Origin: Bacillota bacterium
GTDB lineage: Bacteria; Bacillota; SHA-98; UBA4971
DNA length: 64,000 nucleotides
Reading direction: 5' to 3'
NCBI GenBank assembly: GCA_024653485.1
Contig: JANLFY010000004.1
Span: 1 to 64,000, forward strand
A program made the translations under genes and the position numbers. Numbering within the stretch: the stretch's first letter is position 1; the number at the start of each line of letters is the position of its first letter. Positions 1 to 64,000 of the stretch are shown here, one piece after another. The notes under the pieces were generated by a model. The model did not search any database. It worked only from the letters and a program-made list of their open reading frames with translations, and had not been told where the DNA came from.

Positions 1-283
1 TCTCAGTCCAGATGAATGTGTTTTGGGGTGACAAAATCACAGTCCGTTGACACGAATGCATAAGAATGTTGCGGTAGGTCGGCTCGTAGTGCGGCGAGAT
101 GAGAGGTGTCGCCTGGCGACTGCGACTTGCGTGCCGCGCCCTTCCTCTTGTTGAGGAGGTTTCGACGGGTGCTCCTTGAAATATGGAATCGCCGACAGAC
201 GCGAGCATGGCGGCCCCGGGAGCCCGTTCCGCTGGAATGGCAAGGGAAGACGGGCTATCTCTCGAAACTGGGAGGCGCATCCG

Positions 284-1249
284 ATGGGCAGGATGGTTCT
301 TGGGTGGCAGGTGCCGTACGCCGACGACAGCATCCGGTCGTACATGGAACATGCGGACGTGATAACCCACGTCAGTCCATGCTGGTATTCCATGGACGCA
401 TGCGGAAACATCCAGAGCGAGGAGAGAGATGTGTTCCAGACGATCGATCTCGCGAGAACCAGAGGGATCGCGGTCGTGCCTCTCATTGCAAACGAGAGAT
501 TCAGTCCAGAAGTAGCCCACGACGTGCTCGCGAGCGAAGACACGAGACGGCGCGCGGCGGAGAACGTGGCCTCCCTGGTCTTGGAACGCGGTTTCGACGG
601 GATCAACATGGATTTCGAAGGGGCCTTCTTGAAGGGGGATCGGGACAGGTACACCATGCTCGTCGGCGAGATCGCGCGGCGCTTGAGACCTCATGGCAAG
701 CACGTATCCGTGGACGTGGTCGCTCAAACCTCGCCTCCGGGTCCTGATGACACGGGATGGGCTCAGGCATACGACTATCCGGGCCTTGCGCGTGAGGTTG
801 ACCATCTGATCATCATGGGGTACGACTACTCCCCATCTGGCGGCCCCCCCGGACCGGTGTCGCCGCTCTGGTGGCTGGAGGATGTGATCGACTACGCGCT
901 CACGTGCGTTCCCAGGGACAAGATCGTGATCGGCCTCCCCTTCTACGGACGGCACTGGACGATTGAGAAAGGAGTGCCGTCACCCGGGAGAGGGTTGGAC
1001 ACTAAGAGGATGGCGGAGTTGCTTTCTAGTCCCGGTCTCGTGCCAGCATGGGATGAGCGCGCAGCGTGTCCCGTGCTCAGGTACTACGAAGGTGAAACGG
1101 AACACGTGGTGTACTACGAAGACCTCGAGAGCCTCAGACTCAAGCTCGAGCTCGTCAGGAAACGCGGCATCGACGGGTTGGCTTTCTGGCGGCTCGGGTC
1201 GGAGGACCCGCGGATGTGGGACGTCGTGCGCCGAGAGTATCTTCTCTGA
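284..1249 (+). CDS. Glycoside hydrolase family 18 protein, YaaH/SleL-like catalytic domain
   Basis: 321 residues. The motif FDGINMDFE at residues 104-112 fits the GH18 DxxDxDxE signature with Asn at the middle Asp, a substitution familiar from the YaaH/SleL spore-cortex group; Glu112 would be the acid/base. Further barrel strands follow (HLIIMGYDYS, IVIGLPFYGRHW) and a late GLAFWRLG strand. There is no signal peptide, LysM or SH3 domain, so this is a bare catalytic domain of the expected length. The ATG is chosen because GGAGG lies 8 nt upstream at 271-275; upstream in-frame starts lack such a site. By family it would cleave N-acetylglucosamine-containing glycan such as peptidoglycan or chitin. 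A role in spore cortex lysis is inference only. Confidence 0.85.
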   Translation: MGRMVLGWQVPYADDSIRSYMEHADVITHVSPCWYSMDACGNIQSEERDVFQTIDLARTRGIAVVPLIANERFSPEVAHDVLASEDTRRRAAENVASLVLERGFDGINMDFEGAFLKGDRDRYTMLVGEIARRLRPHGKHVSVDVVAQTSPPGPDDTGWAQAYDYPGLAREVDHLIIMGYDYSPSGGPPGPVSPLWWLEDVIDYALTCVPRDKIVIGLPFYGRHWTIEKGVPSPGRGLDTKRMAELLSSPGLVPAWDERAACPVLRYYEGETEHVVYYEDLESLRLKLELVRKRGIDGLAFWRLGSEDPRMWDVVRREYLL

Positions 1250-1338
1250 TCCAGAGAATGGCTTTCCAGGCCCAGGAGGAGATTCGAGGCGGTCGTCGAA
1301 TGACATGATGAACCCGACTCGGGCAAGGAGGGATATCA

Positions 1339-1860
1339 ATGAAGAGGGCAGTTTGTTTGGCCGTAGCGCTCGCCCTGGTGATGGTCGCGGCGGGGGTCGC
1401 ATCGGCGGAGAACAAGATCGGAGTGGGGTACTACTTCCACGGAGACGACTCGGACCTTACGTTTGCTGGAGAGCTGAACTTGACTGGCGCGATGTCTGTC
1501 GGGCTTGAGTACGTCGGCCACGAGGGTGCGGCGGAGACCGAGATCTACGGCAAGTATGCTTTCCAAGACATCGGTGGGGCTTCCCTGGGGGCGTTCGGAG
1601 GAATCAAGCTGATAGAGGGTTTCAACGCGAGCATCTTCAAGGTCGGAGTGTTCGGCGAGCAGACGATCGCTCCGCGGATCGCCGTCTACGGCAGGGGCGG
1701 AATGGCGTTCGAGAGCGGCGCCAGCTCATGGTTCGAAGTGCTCGGCGGTCTCAAGGCCGATGTGATGTCGCCGTTCTGGCTTGCGGGTGAGGCCTTGTAC
1801 AGCAGCCAGGAGGGCGCGGGCGGATCCGGTTACCGCTTGCTGGTCGGGGTGAACTTCTAA
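1339..1860 (+). CDS. Small secreted beta-barrel-like protein
   Basis: 173 residues starting with a classical signal peptide (MKRAV, hydrophobic core, cleavage near ASA-E). The mature part is a run of short amphipathic strands with alternating Gly and aromatic residues (for example KIGVGYYF, GSGYRLLVGVNF) and ends in Phe, as outer-membrane barrels usually do. The size would suit an 8-stranded OmpA/OmpX-like barrel. No named family is recognised. An AAGGAGG-type site precedes the ATG. It follows the GH18 gene and ends at a hairpin terminator. If the barrel reading is right, the host has an outer membrane. The alternative is a soluble secreted beta-sandwich protein. Confidence 0.6.
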   Translation: MKRAVCLAVALALVMVAAGVASAENKIGVGYYFHGDDSDLTFAGELNLTGAMSVGLEYVGHEGAAETEIYGKYAFQDIGGASLGAFGGIKLIEGFNASIFKVGVFGEQTIAPRIAVYGRGGMAFESGASSWFEVLGGLKADVMSPFWLAGEALYSSQEGAGGSGYRLLVGVNF

Positions 1861-1975
1861 CCAGACGGTTCTCTGTCGCGGCGATGGTTCTCAGCCACGT
1901 GGGATGCTTGAGAGAAAACTTGAAAGAGAACATGTGTTGAGCCGGAGATGATTCCTGGGTGGACTGGGGACGGAC

Positions 1976-2020
1976 AGGCTGCGTCACGCTTGGTGCGGGG
2001 CGCAGCCTCTTGACTTTGTT
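1976..2020 (+). terminator. Rho-independent-type terminator after the small barrel gene
   Basis: Perfect 8-bp inverted repeat AGGCTGCG (1976-1983) and CGCAGCCT (2001-2008), loop of 17 nt, followed by the moderately T-rich CTTGACTTTGTT. It separates the barrel gene from alanine dehydrogenase. Confidence 0.6.
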
Positions 2021-2138
2021 GGGTTGTCGCGCGGTCCGGGTTGGCTCCTGGCTGGAAGGATTGTGGCACTGTGAGTAGAATCATACAACATCAGGGCGGA
2101 TATTGGGCTTTCGTGACGTCATAATGGAGGTGGTCGAA

Positions 2139-3254
2139 TTGATAGTCGGGGTGCCCAAGGAGATCAAGAACAACGAGAACCGCGTCGCCATCGTGCCCTC
2201 GGGCGTGATGGCACTGTGTGACAGGGGTCACACGGTGCTCGTGGAGAAGGGGGCCGGGCAGGGAAGCGGGATATCCGACGAGGATTATGCAAGTGCGGGC
2301 GCGCGCGTTGTCGACAACGTGGCGGACTTGTGGTCACAGGCAGACATGATCATGAAGATCAAGGAGCCCCTGCCGCCGGAGTATCCCCTAATGAGGAACG
2401 GCCAAGTTATGTTCACGTATTTCCACCTGGCGTCTGACGAGACCCTGACCCGGGCCGTGCTCGATTCCGGCATTGTGGCCATCGCCTACGAGACTGTGCA
2501 GCTTCCCGATGGAAGCCTGCCCCTGTTGTCACCGATGAGCGAGGTAGCGGGCGCTATGGCTGCCGTCGTTGGCGCGAACTACCTTGCGGGGCCCAACGGT
2601 GGGCGTGGCGTGCTCATGGGCGGCATCCCGGGTGTGGAGCCGGCTCACGTGGTCGTGATCGGCGGTGGCACGGTGGGCACGAACGCCGCCATGATGGCCG
2701 CTGGGCTTGGCGCGCAGGTGACGGTGTTCGAGGTCTCCATCACCCGCATGAGATACTTAGCCCACATACTGCCGAAGAACGTGAAGGTTCTGTACTCAAA
2801 TAGACACTCGATTGAGGCGGCTCTGGCCGATGCCGACCTCGTGATCGGGGCGGTGCTGATACCCGGGGCGAAGGCGCCGAAGCTTGTGACTCGGGACATG
2901 CTGAAACTGATGAAGAAGGGCGCAGTCATCGTGGATGTCGCGGTTGACCAGGGAGGGTGCATCGAGACGATTCATCCGACCACTCACGCGAATCCCACCT
3001 ACTTCGTGGACGGCGTATTGCACTACGCTGTGGCCAACATGCCCGGCGCGTTCCCGAGAACGTCCACCTTCGCCCTGACGAATGTGACGCTCCCGTACGC
3101 TGTCAAGATAGCGGACCTCGGTGCCGAGGAAGCCATGAGGCGCGACCCGGCGCTCAGGCTTGGGTTGAACGCGTACAAGGGGAAGCTCACGTGCAAGGGC
3201 GTGGCCGACGCGTTTGGTATCGAATATCACAGCCCTGACGAGGTGCTTGGTTGA
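2139..3254 (+). CDS. ald: Alanine dehydrogenase
   Basis: 371 residues, the normal length for this family. It catalyses NAD-dependent interconversion of L-alanine with pyruvate and ammonium in the cytosol. The N-terminus IVGVPKEIKNNENRVA is characteristic, followed by the substrate-binding region (MIMKIKEP) and the NAD-binding Rossmann motif VVIGGGTVGTNAA. The start is taken as TTG at 2139 because GGAGG at 2126-2130 sits 8 nt upstream and the protein then begins exactly as the family does; a longer reading from 2103 adds 12 unrelated residues. It is monocistronic, bounded by terminators on both sides. Probable roles are alanine catabolism or redox balance. Confidence 0.95.
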   Translation: MIVGVPKEIKNNENRVAIVPSGVMALCDRGHTVLVEKGAGQGSGISDEDYASAGARVVDNVADLWSQADMIMKIKEPLPPEYPLMRNGQVMFTYFHLASDETLTRAVLDSGIVAIAYETVQLPDGSLPLLSPMSEVAGAMAAVVGANYLAGPNGGRGVLMGGIPGVEPAHVVVIGGGTVGTNAAMMAAGLGAQVTVFEVSITRMRYLAHILPKNVKVLYSNRHSIEAALADADLVIGAVLIPGAKAPKLVTRDMLKLMKKGAVIVDVAVDQGGCIETIHPTTHANPTYFVDGVLHYAVANMPGAFPRTSTFALTNVTLPYAVKIADLGAEEAMRRDPALRLGLNAYKGKLTCKGVADAFGIEYHSPDEVLG

Positions 3255-3357
3255 GACAGCGCATCGCGGGGTCGTAGGCTCACCCGCGCATCGGACCGTA
3301 GCCCGGTGATGTAACCGTATAGATGTACTGGAGTTTGTGAATCTCGGCACATTGTGA

Positions 3358-3397
3358 CCCGCGGCCAGTCAGGCGGAAAGGGCCGCGGGTTTTCTTT
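3358..3397 (+). terminator. Rho-independent terminator of ald
   Basis: Perfect 9-bp stem CCCGCGGCC (3358-3366) with GGCCGCGGG (3381-3389), 14-nt loop, then TTTTCTTT. It lies about 100 nt after the ald stop and isolates the arginine promoter. Confidence 0.9.
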
Positions 3398-3408
3398 CGC
3401 GTGTGATA

Positions 3409-3444
3409 TTGCATAGATATACAGTAGTGATGTATAATTACCAC
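3409..3444 (+). promoter_or_regulatory. argC promoter overlapped by tandem ARG boxes
   Basis: A sigma-A-like promoter is visible: TTGCAT (3409-3414), 18-bp spacer, TATAAT (3433-3438). Over the -35 element lies TGCATAGATATACA (3410-3423), a near-palindrome fitting the ArgR half-site pattern TGnATA/TATnCA. A second, weaker copy, TGTATAATTACCAC (3431-3444), covers the -10. The copies are 21 bp apart, the usual spacing of paired ARG boxes. ArgR bound here would block RNA polymerase when arginine is plentiful. No argR gene is in the window. Confidence 0.7.
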
Positions 3445-3506
3445 AATCCTTGCCCAACCTGGTTCGACCGACAAATCATGGGCAGGGGGTCGTGGGGGAC
3501 AGGATC

Positions 3507-4664
3507 ATGGTGAGAGCAGGGATAGCGGGAGCGTCGGGATACGCTGGCGGGGAACTGGTGCGGCTCCTCCTCGGTCACGCGGAGGTGACCATCGCGGCGC
3601 TGGCCTCGCGGGGGAGCGCGGGAAAGGCGGCGTTCGAGGTACTGCCGGCCTTTCGCGGGTATGACCTTCCTCGCGTGTCCGACATCCTTCCGGACGAGCT
3701 GGCCCGCAAGTGTGACGTGGTGTTCATGGCGACTCCCGCCGGGGCGTCCGCAGCTCTTGCCAAGGAGATCTTGGCAGCACGCCCGTCCGTGAGGATCATC
3801 GACCTCGGCGCGGACTTCAGGCTCAAGAACCCCTCCCTGTACCAGCAATGGTATGGCTCGATCCACGCTGCCCCGGAGCTTGCCGCTGAGGCGGCGTACG
3901 GCCTTCCTGAGCTGTATAGGGAGGACATAAGGGCTGCACGTATCGTAGCCAACCCGGGCTGTTATCCTACTGCGGCGCTGCTTGCACTGGCCCCGCTCGC
4001 GCGACACGGCCTCATTGACCCGCGAAGCATCATCATAGACGCGAAGTCGGGAGCTTCGGGCGCCGGGAGGACGCCGTCGCAAGGCTACCACTTTCCCGAG
4101 AGCGAAGAGAACCTTCGGCCGTACGGGATCCTGTGCCACCGTCACACGCCGGAGATAGAGCAGGAATTGCGGCGCGTGGCTTCGGGGTGTGGCGTGGAAG
4201 GCAGCGATGCGCGAAAGTGGGGTTCTGGAGGCGGCGGTTTGGACCTCGCCGTTACCTTCACGCCCCATGTCGTGCCGATGAGCCGCGGAATACTCGTGAC
4301 GGCGTACTCCTCCTTGAGAGCGAAGGCCGAGTTCGGGGGGAGGCCGCACACATGCGGAGTTGGGGCGGCCCCGGGAGACTCGGTGAGCGCCCAAGATTCT
4401 CTCACATCTCTGTATGAGGGGTTCTATTCGGGAGAGAGGTTCGTGAGGGTGCTGCGGGACGACCTGCCTCAGACGAAAGCGGTGCGCGCGTCGAACTTCT
4501 GCGACGTCGCCGTGAGGGTTCAAGAAGAGACCGGGAGGGTGATAGCTATCTCCGCCCTGGACAATCTCGTGAAGGGCGCAGCCGGGCAGGCGGTCCAGAA
4601 CATGAACATACTCTTTGGCCTCAGGGAATCAATGGGGCTTGAGAATCCTCCCGTCTGGCCGTGA
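3507..4664 (+). CDS. argC: N-acetyl-gamma-glutamyl-phosphate reductase
   Basis: Third step of arginine synthesis: NADPH-dependent reduction of N-acetylglutamyl phosphate to the semialdehyde. The N-terminal GASGYAGGELVRLL is the nucleotide-binding loop, NPGCYPT carries the catalytic Cys152, and CHRHTPEIEQEL contains the conserved His region. At 385 residues it is about 40 longer than typical; the extra sequence is two Gly/Ser-rich insertions after residue 230 (around KWGSGGGG and near GVGAAPGDS). First gene of the arg operon. ATG 3507 is preferred because homology starts there, although its ribosome site is weak; GTG 3510 is possible. Confidence 0.95.
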   Translation: MVRAGIAGASGYAGGELVRLLLGHAEVTIAALASRGSAGKAAFEVLPAFRGYDLPRVSDILPDELARKCDVVFMATPAGASAALAKEILAARPSVRIIDLGADFRLKNPSLYQQWYGSIHAAPELAAEAAYGLPELYREDIRAARIVANPGCYPTAALLALAPLARHGLIDPRSIIIDAKSGASGAGRTPSQGYHFPESEENLRPYGILCHRHTPEIEQELRRVASGCGVEGSDARKWGSGGGGLDLAVTFTPHVVPMSRGILVTAYSSLRAKAEFGGRPHTCGVGAAPGDSVSAQDSLTSLYEGFYSGERFVRVLRDDLPQTKAVRASNFCDVAVRVQEETGRVIAISALDNLVKGAAGQAVQNMNILFGLRESMGLENPPVWP

Positions 4665-4710
4665 ATCCGACCGGTGGACTTGTGGAGACTTGTGGAAAGG
4701 AGAGTTGGGC

Positions 4711-5949
4711 ATGATCGCTATCGAACCGGCACACGCCGACGAAGCGCTTTGGGAGGAGATTCCCGGCGGCGTCACCGCCCCTCTGGGATTTCGCGCCGCG
4801 GGGGTGCACTGCGGGATAAAGCGCGCCCGACCCGATCTCGCTCTCATCGTCTCCGACGGACCGGCGGCGGCAGCGGGCGTGTTCACGACTAACAGGGTGA
4901 AGGCCGCGCCGGTTCTCGTCAGCATGGAACACCTCAAGTCGGGCAGGTGCCGGGCTGTGGTCGTGGCGAGCGGCAACGCAAACGCGTGCACCGGCACGAA
5001 AGGCCTCGAAGATGCCAAGACTATGGCAAGCGTCACTGGCGAGGTCCTGGGCCTTCCCCCCGAGGAGGTCGTGGTTGCATCCACGGGCGTCATAGGCGTT
5101 CCCATGCCCGTAGAGAAGGTTTGCGCCGGAATCCGTGTCGCTGCGTCGGTGCTTGACTCCGCCGGGTCAAGGGCCGCCGCGGAAGCCATCCTCACCACGG
5201 ATCGGACGCTGAAGGAGATCGCAGTGGAAGGAAAGATAGGAGGGCACAGGGTGCGCATCGGCGGAATCGCCAAGGGGTCGGGCATGATCCACCCCAACAT
5301 GGCCACTATGCTCGCGTTCGTGACCACCGATGCCGCCATAAGCGCGGGGATGTTGAGACGCGCCTTTCTGCGCTCCGTCGAGAGGACTTTCAACATGATC
5401 ACGGTAGATGGCGACACTAGCACCAACGACATGGCCGTGGCGCTCGCGAGCGGATTGGCGAGGAATCCCGTCATCGTGTCGGAGGGCGCGGACTTCGATG
5501 CCATGGTCGAAGGACTGGAGCACGTCGCCCGTGCGCTAGCTCGCATGATCGTGGGGGACGGCGAAGGGGCTACCAGGGTCGTCAGAGTTGAAGTCCGAGG
5601 GGCGAGAACGGAGAGAGAAGCCCAACTGATCGCACGGACGATCGCCTCTTCGAATCTCGTGAAGACGGCCGTGTTCGGGGCCGACCCCAACTGGGGCCGC
5701 GTGCTTGCGGCGGCCGGACGAGCGGGAGTCGAGTTCGACCCGAACCTCGTGGACGTCACTATCGGAGACGTGCTCGTGGCCAAGAATGGTGCCGCGTTGG
5801 AGTTTGACGAAGCCCGCGCCAGAGAGGCGTTGGCGTCGAAAGAAGTGCTGATCGCCGTCGACTTGCACGCGGGATTCGAAAGCTCGGTCGCGTACACGTG
5901 TGATCTGACGTACGAGTACGTGCGCATCAACGCAAGTTACAGAAGCTGA
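4711..5949 (+). CDS. argJ: Bifunctional glutamate N-acetyltransferase / ornithine acetyltransferase
   Basis: 412 residues. It recycles the acetyl group from N-acetylornithine to glutamate and, in bifunctional forms, also uses acetyl-CoA. The self-cleavage signature KGSGMIHPNMATMLAF is intact: the proenzyme should split between Ala198 and Thr199, making Thr199 the N-terminal nucleophile of the beta chain. The C-terminus YVRINASYRS is family-typical. Start ATG 4711 has GGAAAGGAG about 8 nt upstream. It lies 46 nt after argC. Whether it is mono- or bifunctional cannot be read from sequence alone; no separate argA is in the window, which favours bifunctional. Confidence 0.95.
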   Translation: MIAIEPAHADEALWEEIPGGVTAPLGFRAAGVHCGIKRARPDLALIVSDGPAAAAGVFTTNRVKAAPVLVSMEHLKSGRCRAVVVASGNANACTGTKGLEDAKTMASVTGEVLGLPPEEVVVASTGVIGVPMPVEKVCAGIRVAASVLDSAGSRAAAEAILTTDRTLKEIAVEGKIGGHRVRIGGIAKGSGMIHPNMATMLAFVTTDAAISAGMLRRAFLRSVERTFNMITVDGDTSTNDMAVALASGLARNPVIVSEGADFDAMVEGLEHVARALARMIVGDGEGATRVVRVEVRGARTEREAQLIARTIASSNLVKTAVFGADPNWGRVLAAAGRAGVEFDPNLVDVTIGDVLVAKNGAALEFDEARAREALASKEVLIAVDLHAGFESSVAYTCDLTYEYVRINASYRS

Positions 5950-5962
5950 GGAGGTGACATCC

Positions 5963-6910
5963 ATGAATGGCTTTCTTGCTCCCGGAGCGGGCGCGCTCGC
6001 GGCGAAGGGTCTGTCCAGTGCGGAAAAGGCGGAGGTGATCGTCGAGGCCCTCCCCTACATAAGGACGTTTTTCGGCAAGACGGTGGTGGTCAAGTATGGC
6101 GGGGCAGCAATGACCGACGCAACGCTAAAGGAGACGGTGACCCTCGACATCGTCCTTCTGAGATACATCGGCATGAATCCCGTAATTGTCCACGGCGGCG
6201 GCAAGGACATCACCGGCGTCATGAGGCGGTTGGGCAAAGAGCCGGTCTTCGTGAACGGCCTACGCGTCACCGACTGCGAGACCGCCGAAATAGCAGAGAT
6301 GGTCCTGACTGGCAGGATCAATCAGGATATAGTGGCGCTGATCAACAGAGGTGGTGGCAAGGCTCTCGGACTCTCGGGAAAGGACGCGAACCTCGTGGTG
6401 GCAAAGAGAAGAGGCCAGGAAACTCACGGGGACAAGGAGATAGATCTGGGGTACGTGGGAAGCGTGGTCGCGATCAATACGGACATCATCGAAGTCGTGA
6501 GCAGAGAGGGGTTCATTCCGGTGATATCCCCGGTGGCCTCGGACGACACCGGTGCCACGCTCAATATAAACGCCGACCATCTAGCAGGGCACCTTGCCGG
6601 AGCGCTCGGAGCGTTCAAACTCGTGGTCCTCACGGATGTCGAGGGCATCCTTGCTGACCCCGGCGACCCCGGGTCCCTTCTCCAACAAGTGACGATAGCC
6701 GAGGCGAGGGAGATGATCGCCGCGGGTCGCATCGACTCGGGCATGATTCCGAAAGTGGACGCATGCGTCGCGGCTCTCGAGAGGGGCGTGCCGAGAACGC
6801 ACATCATCGACGGAAGGAGACCCCATTCGCTCCTGCTCGAGATGTTCACGAACGAGGGGATCGGCACGATGATCATCGGCGGACAGGGCTGGGCGCCCGA
6901 GACACGGTAG
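5963..6910 (+). CDS. argB: Acetylglutamate kinase
   Basis: 315 residues. It phosphorylates N-acetylglutamate, usually the arginine-inhibited step. Seen: VVKYGGAAM (phosphate-binding Lys and Gly loop), VHGGGKDI (substrate loop), NINADHLAGHLAGALGA and LTDVEGIL. The N-terminal helix AEVIVEALPYIRTFFGKT is the extension typical of hexameric, arginine-sensitive enzymes, so feedback inhibition by arginine is likely (inference). ATG 5963 is chosen over GTG 5954 because GAGGAGGTGA (5948-5957) lies just upstream. It begins 13 nt after argJ, consistent with one transcript. Confidence 0.95.
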   Translation: MNGFLAPGAGALAAKGLSSAEKAEVIVEALPYIRTFFGKTVVVKYGGAAMTDATLKETVTLDIVLLRYIGMNPVIVHGGGKDITGVMRRLGKEPVFVNGLRVTDCETAEIAEMVLTGRINQDIVALINRGGGKALGLSGKDANLVVAKRRGQETHGDKEIDLGYVGSVVAINTDIIEVVSREGFIPVISPVASDDTGATLNINADHLAGHLAGALGAFKLVVLTDVEGILADPGDPGSLLQQVTIAEAREMIAAGRIDSGMIPKVDACVAALERGVPRTHIIDGRRPHSLLLEMFTNEGIGTMIIGGQGWAPETR

Positions 6911-7018
6911 CGGGGAGAGGCGTGCCGAGAGTGTCTAGAGTGTCACCAGGGGAAAGGGGGGACTGTCGCGGGTCCCGTCGTGAGCGGACCGAGGATGGCG
7001 GGATCGCGCGGCGCAACG

Positions 7019-8293
7019 ATGATTGCGCTTTCACATAGCGACACGACAGAGAGAATCGCGGAACTCTCTCGCACTTACCTCATGAACACGTACTCGAGAG
7101 CTCCGGTGGCTCCGATCCGAGGATCCGGCGTGAGGCTGTGGGACGCATCCGGCAAAGAGTACCTGGATTTTCTCGGTGGCATCGCCGTCAACGGCCTTGG
7201 GCATGCACACCCTGCGGTCGTGGCCGCCGTGCAGAAGCAGGCAGCCATGATGATCCACTGCTCCAACCTTTACCTCATCGAAGGGCAGGCGCTTCTGGCC
7301 AAGGCCCTCCTGGACGGCACCCCGTTTGGCAAGGCGTTCTTCTGCAACAGCGGCGCCGAGGCGAACGAAGCCGCGATCAAACTCGCCCGGAAGTACGCGA
7401 GAGCCGTGAGGGAGGAAGAGGGTCGCTATGAGATTGTCACGGCGCTCAACTCGTTCCACGGGCGCACCCTTGCCACGGTCACCGCGACGGGGCAGGCAAA
7501 GTACCAGAAAGGCTTCGAGCCACTGCCTCCCGGCTTCCGGTACGTGCCATTCAACGACGCTTCGTCCCTTGAGGAGGCTGTGGGCGACCAGACCGCCGCC
7601 GTCCTCCTGGAAGCGATCCAAGGCGAGGGAGGGGTCAAGGTCGCCGATGAGGCCTATCTCAAGCGGGCAAGGGAGATCTGCGACGAACGTGGGGCCTTGC
7701 TCATCCTGGATGAAGTCCAAACGGGGATGGGGCGCACCGGGAAGATGTTCGCTTTCGAACACTCTGGGATCGAGCCCGACGCCGTGACACTGGCGAAGTC
7801 CCTGGGAGGGGGTGTCCCCATCGGAGCCCTGCTCGCTAAGGACGAGGTCGCAGCGGCGTTCACCCCAGGTACGCACGCCTCCACCTTTGGCGGGAACCCA
7901 TTGGCTTGTGCGGCCGCGCTTGCGGTCGTGGAGACCATCAAGTCCGAGGGGCTGGCTGAGCGTGCCGCGGACGTGGGAGCCTACTTCGCGGAGTCCTTGC
8001 GGGACCTTGGAATGAGGTTTCCCCAAGTAGCTGAGGTGAGGGGTAAGGGACTCATGATCGCCCTGGAGCTCCGGTCGCTTCACTTGGCCGCTGACCAGGC
8101 CGCCGGCGGGACCGGGGGAGCCCTTGGAGCGCCCGCGCGCGCGGTGGCAGCGGCGTGCCTCGACGGGGGCCTCCTCGTGAACGCCGTGAACGACAACACG
8201 CTTCGCTTCCTGCCGCCGCTCGTGGTTACCAGGGGAGACATCGACGAAGCCGTCGCCATCCTCGAACGGGCTATGAGAGATGTGCTCGGGTGA
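7019..8293 (+). CDS. argD: Acetylornithine aminotransferase
   Basis: PLP-dependent class III transaminase making N-acetylornithine from the semialdehyde with glutamate. Seen: FCNSGAEANEAAIKLARK (phosphate-binding GAE region), SFHGRT, LLILDEVQTGMGRTG (cofactor Asp) and TLAKSLGGGVPIG with the PLP Lys. 424 residues from ATG 7019; GTG 6980 would add 13. Neither has a good Shine-Dalgarno at ideal distance, so the start is uncertain; homology begins near TERIAELSRTYLMNTY, just inside ATG 7019. Fourth gene of the arg cluster. Confidence 0.93.
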   Translation: MIALSHSDTTERIAELSRTYLMNTYSRAPVAPIRGSGVRLWDASGKEYLDFLGGIAVNGLGHAHPAVVAAVQKQAAMMIHCSNLYLIEGQALLAKALLDGTPFGKAFFCNSGAEANEAAIKLARKYARAVREEEGRYEIVTALNSFHGRTLATVTATGQAKYQKGFEPLPPGFRYVPFNDASSLEEAVGDQTAAVLLEAIQGEGGVKVADEAYLKRAREICDERGALLILDEVQTGMGRTGKMFAFEHSGIEPDAVTLAKSLGGGVPIGALLAKDEVAAAFTPGTHASTFGGNPLACAAALAVVETIKSEGLAERAADVGAYFAESLRDLGMRFPQVAEVRGKGLMIALELRSLHLAADQAAGGTGGALGAPARAVAAACLDGGLLVNAVNDNTLRFLPPLVVTRGDIDEAVAILERAMRDVLG

Positions 8294-8534
8294 TGGCGCG
8301 CCTCGTGGGTGCAATCCGTGCGGCCTGGGCTGGGGGCATGTGACCGTCTGCAAACATCGTGTCAGGAGGTGACGAGCGAAAGGACGCTGACGCCGTGCTG
8401 CCGCGCCGGGGCGTCTGCTCCGGCGGGGAGGAGTTTCGCGGGGAGGAGTTTCGCGGAGGTCCTTGAATATATGTCGGTGCGCCGCGAGATACAAAGGGCG
8501 GGCACAGCATTACGCAAGAAGGACGGTGTGCAGC

Positions 8535-9533
8535 GTGACGCAAAAGAGGGATTATCTTCACGACGAAGTCGCCGTCGGCATGAGGGGGAGGAGCCTCCTG
8601 TCCATCCACGACCTCTCCGTGGCGGAGGTCGAGAAGATCTTCGAGGTCTCGGCGAGGCTGAAGGAGGAGACGAGGGCCGGGGTTGAGCACCACCTACTGC
8701 GCGGAAAGACGCTCGCAATGATATTCACCAAGCCTTCCACCCGCACGAGGGTGTCGTTCGAGGTAGCCATCTGGCAACTGGGAGGGTATGGGCTCTTCCT
8801 GAGCGCGCAGGAGCTGCAACTCCGGAGGGGGGAGACTATCGCCGACACGGCGCGAGTGCTTTCGCGTTACGTGGACGGCATAATGATACGCACGTTCGAT
8901 CACAGGGATGTCGAGGACCTCGCCAGATACGGCACGGTTCCAGTGATAAACGGGCTGACGGACCTCTTGCATCCCTGTCAGGCTCTAGCTGACTACTTCA
9001 CTGTGTTTGAAAAGAAAGGCAGGACGAAAGGCCTGAAACTGGTGTACGTGGGGGACGGCAACAACGTAGCGCACAGCCTCATGCTCGGCGGGGCGAAGGT
9101 AGGCATCGACGTCACTGTGGCGTGCCCGCCCGGGTACGAGCCTCTCCAGGACATCGTGGAGATGGCGGGGGAAGACGCAAAGGCCACGGGCGCCACCATT
9201 CGGGTGACGCACGACCCCGTTGAGGCTGTGAAAGGCGCAGACGTCATATACACCGACGTGTGGGCTAGCATGGGTCAGGAAGCTGAACACGAAAAGAAGG
9301 CGCGGGCCCTCGCTGCGTTCCAGGTGAACGAGGCGCTCGTCGAAGCCGCGGGAAAGGAGGACGTCATGGTAATGCACTGTCTGCCCGCGCATAGGGGGGA
9401 GGAGATCACCGATGGGGTGATGGACGGCCCCCATTCTGTAGTGTTCGACGAGGCCGAGAATCGACTCCACGTCCAGAAGGCCATCCTCGTCCTGCTGATG
9501 CAAGGGAGGAAGGCCGGTGAAAGCGGCTTGTAA
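8535..9533 (+). CDS. argF: Ornithine carbamoyltransferase
   Basis: 332 residues. It condenses ornithine with carbamoyl phosphate to citrulline. The carbamoyl-phosphate loop [13 protein letters not shown] (STRT at 68-71), HPCQALADY and the ornithine-binding HCLPAHRG near residue 285 are all present. GTG 8535 is chosen: AAGGA lies about 11 nt upstream and length then fits the family; a reading from 8463 adds a Cys/Arg-rich non-homologous stretch. About 240 nt separate it from argD, with no promoter I can defend. Its 3' end overlaps argG by 17 nt, suggesting translational coupling. Confidence 0.95.
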
Positions 9534-10806
9534 ATCTGCTCGCAAAGTCGTGCTCGCCTATTCGGGGGGCCTCGACACATCCGTTGCAATACAGTGGATC
9601 AAGGAGCGCTACCTCGCGGAGGTCATCGCCGTCGCGGTTGATGTTGGTGCGAAGAAGGACTTGGAGTTCATCAGGGAGAAGGCTCTCAGAGTAGGGGCGT
9701 GTCGATCGTACGTAGTCGACGCGCGGCGCGAGTTCTTGGAGGATTATGCGTTCAAGAGCCTCAAGGCGAATGGGCTGTACGAGGGGAAGTACCCTTTGAG
9801 CGCCGCGCTGTCCAGGCCCCTCATATCGAAGATCTTGGTGGACATAGCCCTCAATGAAGGCGCCGACGCCGTCGCACACGGCTGCACCGGAAAAGGCAAT
9901 GACCAGGTGCGCTTCGACGTGTCCATCGCTGCGCTGGCGCCTGAGCTTCGAGTCATCGCCCCGGTGCGCGAGTGGCCCATGTCACGCGAGGATGAGATGG
10001 AGTACGCAAGGGAACACGACATACCCGTCCCGGTGACCTCAGAGAGCCCCTACAGCATAGATGAAAACCTTTGGGGCAGGAGCATAGAGTGCGGCGTCCT
10101 GGAAGATCCGTGGCGTGAGCCTCCAGAGGACGCCTTCATGTGGACTACCGCACCGGAGCATTGCCCGGACAACCCCACGTACGTGGAGGTGGGTTTCGAG
10201 GCGGGCGTGCCCGTGAGCCTCGACGGAGTGAGCTTGGACCCGGTGGAGATCGTCACCCGTCTCAACATGCTGTGCGGCGCGTGCGGGGTAGGCAGGATAG
10301 ACCAGGTAGAGAACAGGCTCGTGGGCATCAAGTCCAGGGAAGTGTACGAGGCTCCGGCGGCGGTGGCGCTCATCGCGGCCCACAAAGACCTGGAGAGCCT
10401 GACCCTCCCCCGAGAGACCTACCACATGAAACAAGCCATAGACCAGAAATACGCTGAGCTGGCCTACTTTGGCTTGTGGTTCTCGCCGCTTCGTGAAGCC
10501 CTCGACGCGTTCATCGACAAGACACAGGAGACGGTGACGGGCGAGGTGAGACTGCGGCTTTTCAAGGGCTCGGTCTCAGTGGTAGGGCGGCGGTCGCCGC
10601 ATTCGCTCTACGATCGTTCGCTTGCCACGTATGACAAGCACGACGCCTTCAATCACGCGGCGTCCGAAGGGTTCATTCAGATCTTCGGGCTCCCGACGGT
10701 TGTTGCCGCAAGAGCGAGAAGCCGTGCTGCAGGGGTGGGGGAGGACTCCACTTCCGGGACGGAGAGCGGAGGCGAGGTCCTTGAAGCCGTGGGCGGGGAG
10801 ATTTGA
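9517..10806 (+). CDS. argG: Argininosuccinate synthase
   Basis: 429 residues. ATP-dependent joining of citrulline and aspartate. The PP-loop AYSGGLDTS is at residues 14-22, and the citrulline/aspartate-binding region [13 protein letters not shown] is intact. GTG 9517 is preceded by GGGAGGAAGG. The protein is about 30 residues longer than usual because of a Gly/Ser/Glu-rich tail after [12 protein letters not shown]; that tail encodes the ribosome site and start of argH in another frame. It overlaps argF by 17 nt and argH by 26 nt. Confidence 0.95.
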
Positions 10807-12199
10807 GAAAGACACCGAGGTCAAGGTCGAGGAATTCACCGCGTCGGTGCACTTTGATAGGAGGCTCTACCGCGAGGACATCGCGGGGAGCATCGCCCAC
10901 GCGCGCGCGCTTTCCGCATGCGGAGCCATTTCCGCTGACGAGGCGGAGGCGCTCGTCGCCGGCTTGGGTGCGGTGCTCGGAGACATTGAATCAGGGGCCG
11001 TGGATTTCTCGACGTCCGATGAGGACATCCACACGACGGTGGAGAGAATGCTGGGCGAGAAGGTGGGTGAAGTCGCCAAGAAGCTGCACACGGGGAGGAG
11101 CCGCAATGACCAGGTCGCCCTGGATATGCGGCTCTATGTGACAAAGGAGGCCGGGCGCTTGGTGGCGCTCATCGACGATGTTCGCAGCGCGCTCGTGGAG
11201 GTGGCGGACGCCAACGCAGAGGTGATAATGCCCGGATACACCCACATGCAGCACGCTCAGCCAGTGCTCTTCGCCCATCACATGCTGGCCTACTTTGAGA
11301 TGCTCGCGAGAGACAAGGAGAGGCTCGCGGACGCGTCGCGCCGTGCGAACGTCTCCCCCTTGGGTTCGGGGGCAGTGGCGGGCACCGCATACCAAGTGGA
11401 CCGGGAGGCGATCGCGCGCGATCTTGGGTGTTGCGGGATCACGAGGAACAGCATCGACGCGGTCTCCGATAGGGACTTCGTGATCGAGTTCCTTGCGTCT
11501 GCGGCGATCATCATGGTCCACTTGAGCCGACTGGCCGAGGAGCTCGTGCTCTGGTCGTCGCAAGAGTTTGGGTTCATCGAGCTCGACGACGCTTTCACCA
11601 CGGGCAGCAGCATGATGCCGCAGAAGAAGAACCCCGACGTGGCAGAGCTCGTGAGGGGCAAGACCGGGAGGGTCGTGGGGGATCTCGTGGCGATGCTCAC
11701 CGTCATGAAGGGGTTGCCACTGGCCTACAACAGGGACATGCAAGAGGACAAGGAGATCCTCTTCGACGCCGTGGACACCGTAGCATCATGCCTGGAGGTC
11801 ATGGCGCCCATGCTCCGGACCATGAAGGTGAATGCTGCCGCGATGCGAGAGGCTGCGGGGCGAGGCTTCACGACCGCCACGGACCTTGCGGACTACCTGG
11901 TAAGGAAGGGCGTGCCGTTTCGGCAGGCCCACGCTGAGGTGGGGCGGCTTGTGCTGCGATGTTTGAGGGAGGGAAAGGGCTTCGAGGATCTCTCCATGGA
12001 CGATTGGCACAACTTTGCCCCTGAGGCGTCCCGGGATGTGATCGCAAGCACACGGGTGGAGACGTCTCTAGCTGCGCGATCCGTCCCCGGCGGCACGGCG
12101 CCCGGGCAGGTCAAGGCGGCCCTCGCCGATGCCAGGGCAGCTCTCGGATTGAGCAGTGCTCCTCGACGCGATCCTGCGGCAGGGAAACCCGAGGAGTAA
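10781..12199 (+). CDS. argH: Argininosuccinate lyase
   Basis: 472 residues, last step to arginine plus fumarate. The fumarase/aspartase signature [12 protein letters not shown] is intact (catalytic Ser loop), with [10 protein letters not shown] and [11 protein letters not shown]. The start is TTG 10781, giving the family N-terminus [19 protein letters not shown] at 10768-10777 lies just upstream. A longer reading from 10622 would be mostly argG in another frame. The C-terminus has a short Ala/Pro-rich extension. Last gene of the arginine cluster. Confidence 0.95.
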
Positions 12200-12571
12200 G
12201 GCCGAGAACAGCGGCTTGGGAGCGATTCGCGGCGGTCTGGAGGCTCGCGGCGGTCCAGCGGCACCGTCCCGCCGCGTCTCTCACGCGGGCGCTTCGCAAG
12301 CCAGGCCCGGGCCACGGGTGCGGTGTCTCGAGAGGCTGGCAGTTGATTTTTCCCCCGCCCTGCCCACGTGACAGCAGGATAACGTCGCTTTTCGCCGTAT
12401 CCATATGCGACACCCGTACACATTCGGGAGGGCAGACGACCCGGGCAGCGTTCCGGGGCTCGCGGCCGCGGCCGACTCGAGCGAGCGTCGCGGGCGAGCG
12501 GCGCGGAGCCGGTTGTTCCGGCGGGGCGGCACCATCCCACAAACAAGGGTGCAGGAGGTTCACAGCAAACG
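12200..12571 (+). other. Intergenic region between argH and the aspartate kinase gene
   Basis: 372 nt without a credible gene. It contains an 11-bp direct repeat, TCGCGGCGGTC, at about 12227 and 12249. AGGAGG at 12553-12558 is the ribosome site of the downstream gene. I looked for a lysine riboswitch or T-box and found neither conserved core. No clear terminator or promoter. Confidence 0.5.
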
Positions 12572-13780
12572 GTGCGCATAATCGTGCAGAAGTTCGGGGG
12601 GACATCCGTCGGAGACGAAGAGGCACGCCTGAAAGCTCGAGACAGGGTGATTTCAGCAAGGCAACAGGGATTCGATCCCGTCGTCGTAGTGTCCGCCATG
12701 GGTCGGCGTCCAAGTCCGTACGCCACCGACTCGCTTCTGGACCTCGTGCGGGGCAGGGGCCTGCCTGTTGATGCGAGGGCGCTGGACCTCCTCGCGTCGT
12801 GCGGGGAGATCATAAGCTCTGTCGTGATGGCGGGTCACCTCAGGGCGGCGGGGCTCGAAGCAGTCCCACTGACGGGCGCGCAGGCCGGGATACGCACTGA
12901 CGCGGAGTTCGGAGACGCTAGCATCCAGGGCATAAACACCGCTCGATTGCTCGATGTGCTTGCATCCGGACAGATCCCGGTAGTTGCCGGCTTTCAGGGG
13001 GTGACCGACGACGGCGAGACGACCACCCTCGGCCGGGGAGGGAGCGACACCACGGCGACCGCGCTTGGGGTGGCGTTGAGGGCGGAGTGCGTGGAGATAT
13101 ACACGGATGTCGAGGGAGTCATGACCGTCGACCCGAAGATCGTTCCTGATGCCAGACTGATCTCGGCAATCACGTATTTCGAGGTCGAGGAGCTCGCCAA
13201 CAACGGCGCGAAGGTGGTCCACCCCAGGGCGGTTCACATAGCACAACAAGGCGGCATTCCGGTGAGGGTGCGGAGCACTTTTGCGGAATCCGAGGGCACG
13301 TTCATAACGGATGAGGTAGAGCGACGAGTGATAACAGGCATCGCCCACGTGGACGGACTCGCCCGCGTGGAGGCGCTCTATCCGAATCCTGCTGAGCCGT
13401 CCAGGGCTAGGGTGGCCATACTCAAGGCGATCAGCACGATTGGGATCAACGTCGACTTCATAAACGTCACCCCTCGAGCCATCCTCTTCACCGTGAAGGA
13501 CGAATTCGCTAGAGCAGCCGAGGAAGCGCTGAGGTCGGAGGGATACGCATGCCATGTCATGGCGGAGTGCGCTAAGGTGTCGGTGGTGGGCGCAGGCATG
13601 CAAGAAGTGCCGGGCGTGATGGCGAGGGTGGTGGAGTCCCTTCACCGGGCGGGCGTTCACATAATGCAGACGGTCGACTCGGAGATCACCATCTCCTGCC
13701 TCATCGACCAAGCAAGCGTGGCGCGCGCGGTGCGCGCCCTGTACGACGAGTTCGACCTGGGGTCACCGGGAAGCAGCTAG
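12572..13780 (+). CDS. lysC: Aspartate kinase
   Basis: 402 residues, monofunctional. It phosphorylates aspartate, entering lysine, threonine, methionine and diaminopimelate synthesis. N-terminal KFGGTSVGD is the kinase signature, with LGRGGSDTTATALG (substrate/ATP) and EIYTDVEGVMTVDPK. Two ACT-like regulatory domains follow (near VAILKAISTIGINVDFIN and VSVVGAGMQEVPGVMARV), so amino-acid feedback is expected. GTG start with AGGAGG 13 nt upstream. A hairpin terminator follows. Its placement beside argG/argH may reflect shared use of aspartate (inference). Confidence 0.93.
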   Translation: MRIIVQKFGGTSVGDEEARLKARDRVISARQQGFDPVVVVSAMGRRPSPYATDSLLDLVRGRGLPVDARALDLLASCGEIISSVVMAGHLRAAGLEAVPLTGAQAGIRTDAEFGDASIQGINTARLLDVLASGQIPVVAGFQGVTDDGETTTLGRGGSDTTATALGVALRAECVEIYTDVEGVMTVDPKIVPDARLISAITYFEVEELANNGAKVVHPRAVHIAQQGGIPVRVRSTFAESEGTFITDEVERRVITGIAHVDGLARVEALYPNPAEPSRARVAILKAISTIGINVDFINVTPRAILFTVKDEFARAAEEALRSEGYACHVMAECAKVSVVGAGMQEVPGVMARVVESLHRAGVHIMQTVDSEITISCLIDQASVARAVRALYDEFDLGSPGSS

Positions 13781-13832
13781 TGACGCGGGGTGATCGCACA
13801 AGTAGATCGTACAAGTAGTCGGGGCGACGGGG

Positions 13833-13875
13833 CCAGGGCAGGGAATGAGAACCTGTCCTGGCTTTCAGTTTCCTT
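13833..13875 (+). terminator. Terminator after aspartate kinase
   Basis: Stem CCAGGGCAGG (13833-13842) with CCTGTCCTGG (13852-13861), one mismatch, 9-nt loop, then CTTTCAGTTTCC. Confidence 0.75.
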
Positions 13876-14215
13876 CGGTGCCATCACTTACATGAGCGCA
13901 CGCACGAGCTTCATGAAGGAATAGCGAGTAATACGGAGAATTACGGGAAGCACAGGGGCCGTTCAGCTGGCCATGAAGCTATACAACGCAACGATGTTCA
14001 TTTCGACGCAGTAGACGGAGCATGAATTCCAGACTCGGCAGGCGGCGGAAAGGAGGTGCCTCCCCAGAAAGCGCCGGAGGCCGAGACATGTAATACAGAG
14101 CACACATCGCAGCCGGGGGACGCAAGCAAGGAAACAAGGCTACTTGCCGAAGGCCCCCATCGCAGCAAGACCTGAAGCAGTCACGAACCACAAGACACAC
14201 CAAGGGGGATGAACG
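13876..14215 (+). other. Leader region of the porin-like gene
   Basis: 340 nt without a credible gene. It is less GC-rich than its surroundings and ends with AAGGGGG about 7 nt before the porin start. It presumably holds that gene's promoter and 5' leader, but I could not fix a convincing -35/-10 pair or a known riboswitch. Confidence 0.4.
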
Positions 14216-15709
14216 ATGAGAAGAATAGTCGCTGCACTAGCCGCTATAGTGGCTCTAGCCATGGCGGCGCCGGTGTGGGCGGCCCCCGCAATCGACCTCG
14301 GAGGGTCCTTGGAGACCACTTTCCAAGTGACTCCCGCGGGGTCGGACAACAACGGGATCACCGCCACATCTGACCTACGCCTCAACTTCTCCATGGAGAT
14401 GGCCTCAGGCCAGCAAATACGGGCATTCGTGGGATTCGAGCCCATAGAATACGCTCCTTTCGGCCCGAGCACCGACCCGAATCCGGGGTCCGACGCCCTG
14501 GCGGGCGGGAACATGGATGCAAAGGGGCTTACGCCTGTTACGCTCGGCCTCGCGCAGCTCACTATCGAGAAAGCGTATCTCGAGACGACCGGCCCATTCC
14601 TTACGGGTGGACAGGACGTCACCACCAGATTGGGAGATCTTGCCGTTGACTACTCGCCCTACATAGCTCACGTCTCCGAGACGGACGGCGTGATCGAGGG
14701 CGCGCAAGTGAGCGGCGTGCGCGTCGGCCCGGTGGAGCTCGGCGCGTTCTACGGCTGGGCGACCCGGCAGATCTCCGAAGACCAGCAGGAGCGGTTCGCC
14801 AACGCCGGAGTCGCGGCCGCCGCGGACATTCAGGGTATCGGCCTCACCGGCGCGGCCGTGAAGACCGGCGACGACATCGCCCTTGCCGGAACTGTTCGCT
14901 TCGCACCGGTTCCGGGTCTCGACCTGACCGGCGCGGCCGCATGGGACGGCTCCAACGAAGCTGCGGTCGTGAAGGCCGAGGCGGGCATCGCGGAGCTTCC
15001 CGTGCTCCCAGGGGTAAGCGCGAAACTCGGCGTGAGGGACTTCGACCCGAAGTTCAACCCGATCTACAGAGACGATCGGAAAGACGATGACGGCAACGAC
15101 ATCAACGTCGTGGACCTCAACGCCGGCAAGCGCGGCGTGAACGGCGAAGTGGCTACCACGGTCATGGGTGTGGAGCTTGTCGGGACCGCCGACTGGCACC
15201 AGCAGAGGAACGCTGACCGCCAGATCGTGGGCGAGAGGAAGAGCCTCGGCGCGACTGCCGCCACCCGGTACGCGGGTCTCGACATCGAGGCGGGCGTGAA
15301 GACCACGTGGTCCACGGTCAACGCGGACTACTCCATCCTCGAACGCCAGGTGAAGGCGGATCCTGAGATGAAAACCCTCGTCACTCTCGGCCTCGGTTAC
15401 GACGTCCCGGTCGGGCCGATAGTGGTGAACACCGAGTATGACCTCACGATGTCCAACATAGACTCGACAGTCCACGAATTGGCGGCTTCCACCGTCTTCG
15501 ACGCTCCCATGCTCTCTGGCATAGAGTTGTCGGGCAACGCCAAGTGGGCGAACGGGCAGATGGCGTACATTGGGCAAGCTGAGTACACGGCGCCCAACGG
15601 CATCGAATTCATCGGCAGCTACGCCAAGTACGATGAGGGCAACTTCGGCGACTTCACGTCGAGGCCGAATGGGTTCTGCTTGACCGCGGGAATGAAGGTC
15701 GAGTTCTAA
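14216..15709 (+). CDS. Porin-like secreted beta-barrel protein
   Basis: 497 residues with a clear signal peptide (MRRIVAALAAIVALAMAAP, cleavage after VWA). The mature chain is rich in Gly, Asp and Thr with alternating strand patterns and ends in GMKVEF; a terminal Phe is the usual outer-membrane barrel sorting signature. No SLH domain or coiled coil is seen. Length fits a 14-18-stranded porin. It stands directly before the LacI/ABC sugar locus, separated by a strong terminator, so a role in letting sugars cross the outer membrane is plausible (inference from position). The alternative is a surface-layer-type protein. RBS AAGGGGG. Confidence 0.65.
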   Translation: MRRIVAALAAIVALAMAAPVWAAPAIDLGGSLETTFQVTPAGSDNNGITATSDLRLNFSMEMASGQQIRAFVGFEPIEYAPFGPSTDPNPGSDALAGGNMDAKGLTPVTLGLAQLTIEKAYLETTGPFLTGGQDVTTRLGDLAVDYSPYIAHVSETDGVIEGAQVSGVRVGPVELGAFYGWATRQISEDQQERFANAGVAAAADIQGIGLTGAAVKTGDDIALAGTVRFAPVPGLDLTGAAAWDGSNEAAVVKAEAGIAELPVLPGVSAKLGVRDFDPKFNPIYRDDRKDDDGNDINVVDLNAGKRGVNGEVATTVMGVELVGTADWHQQRNADRQIVGERKSLGATAATRYAGLDIEAGVKTTWSTVNADYSILERQVKADPEMKTLVTLGLGYDVPVGPIVVNTEYDLTMSNIDSTVHELAASTVFDAPMLSGIELSGNAKWANGQMAYIGQAEYTAPNGIEFIGSYAKYDEGNFGDFTSRPNGFCLTAGMKVEF

Positions 15710-15759
15710 GAGAAAACCAACCTTCTCACTTGTCACGCCGCCGGTGCGTCAAACCCGGC

Positions 15760-15795
15760 AAAGCCCCTGGGCCGCCTCGGTCCGGGGGCTTTTCT
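15760..15795 (+). terminator. Terminator of the porin-like gene
   Basis: AAGCCCC (15761-15767) pairs with GGGGCTT around 15785-15791, with extra inner pairing, and runs into TTTTC. Strong GC stem followed by T residues. Confidence 0.85.
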
Positions 15796-15872
15796 CGCGT
15801 TCCAACCTCCAACGCCCAACCCCAGCACCGGGCGGCGGTGCGCTTTCACGCGACTTCCATGCGAAGTCCTCC

Positions 15873-15926
15873 TTGACACAGATGGATAGCTGACCCTATA
15901 ATGGAATCGCGCTACAACGTTGTAGC
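15873..15926 (+). promoter_or_regulatory. Consensus promoter with a perfect LacI-type palindromic operator
   Basis: TTGACA (15873-15878), 18-bp spacer, TATAAT (15897-15902): both hexamers are perfect. Starting 8 bp after the -10 is GCTACAACGTTGTAGC (15911-15926), a perfect 16-bp palindrome with central CG, the hallmark of LacI-family operators. It would cover the transcription start. The regulator encoded next very probably binds here and represses itself and the transporter operon. Confidence 0.88.
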
Positions 15927-15991
15927 CCTCAGGAGACGTTGCTATTGACTTGAACTGGACTCCGAGGGTTGCGGGCGGAGGACCCAAGATA

Positions 15992-17062
15992 GTGGCGACG
16001 ATCAGGGACATCGCGAGCAAGGCGGGCGTGTCCGTCAGCACCGTGTCCCATGTGCTGAACGGATACGGCGATATAAGCGCGGAGACCGAGAAGCGCGTTC
16101 GAGCAGTGATGCGAGAGTTGAACTACCATCCGAGCGCCCTGGCGCGGCGTCTCGTCCGGAAGAGGAGCTACGTCCTGGAATTGATGCTCTTCTCCGTCGA
16201 GGGCTTGCGCCACCCGTTTTTTTACGAGGTGATCTGTGGAATCACCGCCGAGATAGAAAAGGCCGGCTACGACCTGGTGCTCAGCGTGAAGAACGCGGGT
16301 GACAGGCGCTGGCGTGAGAGCCTCCGGAGGTGCTACGAGTCGAAAGTCGAAGGCCTCTTCCTCATGGGAACTCTGCGCGGCAGGGCGATACTCGACGAGA
16401 TCGCGAAGAGCGGAATTCCCACGGTCCTCATCGACATCCCCTTCGAAGGCCCGCGGATGACGTACGTCACCTCCGACAACGTAGGTGGGGCCGAGTCGGC
16501 CGTGGAGCATCTCATCTCTCTCGGCCACCGGAGGATCGCATACATTGACGGACATACTCCGTCTGCCATTTCAGAAGGCAGATTCCTGGGTTATAGGCAG
16601 GCGCTGGCCCGTCATGGTCTGCCGCTGGACGAGAGGATCGTCCTCGCGGGAGACTTTACCGAAGAAGGCGGGCGAGCCGCCATGAAGAGCATACTCCAAA
16701 GCTCGCCTGACGTCACTGCGGTTTTCGCTGCGAGCGACCTCATGGCCATAGGCGCCATGAAGGCGTTGCGTGAAGAGGGGCGAAAGATTCCACTAGACGT
16801 GGCGGTCGTGGGATTCGACGACATCGAGGCGGCGTCCTACGTGAGGCCGACGCTTTCCACCGTGAAACAGCAAAGCGAGGTAATGGGCAGGAGCGCTGCC
16901 AAGGAGGTTCTGAGGTTGATCGCCAACCCTGCCAGGATACCGAAGAAGATAGTCCTCCCCGCCGAACTGGTTGTCAGGGAGTCATGTGGCGCGAGGACGG
17001 TGTCGTCTGACGGGGGTGGAACGTCTGAAGGAGGTGATACTCAGGGACAGTCGCGAGCCTAG
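15992..17062 (+). CDS. LacI-family transcriptional regulator
   Basis: 356 residues. N-terminal helix-turn-helix ATIRDIASKAGVSVSTVSHVLNG plus hinge helix NYHPSALARRL, then a periplasmic-binding-protein-like sugar-sensing domain (VTSDNVGGAESAVEHLISLGHRRIAYI, AVFAASDLMAIGAMKAL, VVGFDDIE). GTG 15992 is chosen: GGAGG at 15977-15981 is 10 nt upstream and the protein starts as the family does. TTG 15950 would add 14 residues. The effector is unknown; the adjacent ABC transporter genes suggest an oligosaccharide. Likely autoregulated through the palindrome 65 nt upstream. Confidence 0.93.
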   Translation: MATIRDIASKAGVSVSTVSHVLNGYGDISAETEKRVRAVMRELNYHPSALARRLVRKRSYVLELMLFSVEGLRHPFFYEVICGITAEIEKAGYDLVLSVKNAGDRRWRESLRRCYESKVEGLFLMGTLRGRAILDEIAKSGIPTVLIDIPFEGPRMTYVTSDNVGGAESAVEHLISLGHRRIAYIDGHTPSAISEGRFLGYRQALARHGLPLDERIVLAGDFTEEGGRAAMKSILQSSPDVTAVFAASDLMAIGAMKALREEGRKIPLDVAVVGFDDIEAASYVRPTLSTVKQQSEVMGRSAAKEVLRLIANPARIPKKIVLPAELVVRESCGARTVSSDGGGTSEGGDTQGQSRA

Positions 17063-17224
17063 AGACGAACGACCGTCAAGTCGTGTGCGGTGTCGTGCAG
17101 CGCGTGGTACCTGCAATGCGGGAAATGGCTGATCGCACGGGTTCGACGGCAGTCTGCAAATTGTTGACAGACGCCGGTAAGCGGCGGCTGGGGACACGCG
17201 AAATCAAAGAGGAGGGGACCCACT

Positions 17225-18484
17225 GTGAGAAGAACGGTTGTTTCAGTCCTGGTTCTTCTGATGCTGGTTGCCCTGCTTCTGCCTGTCGGCGCAACGGCTC
17301 AGAAGAAAGTCGCTCTGACGATCTGGACCAAGGAGGGTGAGGCGGAGGGCGTTCTGCAGGAGATTATAGCGCTCACGCAAGAGTACTCCAAGAGCCATCC
17401 GGGCGTGACTTTCGAAGTCGTGAACTACGGCGTGGAGGACCTGCGCCAGAACTTCCAGTCTGCGGCGTTCGCGGGCACGGGCCCGGATCTCCTTTGGACC
17501 GTCTCCGACCACGCCGGTCCGTTCACGGCGATGAAACTCATCAAGTCTGTGGACCAGATATTCCCCGCAGGGTACATGGACAAATTCGTCAAGCCGGGCG
17601 TGGAAGCGGTTGAGCTTGGCGGGAAGGTTTGGGGAGTCCCTCTCAGCGTAGGCAACCACCTGATGCTCCTCTACAACAAGAAGCTCATCAAGGCGCCGCC
17701 CCAGGATACCGATGAGCTCATCAAGGTAGGCAAGGAGCTCACCAAGGACCTCAACAACGATGGCAAGCCTGATCAGTACGGACTCGTGTACAACCTCAAC
17801 GAGCCCTTCTGGCTGGCTCCGTGGCTCGGAGGGTTTGGTGGCTGGCCTTTGGACGGGACCAAACCCACCCTCAACAGCCAGGCCATGGTCGACGCTCTGC
17901 AGTTCCTCCATGATCTGAAGTTTGTGCACAAGATAGTGCCAATGGAAGCCGACTACAACGCTGCCGACTCCCTGTTCAAGGAGGGGAAGGCGGCCATGAT
18001 AATCAACGGCGACTGGTCTCTCGGTGCATATGTGACCGATGATGTCAAGAAGAACGTGGATCTGGGGGTCGCGCGGATTCCCAAGGTCGTCAAGACCGGC
18101 AAATGGCCTTCGCCCATGACCAGCGGCATCTATCTGATGTTCCCCGAGTACCTCGAGGGCGACAAGCTGAACGCCGTGAAGGGGTTCGTGGACTTCCTGG
18201 TCTCGGACGAGGTCCAGCTCAGGTTCCTCCAGAAGTTCAAGAGACTGCCCGCTACGGCGAGCGCACTCAAGAGCCCACTGGTGACCCAGGACGCGATCCT
18301 GAAAGGCTCGTCTGACCAGATGGTTGTCGGAAAGCCGATGCCGACGGTGCCTGAGATGCGGGCTTGCTGGGACGCCATCAGACCCAATCAGGAGGCCGTC
18401 ATGGCTGGCAAGATGACCCCGAAGGACGCTGCGAAGGCGATGCAGGAAGCCGCCGAGAAGGCGATTCGCGAGATGACCAAGTAG
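17225..18484 (+). CDS. Sugar ABC transporter substrate-binding protein (family 1)
   Basis: 419 residues. Typical family-1 solute-binding features: LTIWTKEGEAEGVLQ at the mature N-terminus, FAGTGPDLLWTVSDHA, the interdomain hinge VPLSVGNHLMLLYNKKL, and GKAAMIINGDWSLGAY. It has a signal peptide with an ATA-Q cleavage site and no lipobox Cys. In ordinary monoderm Firmicutes such proteins are lipoproteins; a soluble one suits a closed periplasm. GTG start with GAGGAGGGGA upstream. It delivers sugar to the two permeases that follow. Substrate not determinable; the isomerase and glucokinase downstream suggest gluco- or manno-oligosaccharides. Confidence 0.9.
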   Translation: MRRTVVSVLVLLMLVALLLPVGATAQKKVALTIWTKEGEAEGVLQEIIALTQEYSKSHPGVTFEVVNYGVEDLRQNFQSAAFAGTGPDLLWTVSDHAGPFTAMKLIKSVDQIFPAGYMDKFVKPGVEAVELGGKVWGVPLSVGNHLMLLYNKKLIKAPPQDTDELIKVGKELTKDLNNDGKPDQYGLVYNLNEPFWLAPWLGGFGGWPLDGTKPTLNSQAMVDALQFLHDLKFVHKIVPMEADYNAADSLFKEGKAAMIINGDWSLGAYVTDDVKKNVDLGVARIPKVVKTGKWPSPMTSGIYLMFPEYLEGDKLNAVKGFVDFLVSDEVQLRFLQKFKRLPATASALKSPLVTQDAILKGSSDQMVVGKPMPTVPEMRACWDAIRPNQEAVMAGKMTPKDAAKAMQEAAEKAIREMTK

Positions 18485-18505
18485 GTCTCACGAAAAGCCA
18501 GGCGC

Positions 18506-18550
18506 AAGGCAGGCCCGGGCGGGAGCGCGGGTTGCGTCCGGGCCTGCCTT
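18506..18550 (+). terminator. Intercistronic hairpin between binding protein and permease
   Basis: Perfect 13-bp inverted repeat AAGGCAGGCCCGG (18506-18518) and CCGGGCCTGCCTT (18538-18550), 19-nt loop, followed by CTTCC. The short T content makes it at most a partial terminator. In such operons a hairpin here protects binding-protein mRNA or attenuates permease expression. Confidence 0.75.
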
Positions 18551-18573
18551 CTTCCAAGGTGGTGAAGGCATAG

Positions 18574-19596
18574 ATGGCTTTGACGTGGGATGTTGTGACC
18601 AGGGGGCTCGGCGAAATCGGCAGGCTGATAGGGATAGTCGCCGCGGTCGTCATCGCCCTAGAAACCATGGCGTACCTGGTTCTTCACAAGCTTCTGAAGT
18701 GCAAGTACTCGCTTCCGCTCATGCTGCTCCTTCCTGCCCTTGTCGGGGTGCTGGCGCTCATCGTATACCCGTTCGGCTTCAACGTCTACCTTGCTTTCAG
18801 CAACATGAACATGTTCCGGTTCAAAGACTTCTCTGTCGGCATTTCTTACGGCATCACCAACCTCCTCGACGTCTTCAGACTGCCTGTGCTGCAGAAAGTC
18901 ACCTTCCTTCAACTGCTCGGGCGAACGGTCCTTTGGACGGTTGTGAACGTCGTGTTCCACGTGCTGGGCGGCCTCGCCCTCGCTATCCTGCTCCACAGGC
19001 CGATGAAAGGCAAGGGGATCTACAGAACCCTTCTCGTGGTGCCGTGGGCGCTCCCGCAAGTCATCTCGGCGCTCGCATGGCGCGGCGAATTCCACTTTCA
19101 GTACGGCTTCGTCAACCTGATGCTCGAGAGACTTGGTCTGCGACCGGTGCCTTGGCTATCCGACCCAAGGTGGGCGTTTGTCGCGGTCGTGCTGGTCAAC
19201 ATCTGGCTCGGGATCCCGTTCATGATGGTAGTGCTCCTCGGCGGTCTTCAGAGCATCTCCCAGGAGTACTACGACGCGGCTCAAATAGATGGAGCATCCG
19301 GATGGCAGCAATTCCGATCCATCACGATGCCCCTGCTGAAGCCGGTTCTCACACCTGCCGTGATCCTCGGGGTAGTGTGGACGTTCAACAACTTCAACGT
19401 GATCTATCTTGTGACGAAGGGCGGTCCGATGGAAGGCACCGACCTCCTGGTCACGTCCATGTTCAAGGCGGTATTCGAGTTCTATAGGTACGGATTCGGG
19501 GCGGCATATGCCATGGTCATATTCGTGTTCCTGTTCATCTTCTCCGCAGTGTATCTGCGGCTGAGCGGCGGGTTCAAGGGGGCCTGGGAGTCATGA
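18574..19596 (+). CDS. Sugar ABC transporter permease, MalF type
   Basis: 340 residues with about seven hydrophobic segments (for example LPLMLLLPALVGVLALIVYP and AFVAVVLVNIWLGIPFMMVVL). The cytoplasmic EAA loop EYYDAAQIDGASGWQQFRSITMPLL is clear and docks to the ATPase. An extra N-terminal helix precedes the usual core, as in MalF. ATG 18574 has GGTGGTGAAGG upstream. Its stop overlaps the next permease start by 4 nt. Confidence 0.93.
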   Translation: MALTWDVVTRGLGEIGRLIGIVAAVVIALETMAYLVLHKLLKCKYSLPLMLLLPALVGVLALIVYPFGFNVYLAFSNMNMFRFKDFSVGISYGITNLLDVFRLPVLQKVTFLQLLGRTVLWTVVNVVFHVLGGLALAILLHRPMKGKGIYRTLLVVPWALPQVISALAWRGEFHFQYGFVNLMLERLGLRPVPWLSDPRWAFVAVVLVNIWLGIPFMMVVLLGGLQSISQEYYDAAQIDGASGWQQFRSITMPLLKPVLTPAVILGVVWTFNNFNVIYLVTKGGPMEGTDLLVTSMFKAVFEFYRYGFGAAYAMVIFVFLFIFSAVYLRLSGGFKGAWES

Positions 19597-20462
19597 GAAT
19601 CCGAGCGGGGCGCAGCGTCTTCCGAAGGGCCAGGGGGGACAGCCCTGTCAAGAGAGCGGCCATACACCTCGTGTTGATCCTTTCTTGTGTCGTATCAGTT
19701 TACCCGTTCCTCCGGGTCGTGAGCGTGTCGCTTAGGCCTAGCAACCAGCTGCTCTCTACCAGCCTGGCGTTCGTGCCGCCGGGCGCGAGCCTCGAGAACT
19801 ACCGCGCTCTCATCTTCGAGAGAGACTTCACCATATGGCTGTGGAACAGCCTCATCGTCAGCGCGGCGTCGGTGCTCGTGGGCCTCATGCTGGCGGCCAC
19901 TGCGGCTTACGCGTTTTCTCGGTGGAAGTTCCCGGGCCGTCGCCAAGGCCTGCTATTCCTCTTGACGACGCAGATGATTCCTGCGGGAATGCTCCTTCTC
20001 CCCATATACGTCATGGTCGTGAGGCTCAGGCTGTTCAACACATACACGGGCATGACCATTGCCTACTCAGTCGGGTCGGTGCCGTTCTCCATTTGGATCC
20101 TCAAAGGATACTATGATACAATACCTCGAGAACTCGAAGAGGCTGCGCTAGTCGACGGGGCGAGTCCGCTTGCGGCGTTCTGGCGTGTCGTCATTCCGCT
20201 GTCCACGCCGGCTCTCGCCATCGCCGGGCTGTTCAGCTTCATGACGGCTTGGAACGACTACATGATGGCCAGGGTGATGCTCCAGAAGGCAGACATGTTC
20301 ACGTGGCCAGTGGGCTTTCAGAAGCTGATGGACCAATTCCAGACCGCATGGGGCCAGTTCGCCGCAGCTTCGGTGCTCGTTGCCATTCCCGCGCTCGCGC
20401 TGTTCCTTTACTCGTCGAAGTGGCTGGTGTCTGGCATGACCCTAGGTGGGGTGAAGGAATAG
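19593..20462 (+). CDS. Sugar ABC transporter permease, MalG type
   Basis: 289 residues, six predicted membrane helices. N-terminal YPFLRVVSVSLRPSNQLL and the EAA motif ELEEAALVDGASPLAAFWRVVIPLSTPAL-like loop identify the second half of a carbohydrate importer. Overlaps the preceding permease by ATGA, so translation is coupled. About 230 nt follow before the ATPase gene; they contain a small perfect inverted repeat, CGGGAACTTCCCG (20503-20515), whose role is unknown. Confidence 0.93.
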   Translation: MRIRAGRSVFRRARGDSPVKRAAIHLVLILSCVVSVYPFLRVVSVSLRPSNQLLSTSLAFVPPGASLENYRALIFERDFTIWLWNSLIVSAASVLVGLMLAATAAYAFSRWKFPGRRQGLLFLLTTQMIPAGMLLLPIYVMVVRLRLFNTYTGMTIAYSVGSVPFSIWILKGYYDTIPRELEEAALVDGASPLAAFWRVVIPLSTPALAIAGLFSFMTAWNDYMMARVMLQKADMFTWPVGFQKLMDQFQTAWGQFAAASVLVAIPALALFLYSSKWLVSGMTLGGVKE

Positions 20463-20691
20463 GTTCAAAGAAGGATCGCGGTCGCGCGTGTTGAATACTT
20501 TCCGGGAACTTCCCGTGAAGGCTTTCCGGTGTTGAGACGATGGAGGTGATCGCCGGGGTTTGGCGACGTGAGTTGAGGCGCTCCGTGGTATTCTGGTGGC
20601 TTTGCGGATCGTGTGAGTCATTCTCTAATTACGCTGCCTCGGGAGTGCGTTTCGAGCGGCTCCGCAAGACGGCACAGGGGGTATTCGAGAG

Positions 20692-21792
<1,101 letters not shown>

Positions 21793-21918
21793 CCTGGCGC
21801 TGCCGTGCGCCCAGAGTTCCCGTGGCGAGAGCGATTGCGCCTGGGGATAGATGGGGAGAATATCTCCAGCTATCCCCTTTTTCATGATAGATGGGGTTTG
21901 GGTGAGGGGGTCAAGGAG

Positions 21919-23034
21919 TTGACGAGTGCAACCGGCAAAGTGGAACGCGACAACATCGACAACATCGACCGCGGCATCATCCTGGACGACACAGATGAGA
22001 TCGCCAGGCTGGACCCAGGCGGGATGCTGAAGATTGTAGGCGAACTCCCCCAGCAGATACGGGACGCTCTGGGCATCGCGGAGCAGGCAGACCTGCCATC
22101 TAGCCTCGCCGGAGCAAGATGCATCGTCGCGGCTGGACTTGGAGGCTCGGCCATAGGAGGTGACGTGGTTCGCGAGATTGTCGCGGGAGAGCTGAGAGTG
22201 CCCATGGTAGTCGTGAGGGATTACGGCCTTCCCGCGTTTGTGGACCGGGACACTCTCGTTTTCGCGTCGAGCTACTCGGGGAATACTGAGGAGACGCTGA
22301 GCGCGTACGGCATCGCGCGCGATCGCGGGGCTCGGGTGGTGTGCATCACGAGTGGGGGGCGCCTTGCCGAGCTCGCTTCGCGTGACGGGATGCCTTTGGT
22401 CCTCATTCCGAAGGGATTCCCGCCGCGCACGGCGCTGGCGTACCTGTTCGTGCCCATGCTTGCGGCGCTGGCGCGGCTGGGATACGTGAAGGACGCAGCT
22501 GAGGGGCTTGACGAAGCCGAGCTCATCCTCGGCGACCTCTCCTTGGTGTTGGGACCCCAGTCGCCTGTGTCTGTCAATCAGGCGAAACGACTGGCGATCG
22601 GGATGTACGGCAAGATCCCGCTCATCTACGGCTCGTCCGGCATCGCGGCCGCGGCGGCCCTGAGATGGAAGACGCAGATCAACGAGAACAGCAAGACTCA
22701 CGCGTTCTGGAACGCCTTCCCAGAGCTAAACCACAATGAGACCGTGGGATGGGGTGCGAGGGAGGACATCTCGAGGGGGCTGCGCGTGGTGCTCCTGAAA
22801 GACAAAGGGGATCACCCCAGGGTGCAACGGAGGGAGGAAATCACTGCGACTCTGATGGCCGCGGCGGCCGGAATAGACGAGGTTCACAGTCTCGGGAGGT
22901 CGAAGGTGGCGCGGCTACTGTCCCTCGTATATGTCGGAGATTTCGCAAGCCTGTACCTCGCTTTCCTGAATGGGGTGGATCCCAAGCCGGTAGAGGTGAT
23001 AGACTACCTGAAAGGGGAGCTCGCCAGGGCTTAG
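21919..23034 (+). CDS. Bifunctional phosphoglucose/phosphomannose isomerase
   Basis: 371 residues. Two SIS subdomains: AAGLGGSAIGGDVVREI and FASSYSGNTEETLSAYGIARDRG are the diagnostic motifs of the bifunctional PGI/PMI family; ENSKTHAFWNAFPELNHNE carries catalytic Glu/His. It converts fructose-6-phosphate to glucose- or mannose-6-phosphate. The N-terminus ILDDTDEIARLDPGGML is family-like. Start is uncertain: TTG 21919 has GAGGGGG 8 nt upstream; GTG 21940 and an upstream ATG at 21805 are alternatives. It feeds transporter products into glycolysis and supplies sugar phosphates for polysaccharide synthesis. Confidence 0.88.
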   Translation: MTSATGKVERDNIDNIDRGIILDDTDEIARLDPGGMLKIVGELPQQIRDALGIAEQADLPSSLAGARCIVAAGLGGSAIGGDVVREIVAGELRVPMVVVRDYGLPAFVDRDTLVFASSYSGNTEETLSAYGIARDRGARVVCITSGGRLAELASRDGMPLVLIPKGFPPRTALAYLFVPMLAALARLGYVKDAAEGLDEAELILGDLSLVLGPQSPVSVNQAKRLAIGMYGKIPLIYGSSGIAAAAALRWKTQINENSKTHAFWNAFPELNHNETVGWGAREDISRGLRVVLLKDKGDHPRVQRREEITATLMAAAAGIDEVHSLGRSKVARLLSLVYVGDFASLYLAFLNGVDPKPVEVIDYLKGELARA

Positions 23035-23119
23035 ATACTCCTCATCCCGCTTCCGTAGTGGGCGTGCGTGCGGTAAGGAGGATCTCATCACTGGTGGAGA
23101 GGAGACGTGGGACACAGAC

Positions 23120-24133
23120 ATGGCGAGACCGCTTGTGGTTGGAGTGGATCTCGGGGGCACCAAGGTCGCGACTGCCTCAGCCGGTGCTGATGCAGCGATA
23201 GTCTCGCGGGTGACGAGGCAGACAGAGCCCGATCGTGGCGTGGACGCTGTTGTGGCCACCATCATCGATTCGGTGAAGGAAGCCGTGACAGAGGCCGGCG
23301 CAAGCCTGGAAGACGTGGCGGGGGTGGGAGTGGGAAGCCCAGGCCCTCTCAACCCGGAGACCGGGATGGTGATATTCGCGCCGAACCTTCGGTGGCACGA
23401 CGTGCCGCTCGTGGCCATGATGGAACAGGCCTTGAACGTGCCGGTGTACATCGAAAACGATGCGAATCTCGCCGCTCTTGGAGAAGCCAGGTACGGTGCC
23501 GGCCGTGGTTCGAAGAACATGGTCTATATCACGGTGAGCACAGGCATCGGCGGGGGTCTCATCCTGGGTGGAGAGATCTACAGCGGCTCTTCGTTCATCG
23601 CGGGAGAGATCGGACACATGACCATCACAGATGAGGACGGGAGCCCGAGATGCGGCTGCGGCAACTATGGGTGTCTGGAGGCCCTCGCGTCCGGCCCGGC
23701 CATCGCGCGCATGGCCAGGGAACTCATCCGCCACGGTGAGGAGACCATGATACTGGAACTCGTCCACGGAAACGTCGAACTCGTGACGTCGGAGGTGGTC
23801 GGTAAAGCGGCGATGGCTGGGGATGCGGCAGCAATAGCCATTCTTGGAAAAGCCGCGGACTATCTCGGCATCGGAATCGCCAATCTCGTGAACATCCTGA
23901 ATCCGGATACCGTGGTTATAGGAGGGGGAGTCTCTAGAGTTGGGGGGATACTCCTAAAGCCGGTGCGGGAAGTCGTAGCTGAGCGAGCACTCAAGCCGGC
24001 CTTCGAGGCCGTGAGAATAGTGGGCGCGGAGCTCGGGGCAGATGCAGGCGTGGTAGGCGCCGTGTGTCTCGCGCTGTCAAGGCTGCGGGCGACTGAGGCG
24101 GCGGCTAAGCGCGGAACAGGGACAGGCCGATGA
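23120..24133 (+). CDS. ROK-family sugar kinase, probable glucokinase
   Basis: 337 residues. ATP-binding VDLGGTKVA, catalytic Asp114 in IENDANLAALGEA, sugar-binding ExGH (E163 to H166 in AGEIGHMTI), and the complete zinc motif CGCGNYGCLE (Cys178, 180, 185). These are all the residues of an active ROK glucokinase, and the short N-terminus without HTH makes it a kinase and not a repressor. It would phosphorylate glucose, or mannose, from the adjacent importer. ATG 23120 with GGTGGAGAGGAG upstream. Confidence 0.92.
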   Translation: MARPLVVGVDLGGTKVATASAGADAAIVSRVTRQTEPDRGVDAVVATIIDSVKEAVTEAGASLEDVAGVGVGSPGPLNPETGMVIFAPNLRWHDVPLVAMMEQALNVPVYIENDANLAALGEARYGAGRGSKNMVYITVSTGIGGGLILGGEIYSGSSFIAGEIGHMTITDEDGSPRCGCGNYGCLEALASGPAIARMARELIRHGEETMILELVHGNVELVTSEVVGKAAMAGDAAAIAILGKAADYLGIGIANLVNILNPDTVVIGGGVSRVGGILLKPVREVVAERALKPAFEAVRIVGAELGADAGVVGAVCLALSRLRATEAAAKRGTGTGR

Positions 24134-24226
24134 CGGCCGCCGGGGGCTAGAGGGATTGGCATGCGTTGGCCGGATGCGAGTCTGCCGCACCTCGGCGCGC
24201 TTGGGAAACCCGCATTACACGTTGCA

Positions 24227-24250
24227 TGCCTGAATATGTACATTTAGGCA
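24227..24250 (+). promoter_or_regulatory. 24-bp imperfect palindrome upstream of the surface-protein gene
   Basis: From 24227 (TGCCTGAAT...) to 24250 (...TTTAGGCA), 9 of 12 symmetric positions match. It is an AT-rich island about 95 nt before the next gene, overlapping a possible -35 TTGCAT (24223-24228). Candidate regulator site; binder unknown. Confidence 0.35.
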
Positions 24251-24344
24251 GGAGCGCCTCGGTGGATCCGCCTGCGCTTTGATGCATGTGACGCAGGAGG
24301 AGCGAGACTCTCCGCTAGCATGAGAGATGGGGGGCATGTGTGCA

Positions 24345-25271
24345 ATGCGGCGGACCTCATTGGCTCTAATGGCCATTTTCGTGGGATCGCTCGTCGTCGC
24401 GGGGGTCGGCGTTGTGTTCCACACGGCACCCGCCGAAGCCGAAGCTGTTGTGGTTCTCGACATGGACGATCCCGTGGGCGACGATTACGGGCCGGGCACG
24501 TATGGGTATCCGACGCACAAAGCTTTCGTTCCGGGTCTTTTCGATCTCACTCATGTGAGGGTGAGCCATGACCCCGAGTACGTATACTTTGACGCGACAT
24601 TTCGAGAGATCACGAACCCTTGGAACGCGCCGGAAGGGTTCAGCCACCAGCTCATCAACATATACATCGACACGACACCCGGAGCCGGCAGGACGGATAC
24701 TCTCCGGAAGGGAGCTCTCGTTGCGTTCGACAGGAGGTATGGATGGGACCTTCTCATAAAAGCCCTCGGCTGGGGCGGGTGCAGGGTGTTTTCTGCCCAG
24801 GATGAGCCGGAGGCCAGGGGCATAGCGGATGGCCTCTCAGCTGGAGTGCTCACGGACGGCAAGACGGTCAGGGTCTCTGTGCCGAAGGCCGTGATAGGCG
24901 AGCCATCAAGGAAATGGGGCTACTACGTGCTCGTTGGCTCGCAGGACGCGTTTGGCGAGGACGACTTCCGCCCAGTGATGGAAAAGGCGGGGCCGTGGGT
25001 ATTCGGAGGAGGCAGCGACCTCGAGGTGGACCCGAACGTCATAGACGTGCTCGCCCCGGAGCGCGGTCGCGGTTCGCAGGAAAGAATGCTGGGGTCGTAC
25101 GATGTAGACAGGGGGTCGCTTGCTGTCCTCGTACCGGTGTTCGCGCCGAGCGGGGGAGACGGCGAAGTGTCTCGCGGTGCCGTCGTGGCGGTGGTTGCCG
25201 TGCTTGCGGCGGTTGGAGCGGTGGCATGGTGGGTGAGGCGCCGTCGGCCGAACGCGCCGCCGAGGAAATAA
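24345..25271 (+). CDS. Membrane-anchored surface protein with glucodextranase C-like domain
   Basis: 308 residues. N-terminal signal (MRRTSLALMAIFVGSL, cleavage near AEA). The body matches my recollection of the glucodextranase C-terminal carbohydrate-binding-like domain: INIYIDTTPGAGRTDTL, then a WDLLIKALGWGG segment. The C-terminus has one hydrophobic helix (AVVAVVAVLAAVGAVAWWV) followed by RRRRPNAPPRK, an inside-positive anchor. So it is exported and tethered to a membrane. It lies between the glucokinase and a transporter component, suggesting carbohydrate capture at the surface (inference). Start: ATG 24345 with GGGGGG 10 nt upstream; 24336 is possible. Confidence 0.7.
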   Translation: MRRTSLALMAIFVGSLVVAGVGVVFHTAPAEAEAVVVLDMDDPVGDDYGPGTYGYPTHKAFVPGLFDLTHVRVSHDPEYVYFDATFREITNPWNAPEGFSHQLINIYIDTTPGAGRTDTLRKGALVAFDRRYGWDLLIKALGWGGCRVFSAQDEPEARGIADGLSAGVLTDGKTVRVSVPKAVIGEPSRKWGYYVLVGSQDAFGEDDFRPVMEKAGPWVFGGGSDLEVDPNVIDVLAPERGRGSQERMLGSYDVDRGSLAVLVPVFAPSGGDGEVSRGAVVAVVAVLAAVGAVAWWVRRRRPNAPPRK

Positions 25272-25298
25272 CGCTCACTCTTCACAGGGGGTGCACAC

Positions 25299-25793
25299 AT
25301 GGGAGCAAAGCAAGTTGTCTTTGGGGCTCTACTCACAGCACTGGCTCTCGTCATTCCGCTGGCCTTCGGGGGATTCCTCGGAGTCGTGATCCCTCCCTTT
25401 TCAGCGACGCTCGCATCGCACGTGCCCGTCATGATCTCCATGCTCCTCGGTCCGTGGGTGGCTTTCTTGGTAGGTGCCGGGTCAGCCGTGGGCTTCCTAG
25501 TGAAGCTGGGTCCTGTCATTGCAGCCAGAGCCGCGATGCACGCGGTGTTTGCCGTTGTCGGGGCCGTTCTCGTGAGGAGAGGAATGCCTTTCTGGAGAGC
25601 GCTGTTATGGACGATGCCCATCCATGCTCTCTCAGAAGCGTTGATAGTACTGCCTTTCGGCTTCACGCTTCAGAGGGCGGGCGTGGTGGTGGGCCTCGGC
25701 ACAGCCATGCATCACCTGGTTGATTCGGGGATATCCCTTGCGGTGGTGAAAGCCATCGGCCTCGCACAGCGACCTTCCACCAAGATGGGCTGA
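25299..25793 (+). CDS. Probable ECF transporter S component
   Basis: 164 residues, almost entirely hydrophobic, about six short helices. The N-terminus GALLTALALVIPLAFGGFLGVVIPPFSATLASHVPVM resembles vitamin-type S components of energy-coupling factor transporters, especially the niacin/NiaX-like group. It would bind a small vitamin or precursor; the exact ligand cannot be read. No ECF ATPase or T subunit is in the window, so it would use a shared module (group II). It starts 27 nt after the preceding gene with AGGGGGTG upstream and is followed by a strong terminator. Confidence 0.65.
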   Translation: MGAKQVVFGALLTALALVIPLAFGGFLGVVIPPFSATLASHVPVMISMLLGPWVAFLVGAGSAVGFLVKLGPVIAARAAMHAVFAVVGAVLVRRGMPFWRALLWTMPIHALSEALIVLPFGFTLQRAGVVVGLGTAMHHLVDSGISLAVVKAIGLAQRPSTKMG

Positions 25794-25874
25794 CAGAGAC
25801 GGTCTCACGCCGGCCCGAAGGCCGAGTTGGAGCTCGGAGCCCGCCAGGACCGGCTCGCCACCAGAAATGCTTTC

Positions 25875-25906
25875 CGCGCTCGGTCGAACCCGACCGGGCG
25901 TTTTTG
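25875..25906 (+). terminator. Rho-independent terminator ending the first sugar locus
   Basis: CGCTCGGTCG (25877-25886) pairs with CGACCGGGCG (25891-25900), one G-T pair, 4-nt loop, then five T residues. Textbook structure. Confidence 0.93.
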
Positions 25907-25937
25907 CTTCCGATAGGGAGGAATTCCGAAAGCCGCG

Positions 25938-25980
25938 TTGTATAACACATACTAACAACATATACATACATGATATATCA
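25938..25980 (+). promoter_or_regulatory. Promoter and candidate operator of the GntR gene
   Basis: An AT-rich patch within GC-rich DNA. TTGTAT (25938-25943), 17-bp spacer, TATACA (25961-25966) form a plausible promoter. GTAT-N5-ATAC (25940-25952) lies in it and a perfect 10-bp palindrome TGATATATCA (25971-25980) sits just downstream. Either could be the GntR operator. Confidence 0.5.
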
Positions 25981-26044
25981 ACTATAAGCCCTGGCTGGAA
26001 CGGTTGTGTGATGTCTCCTGAACGCGGGGAAGGAGGTCCGCAGG

Positions 26045-26860
26045 GTGATTCCCAATAGAAACGTCTCGACACCGCTGTATCATCAGATCCGCGATTTCCT
26101 GCGGGACGAGCTGCAGAACGGCGAATTCAAGCCGGGTGAGAGGATACCCTCTGAGGCAGAGCTTAGTGCGAGATATCGGGTGAGCCGCATAACCGTCAAA
26201 CAGGCCATCCAGAGCTTGGTCCAGGAAGGCCTGCTGTACAGGATGCAAGGTAAGGGGACGTTCGTGGCGCGTCCCAAAGTGGCCCACTCCCTCAACCGCA
26301 TTACCAGTTTCAGCCAGCAGATGCGCGACAGGGGTATGGCGCCTTCCACGAAGATCCTAGAGGTTGAGATCGTCGCGGCGAGGGGGCGAGTACGCGAGGC
26401 CCTAGCTGTGGCGGAGGGGACCCTCGTCACGAAGGTGCGCCGGCTGCGCCTGGCAGACGCGGAGATCATGGGAGTTCAGACGGCTTACGTGCCCATAGAC
26501 ATGTGTCCGGATCTGGCGGACCACCTGAAGGAGAACGTCTCCCTGTACGAGCTTCTGAGAACCAGGTACGGCCTTGCTCCTGCCAGAGCCCTTGAGAATT
26601 ATACGGCTATCGTCCTCGATTCGTATGACGCGAGACTCCTCGAGGTGCCTGAAGGCTCCCCGGCGCTCTTTGCCGAGCGAATGGCCTATCTTGCCGACAA
26701 CAGAGCCTTGGAATACGTCGTCTCCATTCTCCGAGCCGACAGGTACACGCTCAGCGTGGACCTCCAGGGGGAATCCACGGCGGCGCAGGGCAGGGCGGCG
26801 AGCTATGAGGCGTCCACGCGGACTGGGGCGGAGCGGGGAGCGATCGGGGGCGCCGACTGA
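26045..26860 (+). CDS. GntR-family (HutC subfamily) transcriptional regulator
   Basis: 271 residues. N-terminal winged helix PLYHQIRDFLRDELQNGEF ... PSEAELSARYRVSRITVKQAI, followed by a UTRA ligand-binding domain (LNRITSFSQQMRDRG, TLVTKVRRLRLADAEIMG, ALEYVVSILRADRYTL). HutC-type regulators with UTRA usually sense small metabolites such as amino-sugar phosphates. GTG start with GGAGGT about 10 nt upstream. It precedes the second sugar importer and presumably controls it. The C-terminal tail of about 25 residues is low-complexity. Confidence 0.92.
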   Translation: MIPNRNVSTPLYHQIRDFLRDELQNGEFKPGERIPSEAELSARYRVSRITVKQAIQSLVQEGLLYRMQGKGTFVARPKVAHSLNRITSFSQQMRDRGMAPSTKILEVEIVAARGRVREALAVAEGTLVTKVRRLRLADAEIMGVQTAYVPIDMCPDLADHLKENVSLYELLRTRYGLAPARALENYTAIVLDSYDARLLEVPEGSPALFAERMAYLADNRALEYVVSILRADRYTLSVDLQGESTAAQGRAASYEASTRTGAERGAIGGAD

Positions 26861-27130
26861 CGGCTGCCCGGGAGGGGGAGTCGAGTTCAGTCCCTGCGAA
26901 GCTGGGCACTCGAGGATCCTGCTCCACGAACGGCCGGAGAACGTCGGGATCAGGTTCGAGCGCTCGCGGTGGGCCAAGCGAGGTACTGGATGAGTCGCGG
27001 AGGGGGTGAAGAGCGGGACTAGTGAGCTGGCGCGCCAGGGGGACGCTCGTGGTGGTTTATGGAGTCACGACCTGTCGGCGATTTCGAGTCTCACGTGAAC
27101 GAGATGCACCCAAAGTAAAGGAGGCTGCAG

Positions 27131-28456
27131 TTGACAATGAGAAGGCTTATCGTTCTCGTCGTCTGCCTTGCCATGTTGCTCGGGCTGGCGGCAACCACGG
27201 GAAGCGCCGCTGCCGCCAAGACCAAACTCGTTTGGCAGGTGCACTGGAGCGACTTTCAGGTGGAGGGCGTGTACTCGGGCGAAGGGGCAAACAGGAAGCT
27301 GGTGAGCAAAGGGCTGCGCCAGTATGTCGAGGAATACATGAAACTACACCCCGACGTGGAGATCGAGATCCAGTCCGTTCCCATGGAGGAGTACCTCCAG
27401 AAAGTGCTCGTGGCCCGGTCGTCCGGCGTCGCGCCTGACCTGTACGGGGTCTACTCGCTCTGGGGCGTGCAACTCACTCAGAACGGCATTCTCGATACCC
27501 CGCCGGACGCGGTGGTGAAGGATGTCCGAGGGAACTACACTCCGGTGTCCGTGGCCGGTACGACGATAGGCGGCAAGATCTGGGGCATCCCGATGGAAGT
27601 CGGCAACTACTGCCTGGTCTACAACAAGGAGCTCCTTAAAGCGAAGGGTTTCAATGCCCCCCCGAAGACATGGAGCGAGCTTGTGGACATGGCTTCGAAG
27701 CTTACGGTGCGAGACAAGTCCGGCGTCATCACCCAGTACGGTTTCGCTTTCCTGGCAGGCTGGGAGTCTGCCGTCGTTCACCCGTATCTGGGCCTCCTCT
27801 GGGATCTCGGGGGTGACTTCTTGTCGCCAGACTTCAGGAAGTGCGTCGTCAACTCCCCCGAAGGCGTGCAGGCACTCGAGGCCGAACTGCAGCTCTTCAA
27901 GACGGGCGGCACCGACCCCGCCGGGAGCGTGTGGAGCTTCCCGCAAGGCAAGGTGGCCATGATGATCATGGCTTCGTGGTACGAACAGAGCTTGAAGCAA
28001 GGTCTTGGCGACAAATACGACAAGGTGGTAGGCGTGGCTCCGGTTCCTTACATAAAGAAGCCGGTGAACGCCGGGTACACATGGTTCCTGGCGGTGGACA
28101 GCGCTTCGAAGAACAAGAAAGCCGCGTGGGACTTCCTGATGTGGTTCTCCGCGGATGTTCAGAAGCCCAAGAGCACCACGCGCCTCGGAGACCTGATGGT
28201 TGAAACCATTGGCGGCCTGCCATGCAGGGAGATAGACCTTGCCAACCACCCTGACACTCTCAACGACCTGTATACGAGGACCTTCGTTGAACAGCTTAAG
28301 AACTCGAGGCCCGAGCCCAACGTGGCGCAAGGCGCAGAGGTAAAGACGATCCTCGCCAACGAGATCGTCGAGGCCTGGCATGGACGGAAGTCCGCGAAGC
28401 AGGCGCTCGATGACGCCGCGATCAAGATCAACGAGATCCTCTCGGAGTTCTATTGA
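27131..28456 (+). CDS. Sugar ABC transporter substrate-binding protein, second system
   Basis: 441 residues. Signal peptide MRRLIVLVVCLAMLLGLAATTGSA with signal-peptidase-I-like cleavage and no lipobox. The mature part starts LVWQVHWSD and contains VARSSGVAPDLYGVYSLWGVQ, IPMEVGNYCLVYNKELL and FPQGKVAMMIMASWYEQ, all typical of family-1 carbohydrate-binding proteins. AAAGGAGG (27117-27124) precedes both TTG 27131 (6 nt) and ATG 27137 (12 nt); either start leaves the signal intact. First gene of the second transporter; substrate probably a galactoside, judged from the GH42 gene downstream. Confidence 0.9.
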   Translation: MTMRRLIVLVVCLAMLLGLAATTGSAAAAKTKLVWQVHWSDFQVEGVYSGEGANRKLVSKGLRQYVEEYMKLHPDVEIEIQSVPMEEYLQKVLVARSSGVAPDLYGVYSLWGVQLTQNGILDTPPDAVVKDVRGNYTPVSVAGTTIGGKIWGIPMEVGNYCLVYNKELLKAKGFNAPPKTWSELVDMASKLTVRDKSGVITQYGFAFLAGWESAVVHPYLGLLWDLGGDFLSPDFRKCVVNSPEGVQALEAELQLFKTGGTDPAGSVWSFPQGKVAMMIMASWYEQSLKQGLGDKYDKVVGVAPVPYIKKPVNAGYTWFLAVDSASKNKKAAWDFLMWFSADVQKPKSTTRLGDLMVETIGGLPCREIDLANHPDTLNDLYTRTFVEQLKNSRPEPNVAQGAEVKTILANEIVEAWHGRKSAKQALDDAAIKINEILSEFY

Positions 28457-28469
28457 TGGTTCGGCTGGT

Positions 28470-28550
28470 CTCCGGGCGCTGAAGCCCGGAGGCGCTGAGC
28501 CTCTTGCCGTGGCACCGCGCGGGAGGCTGCGGAGGCTTGCCTCCCGCGCG
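28470..28550 (+). other. Two consecutive hairpins between binding protein and permease
   Basis: Hairpin 1: CTCCGGGC (28470-28477) with GCCCGGAG (28484-28491). Hairpin 2: CGCGCGGGAGGC (28516-28527) with GCCTCCCGCGCG (28539-28550), perfect 12 bp. Neither is followed by T residues, so mRNA protection is more likely than termination. Confidence 0.75.
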
Positions 28551-28624
28551 CGACGGTCGCGCCCAGCCGGGCACGACTGGAAGGGGCTTGACCGCGGGTC
28601 ACAGGCCGTCGGGAGGTGAGGGAG

Positions 28625-29557
28625 TTGAGCCCTGGTGCGATTTCCGCCAGGAGGAGTCTCCTCAAACGGACGCTCACGGGTTACCTGTTTCTATCGCCGG
28701 CACTCGTCTTTTACCTGGTCTTCCTCGTGATACCCATCGGGATGTCCTTGTACATCTCGTTTCGGGATTGGAACATGCTCGTACCGCTCGCGAATTCGAG
28801 GTTCGTGGGGCTGCGAAACTACATTTACCTTCTTACTAGGGACGAGCTCTTCCTCATTGCAGTCAAGAACACGATCATCTACGCGACGGGGACCGTGTTC
28901 GCGGGCATGGCGCTTGCGCTCGGTGTCGCGATGCTGCTCCTGAAGGTGCGCGGCGCGACCTTCTGGAGATTTGTTATGTTCGCGCCGGTCGTGACGCCGT
29001 CTGTGGCCGTGGCGCGCATCTGGGGAGGCCTCTACAGGCCGGCAGAAGGCCTCGCCAACGCCATGCTCAAGATGGTTCACCTTCCGCCTCAACAGTGGCT
29101 GGCAGACCCAGACATCTGCCTTTACTCCATCATGCTGATAGCCGTATGGAGTGGGATCGGCGCGACGGTGATAGTGTTCACCGCGGGCCTAAAAGGGATC
29201 CCCGACGTGTACTACGACGCCGCGAAACTGGACGGTGCGGGACCATGGGCGGAGTTTGCGCACATCACCGTGCCCATGCTCAAGCCGACTATCCTCTTCT
29301 TGTCCGTGACCGGTCTCATAGGCGCTTGGCAGGCTTTCGACCTGATCTTCATGCTTGCGGTGGGCGGCACGGAGTCCGGAACGAGCCCCGTGAGGAGCGT
29401 GATAGTGCTCGCGCTATACCTGTATCAGATGGCATTCAAGAACCTGCGTATGGGGAGGGCGTGCGCGGGTGCGTTTCTCCTCTTCCTGATCGTGTTGGCG
29501 TTCTCCTTCATTGTGCTGAGAGTCCTCAGGAAGGGAGGGGTCGAGTCCTATGAGTAA
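28625..29557 (+). CDS. Sugar ABC transporter permease, MalF type, second system
   Basis: 310 residues with six helices, starting TGYLFLSPALVFYLVFLVIPIGMSLYISFRDW, the standard opening of this family. The EAA loop is VYYDAAKLDGAGPWAEFAHITVPMLKP. TTG 28625 is chosen because GGAGGT (28612-28617) is 7 nt upstream; GTG 28616 overlaps that site. The 3' end overlaps the next permease by 8 nt. Confidence 0.92.
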   Translation: MSPGAISARRSLLKRTLTGYLFLSPALVFYLVFLVIPIGMSLYISFRDWNMLVPLANSRFVGLRNYIYLLTRDELFLIAVKNTIIYATGTVFAGMALALGVAMLLLKVRGATFWRFVMFAPVVTPSVAVARIWGGLYRPAEGLANAMLKMVHLPPQQWLADPDICLYSIMLIAVWSGIGATVIVFTAGLKGIPDVYYDAAKLDGAGPWAEFAHITVPMLKPTILFLSVTGLIGAWQAFDLIFMLAVGGTESGTSPVRSVIVLALYLYQMAFKNLRMGRACAGAFLLFLIVLAFSFIVLRVLRKGGVESYE

Positions 29558-30620
29558 GCGACCGCTTCCACTAGTATCGTCCAAGATGCCCGCCGGGGAT
29601 GCAGGGGCAGGCGGCGAGAGGCTGTTTGCCCACGGCGATGCCGCGACGACGGGACGCCGAGTCACGCAGGCGGACAAACGAGGCGCGCAAGGCGGACCCG
29701 GCGGCCGGCTCAATGTCAGTCCGAGCACCAGGCGGGGTAGCCGTCGGATGCGCCTTGTTCGCAAGGCCATCACCCATTTGCTGGTGGTCATCGTAGGCCT
29801 CGCCATGTTTCTGCCATTCTACTGGATTCTGTCCGCGTCGGTGATGACGTACGAGGAGGTCACGGCCATACCTCCAAAGTGGATGCCGTCGACGCCTCAG
29901 TGGGGCAATTACGGCGCCGTCCTTCGGGACCCCAACGTGCCGCTGTTCAAGTACTTCAAGAACAGCTTCATCGTGTCTACGGCGGTCACCGCGGCGGTTC
30001 TCTTGACGAGCTCTCTGGCGGGGTATGCTCTCGCTAAGCTCAAGTTCCCAGGACGCGACGCCGTGTTCACTTTCACCCTCTCTACCATGATGTTCCCGGT
30101 GTTCCTGTTCCTGATACCCGTATACTACATCCTGAAACGCTTCCCGCTCCTCGGCGGGAATAACCTCTTCGGCATGGGAGGAACAGGGGCTCTTCAATCG
30201 TACGTGTCGCTCATCCTGCCGTTCGTTGTGAGCGCTTGGGGTATATTCCTGATGCGGCAGTTCATGATGACCATCCCTGACGAACTCATCGATGCTGCGA
30301 GGATAGATGGCGCCTCGGACCTCGGCATTTTCGGCAGGGTCATGATGCCGCTCGTCAAGCCCGCCCTGGCGACGCTGGCCATATTCACGTTCATCGGGCA
30401 ATGGAACTACTTCCTGTGGCCCATGATCGTTACCACGTCGGCCCCGCATCTCATGACTGTGCCAGTTGGCCTGAGGCTCATGGGCACGGCGTACAGCACG
30501 GCTGTCAACATGAACAAGCTCCTCGCGGCGACCGTATTGGCTATTGCCCCCTCGGTGTGCGTTTTCCTGGCGCTCCAACGCTACTACATCAAGGGATTCG
30601 TCTTGAGCGGGTTCAAGTGA
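29550..30620 (+). CDS. Sugar ABC transporter permease, MalG type, with N-terminal extension
   Basis: 356 residues. From about residue 67 it is an ordinary six-helix permease (AITHLLVVIVGLAMFLPFYWILSASVM; EAA loop ELIDAARIDGASDLGIFGRVMMPLVKPAL). The first 66 residues are hydrophilic, rich in Gly, Ala, Arg and Pro, unlike the family. ATG 29550 has a good GGAGGGG site 9 nt upstream, whereas the internal ATG 29748 has a poor one, so the extension is probably real. It overlaps the previous gene by 8 nt. Its partner ATPase is not in this operon. Confidence 0.9.
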   Translation: MSKRPLPLVSSKMPAGDAGAGGERLFAHGDAATTGRRVTQADKRGAQGGPGGRLNVSPSTRRGSRRMRLVRKAITHLLVVIVGLAMFLPFYWILSASVMTYEEVTAIPPKWMPSTPQWGNYGAVLRDPNVPLFKYFKNSFIVSTAVTAAVLLTSSLAGYALAKLKFPGRDAVFTFTLSTMMFPVFLFLIPVYYILKRFPLLGGNNLFGMGGTGALQSYVSLILPFVVSAWGIFLMRQFMMTIPDELIDAARIDGASDLGIFGRVMMPLVKPALATLAIFTFIGQWNYFLWPMIVTTSAPHLMTVPVGLRLMGTAYSTAVNMNKLLAATVLAIAPSVCVFLALQRYYIKGFVLSGFK

Positions 30621-30676
30621 ACCCACCGTGCGAACGAACTGGAGACCGTGTGACGAGGACGGGAGGAGGCACAGGG

Positions 30677-32923
30677 GTGAAGAGATGTTTTCCGATGGCT
30701 GTGTGGTACGGGGGCGGCCGCACGCGGGCGACCATGGTCAAGCATCCCGGACCACGTTCGGCCGAAGACTGGCGCCGTGACATCGCGAACATCAAGGAAT
30801 GCGGCTTCAACACGGTTAGGTGCTGGGTGGATTGGGCCGCGAGCGAACCGAGGCCGGGCGCGTACCGGTTTGACGCCCAGGAGCTCGTCATGGACCTCGC
30901 GCGCGAGGCGGGGCTTCAGGTCATCATCCAGCTCTACCTCGACTCCGCGCCCGATTGGCTTCTCGACGAGTTTCCAGACTCAGCATACGTGTCGCAGGGC
31001 GGGGATCGGATCATATCGCAAGGGTCACCGGGTTACTGCTACGATCACCCGGGCGTGCGAAGAAAGGCCGAGGAATTCATGACGGCTGTCGCTGCGCGTG
31101 TGAAGGACCGCGAGGAGTTCTTCGGATGGGATCTTTGGAGCGAGCCACACGTGGTGCAGTGGGCGTACTTCGATTACCTTCCACAGCCCGCCGTGTTCTG
31201 CTACTGCCATTACACGGTCAGGCGTTTCCGCGAGTGGCTGAAGGCCAAGTACGGCACGATAGAAGCCCTCAACGAAGCGTGGTACCGCACGTTCTCCAGC
31301 TGGGACGTGGTCGACGCCCCGCGCTTCATTTCACTCATGACGTACACTGACTTCATTGACTGGCAGGAGTTCATCCTCGACAAGATCGCTCAGGACCTGG
31401 CATGGCGGGCGAGGACGGTCAAGGCCGTCGACCCGGACCACATTGTCACGAGCCACTCCGACATTCCGTGCATCATGACCCTTCCTATGTTGGGCCAAGG
31501 GGCGCCAGACGATTGGCGGATGGCGAAGGTCGTGGACGTGTGGGGGACTTCCTTCTACCCAAAGCACGTGGGTGCGAAGGAAACCAACGATCCCTCGCTT
31601 CGGTCCGCGATGCTCTGCTCGACGCGCTCGGCGTGCTCCTCGGTTGGCAGCCCCTTCTGGCTGGGCGAGCTGCAGGGCGGCCACGGGTACGTGGGGTCGT
31701 TCGCTGTGAGCGCCACGGCGGAGGATGAGGCACAGTGGACGTGGCAGCCCATCAGCCATGGGGCGAAAGGATTGTGCTTCTATGCGTGGTACCCCATGAC
31801 ACGAGGATACGAATCGGCCGGCTTCGGCCTCGCGGAGCTCGACGGCACTCCGAGCGAGCGGGCTCGAGTTGCGGGGGCGGCGGGAAAGGTCGTAAGCGCG
31901 AACATGGAGCTCTTCCTCGACGCCATGCCTCCGAAAGCGGATGTAGCGATACTGTATAACGTCCTCGCCAACATCATGTGGACAGCCATGCGGGAGAAAT
32001 CCACGTACATCCCGTCGAGATCCTTGGCAGGCGCTTACCGGCCTCTCTTCGAGGAGAACATCCCCGCCGACTACGTCCACCTAGACGAGATCTCGCTAGG
32101 TGCCCTCGCGAGATACAAGGTGCTCTACATGCCGTTCTCCATCATGATCACCCGCGAGGCCGCTCAGAGGATCGCCGAGTTCGTATGGAACGGCGGAACG
32201 GTCGTGGCAGAAGCCCGCACGGGCTGGAACGACGAGGTGGGCGCGTGCGGAGAAGCCGTGCCTGGGTTCGGTCTCTCCGCGGTGTTCGGGTGCAAGGAGA
32301 TCGGCGCCCTAAAGGTGGATGACACGGTGAACCTCGTCGTGGCGGAGGGGGCAGCCGAGCGCGTTCCACACTTTCGATGCGGAGAGCGGATCATGGGATA
32401 CGGCATCAGGCAGGCGCTGGAGGTTACGGCACCTTCGGCGCGTGTCTTGGCCACGTTCGAGGACGGCGCGCCTGCTGTGGTTGCCAACACTTACGGCAAA
32501 GGGCTTGCCGTTCTGGCCGGCACCTACTTGAGCTTCGCCTACGAGGCTCGGCGACACGCCCCCACAGGCAGGTTCCTAGGGAGTTTCGCCGAGAACGCGG
32601 GAGTGTCGCGCCCCGTGATCGTGGAGTCCACCGCTCCCCGCGGGACCGTGGAGGCGCGGGTGCTGCAGTCGAAGCTCGGGACACGCGAAGAGGCGCACGT
32701 GCTCTTCGCCTTCAACCACGGTGATGACCCCCTGGACGCGCGGTTCTTCGTCGCGCTTGGCACTCCGGCCGACGCTCCAGGGGGCGACGGGGCGAGGCCC
32801 GTGTCAGCCGAGGATCTCTTCACCTCAAAGAGAGTCGATGTGAGAGCGCATGGCGGCCGTGCTGAACTAAGTAAAGAACTTGGCGGGGGTGAGATCTGGG
32901 TTGTCAAGATCTCGGTCGGGTGA
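30677..32923 (+). CDS. GH42-type beta-galactosidase-like glycoside hydrolase
   Basis: 748 residues. TIM-barrel catalytic domain: the acid/base is predicted as Glu156 in WDLWSEPH and the nucleophile as Glu331 in FWLGELQGG. Clan GH-A enzymes usually have Asn before the acid/base; here it is Ser155. A glutamine-amidotransferase-like trimerisation domain follows (ADVAILYN, KVLYMPFSIMITREAAQRIAEFVWNGG), then a C-terminal beta domain. No signal peptide, so it acts on imported sugar. GTG 30677 has GGGAGGAGG 7 nt upstream; the reading frame continues upstream through the permease gene but that part is not coding. The likely substrate is a beta-galactoside or related glycoside. Confidence 0.85.
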   Translation: MKRCFPMAVWYGGGRTRATMVKHPGPRSAEDWRRDIANIKECGFNTVRCWVDWAASEPRPGAYRFDAQELVMDLAREAGLQVIIQLYLDSAPDWLLDEFPDSAYVSQGGDRIISQGSPGYCYDHPGVRRKAEEFMTAVAARVKDREEFFGWDLWSEPHVVQWAYFDYLPQPAVFCYCHYTVRRFREWLKAKYGTIEALNEAWYRTFSSWDVVDAPRFISLMTYTDFIDWQEFILDKIAQDLAWRARTVKAVDPDHIVTSHSDIPCIMTLPMLGQGAPDDWRMAKVVDVWGTSFYPKHVGAKETNDPSLRSAMLCSTRSACSSVGSPFWLGELQGGHGYVGSFAVSATAEDEAQWTWQPISHGAKGLCFYAWYPMTRGYESAGFGLAELDGTPSERARVAGAAGKVVSANMELFLDAMPPKADVAILYNVLANIMWTAMREKSTYIPSRSLAGAYRPLFEENIPADYVHLDEISLGALARYKVLYMPFSIMITREAAQRIAEFVWNGGTVVAEARTGWNDEVGACGEAVPGFGLSAVFGCKEIGALKVDDTVNLVVAEGAAERVPHFRCGERIMGYGIRQALEVTAPSARVLATFEDGAPAVVANTYGKGLAVLAGTYLSFAYEARRHAPTGRFLGSFAENAGVSRPVIVESTAPRGTVEARVLQSKLGTREEAHVLFAFNHGDDPLDARFFVALGTPADAPGGDGARPVSAEDLFTSKRVDVRAHGGRAELSKELGGGEIWVVKISVG

Positions 32924-32942
32924 GACGGAGCGCAAGACGGAG

Positions 32943-33953
32943 ATGTCGCTCGAGACGGAGACTGCGCGCGGGCCGGGGACGGCGCGCAAGACAGCGGTGG
33001 GCGTTGACATCGGCGGCACCAAGGTTGCCTGCGGATTGGTCGACGATTCGGGCAAGGTCCTCGAGAGGCGCCGCGCCGCTATCGATTCAGGCGACGGCAC
33101 GGGAAAAGGACCCCTCAAACAGATAGCCGGGATGGTACGCGAGGTCGCGGGCGCGGCGCACAGCATGGGTGCTCAAGTGGCCAGTTGCGGTGTGGCGGTC
33201 CCCGCGGTCATCGATAGGCCGAGCGGCAAGGTGATCTGGGCGCCGAACATCGCCGGCTGGCGCGACTTTCCCCTCGGCGAGATGCTTCAGGAAGCGACGG
33301 GATTGCCGGTGCTATTGGACCACGACGGGCCTTGTGCGGTCTCGGGAGAACGGTGGATGGGCGCGGCACGAGGGTGCGACCACGTGGCGCTAGTCATCCT
33401 CGGTACCGGAGTGGGAGCCGGCTTCATCCTTGACGGTCGCGTGTACAGGGGTTCCCGAGGCATAGCGGGCGCTATGGGATGGTCGTGTCTAGAGCCAGGA
33501 GCTATCGACGATCCTGTCTTCCGCGAGAAGGGCTTCCTGGAGACCATGGCCGCAGGCCCCGGCATCGCCCGGCAACTGCGCCAAAGGATCGCGAGAGGGG
33601 AGAGGAGCATCGCGCTGGAGGTTGCGGGTGGCGACTTGCGTGCGGTCACCGCCGAGGTAGCATTCGAGTGTGCGGAAAGAGGGGACGAGACGGCTGGGCG
33701 GGTCATAGCGACCGTCGTGAATTACATCGGAATGGCCGTATCGAACCTGGTGAGCGCGCTGAACCCAGAAGTGGTTGTGCTGGGAGGCGGAGTTGGTCGC
33801 AGGCTGGGGCCGTACCTCGAGCAGATCCGCGCCGTCGTCGCTGCCACAGCCCAGCCCCAGGCTGCGAAGGCGATGAGAATCGTTTGCTCCGAGTTGGGTG
33901 ACGATGCGGGCGTGATAGGCGCCGCGAGGCTTGCCCTGGAGGCGTTCGGGTAG
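32943..33953 (+). CDS. Divergent ROK-family protein lacking zinc and sugar motifs
   Basis: 336 residues from ATG 32943. It keeps the ATP loop VDIGGTKVA and the catalytic Asp128 (LDHDGPCAV), but the ExGH sugar motif reads AMGW and the CxCGxxGCxE zinc motif is missing (WSCLEPGAIDDPVFREKGFLE instead, an unrelated stretch). Compare the complete ROK kinase at 23120. It may phosphorylate an unusual sugar or be catalytically weak. Start uncertain: TTG 32880 or GTG 32889 would overlap the GH42 gene; ATG 32943 has only a weak site. Likely cotranscribed with GH42. Confidence 0.8.
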   Translation: MSLETETARGPGTARKTAVGVDIGGTKVACGLVDDSGKVLERRRAAIDSGDGTGKGPLKQIAGMVREVAGAAHSMGAQVASCGVAVPAVIDRPSGKVIWAPNIAGWRDFPLGEMLQEATGLPVLLDHDGPCAVSGERWMGAARGCDHVALVILGTGVGAGFILDGRVYRGSRGIAGAMGWSCLEPGAIDDPVFREKGFLETMAAGPGIARQLRQRIARGERSIALEVAGGDLRAVTAEVAFECAERGDETAGRVIATVVNYIGMAVSNLVSALNPEVVVLGGGVGRRLGPYLEQIRAVVAATAQPQAAKAMRIVCSELGDDAGVIGAARLALEAFG

Positions 33954-34164
33954 GCGGTCTCCAGCGCGGGCTGGGCGCAAGAGGCGTCAGGGCGCGTTGT
34001 GGACGGGGGCGGGGCACGACGCACGCTTCGTCAGCGAATGGCATGCGCGGGATGGCATGCCCCATTCCAATTGAGCGGCGTGAGCGGCTCCGGCCGAGGA
34101 ACGGTCGGCTGTCCGCGGCCGTGCGGGCACTGAGAAACGTGGGTCTGCAAGACAGGAGGCAAAA

Positions 34165-34917
34165 ATGATGAGCGCGATCGCATACTTCGAAAGGATCCAA
34201 GAGATCGCTCACAGCATCAGAACGCACGAGATGCACAACATAGGGAAAGCTGCTGGACTGATGGCGGACTCCATCGGAAGCGGCCATCTCGTGCATCTCT
34301 TCGGGAGCGGGCACTCCGTCATCCCAGTCATGGATGTTTTCCCGCGCTACGGTAGTTTCGTGGGGTTTCATCCCTTGCTCGACCCCAGGCTCATGTGGTG
34401 CAACGTCGTGGGCCCTGGCGGCGCGAGAGAGCTTCTTTGGCTCGAGCGACAGGAGGGCTACGTTGCCACCTTCCTTCAAAGCTTCGAGTTTCACTCGCAG
34501 GACACTATGTGGGTCTTCTCCCATGGTGGGCTCAACGCTGCGCCGGTGGAGGCGGCTCTGTACGCGCGGGAGAGGGGCCTTCCCGTGGTGGCAGTTGTGT
34601 CTGGCGACAATCACAGGAAGGCGAGACCGACGCACTCTAGCGGCAAGAAACTCGGAGACCTGGCGGACGTGATGATCGACACCCACGTGCCGCTCGAGGA
34701 TGCGCTGGTACACGTGGACGGGCTCGACGTACCCGTGGCGGCCGGGTCCACCGTGGCTGCGGTGGCGATCTCGTGCGCGATCGTAGCGGAAGTCGCGAAG
34801 CTGCTCGCGGCGGCCGGGATCAAGCCTTCAACTTTCGTGTCCCCGAATGTGAGAGGCGTCGATGCGGACCACAACAAGGGAGTGTTTCAGGAGTACGAGA
34901 GACGAGTGCCAAGGTGA
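34165..34917 (+). CDS. SIS-domain protein (UPF0309-like)
   Basis: 250 residues. A single SIS fold: HLFGSGHSVIP is the phosphate-sugar loop, FSHGGLNAAPVEAALYARERGLPVVAVV the second. It resembles the UPF0309 / sugar-isomerase-domain proteins that accompany amino-sugar and ABC sugar operons. Reaction unknown; isomerisation or binding of a ketose/aldose phosphate is the family expectation. ATG 34165 has ACAGGAGG 6 nt upstream. Last gene of the second sugar locus, convergent with a glycosyltransferase. Confidence 0.8.
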   Translation: MMSAIAYFERIQEIAHSIRTHEMHNIGKAAGLMADSIGSGHLVHLFGSGHSVIPVMDVFPRYGSFVGFHPLLDPRLMWCNVVGPGGARELLWLERQEGYVATFLQSFEFHSQDTMWVFSHGGLNAAPVEAALYARERGLPVVAVVSGDNHRKARPTHSSGKKLGDLADVMIDTHVPLEDALVHVDGLDVPVAAGSTVAAVAISCAIVAEVAKLLAAAGIKPSTFVSPNVRGVDADHNKGVFQEYERRVPR

Positions 34918-34966
34918 GCGCGCTTTTCTCGTTCTCGCGGATTTCCTCGAAGCTGGAGAAGATGTG

Positions 34967-36193
34967 TCATGCCCGCCTGGGGGATCGCGTGACGCGCGGC
35001 CCGACGGACGCGCGGGCCAAGACTCGCCGGTACACCTCGAGAGTCCTGCGCGCCATCAAGTTCGCGGTGAACAAGGCTTCGAAGCGAGCGCGCCCCCGGG
35101 CGCCCATCTCGCGTCTCTGCTCAGGGCTGCGCACTAGAGCGATGATGGCTGAGGCCAGGGCGGCGTCGTCCCCCGGAGGCACGAGCAGACCCGTCTCGCC
35201 GTGGGCCACTGCCTCCGGGATGCCTCCGACAGTCGTGGCTATCACCGGCTTCGCCCTGGCCATGGCTTCGAGGATGGCTATGCCCAGTGCTTCCTGGAGC
35301 GAGGGAAGGACGAAGACGTCCATCGACTCCAGGGCGTCGCTTGGGTCCTCGAGGGCGCCGGTGAACGCGACTAGTTCGCCTACGCCCAGGTCGCCGGCGA
35401 GCCGCTCTAGATCCTGTCTCATCCGTCCGTCGCCCACCACAAGCAATCGCACGCCCGGGCACTCGCCACGGACGCGAGCGAAGGCGGACACGAGATGGGC
35501 TAGACCTTTCCTGCGCTCGAGCCGCGACACGGTTCCGACGACCACGACGTTTTCCCGCACGCTCAGGTGTCTTCTAAACTCCCGTCCGCCAGAACGCGCG
35601 GCGGTCGCAGGGGCGACGACGCCGTTGTGGATCACTGTGAGTCTATCCTTCCTGAAGCCGTGGCGCTGGGCGGCCCTCTTCTCCGCCTCTGAAACGCAGA
35701 TTACCTCCTCGATCAGGCGGTTGGCTATGGGCGCGGACACGATGTAGCTCGCCGCGTCAGGATAGCCGTGGATCGTGTGGACCAGAGGAATGCGTGGGCA
35801 CGCCAAGCGCGCCGCTACGGCGAGTTCAACTCCGGCATGGACGTGAACGAGACAGGGCTTGAACTCCTCCAATAGCTCCTTGAAAGCCGCATGGTGCACG
35901 CGCAGGGCATGCCGCATGCCGGGCCCTAGGTTCAGTGGGACTATGGTGCGGTAAGGCACGCCGAGATCGCGGAAAAGCCGGAGCGCGTTCCCTTCGGGCG
36001 CGAGGAGGCACGGGACCACGTCGCTTCGGAGCGAGCTCAACAAGGTGAGGAGGTGTTTCTCCGTCCCTCCGAGGTTGGCGAAAGGAAGCTCATAGAGGAC
36101 GGCGAGCCTGCCGAGCGAGTCGATGCGGTTTCCCTCCAGTGACCGTGGCTGTCGCGGGGCTGCCCAGCCCCGGGGCCGGGGAGCCTCGTCCAC
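34967..36193 (-). CDS. Glycosyltransferase family 4
   Basis: 408 residues. GT-B fold: N-terminal acceptor domain with ELPFANLGGTEKHLLTLL, and C-terminal donor domain with VGTVSRLERRKGLAHLVSAF, LLVVGDGRMRQDLERLA and the E-x7-E motif in SLQEALGIAILEAMA, then VGGIPEAV. A retaining enzyme transferring a nucleotide-activated sugar, probably to a lipid-linked or surface glycan. The GTG start at 36193 has AAAGGCGG directly before it, so the true start may be a little downstream; homology begins at RLAVLYELPFANLGGTE. It stands apart from the main polysaccharide cluster but on the same strand. Confidence 0.88.
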   Translation of the reverse strand: MDEAPRPRGWAAPRQPRSLEGNRIDSLGRLAVLYELPFANLGGTEKHLLTLLSSLRSDVVPCLLAPEGNALRLFRDLGVPYRTIVPLNLGPGMRHALRVHHAAFKELLEEFKPCLVHVHAGVELAVAARLACPRIPLVHTIHGYPDAASYIVSAPIANRLIEEVICVSEAEKRAAQRHGFRKDRLTVIHNGVVAPATAARSGGREFRRHLSVRENVVVVGTVSRLERRKGLAHLVSAFARVRGECPGVRLLVVGDGRMRQDLERLAGDLGVGELVAFTGALEDPSDALESMDVFVLPSLQEALGIAILEAMARAKPVIATTVGGIPEAVAHGETGLLVPPGDDAALASAIIALVRSPEQRREMGARGRARFEALFTANLMARRTLEVYRRVLARASVGPRVTRSPRRA

Positions 36194-36450
36194 CCGCCTT
36201 TGTTCACATCACATTCTACAGCACGCAAACCAGGTCCTGCAATCGTGCGCTCGGTTGCCGGGCCTCAAGAGTATCTCGGCTCTCTCGGATGCATGAGTGA
36301 CATCCTGTGTCGCGCGGTCACCCGAGACGCGACGCAGATCCGCCCATGGTCTCGGGGGGATTTCAAGACGCCGCATTTGCGTTAGAATATAAGTAAGGGA
36401 AGGGCAAAGGGCCGCTTCTTCATGCCGGTGCTCGGGAGGGTCTTGACGGG

Positions 36451-37029
36451 ATGATAAGCCGAGCCAAGAAGCTCGAGGCGCTCCAGAACTTCACGATGAT
36501 GGTCGGAGGCGATCCGGCGTTCGCGTACCTCATGGGGTTTCTCACCGGTCAAGTGGACCGGGTCCACTTCGTGCAAAACCCCGCGGGCGCCGACATCGCC
36601 GTCAGGCTATCGCAGGGAAGGCTCACCGTCTGGCCTGCCGAGCCCTTCAGAGCGACGGTGGGCGGAGTGATCGTTCCCAATCCCATGGCGTTCGTCGCGG
36701 CCGCGAGCAACAGCGATAGGCAGATCTGCGTCTCGCTGAACTTCGAGCGCCAGGACGAGGCCTCATGGTACCAGGAGGTGCTCCTGCCCGACGTCTCCCA
36801 CGTGAAAGGCCCCTCAGAGGCCGCCGAGGAGGAGGCGAGGGTGTTGCGTGCGGAGATGGACCGGGCTCTTGACATATACTCAGAGTGCAAGCGGCTGCTC
36901 GAGAAGGATGAAGGGAGCCGCAAAGAAGAGCTGGATTACTACATGAGGCTTGCACAGGAACAGCTGAGGCAGCTCAGCAGCAAGCTCGAGGAAGTGAACG
37001 CCGAGCTCCGCAGGTTGGGCGGCGAGTGA
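36451..37029 (+). CDS. Uncharacterised protein with C-terminal coiled coil
   Basis: 192 residues, no signal peptide or membrane helix. The first 110 residues form a compact alpha/beta segment (AKKLEALQNFTMMVGGDPAFAYLMGFL, GGVIVPNPMAFVAAASN). The last 75 residues are charged and heptad-like (EAAEEEARVLRAEMDRALDIYSECKRLLEK ... QLSSKLEEVNAELRRL), a predicted coiled coil. I do not recognise the family. ATG 36451 has GGGAGGG about 10 nt upstream and a possible -10 TATAAG at about 36389. It stands alone between a divergent glycosyltransferase and a hydrolase. Confidence 0.7.
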   Translation: MISRAKKLEALQNFTMMVGGDPAFAYLMGFLTGQVDRVHFVQNPAGADIAVRLSQGRLTVWPAEPFRATVGGVIVPNPMAFVAAASNSDRQICVSLNFERQDEASWYQEVLLPDVSHVKGPSEAAEEEARVLRAEMDRALDIYSECKRLLEKDEGSRKEELDYYMRLAQEQLRQLSSKLEEVNAELRRLGGE

Positions 37030-37257
37030 GCCTCCGCACGGCGCGGGAAACGCGCTGGTCAGTCTTTTGTGAGATCCCGCCGTGTTGAGAGGCGGAGGAG
37101 CCCTACGGTCATCGCGAAGCGCGGTGCGCGCTGCGAGGCGCTGCGGGGAGACGCCGGTGCCTCGCGAGGCCCTGAGCAAGAAGGGACGAGGGGATTTCTG
37201 GCGAACTTGTCGATGGGGTAGGCCGGGGCGCGAGAGGGAAGACGGGGGAGGATTCCG

Positions 37258-38124
37258 GTGGAGGCAAGCGAGACGGGGTTCGTGAACGGGACCGGCGGCG
37301 TGAAGCTCTTCTATCAGTGCTGGCTGCCTGATGGAGCGGTCCCCAAGGCGGCGATTGTGATCACGCATGGGGGCGCCGAGCACTCAGGGCGGTACCAGAG
37401 CGTGGTCGAGCACCTCTTGCCGCGTGGTTTCGCCATTTGGGGACTTGATAACAGGGGCCACGGTAGGTCTGAAGGCAGACGCGGACACGTGGACCGCTAC
37501 GACCAACTCGTGGATGACCTGGCTTCATTCTGCGAGTTCGTCCGCGAGAGGACGCCAGCAACGGCGCGGCTGTTCCTGCTGGGTCACAGCATAGGAGGGC
37601 TCACGGCTCTTTCGTACGCCGTAAAACACGGAACGCAGGACTCGTGTCCTGTGGAAGGCCTGATAGTGTCGGGACCGTGTCTGGCCCTGTCGATGAAGGT
37701 GCCGTGGCTCAAAGAGACGCTCGGCCGTGCCGTTGAGCGCGTGTTTCCGACGGTGACGGTGGACGCGGGGATCCCCGCTCAAGCCATATCTCGAGATCCC
37801 GAGGTGGTGGCCGCCTATGTCGGCGACCCCTTGCGGAACCCCCGCATCACGCTACGTTTCTACATCGAGCTGACGAGGCAGATGACCAAAATCATGGCTG
37901 CTGCGCCGTTCGTGCAGTTGCCGTGCCTCATCCTTCAGGGAGGCAGGGACGGAATAGTGTCTCCGTATGCGGCGAGGCGCTTCTACTCGGCCATGACGTG
38001 CCGCGACAGGGAGATCCGCGTGTACCCCGAGAGCTTTCACGAGGTCCTGAATGACGTAAACAAGGCAGAGGTGCTGGCAGACGTGACTGACTGGCTCGCG
38101 CGGCACTCGGCATCAAGGTGGTAG
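37258..38124 (+). CDS. Alpha/beta hydrolase, lysophospholipase/monoacylglycerol lipase-like
   Basis: 288 residues. Serine hydrolase of the Hydrolase_4 group: oxyanion region VITHGGAEHSGRY, GLDNRGHGRSEGRRG, nucleophile elbow GHSIGG, acid Asp in LQGGRDGIVSP and His in PESFHEVLND. The order and spacing match bacterial monoacylglycerol lipases. No signal peptide, so cytosolic or membrane-associated. GTG 37258 has GGGGGAGG about 7 nt upstream. The next gene starts 3 nt after its stop, so the two form an operon. Confidence 0.88.
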   Translation: MEASETGFVNGTGGVKLFYQCWLPDGAVPKAAIVITHGGAEHSGRYQSVVEHLLPRGFAIWGLDNRGHGRSEGRRGHVDRYDQLVDDLASFCEFVRERTPATARLFLLGHSIGGLTALSYAVKHGTQDSCPVEGLIVSGPCLALSMKVPWLKETLGRAVERVFPTVTVDAGIPAQAISRDPEVVAAYVGDPLRNPRITLRFYIELTRQMTKIMAAAPFVQLPCLILQGGRDGIVSPYAARRFYSAMTCRDREIRVYPESFHEVLNDVNKAEVLADVTDWLARHSASRW

Positions 38125-38127
38125 TTC

Positions 38128-38610
38128 GTGGCTGTCGTTGGAATGGCCCTGGCAGTCCTCCTCTTCATGTTGGGGCTTGCTGGGACCGTGTTGCCCGTCC
38201 TCCCAGGCGCTCCACTACTATGGCTCGGGATGCTCGTGTACGGGCTGTTCACGGGTTTTGCCGAACTGACCGTGGGGTTCTACGTGTGGCAGGGTGTCGC
38301 GGTCGTGCTGACCCTCGTCATAGACTACGTTGCCACTGCGTACGGGACGAAACGATATGGCGGGTCCGCAGCCGCCATCTACGGAAGCGTCGCCGGAATC
38401 GTGACCGGTCCGTTCATCCTCGGCCCGCTCGGTCTGGTCGTGGGGCCGTTCGCGGGAGCTCTCATAGGCGAACTCGCCACTGGAAAGCGAGCCGAAGCGG
38501 CGTTCAGGGCGGCTTTTGGGACCCTGATAGGCCTGCTTGGCGGGACTGTTCTCAAGGTCGCGGTGGAGATCGGGATGATCGTGGGGTTTTTCTGGGCCAT
38601 CCTGAGCTGA
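38128..38610 (+). CDS. DUF456 family membrane protein
   Basis: 160 residues, four to five hydrophobic helices. The opening LAVLLFMLGLAGTVLPVLPGAPLLWLGMLVYGL and the Gly-rich GSVAGIVTGPFILGPLGLVVGPFAGALIGEL are typical of the DUF456 family. Function unknown in the family. GTG start just after the hydrolase stop. Convergent with the polysaccharide cluster, whose last gene ends 35 nt away. Confidence 0.85.
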   Translation: MAVVGMALAVLLFMLGLAGTVLPVLPGAPLLWLGMLVYGLFTGFAELTVGFYVWQGVAVVLTLVIDYVATAYGTKRYGGSAAAIYGSVAGIVTGPFILGPLGLVVGPFAGALIGELATGKRAEAAFRAAFGTLIGLLGGTVLKVAVEIGMIVGFFWAILS

Positions 38611-38644
38611 CCCAGCTCGAAGGTGGACCAGATCTACCGCAGAA

Positions 38645-39913
38645 CTACCGCGCGACCGGCTCCTTCGGGCCTGCCAACGGCTGGGTGTTGCGCCAAAAGT
38701 CCATGGCGAACACGGACAACACGCCCGCCATCGCACCTAGGACGCCTGCTATGGCCACGTTGAGCACCTTCCTCGGTCCTGAAGGTTCCACGGGCAAGGT
38801 GGCGGGCGCAGCTATCCCTATGGCGGAACTCACCAAGGCGCTCGCGTCCCGTCCCTCGAGGTTCTGTAACTTCGTCGCAAGATCGACCACTCGACCTTTG
38901 CTGACGCTTACTTCATCGGCCAGCCTTTCCTCGAGAGCCTCCTCTTCCATGAGCCTCGTCTTCAGCTCCGCGATCTCGGCTTCGAGCACCGGGATGGCTT
39001 TGCGGGCAGCGGCCAGTCGGGCCCTGGTCTCAGCGAGGCTCGCCCGTTTGCGAGCGACGTCCTCCAGCAACGACGTGTACGCGGGATTGAGCTGAACTGG
39101 CGCGAGGCTCCATGTTTCCGGGCCCGACGCTCCGTTGGTCTGCCCGCCCGAAGGCCGCTCCAGCGCCACCGTCCGCGGAATGGCTGAGAGCTGCTCCTCC
39201 AGAACTCTGAGGGAGTCCGATGCGGCGCGCTCCTCGCTCGTGAGCTGAGCGAACTCCCACCGGTAACTAGCCAGCTCGGCAGCCTTGGAGTTAATCTCCT
39301 GAGTGAGCAGGTCCGTTCCACCCGAGCTCCCCACGACCTCCTTGAGCCTCTCCAGCTTCTCTGAAACGGCTGCTTCTTGGTGGGCTAGCTCCGCAGAGAG
39401 CGCCTGCTTCCGAGAGGAGAGCCGCGCGGACACGAGGTCGGAGAGATAGCCCCTGTATGCCTCGACGATCGCTTCCGCCAAGGCCCTCGCGTTTTCAGGG
39501 ACGGGGTCTTTGACAGCGATCTCCACGAGCCTGTCGCTCTTGCTTGCGTCACCCGCCACTTTGGTAGTGACCTTCTTGGCGAGGGCAGCCGCGTCCAACG
39601 AGGTACTGCCGAGGGACCTTGCGGCCCGGTCGAGGACGATCGGGTCTCGCAACAGCCTGACGTGCGCTTGGGGGGTGCTTCCGATGATGCCGGTGATGAC
39701 AGGGTCTCCGAGCTCTGCTCCCACTTCTGTGGGAAGGTTCACGGTGAGGACAGTGGTGGACTCATACACCGGGTCGAGCAACAAGGAGCTTATCAGCCCC
39801 GCCGCTAACATAGCGCACAGGGTCACCGCGAGGACTACCCACCTTCCGCGCCAGAGGGCCTCAATGTACTGCCTCAGGTCTATCTCGTCTGTGTACCCGC
39901 CGTCTTGCGCCAT
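38645..39913 (-). CDS. Wzz-like polysaccharide co-polymerase (second copy)
   Basis: 422 residues. N-terminal EIDLRQYIEALWRGRWVVLAVTLCAMLAAGLISSLL gives the first membrane helix; a long periplasmic coiled-coil region follows (residues about 150-370); a second helix VLNVAIAGVLGAMAGVLSVFAMDFW ends the protein. This is the chain-length determinant (Wzz/GumC/CapA) plan without a kinase domain. ATG 39913 is chosen by homology; its ribosome site is weak and ATG 39994 is an alternative. Last gene of the minus-strand cluster. It differs from the copy at 44227 and may set a different chain length. Confidence 0.85.
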   Translation of the reverse strand: MAQDGGYTDEIDLRQYIEALWRGRWVVLAVTLCAMLAAGLISSLLLDPVYESTTVLTVNLPTEVGAELGDPVITGIIGSTPQAHVRLLRDPIVLDRAARSLGSTSLDAAALAKKVTTKVAGDASKSDRLVEIAVKDPVPENARALAEAIVEAYRGYLSDLVSARLSSRKQALSAELAHQEAAVSEKLERLKEVVGSSGGTDLLTQEINSKAAELASYRWEFAQLTSEERAASDSLRVLEEQLSAIPRTVALERPSGGQTNGASGPETWSLAPVQLNPAYTSLLEDVARKRASLAETRARLAAARKAIPVLEAEIAELKTRLMEEEALEERLADEVSVSKGRVVDLATKLQNLEGRDASALVSSAIGIAAPATLPVEPSGPRKVLNVAIAGVLGAMAGVLSVFAMDFWRNTQPLAGPKEPVAR

Positions 39914-40130
39914 CGCTGCACGGCACGAAATCCTGCCCTTTAGCGGGACAGGACAGCCGTGGCTTTCCCCCTCCTTCCTTTCTCGCCCAATCATGGGATC
40001 ATGACGGAGTATCACTACGGAGTGGCACTGTCCACAAAACAGGACATTCGCGCTGCAGGCTCGGATTCCTTCTTCCTGACCTGGACGAGGCCTTTCCAGC
40101 TGGATGGGACGAGGGGTGAGACAAGGCATA

Positions 40131-41276
40131 TCAGAACGTAACACGTCCCGTGACCATCACTCTGCTCGCCACACTCAGTCTCTCATCAAACGCGAACGCG
40201 ACGTCAGTACACATCCCGCCCAACTCAAGCCTTGCTCCCGCCGATCCACAAGGGCTCCTGTCGGGACGCAGGAAAACCGCTCCCGTTCCTACGAGCCCTG
40301 GAGCGATCTCGAGCTGGGCACCCAGTCCGAGCTGCCACGGTGCCGCGTGCGGAACGCCTGCTATGCCCCACGGGCCTTTGGCGCCAGATGGCTCAAGTGA
40401 GACGGTGACGGAACGAACCCGGGAGAGCGACGGGGGCATCACCGCCAGGGACATGGCCGTTCCTGTGCAAGCTCTCTCGCTCTTCGTCCACGGTCGGGAG
40501 GTCCCGCCCGACGCAATGGAGCCGTCCCACCTCATGTCGGCCAACACGTTCACCACGTCGACCCGGGCTGACACTTGTCCGAGTCGACCCGCGGCCAGTC
40601 GCGTAGACATCCCAAGGTCGAGGGCGTAGCCGCGTCCGCCAGCCAGAAGCGTCGTCTCTCCGCCGAATTCACTGGAGAAGCGACCTTCCAAGGATCCGTC
40701 GAGCACGTGAAGTCTCGCTTCCAAGATGAGGCCTCGGATCGGGATCGCTGCCTCCCCAACCCACGCTTGAATGGTCCGGATCTCTCCAGCTCGCTCTCGG
40801 TGCTCGGCCCAGCCTCGTGCCAGATCCAGTTCGGTTCTGGCCAGCCCGAACCTCACCGGACCGCCGGACGGGAACACGAGGTCCTTGACTCCCCAGCTCC
40901 TTCTGATTCCCACGAGGAAGTCGTAGTCACCGGCTCCCGCCCCGCGTATGAGGTCGAGACCGCTCGACCACGACGTTCCCTTGGTGCCTTCCGGCGACCA
41001 CGAACCGAACGAGACGACAAGGCTGCGAGCGCGGGCGCCGCACTCAAGACTCGGCCAGACTCCTGCCCCGCCCGCTGCGAGCTCGGACGCGGCAAGTGGC
41101 AGGTACCAGGCACCTGTGTTGATCCCAGCCAGCAGATCTCCGGGACCTGGCACGGTCTCCGCTGCGCAAGGCGCGGACCACACGACGAGGATCGCCGTCA
41201 GGACAAGAACAGAGGGTCCCAAGAAACGCAGGAGCAGCGCACTTCTCCCGGGGCGCGCTCTCTCAACCACAGGCAT
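40131..41276 (-). CDS. Secreted beta-barrel protein of the polysaccharide cluster
   Basis: 381 residues. Signal peptide after a charged N-terminus (LRFLGPSVLVLTAILVVWSAPCAAE). The mature sequence is strand-rich, with repeated Gly-aromatic patterns, and ends MVTGRVTF, a terminal Phe like outer-membrane barrels. No named family recognised; it could be a partner of the Wzi-like protein encoded next to it. ATG 41276 has AAAGGAG about 7 nt upstream. An outer-membrane location is inference from the C-terminus and context. Confidence 0.7.
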   Translation of the reverse strand: MPVVERARPGRSALLLRFLGPSVLVLTAILVVWSAPCAAETVPGPGDLLAGINTGAWYLPLAASELAAGGAGVWPSLECGARARSLVVSFGSWSPEGTKGTSWSSGLDLIRGAGAGDYDFLVGIRRSWGVKDLVFPSGGPVRFGLARTELDLARGWAEHRERAGEIRTIQAWVGEAAIPIRGLILEARLHVLDGSLEGRFSSEFGGETTLLAGGRGYALDLGMSTRLAAGRLGQVSARVDVVNVLADMRWDGSIASGGTSRPWTKSERACTGTAMSLAVMPPSLSRVRSVTVSLEPSGAKGPWGIAGVPHAAPWQLGLGAQLEIAPGLVGTGAVFLRPDRSPCGSAGARLELGGMCTDVAFAFDERLSVASRVMVTGRVTF

Positions 41277-41353
41277 GGTCTCTGCTCCTTTCGCGTTGTG
41301 CTGCGCATGAACATCCGCCGGCCGCCTGCATCGATTTGACGGCTGGCGTGATC

Positions 41354-42568
41354 TCACCGATTCCACATCAGCCTCATCGACAGGCGCACGCTGGCCTCAA
41401 CGGCTCTGGCGGATGGTACGTGGTCCGCATTTCCCAGGCTCTCGACCACGGCAGCGAACTCAATGGTGCCTCGGGGTGTCCCCGGAAGGACGCGCAGAGG
41501 CGCGCTCATTCCCGCTCTTGCCCAGAGACCGAGGCTCGCGCGCGTCTCGATCGTGCCCGAGAGGAACTCACGAGCTACCCCCTCCGAAGGATTCCACGCG
41601 ATCCCCAGGGCACCCTCGCCGTGACGCTCGTACCCGAGCCGGCCCGTTATTTCCATTTCTCCGAAGGGTATGGCTGCCCCGAGCCGCACGGGGCGAGTCA
41701 CGAAGACGTACAGCGCGTCCGCGTCCGGGCCGAGCGGGTGCCCGATTGGTTCGTCTTCCCGGACCACGTAAGTGTTCTCCGGGTTCTTATGGGAGTATAC
41801 GTAGTTATTGACGCGCACGTACTCTGCTGCGAAACGCCACGAGTCGGAGCCGGACGGCAGCTCGACCTGCACGCCGGCAAGCCCGGCAACCATGTACGGG
41901 ACCTTCCCTCGCGCGCTCGGTGCCCACGGGAAATCATCCGCCATGAACTCCCCATACACCTTCACGCCACTGCCTACTTCCACGCTTGCGTCAACGGCTG
42001 CGAGGACATTCGACCACCAGTCTTGGGACCTTTCGTCCACGATACTGAGGTGTTGGTCGAGGAAGTACGGGCAGCCGGGCAATAGGTGGTAGGGCTGAAG
42101 GCGGAATCCTGATGAAACGGCGCAAGCCTCAGACACCCCCACCTCCACACCCTCCGCAATCTGTCCCTCGAGACGGTGAGCGAGCAGCCATCTCCCGCGC
42201 GCGACATCTCGCGCCGCGATGAGCTGCGAGTAGCGAAGAGACCCGGCCTCAACGGAAAGGGCCAGCGCGTCCAACGGGGTGAATCCGGAGAGGAGGAGCG
42301 ATCCTGACAAGCCGTGCCCCCATTTTGGGGTCTGTCTTCCCAGTACGACAGCGCTCTCGGGCATCTTGCCAGCGAGGATATGCTCAACTGTAATGCTTGC
42401 CGCGTCAAGGGACAGGCTCGGCGAGTCGCGCGCGGAGTCCCAGGTCGCTTCGACTCCGATGGACGCGTTCCGCAGGAAAGGGGACGCACCCGCGTCGGCT
42501 GTCGACGCCGCGCCAAGTAGGCTTCCCGCTACGACGAAGACGGCAATCACACGTGACAACCCAGGCAC
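41354..42568 (-). CDS. Capsule assembly Wzi-like outer-membrane protein
   Basis: 404 residues. Signal peptide PGLSRVIAVFVVAGSLLGAASTADA. The mature part shows features I associate with the Wzi family: QTPKWGHGLSGSLLLSG, LLAHRLEGQIAEGVEVGVSEA, the KVYGEFMADDFPW motif, and a chain of barrel strands. Wzi is an outer-membrane lectin that anchors capsule. C-terminus is LMWNR instead of Phe. GTG 42568 is chosen (AAAGGGCGG upstream); TTG 42574 is possible; the long upstream frame is antisense-like and non-homologous. It links this Firmicutes-type cluster to an outer membrane. Confidence 0.75.
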   Translation of the reverse strand: MPGLSRVIAVFVVAGSLLGAASTADAGASPFLRNASIGVEATWDSARDSPSLSLDAASITVEHILAGKMPESAVVLGRQTPKWGHGLSGSLLLSGFTPLDALALSVEAGSLRYSQLIAARDVARGRWLLAHRLEGQIAEGVEVGVSEACAVSSGFRLQPYHLLPGCPYFLDQHLSIVDERSQDWWSNVLAAVDASVEVGSGVKVYGEFMADDFPWAPSARGKVPYMVAGLAGVQVELPSGSDSWRFAAEYVRVNNYVYSHKNPENTYVVREDEPIGHPLGPDADALYVFVTRPVRLGAAIPFGEMEITGRLGYERHGEGALGIAWNPSEGVAREFLSGTIETRASLGLWARAGMSAPLRVLPGTPRGTIEFAAVVESLGNADHVPSARAVEASVRLSMRLMWNR

Positions 42569-42594
42569 TCTCAAGCCGCCCTTTCTGTCTCGGA

Positions 42595-43413
42595 CTACCC
42601 GCGCACCACGCCGAACACGAACCATCTCCTCGCCGAGTACCGCTCCGGGGTCTCCAGCCTCACACTCTCTCCAAGGACCATAGCCTGAGGGACATCCTTT
42701 GCGGCGCGCGTGGCACCTTCCCGACCTAGCAGCCTCGATACCACCGCAAACGCCTGGTCGAGCCTGCACGGCCTGGCGCCGGTGGGTGAGTGCCCGTCGC
42801 TCGCCACCACATGTGCAAGCCCATGTCCAAGAAGGATCTTCGCTACCTTCCCTATCGACCTTCCGAAGGCGCCTGTGAGGCTTCCGGCGTTCACCTGGCC
42901 TATCGCGCCCGCCCTCACCAACCGATACATCCGGTTCGGGTCCTTCAGGACGTCTGCGCACCGCTCGGGATGGGCGATCACCGGAGTGTAACCTGCGCTC
43001 GCGAGTTCGAATACCACCTTCTCGGCGTACTCCGGAATCTGCTGGAACGGCAGCTCAACGAGGACGTACCGGCCTGAGTCCCCGATGGTCAGGACTTCGC
43101 CGCACGCCAGGAGGCGCGGGAGGTGAAGGTCCATCGCCGTCTCCATCCCTGGCAACACTCTTACGGGTATGCCCGAGGACTCCAGGGCGGCTGTGAGGGC
43201 GCGAGCGCGGCTTCGCACGACCTCGGATGCACCTCCTGTGTTTGCGCTTGCGAAGTCCATGTGGGGAGTCGCTACCAGAAGGCTGGTGCCGCTCTCTTGG
43301 GCGACCCGTGCCATGGCAAGAGCATCCTCAAGGCTCTGGGCGCCATCATCCATTCCGGGGAGTATGTGCGTGTGAATGTCTACGATGCCCTCAACGGCGC
43401 TCTCACGTCTCAA
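42595..43413 (-). CDS. CpsB/YwqE-type tyrosine-protein phosphatase
   Basis: 272 residues, PHP-fold metal-dependent phosphatase. Metal ligands visible in DIHTHILPGMDDG, ATPHMD, GMETAMDL, IAHPERC and VASDGHSP. In Firmicutes this enzyme dephosphorylates the Tyr-rich tail of the CpsD/CapB kinase and controls polysaccharide length. It lies immediately after the kinase gene, 7 nt apart, as in Gram-positive capsule operons. The TTG start at 43413 has GGGTGA upstream. Confidence 0.92.
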   Translation of the reverse strand: MRRESAVEGIVDIHTHILPGMDDGAQSLEDALAMARVAQESGTSLLVATPHMDFASANTGGASEVVRSRARALTAALESSGIPVRVLPGMETAMDLHLPRLLACGEVLTIGDSGRYVLVELPFQQIPEYAEKVVFELASAGYTPVIAHPERCADVLKDPNRMYRLVRAGAIGQVNAGSLTGAFGRSIGKVAKILLGHGLAHVVASDGHSPTGARPCRLDQAFAVVSRLLGREGATRAAKDVPQAMVLGESVRLETPERYSARRWFVFGVVRG

Positions 43414-43420
43414 TCCATGC

Positions 43421-44176
43421 TCACCCGCCGCCGGCCGTGTTTCCGTTGACAGCCGCTGTCAGCTCCTCGTCGGAGAACTCCCCGCCCGACTCACCCTCAT
43501 AGTAATAGTAGTAGTAATAGCCGTATCCGTGTCCGGGCCTCACCTGGTTGAGCACGACCCCAAGGAGCCTCGAGCGCGCTCCCAAGAGGAGTTGTTTCGC
43601 CCTCATAGCTGCGTCTTTCGCCGTCACTCCGAGCCTCAAGACAAGAAGCACGCCGTCCAGCTTGGGTGCGAGAACGATGGCATCGGTGACCGCCATCACA
43701 GGGGGCGCGTCATATATCACGAGGTCGGCCTCGGAAGAAAGCGTCCCGACCAACGCACTCATCATGCTGGATCCCAAGAGCTCCGAAGGGTTGGGAGGGA
43801 TGGGGCCGCTCGTGATGAGGCTCAGTCTTGGAACAAACGTATTCTGGTAGATATCGGGCATTGTGCCCCTTACTAGGCCCGTCGTGAGCCCCGTGACGTT
43901 TGGGAGCGAGAACAAGTCGTGTTGCACGGGCCTACGCATGTCCGCGTCCACCAGGATCACCCGCCGCCCCGCCTGGGCGAGCGAGATCGCAAGGTTGGCC
44001 GCCACCGTGCTCTTGCCCTCCGAAGGCCCGGCGCTCGTAACCAGCATCGAGCGCACAGGCCTATCGGGCGACACGAATTCGAGGTTCGTCCGGAGGGTGC
44101 GAAACGCCTCTGACACCGGAGACCTCGGATCGTGGTACACGATGAGGCTTCTGTGACGATTCTTCGCCTGAGACAA
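43421..44176 (-). CDS. CpsD/CapB-type tyrosine kinase (BY-kinase), separate polypeptide
   Basis: 251 residues. Walker A SAGPSEGKST, Walker A' VILVDADMRRP and Walker B LVIYDAPP define a bacterial tyrosine kinase. The C-terminus has a cluster of seven consecutive Tyr with flanking Gly (GYGYYYYYYYEG), the autophosphorylation tail. It lacks the transmembrane adaptor half, which is encoded by the upstream gene at 44227, as in Firmicutes; Gram-negative BY-kinases are usually fused. It regulates polysaccharide polymerisation and export. Start TTG. Confidence 0.93.
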   Translation of the reverse strand: MSQAKNRHRSLIVYHDPRSPVSEAFRTLRTNLEFVSPDRPVRSMLVTSAGPSEGKSTVAANLAISLAQAGRRVILVDADMRRPVQHDLFSLPNVTGLTTGLVRGTMPDIYQNTFVPRLSLITSGPIPPNPSELLGSSMMSALVGTLSSEADLVIYDAPPVMAVTDAIVLAPKLDGVLLVLRLGVTAKDAAMRAKQLLLGARSRLLGVVLNQVRPGHGYGYYYYYYYEGESGGEFSDEELTAAVNGNTAGGG

Positions 44177-44226
44177 TGGTGCAAAGCCCTCCTTTGACCT
44201 TTGACGTCATGCCCGTGTGTTGCACG

Positions 44227-45684
44227 CTAGGAAACGTGGGCTTCTGCGTGCCTCGAGCGCCGTCGTCCCGACCGCTTGCGACGGAACTTTCGCATGTCGG
44301 GCACCACGCCGAGCACGGGCAGCTCGAGGAGCCGCTCGACTTCCTCCTGGCTCTTGAAGGATGTATCCACGTGCTCGACGATGAACGCGACCCCTACCGC
44401 AACGAATAGTCCCAGAAACGCTGCGACAGCGGTGTTCAGTAGCTTCCTCGGTTTGGTAGGCTTCTCGGGCACGACCGCGCCGTCTATTACGTACACGTCA
44501 GACACGTTCATGGCCTCGGTTATGCGCATTTCCTCGTACTTCGAACGAAGCATGACGTATATCTCTTCATCCACTCGCTGCTCTCTCACGAGTCGAGCAA
44601 CTTCGACCTCCCTGTCAGGTATCGCCGCGAGCTTCTCCTCCGCCTCGAGCAACATCACGCGAAGCGCTTCCTGCTTCGCTTCCAACCCCACTATGAGGGC
44701 CTCGTTCTCCACTAGTTGCGTGCGAAGCTCCTGATAAAGCGGGTTCAGCGATCTAGTCTGAGATCCGATCACGTCGCCCACTTCCTGGGAGATCTTGGCC
44801 TTCACCTCGGCTATCTGCGCCCTCAGCGCTATGACCGTCGGATGATTGTCGGTGTATCGCTCCAGCGCCCCGGCAAGCTCCGTCTCGAGATCGGACAGAC
44901 GAATCCTGTATTGCTGTAGGAGAGGGTTACTTACCAGCATCGTCGAAGTGACGAGCGTGGGATCGGCGGACTGGAGGCTCTTTTCCATCTCCCGCCTTGC
45001 AGCCACGGCCGCTCTGAGCTCGACCTGCGCAGCGGCGAGTTCCCTCTCGAGGTGAGCAATTCTGTCTATCTGCGCCTTGGTTTCAGACGACGGCTCGACG
45101 ACGAGGTTTGACTTCTTGAACTCAAGCAACGCCTCTTCGGCTCTCTCAAGCGATTCTTCAGAGATCGAAAGCTGCTGCGCGATGAACTCCTTTGCGGCGC
45201 GCGCCGACTCCTGGTTCAGCCTCTGGCTATGCTCCTTGAAGACCTCTATGAGCGCGTTCAGAAAGGCAGCAGCTTTCTCGGGGTCATCCGACTCAACGGA
45301 GAGCCTCGCCACGTCCGTTCCCTGAACCTGCTGGACTGAAAGACCTCTCTGCCACAGTGCCACCTGCTCGGAGGACACGTCCTCGAACCAGCCCAAACGA
45401 GCCAGGGCAGATTCCACTATGGTCCGGCTCTTCAGGAACTCCATGTAATTCCTGATGTCATTCCCGGATGAGCCCGCTATGTCCTCGATAAAGGGCATCG
45501 TTCCCATCGGGTTGTCCGTTCGGACCATTATCGTAGAGGTTGCCTGGTAGATCTTGGTCATTTGGGAACTAACCACGTACGCTGTCAACGCGCTGGTCGC
45601 CACGAGAACAAGGATGAGCAACTTCCTCCTGGCCAGCACTCTCAAGTATTCGATGAGGTCTACTTCCTGCTCGAGTTGGTCCAT
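44227..45684 (-). CDS. Wzz/CapA-like polysaccharide co-polymerase with GNVR motif
   Basis: 485 residues. EVDLIEYLRVLARRKLLILVLVATSALTAYVV is the first helix; a long coiled-coil periplasmic part follows; a PEKPTKPRKLLNTAVAAFLGLFVAVGVAFIVEHVD region forms the second helix with its Pro-rich lead. A GNVR-type segment precedes it (PDREVEVARLVREQRVDEEIYVMLRSKYEE). It is the membrane partner that activates the CpsD-like kinase encoded next. The C-terminal tail is Arg-rich and cytosolic. ATG start. The two Wzz-like genes in this cluster are not close copies. Confidence 0.9.
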   Translation of the reverse strand: MDQLEQEVDLIEYLRVLARRKLLILVLVATSALTAYVVSSQMTKIYQATSTIMVRTDNPMGTMPFIEDIAGSSGNDIRNYMEFLKSRTIVESALARLGWFEDVSSEQVALWQRGLSVQQVQGTDVARLSVESDDPEKAAAFLNALIEVFKEHSQRLNQESARAAKEFIAQQLSISEESLERAEEALLEFKKSNLVVEPSSETKAQIDRIAHLERELAAAQVELRAAVAARREMEKSLQSADPTLVTSTMLVSNPLLQQYRIRLSDLETELAGALERYTDNHPTVIALRAQIAEVKAKISQEVGDVIGSQTRSLNPLYQELRTQLVENEALIVGLEAKQEALRVMLLEAEEKLAAIPDREVEVARLVREQRVDEEIYVMLRSKYEEMRITEAMNVSDVYVIDGAVVPEKPTKPRKLLNTAVAAFLGLFVAVGVAFIVEHVDTSFKSQEEVERLLELPVLGVVPDMRKFRRKRSGRRRSRHAEAHVS

Positions 45685-45720
45685 GGGATCTTGTCATCTC
45701 TCCTTAACCCCTGAGTAGCA

Positions 45721-48700
45721 CTACCGTGCAAGAAGGTCCTTGACGAGCTTCAGCCCTGACAGGAACGAGAACACCGTGTCCCACTCGATCTTTGACGCGG
45801 CAGGGACGTACACTATGTCTCCGCCTGCCACGGGCGGGTTTTCATCTGCTCTGCCGGTGAAGAAGAGGTTGTCCTGTCCGAGTGAGACCTCTTCGCCTGC
45901 GGCTATCCGGCCGTCCCTGAAGATGCAGACGGACTCCAAGGCCGCCCGTTTGGTGGGACCACCTGCCAATCCTAGAGCATCCATGAGCTTGGCACTATCG
46001 CGGATCTTGTAAACACCGGGCCTTGCCACTTCACCGACGACAACCACCTCACGCAGGGCCTTGGGTACGAAGATGGTGTCTCGATCCGATATGGTCCGGT
46101 TCGCACGCGGGTCGGAGCCCGTCAGGATCTCATTCGCGTTGAGGAGAAGGACGCTGACCCCTTCCTTGGACGATGAAGACTCATCCCCAGACTGGGAACG
46201 GGTCGTGAGCGTCACCGACGAGCCGTCGGCATCGTCGGTGAGACCTCCAGCCGCCGCCAGAGCGTCAGCAACGGAGCTTCCCGCCTTCAGGTAATACAAG
46301 CCGGGCTTAGCCACTTCTCCTACGACGTGCACAGCTATGGACCTCGGCACATAGATGACCTCGCCCCCGCGCAAGATCCACGCGGAAGCGTCGTGAGCCT
46401 TTCCCGTCCGGCGCAAGTCGAACTCGAGAGTGTCGGAAGAGCCGTCAGCACCACGAACGGTGACCTTGACGGCGTGATCGTCGCCCATTTGGGTGATTCC
46501 ACCTGCCATCGCCAAAGCCTCGAGCAGGGTTGTCTCCTTGCGCACGCGGTATACTCCGGGTTTCGCCACTTCGCCGAGGACGGACACCTGGCGGGCGCTC
46601 TCTGGCACGAAGACAGTGTCACCGTTGTGAACCAGGATACTGCTGTCGAGGCTGTCCACGTCCACCATCATGACCTTGGCGCTGCCGTCCTGGGCCTTAG
46701 TCGACAGCCTTATGGCACGCTCATCAGCCGTTTCAGTGACGCCGCCGGCCATCGCCAGCGCCTCGAGGAGGGTCGTACCTTCCCGAATGCGGTACACGCC
46801 TGGTCGCGCCACCTGCCCCAGGACGGAGACCTCACGCACCAGGTCAGGCACGAAGATGATGTCACCGTCGCGAAGAGGCACGTTTCGGTCATCGGAGCCG
46901 GCCATTATGGACGTTATGTTCACAGTCTGCACGCTCTGCCCGCCTGCGCTGTCGGTCTGTCTCGTGAGGGTGGCCAGCGAGGGATCGCCGTCCTCGCTCA
47001 CGCCTCCTGCACGCGACACGGCGTCCATGAACTTTGCCGTGGCTCTCAAGGAGTATGTTCCCGGGGCTCTCACCTTGCCTAGTACCATTACGGATATCGA
47101 TTTCGGTACATACAGCACGTCGCCGTTCTTCACCAGGCAGTTGTCCTCGCCTCCGCCCGCCGCCTGGAGCCTATCCAAATCGATGGTGCGGCGCATCTCA
47201 CCGTCGGGATGCTTGCTGGTGAGCACCGCGCTCGTCGCGTCGCCCTCCGGTCGCACACCGCCCGCCAGCGCCAGCACGTCGAGGAGTCTCGTTTCCTTGT
47301 GGATCTTGTACGTCCCGGGCCGGGTCACCTCCCCGAGCACGGAAACCTCCTGGATGAGCTCTGGGATTGAGATTATGTCTTGGTCCTGAAGGATCACGTT
47401 GTCCTCGGGCTTGGCTCCCTTCAAGATGGCCTCGAGGTCGAGGACCTTTGCGTATGGGCCTGCGGCTCCGCCGGTGCCTGTTCCAGGGACGGTGCCGGGG
47501 CTGGCGTGCGCTCGTGACGCCGTATCGGCATCGCCACTAGACGTGCGAGTTAGGGAAACGCGGGACGTATCCGCTTGTTCGGTCGGTCCGCCTGCCCGGG
47601 CGATAGCGTCCACGAGGCGGCTTCGCACTCGCAAACGGTACGTGCCTGGGGACTTCACCTGCCCAAGAACCTGGACCTCGATGGCCCTCGGGACGTACAC
47701 CATGTCGCCGGGCCGCAGCCTCAACGTGCCCCCCAGGTTCGACGCGGACGGGTTCTGGCTGGGCGAATCTTCCAAAGCGCCAAGGTCCACCTCAAACACC
47801 TGCGTGGTCGCGTCCGAGGTCCGCGTGACCTGGATATGGCTGATGTCTCCGTTCAAGCCCGGTCCGCCGGCCGCAGCTATGACGTCGAAGACCCTGGTGT
47901 CGGGGCCGATGGGGTAGATGCCGGGCTTCTCGACTTCACCAAGCACGGAGACTGTGCGCACAGCCTCGGGAACGTGAATCACGTCCCCATCAGCCAACGC
48001 TACATTCTCATCACCGCCAGGAACAAGTATGGCATATGCGAAGTTTGCGGTCCGTGCGGTCTCCCCGCGCGACACCGAAACCCGGCCGGCGTCGCCCTCC
48101 GGGAGAATCCCGCCCGCTCTGGCGATGGCGTCAGTGAGCCGCGCTCCGCGTTCCAGGTAATACGTTCCCGGAGACCGGACCATCCCCATGACCCTGACCG
48201 CAAGCGCCTTCGGAACGAAGACGGTGTCCCCGTCCAGAAGGAAGCACGACGAAGGATGCATCGCACCTGCAAGGACGGCGCCAAGGTCCACTGTCACCGG
48301 CCCGCCGGCGGTGCCCTGGTTGGTCACGAACTCCGGCCTGTGAGAGATCCTGATGCAAGTCGTATCTGCGTCCGGCGTCTCGCCCCCAGCGGCCGCGATG
48401 GCGTCGATCAGGCTGGGCGTTTCGCGGAAGCTGAACGTGCCGGGCGAGCGCACGGCTCCGATGACGTTCACCCGGACCAGCCGCCACTCACGCACCGACA
48501 CGGTCACCTTGGGGTTCTTCAGGTAGTATGACAACTTGTCGGTGAGGACCTCTTGAAGCGCGGGAACCGTGAGCCCAGCCGCGGTCACTTCCTCTATCAA
48601 GCTGGTGAACGATATCTTGCCGTCTTCTCTCACCTTCACCGCCGCTGACAGGTCCTCGTAACCCCAAACGGTTATGTCGAGCACATCCCCTGCGGAGACG

Positions 48701-48849
48701 ACGTAGCTTCCGGGAGAACCTTGGGCTGACACGGGGCCTGTTTGGGCCGAGGCAGGCCGTACGGACGTCATGGCAAGCACGCTCAAGATCGCAGGTATGA
48801 TAGCCGGCAAGATCGACGCGCGGAAAACCGAATGAAACCGTCTCATCAT
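45721..48849 (-). CDS. Giant polysaccharide export protein with ten SLBB repeats
   Basis: 1042 residues from ATG 48849, about three times a Wza-type protein. Order: signal peptide (FHSVFRASILPAIIPAILSVLA, cleavage after ASA); polysaccharide export domain (GSYVVSAGDVLDITVWGYEDLS); then ten SLBB units of about 80-100 residues, each starting like VSVLGEVxxPGxY and containing LxDAxAxAGG; finally IEWDTVFSFLSGLKLVKDLLAR, possibly an amphipathic helix like the one Wza uses in the outer membrane. No lipobox Cys. The ATG 48849 start puts the signal at the N-terminus; 48846 is equivalent and 48951 would add 34 odd residues. First gene of the cluster. The function would be a conduit for polysaccharide across the periplasm and outer membrane. 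Confidence 0.88.
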   Translation of the reverse strand: MMRRFHSVFRASILPAIIPAILSVLAMTSVRPASAQTGPVSAQGSPGSYVVSAGDVLDITVWGYEDLSAAVKVREDGKISFTSLIEEVTAAGLTVPALQEVLTDKLSYYLKNPKVTVSVREWRLVRVNVIGAVRSPGTFSFRETPSLIDAIAAAGGETPDADTTCIRISHRPEFVTNQGTAGGPVTVDLGAVLAGAMHPSSCFLLDGDTVFVPKALAVRVMGMVRSPGTYYLERGARLTDAIARAGGILPEGDAGRVSVSRGETARTANFAYAILVPGGDENVALADGDVIHVPEAVRTVSVLGEVEKPGIYPIGPDTRVFDVIAAAGGPGLNGDISHIQVTRTSDATTQVFEVDLGALEDSPSQNPSASNLGGTLRLRPGDMVYVPRAIEVQVLGQVKSPGTYRLRVRSRLVDAIARAGGPTEQADTSRVSLTRTSSGDADTASRAHASPGTVPGTGTGGAAGPYAKVLDLEAILKGAKPEDNVILQDQDIISIPELIQEVSVLGEVTRPGTYKIHKETRLLDVLALAGGVRPEGDATSAVLTSKHPDGEMRRTIDLDRLQAAGGGEDNCLVKNGDVLYVPKSISVMVLGKVRAPGTYSLRATAKFMDAVSRAGGVSEDGDPSLATLTRQTDSAGGQSVQTVNITSIMAGSDDRNVPLRDGDIIFVPDLVREVSVLGQVARPGVYRIREGTTLLEALAMAGGVTETADERAIRLSTKAQDGSAKVMMVDVDSLDSSILVHNGDTVFVPESARQVSVLGEVAKPGVYRVRKETTLLEALAMAGGITQMGDDHAVKVTVRGADGSSDTLEFDLRRTGKAHDASAWILRGGEVIYVPRSIAVHVVGEVAKPGLYYLKAGSSVADALAAAGGLTDDADGSSVTLTTRSQSGDESSSSKEGVSVLLLNANEILTGSDPRANRTISDRDTIFVPKALREVVVVGEVARPGVYKIRDSAKLMDALGLAGGPTKRAALESVCIFRDGRIAAGEEVSLGQDNLFFTGRADENPPVAGGDIVYVPAASKIEWDTVFSFLSGLKLVKDLLAR

Positions 48850-48977
48850 GGGCCTTGAACACGTCACCTTTCCGATCCTTCCTGTGGTCGCCGGGACGGC
48901 GCGCCCTCCCGGTGACTCTCGTATGGTCCAATTCGACTCCTTCCACGACATTCCTTTCTTGGGAAGATGATTTCCTA

Positions 48978-49000
48978 ATCACGATGTGATCCCCATCACT
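48978..49000. promoter_or_regulatory. CRP/FNR-like operator with a third half-site
   Basis: TGTGA (48985-48989), 6 bp, TCACT (48996-49000): nine of ten positions match the CRP-family consensus TGTGA-N6-TCACA. A third half ATCAC lies at 48978-48982, forming ATCAC-GAT-GTGAT with the first. It lies about 130 nt before the export gene start. Candidate site for a Crp/Clp-type regulator not encoded here. Confidence 0.45.
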
Positions 49001-49013
49001 GCTCGCTTGGATA

Positions 49014-49045
49014 AGAGGGGTCTTTCGTGGAGAAGACAGCCCTCT
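49014..49045. other. Two-part hairpin in the polysaccharide control region
   Basis: AGAGGG (49014-49019) pairs with CCCTCT (49040-49045), and inside it GTCTT (49020-49024) with AAGAC (49033-49037), 8-nt loop and a 2-nt bulge. No T tract on either strand. May be a leader structure. Confidence 0.5.
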
Positions 49046-49230
49046 TGCCCGGATGCGACACAAGTTGCTGGCATGTGAAGGAAAAGTTCATTCCTGTAAC
49101 GAAAAACAAACGACAGACTGATCGGGTGGTCGGAACGATCGCTCGATCGGCAGCGATGCGGGGGCGGGGCGGTGCATCGCTTCAGAACAATTGGCGGGGG
49201 CCTGGCGGCTGACGTGGAGAGTGAAGTACA

Positions 49231-51189
49231 GTGACGCGTGGAGTGCGTAGGACCATCCTGGTGAGCTGTGACATCGCGTGCTGTCTCGCGAGCATCCTAA
49301 TTGCGCTGCTCGTCCGCTTCGAGTTCAACCCGTCGCGGGCGTTACCGTATGTCGCGATGATCGCTCAGCGGTTGCCCGCGTTGCTCTTGGTGCGCATCGC
49401 AGCGTACACAGCGTTCGGACTATACAACAGACTGTGGGAGTTCGCAAGCGTTCGAGAGCTCGTAGCGATCGCCAAGGCCGGCACCGTAGCTTCCGTCGGC
49501 GACTTTATCTTGCTCCACATTATCGAGGGGCCGGGCTTTCCTCGGAGCGCGACCCTCCTCATGTGGATATTCAATATATGTCTTTGTGGGGGGGTCCGTC
49601 TCCTCGCCCGCCTGAGAAGGGAGTGGGTCCTAGCCGCAAGGGCAGGCCAGCGCGTGGGGCGCGACAGCCGGGCGGATTCGGCCTCGACAATAGAGCCACC
49701 GAGCCCTCGGTGGGAGGCCGGCCGGCTCACGCGCGCTCTCATCGTGGGAGCGGGCGAGGCGGGCGTGATGGCGGCGAAGGAGCTCAGGACACATCCCGAG
49801 CTCGGCTATGATGTGGTAGGGTTCGTAGACGACGACCTATCGAAACAGGGGTACATGTTGGCCGACCTGCGCGTGCTGGGCACGCGGAAGGACCTCGCGG
49901 CCCTTGTGGCCAGGCACGACGTGGATGACATCATAATAGCGATGCCTTCGGCGCCGGGACGTGTGGTGAAGGAGATCGTGGCTGCGTGCGAGGGGCTCGG
50001 GACCAGAGTGAAGACGCTTCCCGGTGTGTACGAGCTCATCGACGGCAAGGTTGACGCAAGCCACATTCGGGACGTCCAGATAGAGGACCTTCTCAGGCGC
50101 GAGCAGATCAAGGTGGACCTCGCGCAGATCGGCAGCTACCTAAGTGGGCGGAGAGTGCTCGTGACCGGAGCAGGAGGCTCCATAGGCCGAGAGCTCTGCC
50201 GACAGGTGGCCAGGTTCGAGCCGGAGAGCCTCGTGCTGCTTGGGCATGCAGAGAACGATATCTACGAAATAGATCTCGAGCTCAGAGAGACGTTCCCTGG
50301 CCTGAGGACTGTGCCGGTCATCGGAGACATCAGGGACGCGGCGCGAATGGAGGGCGTGTTCGGGCGGCAGGAGCCGAACGTCGTCTTCCATGCTGCGGCG
50401 CACAAGCACGTCCCGCTCATGGAGGTGAATCCCGAGGAGGCCATCACCAACAACGTCTTCGGCACGTGGAACGTGGCGACTGCCGCCGACCGGCACGGCG
50501 CGTCCAGGTTCGTGCTCATTTCCACGGACAAGGCAGTGGAACCAGTGAGCGTCATGGGAAGCACAAAACGCGCCGCTGAATTGATCGTTCAGGCCCTGGA
50601 CAAGCACAGCAAGACGAAGTTCATCGCGGTACGATTCGGGAACGTCCTCGGCAGCAGGGGAAGCGTGATTCCTCTCTTCAAACGGCAAATTGAGGCGGGA
50701 GGCCCCATAACGATCACCCACCCCGACATGACGCGCTACTTCATGACGATCCCCGAGGCCGTTCAGCTGGTCATTCAGGCGGCGGCCATGGGGGAAGGCG
50801 GGGAAGTATTCGTCCTAGACATGGGTGAGCCCGTCCGCATAGTGGATTTGGCCCGCGACCTGGTGCGGCTGTCCGGTCTCGACCCAGATCGCGACATAGA
50901 GATGAAGTTCACGGGGGTGCGTCCGGGGGAGAAGCTGTTTGAGGAACTCCTGACAGCCGAGGAAGGGACTGTGGCCACGTGCCACGAGCGGGTATTCGTG
51001 GCCAAGAGCTCGGCGGCTCTAGACGGGAGCATCCAGGAATTCCTGGAAACGTGCCGCGAGCTTGCCGCCGGGGGCGAGACCGGCGCGGCTCGGTTCGTAG
51101 ATTACGTGCGAGAGCTGACGCACTCGAGAGGAGGGGGGCGAGGAACGCAACACGGAGTGTCCTCTCTGGCCGCCGGCGGGTGTACGTAG
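49231..51189 (+). CDS. CapD/FlaA1/WbpM-type nucleotide-sugar dehydratase/epimerase
   Basis: 652 residues. The N-terminus has about four membrane helices; a first Rossmann region follows (ALIVGAGEAGVMAAKEL, CoA-binding-like), then the SDR catalytic domain with VLVTGAGGSIGRELCRQ from about residue 308, HAAAHKHVPLMEVNP, and the atypical catalytic segment STDKAVEPVSVMGSTKR in place of YxxxK. Such enzymes are 4,6-dehydratases acting on UDP-GlcNAc or related sugars at the start of capsule or glycan sugar synthesis. GTG start with GGAGAGTGAAG upstream. Divergent from the export cluster, hence probably its sugar supplier. Confidence 0.92.
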   Translation: MTRGVRRTILVSCDIACCLASILIALLVRFEFNPSRALPYVAMIAQRLPALLLVRIAAYTAFGLYNRLWEFASVRELVAIAKAGTVASVGDFILLHIIEGPGFPRSATLLMWIFNICLCGGVRLLARLRREWVLAARAGQRVGRDSRADSASTIEPPSPRWEAGRLTRALIVGAGEAGVMAAKELRTHPELGYDVVGFVDDDLSKQGYMLADLRVLGTRKDLAALVARHDVDDIIIAMPSAPGRVVKEIVAACEGLGTRVKTLPGVYELIDGKVDASHIRDVQIEDLLRREQIKVDLAQIGSYLSGRRVLVTGAGGSIGRELCRQVARFEPESLVLLGHAENDIYEIDLELRETFPGLRTVPVIGDIRDAARMEGVFGRQEPNVVFHAAAHKHVPLMEVNPEEAITNNVFGTWNVATAADRHGASRFVLISTDKAVEPVSVMGSTKRAAELIVQALDKHSKTKFIAVRFGNVLGSRGSVIPLFKRQIEAGGPITITHPDMTRYFMTIPEAVQLVIQAAAMGEGGEVFVLDMGEPVRIVDLARDLVRLSGLDPDRDIEMKFTGVRPGEKLFEELLTAEEGTVATCHERVFVAKSSAALDGSIQEFLETCRELAAGGETGAARFVDYVRELTHSRGGGRGTQHGVSSLAAGGCT

Positions 51190-51382
51190 TACAATGCTGC
51201 CGGCCGGACTGCCGGCTGGCTCGATTTGAGATCCGATTGGACGCCGATGGGGAGTCGGGCGGTTGGGCGACGGGCAGGCCGTTTGGACGGGCACGACGCT
51301 ATCTGGCACAACACGGGGCATCGGGACACTGGCGCGCTGGCGCAAGGCACCTAAGTGCGGCTAGGAGGTTGGAAGAGAAAGC

Positions 51383-52969
51383 ATGATGACTCCTCTGGAG
51401 GCCCTCTTCATTCTTGCTGCCGCCGGGTACGTCCTCGGCGGCATTAGCGTGGGGAACATGCAGCTTGGGACCTCTGGTGTGCTCCTCGCGGCCCTGTATT
51501 TCGGGCACCTAGGGTACGAGGTCCCGGGGATCGTGCGAGACCTGGGTCTTGCGTTGTTTGTTGGCTCCGTCGGCCTGACCGCGGGGCCGAGGTTCTTTCG
51601 AAACCTCAGGCGAAACGCCTTGTCGTACGGCTTGTTAGCCCTTCTCATCGTTGGCTCCGGGGCCGTTGCCACGGCGATGGCCGCGAGGCTGTTCGACATC
51701 CCGCGCGCCCTCGCGGTGGGAATCTACACGGGGGCGCTCACCACGACACCTGGCCTGGCGGTGGCGCTCGAGGCGACCGGCGACAGCGCGGCGTCCATCG
51801 GGTATGGCATAGCATATCCATTTGGCGTGGTGGGGGTCGTGCTGTTTGTCCAGCTCATGCCGCATCTCCTTCGAAAGAACCTGAGGGAAGAAGTGGCGAA
51901 GCTATCCCAGACGCCCGACCGCGAGGCGGGCCTCGTTCCGACGTTGCTCGTCCGGGAGTTCGTCGTGGAGAATCCCGACGTGGACCGCAAGACCCTGGCG
52001 GAGCTCGCCATCCATTCTCGCACGGGCGCGGTGGTGTCGAGGGTGAAGCGCGGACGGCAGGTTTTCGCGGCGCTCGGCAACACGGTTCTTTTGAAGGGCG
52101 ATGGAATCCGCGCGGTGGGGACCGAGGAAGCCCTCGCGAAACTGGAGGCGGTCGTAGGGAGACAGGCCCAGGTTCCCATGGACGAGCCTGGCGTGGAGGT
52201 TCGAGACTTGGCGGTAGAGAGCAGGGAGGTCGCAGGGAAGACCGTGTGCGAGCTGAATGCCCACGGCCAGTACGGCATCATACTTACGAGGGTCAGGCGG
52301 GCGGGAGTGGAGTTCACGCCAGGTGCGGACACGGTGCTCGAGCAGAAGGACGTCGTGCGCGCCGTCGGCGCCCCGTCCGCGATGGACAGGTTCCAGGCGG
52401 TCCTGGGACGGCAGAGGCGGCCATTGGAGCGGACGGGGATGCTCGCTCTTGCGCTCGTGATAGCGGTAGGACTCCTGATAAGCCGGCTCCGCCTCGAGAT
52501 CCCCGGCGTCGGCGCGGTGAGCTTGGGTATAGCGGGAGGGCCCCTGATGGCGGGGCTGATAGTCGGGCACTTCGGCGGCGTCGGGCGATGGTCTTTGCGA
52601 CCGTCCGGGCAGACTCTCGGAATCACCCGGGAGATGGGACTCATGCTGTTCCTGGCGGGCGCGGGGGTCGCTGCGGGGCGCGGGTTCGTTGCAACCGTGG
52701 CTAAGTACGGGTGGTTGCTCTTCGCGAGCGGCGCGGGGATCACCGTGATTCCGATGATGCTGGGGTTCGCGGCTTCTGCGCTGTTCTTCAAGTTGAGCCT
52801 CCCTGATAACCTCGGGAGCATCTGCGGAGGCATGACGAGCACGCCGGCCTTGGGGGCGCTGATCACAGCGGCCGGGAGCGACGAGGTGGCGGCGTCGTAT
52901 GCGGCTACGTACCCGTTCGCCTTGGTGCTTGTGGTCCTGGCTACACAGGCCCTGGCTATCCTGCTGTGA
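51383..52969 (+). CDS. AAE-family transporter with two TrkA-C domains
   Basis: 528 residues. Two homologous membrane halves (GTSGVLLAALYFGHLGYEVPGIVRDLGLALFVGSVGLTAGPRFF near the start; GIAGGPLMAGLIVGHFGG ... REMGLMLFLAGAGVAAGRGF near the end) flank a cytosolic part with two RCK-C/TrkA-C domains. This is the YidE/YbjL/AspT arrangement. Known members exchange aspartate for alanine or succinate; the substrate here is unknown. Conserved GALTTTPGLAVALEATGD and GGMTSTPALGALITAAG repeats are visible. ATG start; GGAGG 14 nt upstream. Monocistronic, followed by the metK leader. Confidence 0.88.
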   Translation: MMTPLEALFILAAAGYVLGGISVGNMQLGTSGVLLAALYFGHLGYEVPGIVRDLGLALFVGSVGLTAGPRFFRNLRRNALSYGLLALLIVGSGAVATAMAARLFDIPRALAVGIYTGALTTTPGLAVALEATGDSAASIGYGIAYPFGVVGVVLFVQLMPHLLRKNLREEVAKLSQTPDREAGLVPTLLVREFVVENPDVDRKTLAELAIHSRTGAVVSRVKRGRQVFAALGNTVLLKGDGIRAVGTEEALAKLEAVVGRQAQVPMDEPGVEVRDLAVESREVAGKTVCELNAHGQYGIILTRVRRAGVEFTPGADTVLEQKDVVRAVGAPSAMDRFQAVLGRQRRPLERTGMLALALVIAVGLLISRLRLEIPGVGAVSLGIAGGPLMAGLIVGHFGGVGRWSLRPSGQTLGITREMGLMLFLAGAGVAAGRGFVATVAKYGWLLFASGAGITVIPMMLGFAASALFFKLSLPDNLGSICGGMTSTPALGALITAAGSDEVAASYAATYPFALVLVVLATQALAILL

Positions 52970-53132
52970 GACTGCGAGACTGCGGGGCGCGGTAGGCCGG
53001 TTGGCCGGGCTTGTGGCCCGCACCGGACGCGCCCCGTGTCGCGTCCCGAGTCACATCCCGCGTCGCACGCGGCGACGAGAGGACGCGACGGACTTCACTG
53101 GATGGGGCGCGCGGATTTCGGCGTGGATGCCG

Positions 53133-53162
53133 TTGCGTGCCGTCATGGCTAGGTGGTATAAT
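53133..53162 (+). promoter_or_regulatory. Promoter of the metK leader
   Basis: TTGCGT (53133-53138), 18-bp spacer, TATAAT (53157-53162), placed about 30 nt before the SAM-I riboswitch. The rest of 52970-53132 shows no feature I can defend. Confidence 0.65.
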
Positions 53163-53192
53163 ATTGCCAGCCTCCAAAACGAAATACATGCG

Positions 53193-53307
53193 GCTCTTAT
53201 CTAGAGAGGCGGAGGGACTGGCCCGATGAAGCCCGGCAACCGGCGACGGGAGACCCGCCTGCACGGTGCCAATTCCTGCAGAACTTTCCGTTCTGGGAGA
53301 TGAGAGA
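53193..53307 (+). promoter_or_regulatory. SAM-I riboswitch (S-box)
   Basis: All conserved blocks are present in order: CTCTTATCTAGAGAGG (P1/P2), GGAGGGACTGGCCC, GATGAAGCCCGGCAACC, the P3 arm, GGTGCCAATTCCTGCAG, and GGGAGATGAGAG closing P1. Binding of S-adenosylmethionine should favour the terminator that follows and shut off metK. Confidence 0.97.
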
Positions 53308-53311
53308 TGTG

Positions 53312-53345
53312 ACGCCTCTTCCCGAACGAGGAAGGGGCGTTTTTG
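53312..53345 (+). terminator. Expression-platform terminator of the SAM-I riboswitch
   Basis: ACGCCTCTTCC (53312-53322) pairs with GGAAGGGGCGT (53330-53340), one G-T pair, followed by five T residues. Confidence 0.93.
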
Positions 53346-53603
53346 TGTTGTGTTGCCCGCGGGCCGGGACGCTTCCGTATCCGCTCCGGTGCCCTCGGGT
53401 CATGGGGTGGAACCGCCGCGCCCCCGCGGGCTGGTCTTGGGCGATCGATGGGCGAACCGGTGTGTGAAGCGCGGCACAGGCTTAGCTGGCAGCGTGCCGA
53501 TCGGCACGGGCCTCTACAGAGTGTGCTGCGCGGGGATGATATAGTTTGCGAGCTCGCGCATTCTCACATAGAGCTCGCTGCGTACGGAAAGGAGAGTGCT
53601 TCC
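53346..53603 (+). other. Long untranslated leader before metK
   Basis: 258 nt between the riboswitch terminator and the metK start, with no credible gene. It contains a perfect 16-bp palindrome, CGTGCCGA/TCGGCACG (53493-53508), and a possible second -10 TATAGT at about 53540. The ribosome site GGAAAGGAG lies just before the start. Confidence 0.5.
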
Positions 53604-54827
53604 ATGGCTGAATCAACCGAGGGCTTCCAGACCAAGTCGAGGAGACTGGTAACCTCAGAGTCGGTGACAGAGGGCCACCCTGACAAGCTTTGCGACAAGA
53701 TCGCCGACTCCGTGCTGGACGCGATTCTGAGGGAAGACGCAGACGCCCGGGTAGCATGCGAGGTAGCCGCGACGACGGGGCTGGTCATCGTCATCGGCGA
53801 GGTCACTACCTCGTGCTACGTCGAGATCTCCGAAATCGTCCGCAACACGGTGCGGGAGATCGGATACACGAGGGCGAAGTACGGTTTCGATGCCGACACG
53901 TGCGGTGTCATCACATCCATCCACGAGCAATCCGCGGACATCGCCATGGGTGTGGACAACTCGCTCGAGGCAAGACAGCTCCTGAACGCGGGCGTTGCGG
54001 ACGGTTTCGAGCACTTGGGCGCGGGAGATCAGGGGCTGATGTATGGTTTCGCCACTCGCGAGACACCGGAACTCATGCCGCTGCCGATAATGCTCGCTCA
54101 TAAACTGGCGCGGCGCTTAGCGGACGTTCGGAAGAAGGAGATCGTGGAATGGCTGCGTCCCGACGGCAAGACCCAGGTCACTGTGGAGTACGATGGAGAC
54201 ACGCCTGTGAGGGTGGATGCGGTCGTGATATCCGCCCAGCATCATCCGGAAGTGGACTACGACACGTTGAGAAGGGAGATCATCGAGAAGGTGATACACC
54301 ACGTCATTCCTCCTTCCCTCCTCGACGAGCGGACCAGGTTCTTCGTGAACAACACCGGCAGGTTCGTGGTGGGCGGTCCACACGGTGACTCGGGACTCAC
54401 CGGGCGGAAAATCATCGTGGATACATACGGAGGCGCGGCACGCCACGGCGGAGGAGCGTTCTCGGGAAAGGACCCAACCAAGGTGGATAGGTCCGCGTCT
54501 TACGCGTTGAGGTGGGTGGCGAAGAACATCGTTGCGGCAGGTATCGCCGACAAGTGTGAGGTACAGGCATCTTATGTAATCGGCTCGTCTCGCCCGGTGT
54601 CGGTGGGTGTCGAGACTTTCGGCACGGGCAAGATCAGCGACGACCGCATCCTGGACCTCATCCGCAAGCACTTTGACTTGCGGCCGGCTGCGATAATAGA
54701 CAGGCTGGACCTACGCAGACCGATATATAGCCCAGTAGCCGCATACGGCCATTTCGGCAGGGCTGACCTGGACCTGCCTTGGGAGAGGCTGGACAAGGCG
54801 AGCGACCTAAGGGCGGATGCGTTCTGA
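53604..54827 (+). CDS. metK: S-adenosylmethionine synthetase
   Basis: 407 residues, family length. Makes S-adenosylmethionine from methionine and ATP. Seen: [20 protein letters not shown] (ATP and methionine site), [12 protein letters not shown] (the GAGDQG hexapeptide) and [16 protein letters not shown] (the P-loop-like signature). ATG 53604 with GGAAAGGAG about 8 nt upstream; the longer frame from 53343 covers the leader and is not coding. Controlled by the SAM-I riboswitch, giving product feedback. Confidence 0.97.
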
Positions 54828-54849
54828 CATCGGTCGTCGTCGGCATGTC

Positions 54850-54890
54850 GCGGCGCGCGGGGCGGCTGGCTCTACCGGCCCGCGCGCCGC
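54850..54890 (+). terminator. Strong hairpin after metK
   Basis: Perfect 12-bp stem GCGGCGCGCGGG (54850-54861) with CCCGCGCGCCGC (54879-54890), 17-nt loop. No T tract follows, so it may act with Rho or protect the 3' end. Confidence 0.55.
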
Positions 54891-55304
54891 TGTGCGATCC
54901 GGGCAGGGCTGACACAAGGGCCGCTCGGAGCGTCACTCAGAGTCTCTGGCGCTTTTGCCATGCCGCGGATATACTAACCGAGGACACTCGGACTCTGCCC
55001 GCCTGCCCGTCTGTGCGAAAAGGCTGGCTTCCAGATCGAGCGGGACGGAGAGTGCCGCACAGCTGCCGTGGCCGTGAAGAAGGAGGGGCGCGTGGCAACG
55101 CGCCCTACTTTGGGAAGAGGAATTTGCTGCTTTGTGTAGAAACACTCCTAGACATCGGTTTGCTCTGGACGGGACGAGGAGCTGCCCCGAGGAGCCCCGG
55201 GGCCTCATGGCGCTTCGCCCGATTTTGTCGTGTCCCTGCATGTCCTGCTACTTGGCGCTGGCTTGTCGCCTCCGGGCGTTGTGAGTGTGAGGAGGATAAC
55301 GAGA
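54891..55304 (+). other. Intergenic region between metK and the oxidoreductase
   Basis: 414 nt without a credible gene. It contains an 8-bp perfect hairpin GGGCGCGT/ACGCGCCC (55086-55105) followed by CTACTTTGGG. Possible -10 TATACT at about 54969. Reading frames here are short or merge out of frame into the next gene. Confidence 0.45.
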
Positions 55305-56480
55305 GTGGTGAACGTGGGTGTAATCGGCTGCGGCAACTGGGGGAAGAACTACGTCAGAAACTTCTCCGAGATTCCCGAGGCGAAACTAGTGACGTGTTGC
55401 GACACAAATCACGCCAGGCTCATGGCCATCCGAGAGAGATACCCGTTGGTGAAACTGACCAAGTCTTTTCAGACCGTGGCGTCAGACCCGAAGATAGATG
55501 CGGTGGTCGTTGCAACTCCTCCGGAGACGCACTATGCGATAGCCCGCGCTTGCCTGCTTCGCGGAAAGCACGTCCTAGTGGAGAAGCCGTTCACCCTGTC
55601 CTCGGAGGACGCGGATCATTTGGTTGACATAGCGACCAAGGCGGGCAAGGTCCTCATGGTCGGGCACATAATGGACTATCACCCCGCGCTGCGAGTGGTG
55701 AAGGATTATGTTGCAGCGGGCGAGCTGGGCAAGGTGTACTACTTGCACGCTACGCGGACAAGCCTCGGAATAGTGCGGGAAGACGTGAGCGTCTTGTGGG
55801 ATAAGGCTCCGCACGACATCGCCACCCTCCTTTACCTGCTGGAAGACGAGCCCGTGAGCGTCGCCGCCACAGGCGAGGCCTACGTGAACGACGGCATAGA
55901 AGACGTGGCGTTCGTCACGATCAGATTCTCCTCAGGCGTGATGGCCAACATTCACCTGAGCTGGCTTGACCCATGCAAAGCGAGCAGGACCACGATAATC
56001 GGCGAGAAGAAGATGATAGTGTTCGACGACGCCGAGACGCTCGAGAAGGTGAAGGTGTACAACAAGGGCGTGAACCGCCGCCGCGACTTTACGAAGAAAC
56101 CTGAGGGCGGCACCCACCCGAATGGAGTGGCGGAAGGATCGGACAGCGTCGGGGACGCTACGAACGGTGTGGACACGCTGAACGGGTTCTCGGGCTTTCA
56201 GTACACGTTCACGTACGGGGACGTGTACATTCCGAAGCTGAAGATGAGCGAGCCTTTGCGGAACGAGTGCCTTCACTTCCTCGAGTGTATCCGCGAAGGC
56301 AAACGCCCCCTCACGGACGGCGTCAACGGTGCGAAGGTGGTCCGCGTGCTGGAGAGAGCTGAGGAGTCGCTTCGGCGCGGGGGCGAATACGTGCCCATAG
56401 ACTCCAGTGTTGCAGCGGCAGGCGCCAGGGAGGGGTTCATGGCCAAGGCGCGCCTTTTTTGGAAGGGGCTTGGATTCTGA
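55305..56480 (+). CDS. Gfo/Idh/MocA-family oxidoreductase
   Basis: 391 residues. N-terminal Rossmann GVIGCGNWGKNYVRNF, the conserved EKP motif in HVLVEKPFTLS, and HDIATLLYLL where the catalytic His region lies. The family acts on sugars or nucleotide sugars with NAD(P); resemblance to WlbA-like 3-dehydrogenases suggests surface-sugar synthesis, but this is inference. A hydrophilic insert (KKPEGGTHPNGVAEGSDSVG) sits around residue 265. GTG 55305 is chosen since GGAGG (55291-55295) is 9 nt upstream. Stands alone, about 480 nt after metK. Confidence 0.88.
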   Translation: MVNVGVIGCGNWGKNYVRNFSEIPEAKLVTCCDTNHARLMAIRERYPLVKLTKSFQTVASDPKIDAVVVATPPETHYAIARACLLRGKHVLVEKPFTLSSEDADHLVDIATKAGKVLMVGHIMDYHPALRVVKDYVAAGELGKVYYLHATRTSLGIVREDVSVLWDKAPHDIATLLYLLEDEPVSVAATGEAYVNDGIEDVAFVTIRFSSGVMANIHLSWLDPCKASRTTIIGEKKMIVFDDAETLEKVKVYNKGVNRRRDFTKKPEGGTHPNGVAEGSDSVGDATNGVDTLNGFSGFQYTFTYGDVYIPKLKMSEPLRNECLHFLECIREGKRPLTDGVNGAKVVRVLERAEESLRRGGEYVPIDSSVAAAGAREGFMAKARLFWKGLGF

Positions 56481-56609
56481 ACGGCCTGTCGCCAGTCATA
56501 CTCAACTCTCGTTTCCTTCGTTGACGTGCCCGCATCAGGCAAGTGCGTGTGACAACCTCGCGTCCAATCTTGCACGGGTACTTTCCGCATCTTGAGAGGT
56601 GACGCGCTC

Positions 56610-57314
56610 GTGTATTCAGCGGGAGCGAAAGGAGAAGACACGGTCGAGCGGGTCATAAAGGCCCAAGAAGAGGAAAGGCGGCGCGTGGCGAGAGACATCC
56701 ACGACGGCCCTGCTCAGATGATGGCGAATTCCATCCTGCAGCTAGAGATAGTGGAAAGGCTCATCTCTGAAGATCCTTCGCGCGCCCTGGAGGAGATCCG
56801 AGACCTCCGAAAGACCATTTCCGAGTGCCTGAGGGAGATCCGGCGTATCATTTTCGACCTGCGCCCCATGATGCTCGATGACCTCGGTCTCGCGCCTGCC
56901 CTGCGTCGTTACATCAGCGATTTCAGTCAGAGGCACGGACTGTGTGTGGAGATGAACGTTCTGGGGAAGGAAACGAGGATCGATCCCATAATCGAGCTCG
57001 TGTTGTTCAGAATCGTGCAAGAGGCGCTCCACAACGCGCGCAAGCACGCACGCGCCTCGAAGGTCGTGGTCACACTCGGGTACGGCGTGAGCGCCGTCGG
57101 CGCGAGCATAGAGGATGATGGAAAGGGCTTCGACCTCGCGGTGGTGACACGCGGTGTCGCGAAGTCCGAGGAATTCGGCCTGGCGGGAATGAAAGAGCGA
57201 GCTAAGCTCTTAGGCGGTTCTCTGGATATTGACACTGCTCCCGGGCGTGGCACCAGAGTGACTGTGAGGATCCCCATCGAAGACCCGGTGGAGGGCGGAC
57301 CGGCGGGGAGGTGA
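56610..57314 (+). CDS. Soluble DegS/NarL-class histidine kinase
   Basis: 234 residues, no membrane helix. HisKA_3 dimerisation domain with ARDIHDGPAQ (His31), then ATPase domain with N-box FRIVQEALHNARKHA, G1 DDGKGFD and G2 GLAGMKERAKLLGG. The large N-terminal sensing/coiled-coil part of DegS is missing: only about 25 residues precede the His box. GTG 56610 has AGAGGTGA upstream; TTG 56592 is an alternative. It ends 1 nt before the regulator gene, so the two are cotranscribed. The signal is unknown; it may be cytosolic or supplied by a partner. Confidence 0.9.
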   Translation: MYSAGAKGEDTVERVIKAQEEERRRVARDIHDGPAQMMANSILQLEIVERLISEDPSRALEEIRDLRKTISECLREIRRIIFDLRPMMLDDLGLAPALRRYISDFSQRHGLCVEMNVLGKETRIDPIIELVLFRIVQEALHNARKHARASKVVVTLGYGVSAVGASIEDDGKGFDLAVVTRGVAKSEEFGLAGMKERAKLLGGSLDIDTAPGRGTRVTVRIPIEDPVEGGPAGR

Positions 57315-57315
57315 C

Positions 57316-58224
57316 GTGCAGGACGTGGCTGCGCGGGGGGAAAGCGCTCGAGGATCGCGCGTCGTCAAAGTAGTGATCGCTGATTCCAGTGCTCTCTTCC
57401 GCTCGGGGATGCGCCGTGCCATCGAGGCCGAGCCTGACCTAAGAGTGGTCGGGGAGGTCGATCGCGTCGAGCGGGTGGCCGGGCTGGCCGCTTCTTGCCG
57501 TCCTGACGTGATCGTCCTGGGAGGCCTGACACAGTCCGGCCTTGTCATGTGGCGCTCCTTGCCCGGCGCGTGGACCAGCGGTAAGGAACATAACCTGGCT
57601 GAAGGCAAGGCAGGGACAGAGGCGCGGGCAGCGGAGAATACACCAGACAGCACACGCCGTGGGTGTGCGCTGGTGGGGGTGGTGGACATGAGGGACGGTG
57701 GGCGTGACGTTCTGGACGCGGTGATGGACGTGTTCGCTGCCGGGGCGCTTGGCTGCCTCGATCGCTCAGCCGATCCGGAGGACCTGGTTTGCGCCATTCG
57801 GGCGGCTTTCCGCGGACGACAGTTCGCTTCACCGCTGGTGTTGAGAGTATTGCTGGAAGGGCTTGCCAGATTGAGAGAGGTGGCGTCAGGCTTTGAAGAG
57901 GCGGTCGCGCATGCCGTGGCGAGCCCGGCGAAGCCAGGTTCATCAGACTACACGGCGGCGGAAAGCTGCGGCACCCCGCTCACCCCGAGGGAGCGCGAGG
58001 TGCTCTCTCTTGTGGCCCGCGGCAAGAGCAACCGCGCCATAGCCAGTATGCTCTCCATAAGCGAGAAGACGGTGAAGAACCACGTCAGTCACCTTCTCCA
58101 CAAGCTCGGAGCCGACAGACGCACGCAGGCCGCCATCTGGGCGATCAGCCAGGGGCTTTCCGGACCCCCGGGGTCCCAAGACGGAAGGCCCACGACCAAA
58201 GGCCCACTCCAAAATGAGTCGTGA
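57316..58224 (+). CDS. LuxR-type response regulator with degenerate receiver domain
   Basis: 302 residues. The receiver fold is recognisable (VVKVVIADSSALFRSGMRRAIEAEPDL, GALGCLDRSADPEDLVCAIRAAFRG), but the phospho-acceptor Asp is replaced by Gly69 (PDVIVLGGLTQSG), the acidic pair is reduced to one Asp (ADSS) and the conserved Lys is Arg150. A Glu/Ala/Gly-rich insertion lies at about 84-117. The C-terminal LuxR/GerE helix-turn-helix is intact (LTPREREVLSLVARGKSNRAIASMLSISEKTVKNH). GTG start with GGAGGTGA just upstream. Probably regulates the Tad operon that follows, without classical phosphorylation (inference). Confidence 0.9.
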   Translation: MQDVAARGESARGSRVVKVVIADSSALFRSGMRRAIEAEPDLRVVGEVDRVERVAGLAASCRPDVIVLGGLTQSGLVMWRSLPGAWTSGKEHNLAEGKAGTEARAAENTPDSTRRGCALVGVVDMRDGGRDVLDAVMDVFAAGALGCLDRSADPEDLVCAIRAAFRGRQFASPLVLRVLLEGLARLREVASGFEEAVAHAVASPAKPGSSDYTAAESCGTPLTPREREVLSLVARGKSNRAIASMLSISEKTVKNHVSHLLHKLGADRRTQAAIWAISQGLSGPPGSQDGRPTTKGPLQNES

Positions 58225-58302
58225 GACTGATAGGCAGGGCCTGCCATCGGTGGTAATTTTCTAGACAGGAATCGAGTGTTTCTTACAACCGAAAACGTTC
58301 TC

Positions 58303-58393
58303 CCGACAAAGGCAAACCCGTCGAAAGGCGGGGACGCAAAGCCACGGGTCTAAAGCCAGGAGGGGTTCTGGCCATGATAGCCGGGTTGCCGAA
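58303..58393 (+). promoter_or_regulatory. c-di-GMP-I riboswitch (GEMM)
   Basis: Conserved blocks: GGCAAACC (58311-58318), a GAAA tetraloop, GGGACGCAAAGCC (58330-58342), CGGGTCTAAA tetraloop-receptor segment, a variable arm, and AGCCGGGTTGCC ending at 58390. P1 forms from GGCAA (58311-58315) and TTGCC (58386-58390). It stands about 230 nt before the first Flp pilin gene and is oriented with it. Confidence 0.95.
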
Positions 58394-58407
58394 GAGAAGG
58401 GACTTTT

Positions 58408-58453
58408 GAAGCCTGCTCGTTTGGCAACGCCGACGGGCGGGCTTCGTCTTTCT
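58408..58453 (+). terminator. Expression-platform terminator of the c-di-GMP riboswitch
   Basis: GAAGCCTGCTCGT (58408-58420) pairs with ACGGGCGGGCTTC (58433-58445) using two G-T pairs, 12-nt loop, then GTCTTTCT. The loop segment TTGGCAAC (58421-58428) is complementary to GTTGCCGA (58385-58392), which includes the 3' strand of P1, so a competing antiterminator is possible. Confidence 0.82.
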
Positions 58454-58620
58454 GAAGAGTCTCTTCGGTAGGCCGCGAAAGGGCCTATGGGTCAGCCGGG
58501 TTGCACGAGACGATCGGTTCTTGCCTGACCTGACCAGACCGAGTGTTCGGGACGGTTGTCCACGGGCCTGCTTTCGAGCGGTCGTCGGGCACACGTGCAC
58601 GAAAGGAGGTGGAAGTCACG

Positions 58621-58800
58621 GTGGCGCTGCTGAAGAGGCTCTTCAAGGAAGAAGACGGGCAAGGCATGGTCGAGTACGGGCTCATCATCGCTCTTGTCGC
58701 TGTGGTTCTGATCGGTGCGCTCGTTGCTCTGAGGGGTGGTCTCCAGGGTATATTCACACGCGCGCAAACGGCTCTTGACAACCCAGAGGCTGCCCAATAG
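58621..58800 (+). CDS. Flp-type pilin, first copy
   Basis: 59 residues. Short charged leader ending EDG, predicted prepilin peptidase cut after Gly13, then QGMVEYGLIIALVAVVLIGALV with Glu at +5 and Tyr next to it, the Flp signature. Mature pilin about 46 residues. The start is GTG 58621 with AGGAGGT (58604-58610) 10 nt upstream. Too short for standard prediction in the longer frame from 58543, which overlaps the leader RNA. Structural subunit of a Tad pilus; expression governed by the c-di-GMP riboswitch. Confidence 0.9.
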   Translation: MALLKRLFKEEDGQGMVEYGLIIALVAVVLIGALVALRGGLQGIFTRAQTALDNPEAAQ

Positions 58801-58822
58801 CACTGGTGTGGTTTCTTGGTCA

Positions 58823-58845
58823 CCCTGCCGACCCCTCCGGCAGGG
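58823..58845 (+). other. Intercistronic hairpin between the two pilin genes
   Basis: Perfect 8-bp stem CCCTGCCG (58823-58830) with CGGCAGGG (58838-58845), 7-nt loop, no T tract. Could raise the amount of the first pilin mRNA over the rest of the operon. Confidence 0.6.
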
Positions 58846-58939
58846 CGGCACTCCGCATGTCCCGGAGGTTGCAGTGGTTCGGGCGCGCGACTGCCCCCTC
58901 GGTTAACCTCGAAATGGCGCTGTGAAGGAGGCGTCGCCG

Positions 58940-59104
58940 ATGGTGGAACTTCTAGCCGGGTTGATGAGTGATGAGAGCGGCCAGGGCATGGCGGAGTATG
59001 CGCTGATTATTACCCTGGTAGCGGTGGTCCTGGCTGGGCTTGTCGGAGTCATAGGTGTGAGGGCGGGAGATTTGTTGGGGCGGGCGATCGACGCCATGGA
59101 ATAG
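58940..59104 (+). CDS. Flp-type pilin, second copy
   Basis: 54 residues. Leader ending ESG, predicted cut after Gly14, then QGMAEYALIITLVAVVLAGLVGVIGV. Same plan as the first pilin but different in the leader and tail. ATG 58940 has AAGGAGG (58925-58931) 8 nt upstream; GTG 58922 overlaps that site and is rejected. It may be a minor pilin or an alternative subunit. Confidence 0.88.
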   Translation: MVELLAGLMSDESGQGMAEYALIITLVAVVLAGLVGVIGVRAGDLLGRAIDAME

Positions 59105-59137
59105 GCGATAGCAGCGGTCCTGGCGCAGGTGGTAGTA

Positions 59138-59698
59138 ATGGCACGGAGCTTGGTGGCACTGTTGGTCGTGGCGGCGGGGACATGGTGTGACTGCAGGGAT
59201 AGGCGCATCCCGAATCGGCTGGTGACGGCGGGCATCGCGGCCGGCCTCGCGCTTGGACTCTTCACAGGGGGAGTCCACGGGCTGGTCGAGAGCGCTCTCG
59301 GACTCCTAACCGGGGCTGCCATTCTCTTCGTGCCCTTCGCCCTCGGATGGGTCGGCGCGGGCGACGTGAAGCTGCTGGCTGCCATCGGGGCGATTCTCGG
59401 CCCGAGGGGGGTCGCGTATTCGATCCTCTACGGTGCTGTCGCCGGCGGGGTCATGTCCGCCATCGTTCTCGTCAGGCGCCGCAGGTTGGGTATGACCTTG
59501 AACGCTATCGCCGTGGGCTTGGTGGGCTTCATCGTATACGTCATTCCCGGACTCATCGGCCGCACCAGGGGAGTCGTGCGCCCTTTCGAAGGCGCGGCGC
59601 ACGTGCCTCACTCGGGAGCCGCCATCCCTTACTCGGCCGCCATCGGGATCGGTTTGGTCATAGCTATCGCTACGGGGTTCTCGTTGGTGTTTACGTGA
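59138..59698 (+). CDS. Prepilin peptidase, TadV/CpaA type (A24)
   Basis: 186 residues, about six helices. Aspartyl protease residues: Asp18 in CDCRDRRIPN and the second Asp in WVGAGDVKLL. It lacks the N-methyltransferase domain of PilD, as TadV/CpaA do. It removes the leader from the two Flp pilins and probably from the TadE-like proteins. ATG 59138; GTG 59129 is possible. It lies 33 nt after the second pilin. Confidence 0.92.
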   Translation: MARSLVALLVVAAGTWCDCRDRRIPNRLVTAGIAAGLALGLFTGGVHGLVESALGLLTGAAILFVPFALGWVGAGDVKLLAAIGAILGPRGVAYSILYGAVAGGVMSAIVLVRRRRLGMTLNAIAVGLVGFIVYVIPGLIGRTRGVVRPFEGAAHVPHSGAAIPYSAAIGIGLVIAIATGFSLVFT

Positions 59699-59793
59699 GT
59701 CGGGAGGAGACGGGGACGAGCGCCAACAGGGTGACTAGCACACTTCTCTCCGTGGGACGTGCGCACTGTAGGACGCGCACATCACCTCACGCG

Positions 59794-59847
59794 GAATTGG
59801 TAGATGATCGGACAGTCCAGGAACTGGTGGATGATCGGACAGTCCAG
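59794..59847 (+). repeat. 27-bp tandem direct repeat
   Basis: Two head-to-tail copies, 59794-59820 and 59821-59847, 25 of 27 positions identical. Each contains the perfect inverted repeat GGACAGTCC. It lies in the 241-nt gap between the prepilin peptidase and TadE genes. It may be a paired operator; no known protein is implied. Confidence 0.85.
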
Positions 59848-59939
59848 CGTGCACCGGGCCGTACGCAGGCTGCAGCAGACCAGAGAGCGAGAGAGATGCG
59901 CCCTGCAGGATGGGCGAGCGAGGAGGAGGGAGGCGGAGC

Positions 59940-60347
59940 ATGCTCTGCAATGAAGGCTTTTCTCTTCCGCGAGGCGACCGCGGCCAGGCACTGGTGGAGA
60001 TGGCGATCGTACTTTCGGTTCTCCTCCTCCTGCTCACCGGGATAATCGAGTTCGGGAGGATCCTCAGCGCCCAGCTCGTCGTGGCTCATGCTTCGCGCGA
60101 GGGGGCGAGGATCGGGATCCTAGGCAAGAGCGATGCGGAGATAGTCAACAGGGTCCTCCAGGCGGCTGGCTCTCTGGATGAGAGCAGGATTGGGGTGGAC
60201 GTCACGCCCACCCCATCCGAGCGGGTGCGCGGCGCGGAATTGAGGGTGGAGGTCAGCTACCTGGTTGATATCGTGGTTCCGCTGTTGAGCGAAATGCTGA
60301 CCAATCCCTACCCGGTGCGTGGTGTCACAGTCATGCGTGTGGAGTAG
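59940..60347 (+). CDS. TadE-like pilus assembly protein
   Basis: 135 residues. N-terminal GDRGQALVEMAIVLSVLLLLLTGIIEFGRILSAQ is the TadE signature: a Flp-like processing motif (Gly, then Glu at +5), one membrane helix and an FGR segment. The periplasmic remainder is a small beta domain. ATG 59940 lies after a run of GGAGG-like sites (GGGAGGCGGAGC). A minor pilin-like component of the Tad system. Confidence 0.88.
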   Translation: MLCNEGFSLPRGDRGQALVEMAIVLSVLLLLLTGIIEFGRILSAQLVVAHASREGARIGILGKSDAEIVNRVLQAAGSLDESRIGVDVTPTPSERVRGAELRVEVSYLVDIVVPLLSEMLTNPYPVRGVTVMRVE

Positions 60348-60400
60348 CGTCCACTCCGAGTCGGGCGAACGGACGAACTGACGAGGAGGTGGCCGGGCCG

Positions 60401-61351
60401 ATGGAGCCGATGGACACGGCCGCGTGCGAAGGGGAGAACCCGTTGGATGAGAGAGGAAGCGTCATAGTGTTCGTGGCTCTCGCGCTGACTGTCTTGCTCG
60501 GTTTGGCTGCGCTCGTGGTCGACCTGGGCGTCCTCTATTTCAACAGGGTGGCGCTTTCCAATGCGGCAGACGCCGCAGCCCTCGCCGGCGTGCAGGAGCT
60601 GCCCGAGAACCCCGGTCGTGCGGAGGCAGCGGCGGTGTCGTACGCGGTGAAGAACGGAGTGGAGGAAAGCAGGGTGACCACGGTCCTGACGGACAGCAGG
60701 AGCATCAAGGTCACCGTGTCCCGCACCGTTCCGCTAGGCTTCGCCAGGATCTTCGGCATGGCATCCAGTGACGTCCGCGCGAGCGCCAAGGCCACGATAG
60801 GCGCGGCCAGTGCAGTGCGCGGAGCGGCCCCGTTCGTCGTTCCCGACCAGGAGTTCTTGTACGGCGAGCAGTACGTCTTGAAGTACGGTGGCGGCGACGG
60901 AGAACACGGGAACTTCGCCGCCCTCGCCCTGGGCGGATGGGGCGCAGCCACCTACGAGAACAACATCAAGTATGGCTACCAGGGCTGGTTGCGCGTTGAC
61001 GAATGGGAGGAGGTGTGGCTGGACACGGAGCCTGGCAATATGTCCGGCCCGACGGTGCGCGGGGTCACGTATAGGATATCCCAGTGCGACCACTTTCCGC
61101 CTTGCACGTTCGATCATTGCGCGAGAGCCTGCCCGAGAGTCGTGGTGGTGCCGGTGGCTGATTTCGACCCGGAAGAGCTTCACGGGCGAAGCCAAGTACG
61201 CTTGGTGGGGTTCGCCGCGTTCTTCCTCGAGGGTGTGTGGGGTCACGGGAACGAATGCGAAGTCACGGGCAGGTTCCTCAGATGGGTGGCGGATGGAGAG
61301 CCTGGCGGCGCGGGGTACTATGGCCTGGTCGCCAGCAGGCTGGAGGAATAG
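60401..61351 (+). CDS. TadG-like pilus assembly protein
   Basis: 316 residues. DERGSVIVFVALALTVLLGLAALVVDLGVLYFNRVALSNAADAAALAG is the N-terminal TadG/TadE-like anchor (Tad-N domain) followed by an extracytoplasmic domain. It contains a Cys-rich segment (CDHFPPCTFDHCARAC) which may be disulphide-bonded. ATG 60401 has GGAGGT (60385-60390) 10 nt upstream; GTG 60389 overlaps it. About a third shorter than many TadG proteins and with no recognisable vWA domain. Confidence 0.82.
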   Translation: MEPMDTAACEGENPLDERGSVIVFVALALTVLLGLAALVVDLGVLYFNRVALSNAADAAALAGVQELPENPGRAEAAAVSYAVKNGVEESRVTTVLTDSRSIKVTVSRTVPLGFARIFGMASSDVRASAKATIGAASAVRGAAPFVVPDQEFLYGEQYVLKYGGGDGEHGNFAALALGGWGAATYENNIKYGYQGWLRVDEWEEVWLDTEPGNMSGPTVRGVTYRISQCDHFPPCTFDHCARACPRVVVVPVADFDPEELHGRSQVRLVGFAAFFLEGVWGHGNECEVTGRFLRWVADGEPGGAGYYGLVASRLEE

Positions 61352-61495
61352 GCAAGCGTGTTCTGCGTCCTGTCTATGCGTCCTGTCTTTCGGATCCCAG
61401 AGTGGTACGCCATGCGCGTGCGATGGTCAACCTTGCCAGCCTCACGGATGGGCGCTAGCAGGTTTGCGCGGGCGAGGAAAAGGGGAGGTGGCTAA

Positions 61496-62467
61496 ATGAA
61501 GGGCGGTAGGCTCACGATAGTGCTCGCCCTGATTCCCGGGCTCTTAGCTGCCGTTATGACCTACGTGTATATCAGCAACGCGGCGAAGCCCAAACCCGTC
61601 AGCGTGAAGAACGTGCCGGTGATTGCCGCCAAGGTGACGATAGCGCCCCGCACCAAGATCACGCCTGACATGATCTACGTGAAAGAAGTGCCAGAGACCG
61701 CCGTACACGCGAGGACGGCGCGCGACGCGGAGCACGTAATCGGGTTGTTCACCAAGCACGAGATACTCGAGGGCGAGCCTATAGTCATGGACAGGCTGTT
61801 CGGTGAGGATGAACCGGTGGGCCTCGTGTCTTCAGTCCCTCCCGACAAGCGGGCCGTGACCATCGCGGTCAATGAGGTGGTTGGGGTGGCGGGATTCGTG
61901 AAGCCGGGCGACCGCGTTGATGTCGTCGTGACCATGAGCGGTGACGCAGCGACAGGAAACGTGGCCTTCACCGCTCTCGAGGACGTAGAGGTCCTTGCGG
62001 TGGCGCAGGATACCGAGGACAAGAACCAGGGCAAAGCGAAGGTTTCCACAAGCGTCACTCTGGCCGTTACTCCGTCCGAAGCGGAGAAGCTGGCTCTCGC
62101 CGAAGAGATGGGGAGAATACGTCTTGCGCTGCGCCCCATCGTCGCCTCCGTTGCGAAGAGTTCGGGCGTTGTCGCCCGCGATCTTTTGAGAGGGGTTAAA
62201 GGTTGGTCGCCTCCCAGACCGGCAGATGAGGGCACCCCGCGGTCCGGTGCACCTGTGGTCTCCCCTGGGACGCAGTCCCAGGGACCCGCCGTGACCATAA
62301 CGCGCCAGGCTCCCCCAACCCCTGTGGCGCACGGGCCGTCATCGCTTCCTCCTCAATCCGCCGGCACGGTCATTCCCATTCCCGAGCCCCAGGTGGTGGA
62401 GGTCATCAAGGGATCACAAAGGACCTTTGTCTCCTTGGGTGATAGCGGGGAGGCGACCAAACAATGA
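61496..62467 (+). CDS. cpaB: Flp pilus assembly protein CpaB/RcpC
   Basis: 323 residues. One N-terminal membrane helix (IVLALIPGLLAAVMTYVYI), then a SAF domain (VPVIAAKVTIAPRTKITPDMIYVKEVP) and a RcpC/CpaB core (DKRAVTIAVNEVVGVAGFVKPGDRVDVVVTM), and a Pro/Ser/Gln-rich tail. In Tad systems it sits in the periplasm and works with the secretin, probably contacting peptidoglycan. ATG 61496 with GGGGAGG upstream. Its stop overlaps the secretin gene start (ATGA), so translation is coupled. Confidence 0.93.
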   Translation: MKGGRLTIVLALIPGLLAAVMTYVYISNAAKPKPVSVKNVPVIAAKVTIAPRTKITPDMIYVKEVPETAVHARTARDAEHVIGLFTKHEILEGEPIVMDRLFGEDEPVGLVSSVPPDKRAVTIAVNEVVGVAGFVKPGDRVDVVVTMSGDAATGNVAFTALEDVEVLAVAQDTEDKNQGKAKVSTSVTLAVTPSEAEKLALAEEMGRIRLALRPIVASVAKSSGVVARDLLRGVKGWSPPRPADEGTPRSGAPVVSPGTQSQGPAVTITRQAPPTPVAHGPSSLPPQSAGTVIPIPEPQVVEVIKGSQRTFVSLGDSGEATKQ

Positions 62468-64000
62468 TTTTACCTTGTTACCGCAGTGGAAGGAGATCGG
62501 TCAGTCTGAGAAGGTCCGCCCTCGTGGCCGTGGCTATCGCCTCGCTACTCATGGCGACCCCGGCCTCGGCCGCAAATGAAACGGTCGGCGCCTGGCAGGC
62601 CCAGCCGGAGCAGGCACAAGGGCAAGGACCGACACCACAGGCGTTGCAGCCAAGCGCGGCCGTGGCGAACCGCACTTTCGCAGTGGTGGTCGGGGAGTCG
62701 CGGATCCTACAGGTCAACGACCTTGTGAGAGTGGCGGTGGCCGATCCCAGTGTCGCCGATGTCGTTGTCGTGTCCAAGACAGAGGTCATAGTGAACGGGA
62801 AAAAGGAGGGTCGGACCACCCTCCACGTCTGGGACGCCTCGGGTCGCTCGAGCTACAACGTCCGAGTCTGCGTCGACAACGCCGATCTCACCCGCGAGAT
62901 CGAAGAGACCATCGGGATGAGCGGCGTCACCGCGAGGTTCGCCAGATCGACGCTGCTCCTCGATGGCTTCGTCGAGACCGATGGAGATTCCGAGAGGGCC
63001 GAGAGGATAGCGAAGGCCTACGCGGACAAGGTGGTCAACCTCTTGACGGTTAGGCGCCCTGCCCTCCCACCTCCGCCGCCCGCCATCGATGCCGTGGAGG
63101 TCGAGTCGGCCATCGGTGTTCAGGGCGTATCCGTACGGGTAGTCAAGGACACCGTGATCCTGGAGGGACAGGTTGAGAGCGCTCTTGACGCGGAGCGAGC
63201 CGAGAAGATCTCGAGGATCTTCACGGCCAACGTGCTGAGCTTCGTCTCGGTGAGCCAGCCTCTGCCCCCTTCCGCCACAGGTGCGAGCGAGGAGGATGGT
63301 GAGCCGGTGGCTGCCGACCAGGCCGCGCCCCAGGTTCAAGGGTCGGCTTCGGCGGGTGAGGCTGGCGGAGCGAGCGGTGAGCGCGACGTCAAGGACGGAG
63401 CGGAGAAGGGGCCCGCGCAGTCATTGGAAGAATCAGCTGGCGCATCCGAGCCCGCCGCGCGCGAGCCCTCAGCAGTGCCCGAGGAGATCGACCCCGATGC
63501 GGCGCTGCGCGACATGGTGGCGGCGGCTGTGCGGGACCCCGCCGTCGAGATCACCGTGGTCAAGGGCACGGTGCTCCTCGAAGGACTGGTGCAGAGCGAA
63601 TATGCCAAGCTGCGCGCGGAGACGGTGGCGCGGCTGTACTCTCCAAAGGTAGTGAGCATCATCCGCGTCGAGGAGGTTGCACCCGCACAAGCGGCTCCGG
63701 CCCATCAAGCGCCAAAGCCGCATCAGGAACCACAGCAGCCGGAGACGCCTGCGCCCGCGCCTGGGCCCGCGCCCGCCGCGCCCGTGCCCGCGCCTGGGCC
63801 CGGGCCTGCGCCAGAGGTCGCGCCGGAGTCGCCGGCTCAGAAGGTTGCAGCAGAAGAGCCGCGACTCGAGGACAGGGTCAGCGAGTACATCGGCGTGCCC
63901 ACCGTGAGGGTGCGGTCGGTTGACGGCAAGCTGCTCCTCGAGGGCAGCGTCGCGTCGCAGAACGAACTCGAAAGGGTCAACAAGATAGCGGGCATGTTCA
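62464..64000 (+). CDS. cpaC: CpaC/RcpA-type secretin, N-terminal part, cut by the window end
   Basis: At least 512 residues, open at 64000. Signal peptide RRSALVAVAIASLLMATPASA. Residues about 70-138 form the pilus secretin N-domain (RTFAVVVGESRILQVNDLVRVAVADPSVADVVVV). Then BON-like repeats start near residues 141, 209, 343 and 467, each with a VxxVxxxxxLLEGxV core; typical CpaC has one. A Pro/Ala-rich linker (about 420-465, PAPGPAP type) separates repeats 3 and 4. The secretin barrel domain must lie beyond the window. It forms the outer-membrane pore of the Tad pilus. ATG overlaps the cpaB stop; GGGGAGG is 9 nt upstream. Confidence 0.85.
   Translation, partial: MILPCYRSGRRSVSLRRSALVAVAIASLLMATPASAANETVGAWQAQPEQAQGQGPTPQALQPSAAVANRTFAVVVGESRILQVNDLVRVAVADPSVADVVVVSKTEVIVNGKKEGRTTLHVWDASGRSSYNVRVCVDNADLTREIEETIGMSGVTARFARSTLLLDGFVETDGDSERAERIAKAYADKVVNLLTVRRPALPPPPPAIDAVEVESAIGVQGVSVRVVKDTVILEGQVESALDAERAEKISRIFTANVLSFVSVSQPLPPSATGASEEDGEPVAADQAAPQVQGSASAGEAGGASGERDVKDGAEKGPAQSLEESAGASEPAAREPSAVPEEIDPDAALRDMVAAAVRDPAVEITVVKGTVLLEGLVQSEYAKLRAETVARLYSPKVVSIIRVEEVAPAQAAPAHQAPKPHQEPQQPETPAPAPGPAPAAPVPAPGPGPAPEVAPESPAQKVAAEEPRLEDRVSEYIGVPTVRVRSVDGKLLLEGSVASQNELERVNKIAGMF

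Follow-up and report, generated by a model that had tools for sequence, protein, structure and literature searches.

Wza-like proteins usually have one or two ring-forming units, and a gene that encodes ten raises the question of what such an array would build and in what kind of cell. The gene lies at 45721–48849 on the minus strand of the window, the stretch of 64,000 nucleotides of Bacillota DNA that was analysed (contig JANLFY010000004.1 of assembly GCA_024653485.1). It encodes an OPX (Wza-type) polysaccharide export protein of 1042 aa, read as a single open frame from a start at 48849. A longer in-frame start is available at 48951, but the start at 48849 is favoured because of the signal peptide and of conservation. 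Residues 1–35 (48745–48849) form a Sec type I signal peptide as judged by reading the sequence, with a hydrophobic segment at residue 12 and the ending ...RPASA before QTG; the lipobox cysteine is absent from it. The Poly_export domain (PF02563; the PES, or D1 of Wza) follows at residues 45–119 (48493–48717, E 8.1e-21) and is the predicted docking point for the co-polymerase.

The remainder of the protein is almost entirely repeat. Pfam SLBB (PF10531) matches ten stretches with E 3.9e-125, SLBB_2 also matches ten, and in a whole-genome profile search all ten SLBB stretches are individually above the Pfam curated cut-off. The motif [VI]xGxVxxPGx[YF] occurs exactly ten times at a spacing of 81–110 residues. 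Profiles and motif together delimit unit 1 (48202–48474), unit 2 (47956–48201), unit 3 (47680–47955), unit 4 (47350–47679, with a long loop insert), unit 5 (47095–47349), unit 6 (46834–47094), unit 7 (46591–46833), unit 8 (46336–46590), unit 9 (46051–46335) and the terminal unit 10 (45796–46050), all on the minus strand. Unit 10 has its own signature, GGPTxRAxLE...ENPxxxGGDIVYVP, which is also seen in relatives, and it is followed by a conserved C-terminal tail of 24 residues (45724–45795; xEWDxVFSFLSGLKLxKDLxxR) that alignment and a structure model predict to be helical. Several units have long variable loops while the linkers are short. Pairwise identity among the ten units is 28–47%, and a search for alternating unit types within the protein gave no significant periodicity. 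As far as these counts and alignments go, the ten-unit repeat is far beyond chance. The original prediction of a signal peptide, one export domain and ten SLBB units, for which a profile search was to find no fewer than about six, is thus confirmed by the Pfam profiles, the motif count and the alignment of the repeats. Other matches to the protein were set aside. The EpsE equivalog score is the sum of nine stretches of a repeat protein, and passing its cut-off therefore means little; the JmjC, LpxI_N and cupin matches were rejected as repeat artefacts. Further SLBB matches in the genome fall in frames of other lengths, one of which encodes a ComEA-like protein.

Comparison with solved structures places the protein next to Wza, which is the top match of a profile search (E about 1e-34). 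When a profile is built from the last unit together with the tail, the tail falls on the first part of the outer-membrane (D4) helix of Wza, and the two have a tryptophan in common. A Pfam search at E up to 10 matches neither Wza_C (PF18412) nor GfcC (PF06251) in the protein. Hydrophobicity of the tail is only mild and its amphipathicity is not significant, the hydrophobic moment being no better than that of shuffles. The full-length AlphaFold2 monomer model (mean pLDDT 54, pTM 0.29) was discarded for geometry. For the last three units the model (pLDDT 78) has three beta-grasp domains and, at modest confidence, a 19-residue terminal helix. Foldseek with this model finds Wza chains first (E 1e-12), with a whole superposition of 19 Å rmsd, so that a Wza-like inter-unit geometry is unconfirmed. 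What the models confirm is the predicted Wza fold at the level of the single unit.

The genes around the array are those of an export machine. The OPX gene is the first of a minus-strand polysaccharide-export run. It is followed by a co-polymerase (44227–45684; Wzz and GNVR, with two TM segments flanking ~377 periplasmic residues) and a separate bacterial tyrosine autokinase of the Wzc/CpsD type with a C-terminal tyrosine cluster (43421–44176; TIGR01007), the two partners expected to be encoded with an OPX protein. The next gene, for a Wzi-like outer-membrane beta-barrel protein (41354–42961, minus strand; PF14052 at 6.3e-8, above cut-off), puts a barrel that may act as a porin beside the OPX gene, as in the composite OPX/beta-barrel (Wzp) arrangement. 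The PF14052 match recurs in 9 of 11 homologues; a profile of the protein found no match among solved structures, and its true start is probably later, near residue 130. A protein of no family follows (40131–41366, minus strand). It has a signal peptide, ends in a phenylalanine (...VMVTGRVTF), is 47–55% conserved in sister species and is possibly a second, new outer-membrane beta-barrel. Profile searches identify the product of 38645–40144 (minus strand) as a second co-polymerase (Wzz; weak GNVR), also probably with a later true start; it shares the operon with the first, and at this position such a gene was seen only among close relatives of the window's genus.

Upstream and divergent lies a CapD/PseB-type nucleotide-sugar dehydratase (49231–51189, plus strand; Polysacc_synt_2 by profile searches), which is syntenic in many relatives. 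Sister species have the operon genes in the same order, and the set of OPX protein, co-polymerase and kinase is widely kept in the phylum. Elsewhere in the genome there are a Wzy_C protein and a weak candidate flippase; an initiating PF02397 transferase was not found in the genome search. The window also holds, all on the plus strand, a sugar-uptake cluster (27131–34917) with an ABC transporter, a GH42 beta-galactosidase, a ROK-family protein and a SIS-domain protein, and a SAM riboswitch (53194–53306) immediately upstream of metK (53343–54827). A c-di-GMP-I riboswitch (58302–58394) stands just upstream of a cluster of Tad/Flp pilus genes, whose members include TadE/G-like at 60389 and RcpC/CpaB at 61496, which would place second-messenger control of pili ~10 kb from the export operon.

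A Wza-type conduit presupposes an outer membrane. The genome carries genes for an Omp85 of the BamA type and for LpxC, from which an outer membrane is to be expected in this cell. The same association is found across the phylum. In a sample of 399 Bacillota genomes, with Poly_export above cut-off defining an OPX genome, Omp85 is present in 57 of 58 OPX genomes and in 45 of the 341 without OPX; the direction is plain, although the Fisher p of 1.5e-39 overstates the evidence since the genomes are kin by descent. The sole OPX genome without Omp85 is a draft. Close homologues in monoderm bacteria, which would have spoken against the original prediction, were not met in this sample. Export operon, BamA, LpxC and the OPX/Omp85 association together uphold the assignment to a Wza-type protein of a diderm Bacillota lineage. 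The relatives that can be named are assemblies from uncultivated bacteria, filed as 'Bacillota bacterium' or Firmicutes, e.g. UBA6811, MAG-64 and UBA4981. Those without LpxC (genome G015, families f56 and f63) have 7–19 units compared with 1–16 in those with LpxC, a weaker lead at p 0.005, not corrected for descent. Omp85-positive, LpxC-negative diderm Bacillota with such high SLBB counts (7–19) are G015, G079, G151, G180, G117 and G164.

Across the OPX genes of diderm Bacillota, the number of SLBB units ranges from 1 to 19. In the window's genus the gene is present in five species, of which four have ten units (one of them eleven by a looser profile and ten by the first) and the fifth has nine. 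Complete copies in the next genus, g2, have eight; G015 has 13, G275 has 16, and UBA5389 has 19 in a protein of 1869 aa (L069:8246–13852). Nearly all units have one-to-one counterparts in sister species. Comparison of units identifies those that are missing elsewhere: the nine-unit gene is without unit 7, and the eight-unit genes are without units 2 and 7. In the 19-unit gene, units 4–7 are 89–94% identical to units 9–12, which by sequence comparison is the mark of a recent five-unit block duplication (period five); unit arrays of other relatives have periods of two or three. The last-unit signature and the tail are common to proteins of 2 to 19 units. As read from the alignments, the ends are fixed, with the Poly_export start on one side and the last unit and tail on the other, and the interior changes by units or blocks.

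Draft assemblies can miscount repeats, and single counts from uncultivated genomes carry some risk; the count of ten is safe because sister species agree. Two closed genomes of one family, G379 and G204, have about nine units. In G379 the frame is intact, whereas G204 has its long OPX array over two overlapping frames (L176:5261–7953), possibly a frameshift or a sequencing error; to judge by the closed genomes and high G+C, these two may belong to the cultivated Geochordaceae (PMC11456536). Long arrays of 16–17 or more units in the Verrucomicrobiota MAG JAKQKQ were excluded. The contigs concerned (L067, L068 and L070 of JAKQKQ01) are 79–85% identical in DNA to the Bacillota genome UBA5389, so that they were probably mis-binned; among Verrucomicrobiota genomes drawn for comparison, the long frames checked have at most 7 units.

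The length of a full stack can be estimated from published dimensions. In E. coli, Wza and Wzc form a continuous channel of 360 Å, of which 140 Å is the share of Wza, with D1 touching Wzc (PMC12881504). Poly_export with one SLBB measures 62 Å (PMC9603273), and the two values give ~30 Å per ring. With the periplasmic part of the co-polymerase taken as 130–165 Å (the upper value from PMC9603273, the lower assumed), the computed span of co-polymerase plus a full stack is about 460–500 Å for ten units and about 730–765 Å for nineteen. Measured periplasms range, with one exception, from 210 to 442 Å (PMC9603273). The full ten-unit stack with its co-polymerase would exceed most of these, and a fully stacked 19-unit protein is hard to fit in a normal periplasm. 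Compensation by a shorter co-polymerase was considered and rejected, its length having no correlation with unit number (rho -0.02, 27 genomes). From the computed spans and the constant co-polymerase, it follows that either the envelopes are deep or the rings are incompletely stacked.

Based on these observations, we propose that the ten-unit protein is probably the periplasmic conduit of a Wzx/Wzy-type export machine, built of stacked rings with fixed ends and a variable interior. Several OPX copies would lie side by side to form the rings. The Poly_export end would dock on the inner-membrane co-polymerase, by analogy with Wza-Wzc, and the ten SLBB units would stack as consecutive rings towards the outer membrane, which the terminal unit and short helix would engage. 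The Wzi-like barrel of the operon may serve as exit porin or surface anchor, and the number of interior rings, altered by unit loss, gain and block duplication, would set the tube length. Directly supported in this scheme are the domain make-up, the operon, the outer-membrane genes, the fixed ends, the variable count, the block duplication and the Wza fold of the units; we infer that the copies form an oligomer, that the rings stack and in which orientation, that the barrel is contacted and that length is important to the cell.

A ring conduit is suggested by PF02563 with ten SLBB units, by the Wza profile match and by Wza as the best PDB match of the three-unit model; an export machine by the partner genes of the operon (co-polymerase, kinase, Wzi-like barrel), which relatives also have, and by the Wzy_C protein elsewhere in the genome; and the envelope that it spans by BamA, LpxC and the OPX/Omp85 association. 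Its outer-membrane end is suggested by the conservation of terminal unit and tail irrespective of unit number, and by the match of the tail to the start of the D4 helix. The proposal is weakened by the undetected Wza_C and mild hydrophobicity of the tail, by the poor full-length model and the 19 Å rmsd of the three-unit model, by the PF02397 transferase not found in the genome, and by the 730–765 Å that 19 units would need, together with the published finding that OPX length and periplasm thickness have no correlation (PMC9603273).

This last finding can also be read as pointing to a different architecture, in which Wza-like rings are formed by the first and the last unit only. The additional units would then be a flexible or coiled string, binding polymer or peptidoglycan and holding a short pore to the co-polymerase, and unit number would set no tube length. 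The long variable loops, the leap of unit counts from 1 to 19 with no compensation by the co-polymerase, and a predicted inter-unit geometry that does not reproduce Wza all agree with a string. However, the units match Wza-type SLBB domains that form rings, nearly all are individually recognisable from species to species, and their linkers are short with a regular spacing of 81–110 residues, and we consider the string unlikely. The count could also be neutral, left behind by recombination among DNA units that resemble one another and with no functional meaning, as the recent five-unit duplication in the 19-unit relative and the different numbers among related genera might suggest. This is more improbable still, since ten one-to-one units at 70–75% identity persist in four of the five gene-bearing species of the window's genus and eight in complete copies of g2; a count so long stable, with units so diverged, argues for selection on each unit.

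Much closer to our proposal is a conduit confined to the periplasm, whose tail docks onto the Wzi-like (or the second) barrel as the exit porin, as in myxobacterial OPX/barrel systems. It is compatible with the ring stack and departs from our proposal only at the outer membrane. A tail of 24 residues compared with 35 in Wza, the undetected Wza_C and the lack of a lipid anchor are in keeping with it, as are the barrel in the operon, kept in many relatives, and the barrels near many OPX genes (PMC9603273). On the other hand, alignment places the tail on the beginning of the Wza membrane helix, a 19-residue helix is predicted in it, and many relatives with the same tail are without a Wzi-like gene in the stretch examined. 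We regard docking onto a barrel as a serious possibility, if not quite an even one.

The stacked conduit has to be placed among known OPX proteins. The original prediction knew of no described export channel of this form, a claim that does not survive the 2022 census, in which OPX proteins with 1–14 SLBB domains are already catalogued (PMC9603273); ten units are therefore an extreme case of a known kind. The protein begins with PF02563 followed by at least one PF10531 (ten here), as OPX proteins do, and its host has the BamA-type Omp85 and LpxC genes expected of an outer-membrane bacterium. Class 1, defined as Poly_export, 1–14 SLBB and Wza_C (PMC9603273), agrees in a Poly_export domain followed by many SLBB units and in a range that includes ten, although PF18412 is undetected here and the tail nevertheless aligns with the start of Wza D4; Class 1 members are mostly lipoproteins with a median of 378 aa, and the 19-unit UBA5389 relative is outside the range (PMC9603273). 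Class 3 comprises Poly_export and 1–7 SLBB without Wza_C or GfcC (PMC9603273), e.g. WzaX/S/B with Wzp porins. Neither domain is detected by Pfam here, a barrel gene is nearby, and the signal peptide carries no lipid anchor, a feature of about 30% of Class 3 (PMC9603273), but ten units exceed the published range and the tail is related to Wza D4. GfcC, the mark of Class 2, is absent at the same E limit; KpsD (Class 2B) is alike in its type I signal peptide and short C-terminal helix of about 25 residues, and differs in its GfcC domain and fewer SLBB units. E. coli Wza itself (PDB 2J58, 9r60) shares the Poly_export domain, tandem SLBB units of the same fold, co-polymerase and tyrosine kinase partners, and a C-terminal segment homologous at its start. 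In contrast to Wza with its two SLBB units, the window's protein has ten, no lipid anchor, a C-terminal segment of about 24 residues unrecognised as Wza_C, a kinase that is a separate chain, and a host in the Bacillota.

What is new is one export gene with 1 to 19 units, fixed ends, a variable interior and a co-polymerase without length compensation; a design of this kind with block duplication was not met in the open-licence papers that the search brought up. Rather tentatively, the SLBB array might be regarded as an evolvable ruler, in which fixed docking ends and 1 to 19 rings give tubes matched to unusually deep envelopes. If so, tube length would be a trait changed in evolution by ring duplication. 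For most OPX proteins the passage of polysaccharide from one membrane to the other is unsettled, since many do not have the length to bridge the gap. The opposite case is found here, where the same operon has 1 to 19 rings and its co-polymerase keeps a constant size. Should the rings stack, this lineage would be a natural length series for asking whether the conduit is continuous and how tube length relates to envelope depth.

Follow-up and report, generated by a model that had tools for sequence, protein, structure and literature searches.

The window, meaning here the whole stretch of 64,000 nucleotides of Bacillota DNA that was analysed, closes with a Tad pilus operon. As the original prediction held, the operon stands downstream of a c-di-GMP riboswitch, and it is complete, comprising two Flp pilins, TadV, TadE, a TadG-like protein, RcpC, a secretin, TadZ, TadA, TadB and TadC. 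Its genes are arranged as follows:

58621-58800, + strand: flp, a Flp/Fap pilin (PF04964) with a GTG start
58940-59104, + strand: second Flp-like pilin, below the Pfam cut-off
59129-59698, + strand: prepilin peptidase TadV (PF01478)
59910-60347, + strand: TadE (PF07811)
60389-61351, + strand: TadG-like protein (PF13400, PF09977)
61496-62467, + strand: RcpC/CpaB (PF16976)
62464-64000, + strand: RcpA-type secretin, extending beyond the window, with tadZ, tadA, tadB and tadC next in the contig

The secretin, which runs from 62464 into the contig beyond the window, is full (802 aa with a BON domain) and suggests an outer membrane in this Bacillota genome. Immediately ahead of the riboswitch sit a histidine kinase and a LuxR-type regulator (56592-58224, + strand), which are likely to be a second input to the pilus promoter. 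A sigma-70 promoter scan gave no match above threshold. The kinase and regulator also occur in a second-genus genome (L222), and the order kinase, regulator, aptamer, Flp and prepilin peptidase is retained in a genome of the second genus. Conservation was assessed in 11 genomes from two genera of one uncultured Bacillota family, the relatives with matching contigs being uncultured Bacillota MAGs. Further upstream, a SAM-I riboswitch (RF00162, 92.2 bits; 53194-53306, + strand) precedes an ORF from about 53343 that resembles S-adenosylmethionine synthetase by sequence.

Between the regulator and flp lies a long leader, whose elements are listed here together with the target site inside flp:

58298-58307, + strand: P1 5' strand (P), by which P1 can be extended (58298-58302 with 58394-58398, plus 58304-58305 with 58390-58391)
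58302-58394, + strand: class I c-di-GMP riboswitch aptamer (GEMM-I)
58382-58401, + strand: A, the P1 3' strand plus linker, 5' side of the antiterminator, pairing with 58412-58432
58408-58445, + strand: intrinsic-terminator hairpin of 12 pairs (58408-58419 with 58434-58445), with compensatory, both-sides changes in relatives
58453-58471, + strand: anti-start box A', pairing either with 58388-58397 (10 pairs, via 58460-58469) or with flp
58471-58476, + strand: X, pairing with X' in the leader consensus fold
58563-58577, + strand: A'2, a second anti-start copy, clear and covarying in most relatives and degenerate in the window
58578-58589, + strand: X' (58578-58583) and P' (58584-58589, GTCGGG), a conserved box immediately preceding the ribosome-binding site
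58602-58610, + strand: flp ribosome-binding site AAGGAGGT, assigned by sequence and conserved in relatives
58627-58645, + strand: flp codons 3-9, the target of A'

The aptamer is complete, as originally described. It matches the RF01051 covariance model over its full length at 90.2 bits (gathering threshold 35), with P1, P2, P3 and the GAAA tetraloop in place, and the 3.0 Mb genome contains no other copy. An Rfam scan labels the same segment (58302-58394) c-di-GMP-I-GGC (RF03167; 80.6 bits, E 1.4e-17), which is the best match by E-value within the clan. This assignment was rejected. The base between the two ligand guanines (58338), which we take to be the defining position of the GGC variant, aligns as A in the window (GACGCAAAG) and as G in the RF03167 consensus (GACGCGAAG), and RF01051 scores more bits. 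On these two grounds the aptamer is expected, from its sequence, to bind c-di-GMP canonically. In the alignment the recognition bases match those of the canonical class, with positions numbered after the Vc2 structure. Judged by domain matches, the genome encodes four GGDEF proteins above the Pfam cut-off and one PilZ protein, and the GGDEF matches indicate that the organism makes c-di-GMP.

A terminator had been predicted to follow the aptamer, and the 12-pair hairpin is indeed present and stable (about -26 kcal/mol), though with a poor T tract in the window (GTCTTTCTG, 58446-58454) that is clear in the second genus (for example TTTCTTTTT). Termination in the window may therefore be leaky. 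The terminator loop (58420-58433) contains TTGGCAAC, and all eight pairs, one a G-T, proposed between 58385-58392 and 58421-58428 can form. The accompanying view that these pairs simply enclose the 5' arm of the terminator understates the antiterminator, because the helix itself pairs with that arm. In the fold predicted at 58432 the eight pairs belong to a longer antiterminator (58382-58401 with 58412-58432) that includes CGG:CCG at the P3 base and, with the terminator 5' arm, GAG:CTC and GGG:CCT (one G-T). The P1 3' strand thus pairs with both the terminator 5' arm and the loop in a helix exclusive with P1, as in switches of the Cd1 type. The duplex between A and the terminator arm and loop has an energy of -17.2 kcal/mol, a strength that 6 duplexes from 5000 dinucleotide shuffles and 19 from 4000 random windows also reached. 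Seven of the eight pairs (58385-58391 with 58422-58428) are invariant in 11/11 genomes, the eighth (58392 with 58421) being lost in the second genus, so the finding that would have counted against the original prediction, relatives without this complementarity, was not encountered. Within the family almost no variation is seen where A pairs with the terminator loop or with A', so these pairs are conserved rather than covarying.

The order of events at the level of transcription is supported by folding energies computed with ViennaRNA at successive transcript ends. Structures containing P1 lie 0.9 kcal/mol above the ensemble at 58398 and 4.2 kcal/mol above it at 58424. With the polymerase between 58428 and about 58436 they lie 7-10 kcal/mol above the ensemble and the antiterminator is dominant, and at 58440 the difference is 5.2 kcal/mol. 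With the terminator fully transcribed (58450), P1 together with the terminator beats the antiterminator by 4.9 kcal/mol. This reversal points to a kinetic OFF switch in which the ligand must hold P1 before about 58428. Without ligand, the terminator 5' arm and loop would capture A as soon as they are made, in an antiterminator that is transient yet would persist until the polymerase has passed. With ligand, A would be held in P1, the terminator would fold and transcription would stop. The claim that high c-di-GMP lowers expression is consistent with the folding energies of both states, and as a model the OFF prediction is well supported. We infer the identity of the ligand and the direction of the response.

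The earlier reading overlooked the second half of the conserved leader and, with it, a covarying box that is complementary to the start of flp. Beyond the terminator the leader has mostly diverged between the two genera, the near-unchanged boxes being 58458-58475 and 58577-58591. The first of these falls largely within A', which in the window forms 19 uninterrupted pairs with flp codons 3-9 (58453-58471 with 58627-58645). Aligned without gaps across the 11 genomes, this duplex has a core of 17 pairs, with standard pairs in 99.5% of cells; when the partner was slid by 1-3 bases only 48-61% were paired. Two pairs are changed on both sides, the covariation score is reached by 0/500 shuffles, and the changes that preserve pairing with flp would break a self-hairpin of A'. 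For flp the longest run with A' is 19 pairs, while 11 further genes in the window reach 8-10. Synonymous recoding of flp gave weaker duplexes at p 0.006-0.096, a modest effect indicating that protein constraint accounts for part of the complementarity. A'2, nearer the ribosome-binding site than A', shows two both-sides changes with flp among relatives. The same A' also retains its 10 pairs with the aptamer strand (58388-58397 with 58460-58469) in 11/11 genomes. These complementarities are evident from sequence and conservation. Matches to A' with 0-2 mismatches at a pilin leader were found only in the two genera, and scattered matches elsewhere with 2-3 mismatches are at the level of a reversed-pattern control. 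Box A' is confined to one uncultured Bacillota family.

A short hairpin (CACAC...GTGTG, 58591-58612, + strand) flanks the ribosome-binding site of flp; among relatives it has G-T variants as well as compensating ones, and it is reduced in the window. The stretch 58515-58610 (+ strand), partly conserved between the two genera, weakly resembles RF03033 (NLPC-P60 RNA), mainly through CGGTTCTTGCCTGACCTGAC; at 18 bits against a gathering threshold of 53.7 the resemblance was taken as chance. P' is complementary to the P1 5' strand at 58302-58307, for which it is an alternative partner, and X' is complementary to 58471-58476. A latch that closes the full-length leader through P:P', A:A' and X:X' is attractive on the leader alone but loses to the A':flp duplex or to other folds once about 60 nt of coding sequence are added, and is therefore kept only as a possible intermediate.

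The conserved A' box probably provides a second, translational platform by covering the flp start. In read-through RNA, A' would pair either with A or with flp codons 3-9. By keeping A in P1, c-di-GMP would leave A' free to cover the flp start, inside the ribosome footprint. Without ligand, A would take A' and the flp start would stay open; a free A would encounter A' about 160 bases before flp is transcribed. In that case transcription and translation would be controlled in the same direction. At 58470, a fold with A:A' and the terminator gains 5.6 kcal/mol over one with P1 and the terminator. In 7/10 genomes opening of the flp start region costs 5-9 kcal/mol more when A' is free, blocking of A' giving no easing in the other three. 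At equilibrium, in the window RNA without ligand, A':flp is preferred over A:A' by about 7 kcal/mol, so control at this level could be constitutive. The equilibrium folds of relatives range from A':flp to A:A'. Given that the window prefers A':flp and relatives fall on either side, coupling would depend on kinetics and ribosome loading, and we put forward the coupling of translation to the ligand as a hypothesis. On balance, we favour a model in which the class I riboswitch represses the Tad operon at high c-di-GMP on two levels, transcription and translation. A more specific version is tentative and in our judgement falls somewhat short of an even chance: that one aptamer strand serves two platforms in series, first as antiterminator and then, in the read-through mRNA, as a competitor that removes A' from the pilin codons. 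Such a double role would account for the likeness of the P1 3' strand, GCCGAAGAGA, to the start of the gene under its control (GCTGAAGAGR), which it would imitate.

The strongest competing explanation is that only transcription is controlled, by an OFF switch of the Cd1 kind, with A' acting constitutively in basal translation or mRNA stability and insensitive to c-di-GMP. Antiterminator and terminator are enough for control, even without ligand the window RNA folds at equilibrium into the A':flp duplex, and the pilin-linked leaders of other families are without the A' box. This account leaves unexplained the 10 invariant pairs between A' and the aptamer strand, kept in two genera despite the diverged surrounding leader, and we regard it as a serious contender that is nevertheless rather unlikely. 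An ON switch, with ligand promoting read-through, for instance if helices of A' or P' formed a larger terminator or block in the unbound state, is improbable. The full-length leader before the flp coding sequence does prefer a fold with both P1 strands held by A' and P', and c-di-GMP turns on C. difficile pili, though via a class II element (PMC6200980). However, no T tract follows the A:A' helix, and the sole terminator-like hairpin is compatible with P1 and in competition with the antiterminator, the arrangement of an OFF switch. Least credible of all, and very improbable, is that the terminator-loop and A' complementarities arose by chance or merely follow from a pilin start that is palindromic and constrained by its protein: the flp codons AAG AGG CTC TTC are palindromic and the protein motif LLKRLF is conserved, but the shuffle and random-window tests, the both-sides changes at two A':flp and two A'2:flp pairs, and a second genus that breaks the palindrome of the box while the pairs remain all speak against it.

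Aptamers linked to pilins are not restricted to this family. A survey sample of 101 genomes gave an aptamer match in 85, and in at least eight other families an aptamer stands ahead of a Flp pilin (loci L012, L016, L018, L029, L031, L044, L082 and L088). The energy reversal from antiterminator to terminator also occurs in pilin-linked aptamers of other families. The A:T duplex is significant in L016 and L029 and borderline in L018 (p 0.051); it is also significant in L059, where no Flp gene was found within 550 bases, and not significant in L044, L012, L082 or L088. Some aptamers upstream of Flp pilins in other families share the design described here. Complementarity between leader and flp was not significant in the other pilin-linked aptamers. 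At another locus (L042, G006:C102) two tandem class I aptamers stand about 180 bases apart before one gene.

The direction of control had been described as opposite to the common picture of c-di-GMP, which is overstated. In C. difficile class I c-di-GMP switches are uniformly OFF, with a putative adhesin among the repressed genes, while class II switches, including that of pilA1, are ON (PMC6200980). In Caulobacter, moderate c-di-GMP raises Tad piliation and peak c-di-GMP lowers it by causing retraction of the Tad pilus (PMC6581867). Given the class I rule and this retraction, the predicted direction does not run against known biology. Among the closest known systems is Cd1 of the C. difficile flgB operon, for which NMR indicates that terminator and aptamer coexist and compete with an A:T antiterminator that later refolds (PMC9262584). 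Cd1 shares with the present locus the class I aptamer, the P-A-T-H strand order, the transient A:T antiterminator and the OFF direction, proven for Cd1 (PMC9262584) and predicted here. It differs in controlling flagella rather than a pilus operon, and beyond its terminator the present leader has an extra conserved box, able to pair with either the aptamer strand or the first codons. The pilM riboswitch of Geobacter metallireducens (GEMM-Ib) also places a GEMM-I fold upstream of pilus genes, but it is a cGAMP ON switch with A within the terminator (PMC9262584), whereas here A lies within the antiterminator and the genes are Tad rather than PilMNOPQ. The C. difficile pilA1 riboswitch likewise precedes type IV pilin genes and responds to c-di-GMP, with another aptamer class and the ON direction (PMC6200980). 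Bc1 of Bacillus thuringiensis resembles the present leader in its long expression platform, for which control of both transcription and translation has been proposed (PMC11218506); it has two terminators and an incoherent response, in contrast to one terminator and a separate anti-start box acting in the same direction if our model holds. A search of the open-access literature found no paper on a c-di-GMP riboswitch controlling Tad or Flp genes.

If the model is correct, an adhesive pilus system in Bacillota would be repressed by c-di-GMP directly, through RNA alone, and the occurrence of aptamers next to pilin genes in other families suggests that c-di-GMP and Tad pili are directly connected more widely. 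The second platform, if real, would be a compact case in which one aptamer strand controls termination and then translation by mimicking the first codons of its target, an arrangement amenable to tests with short RNAs.
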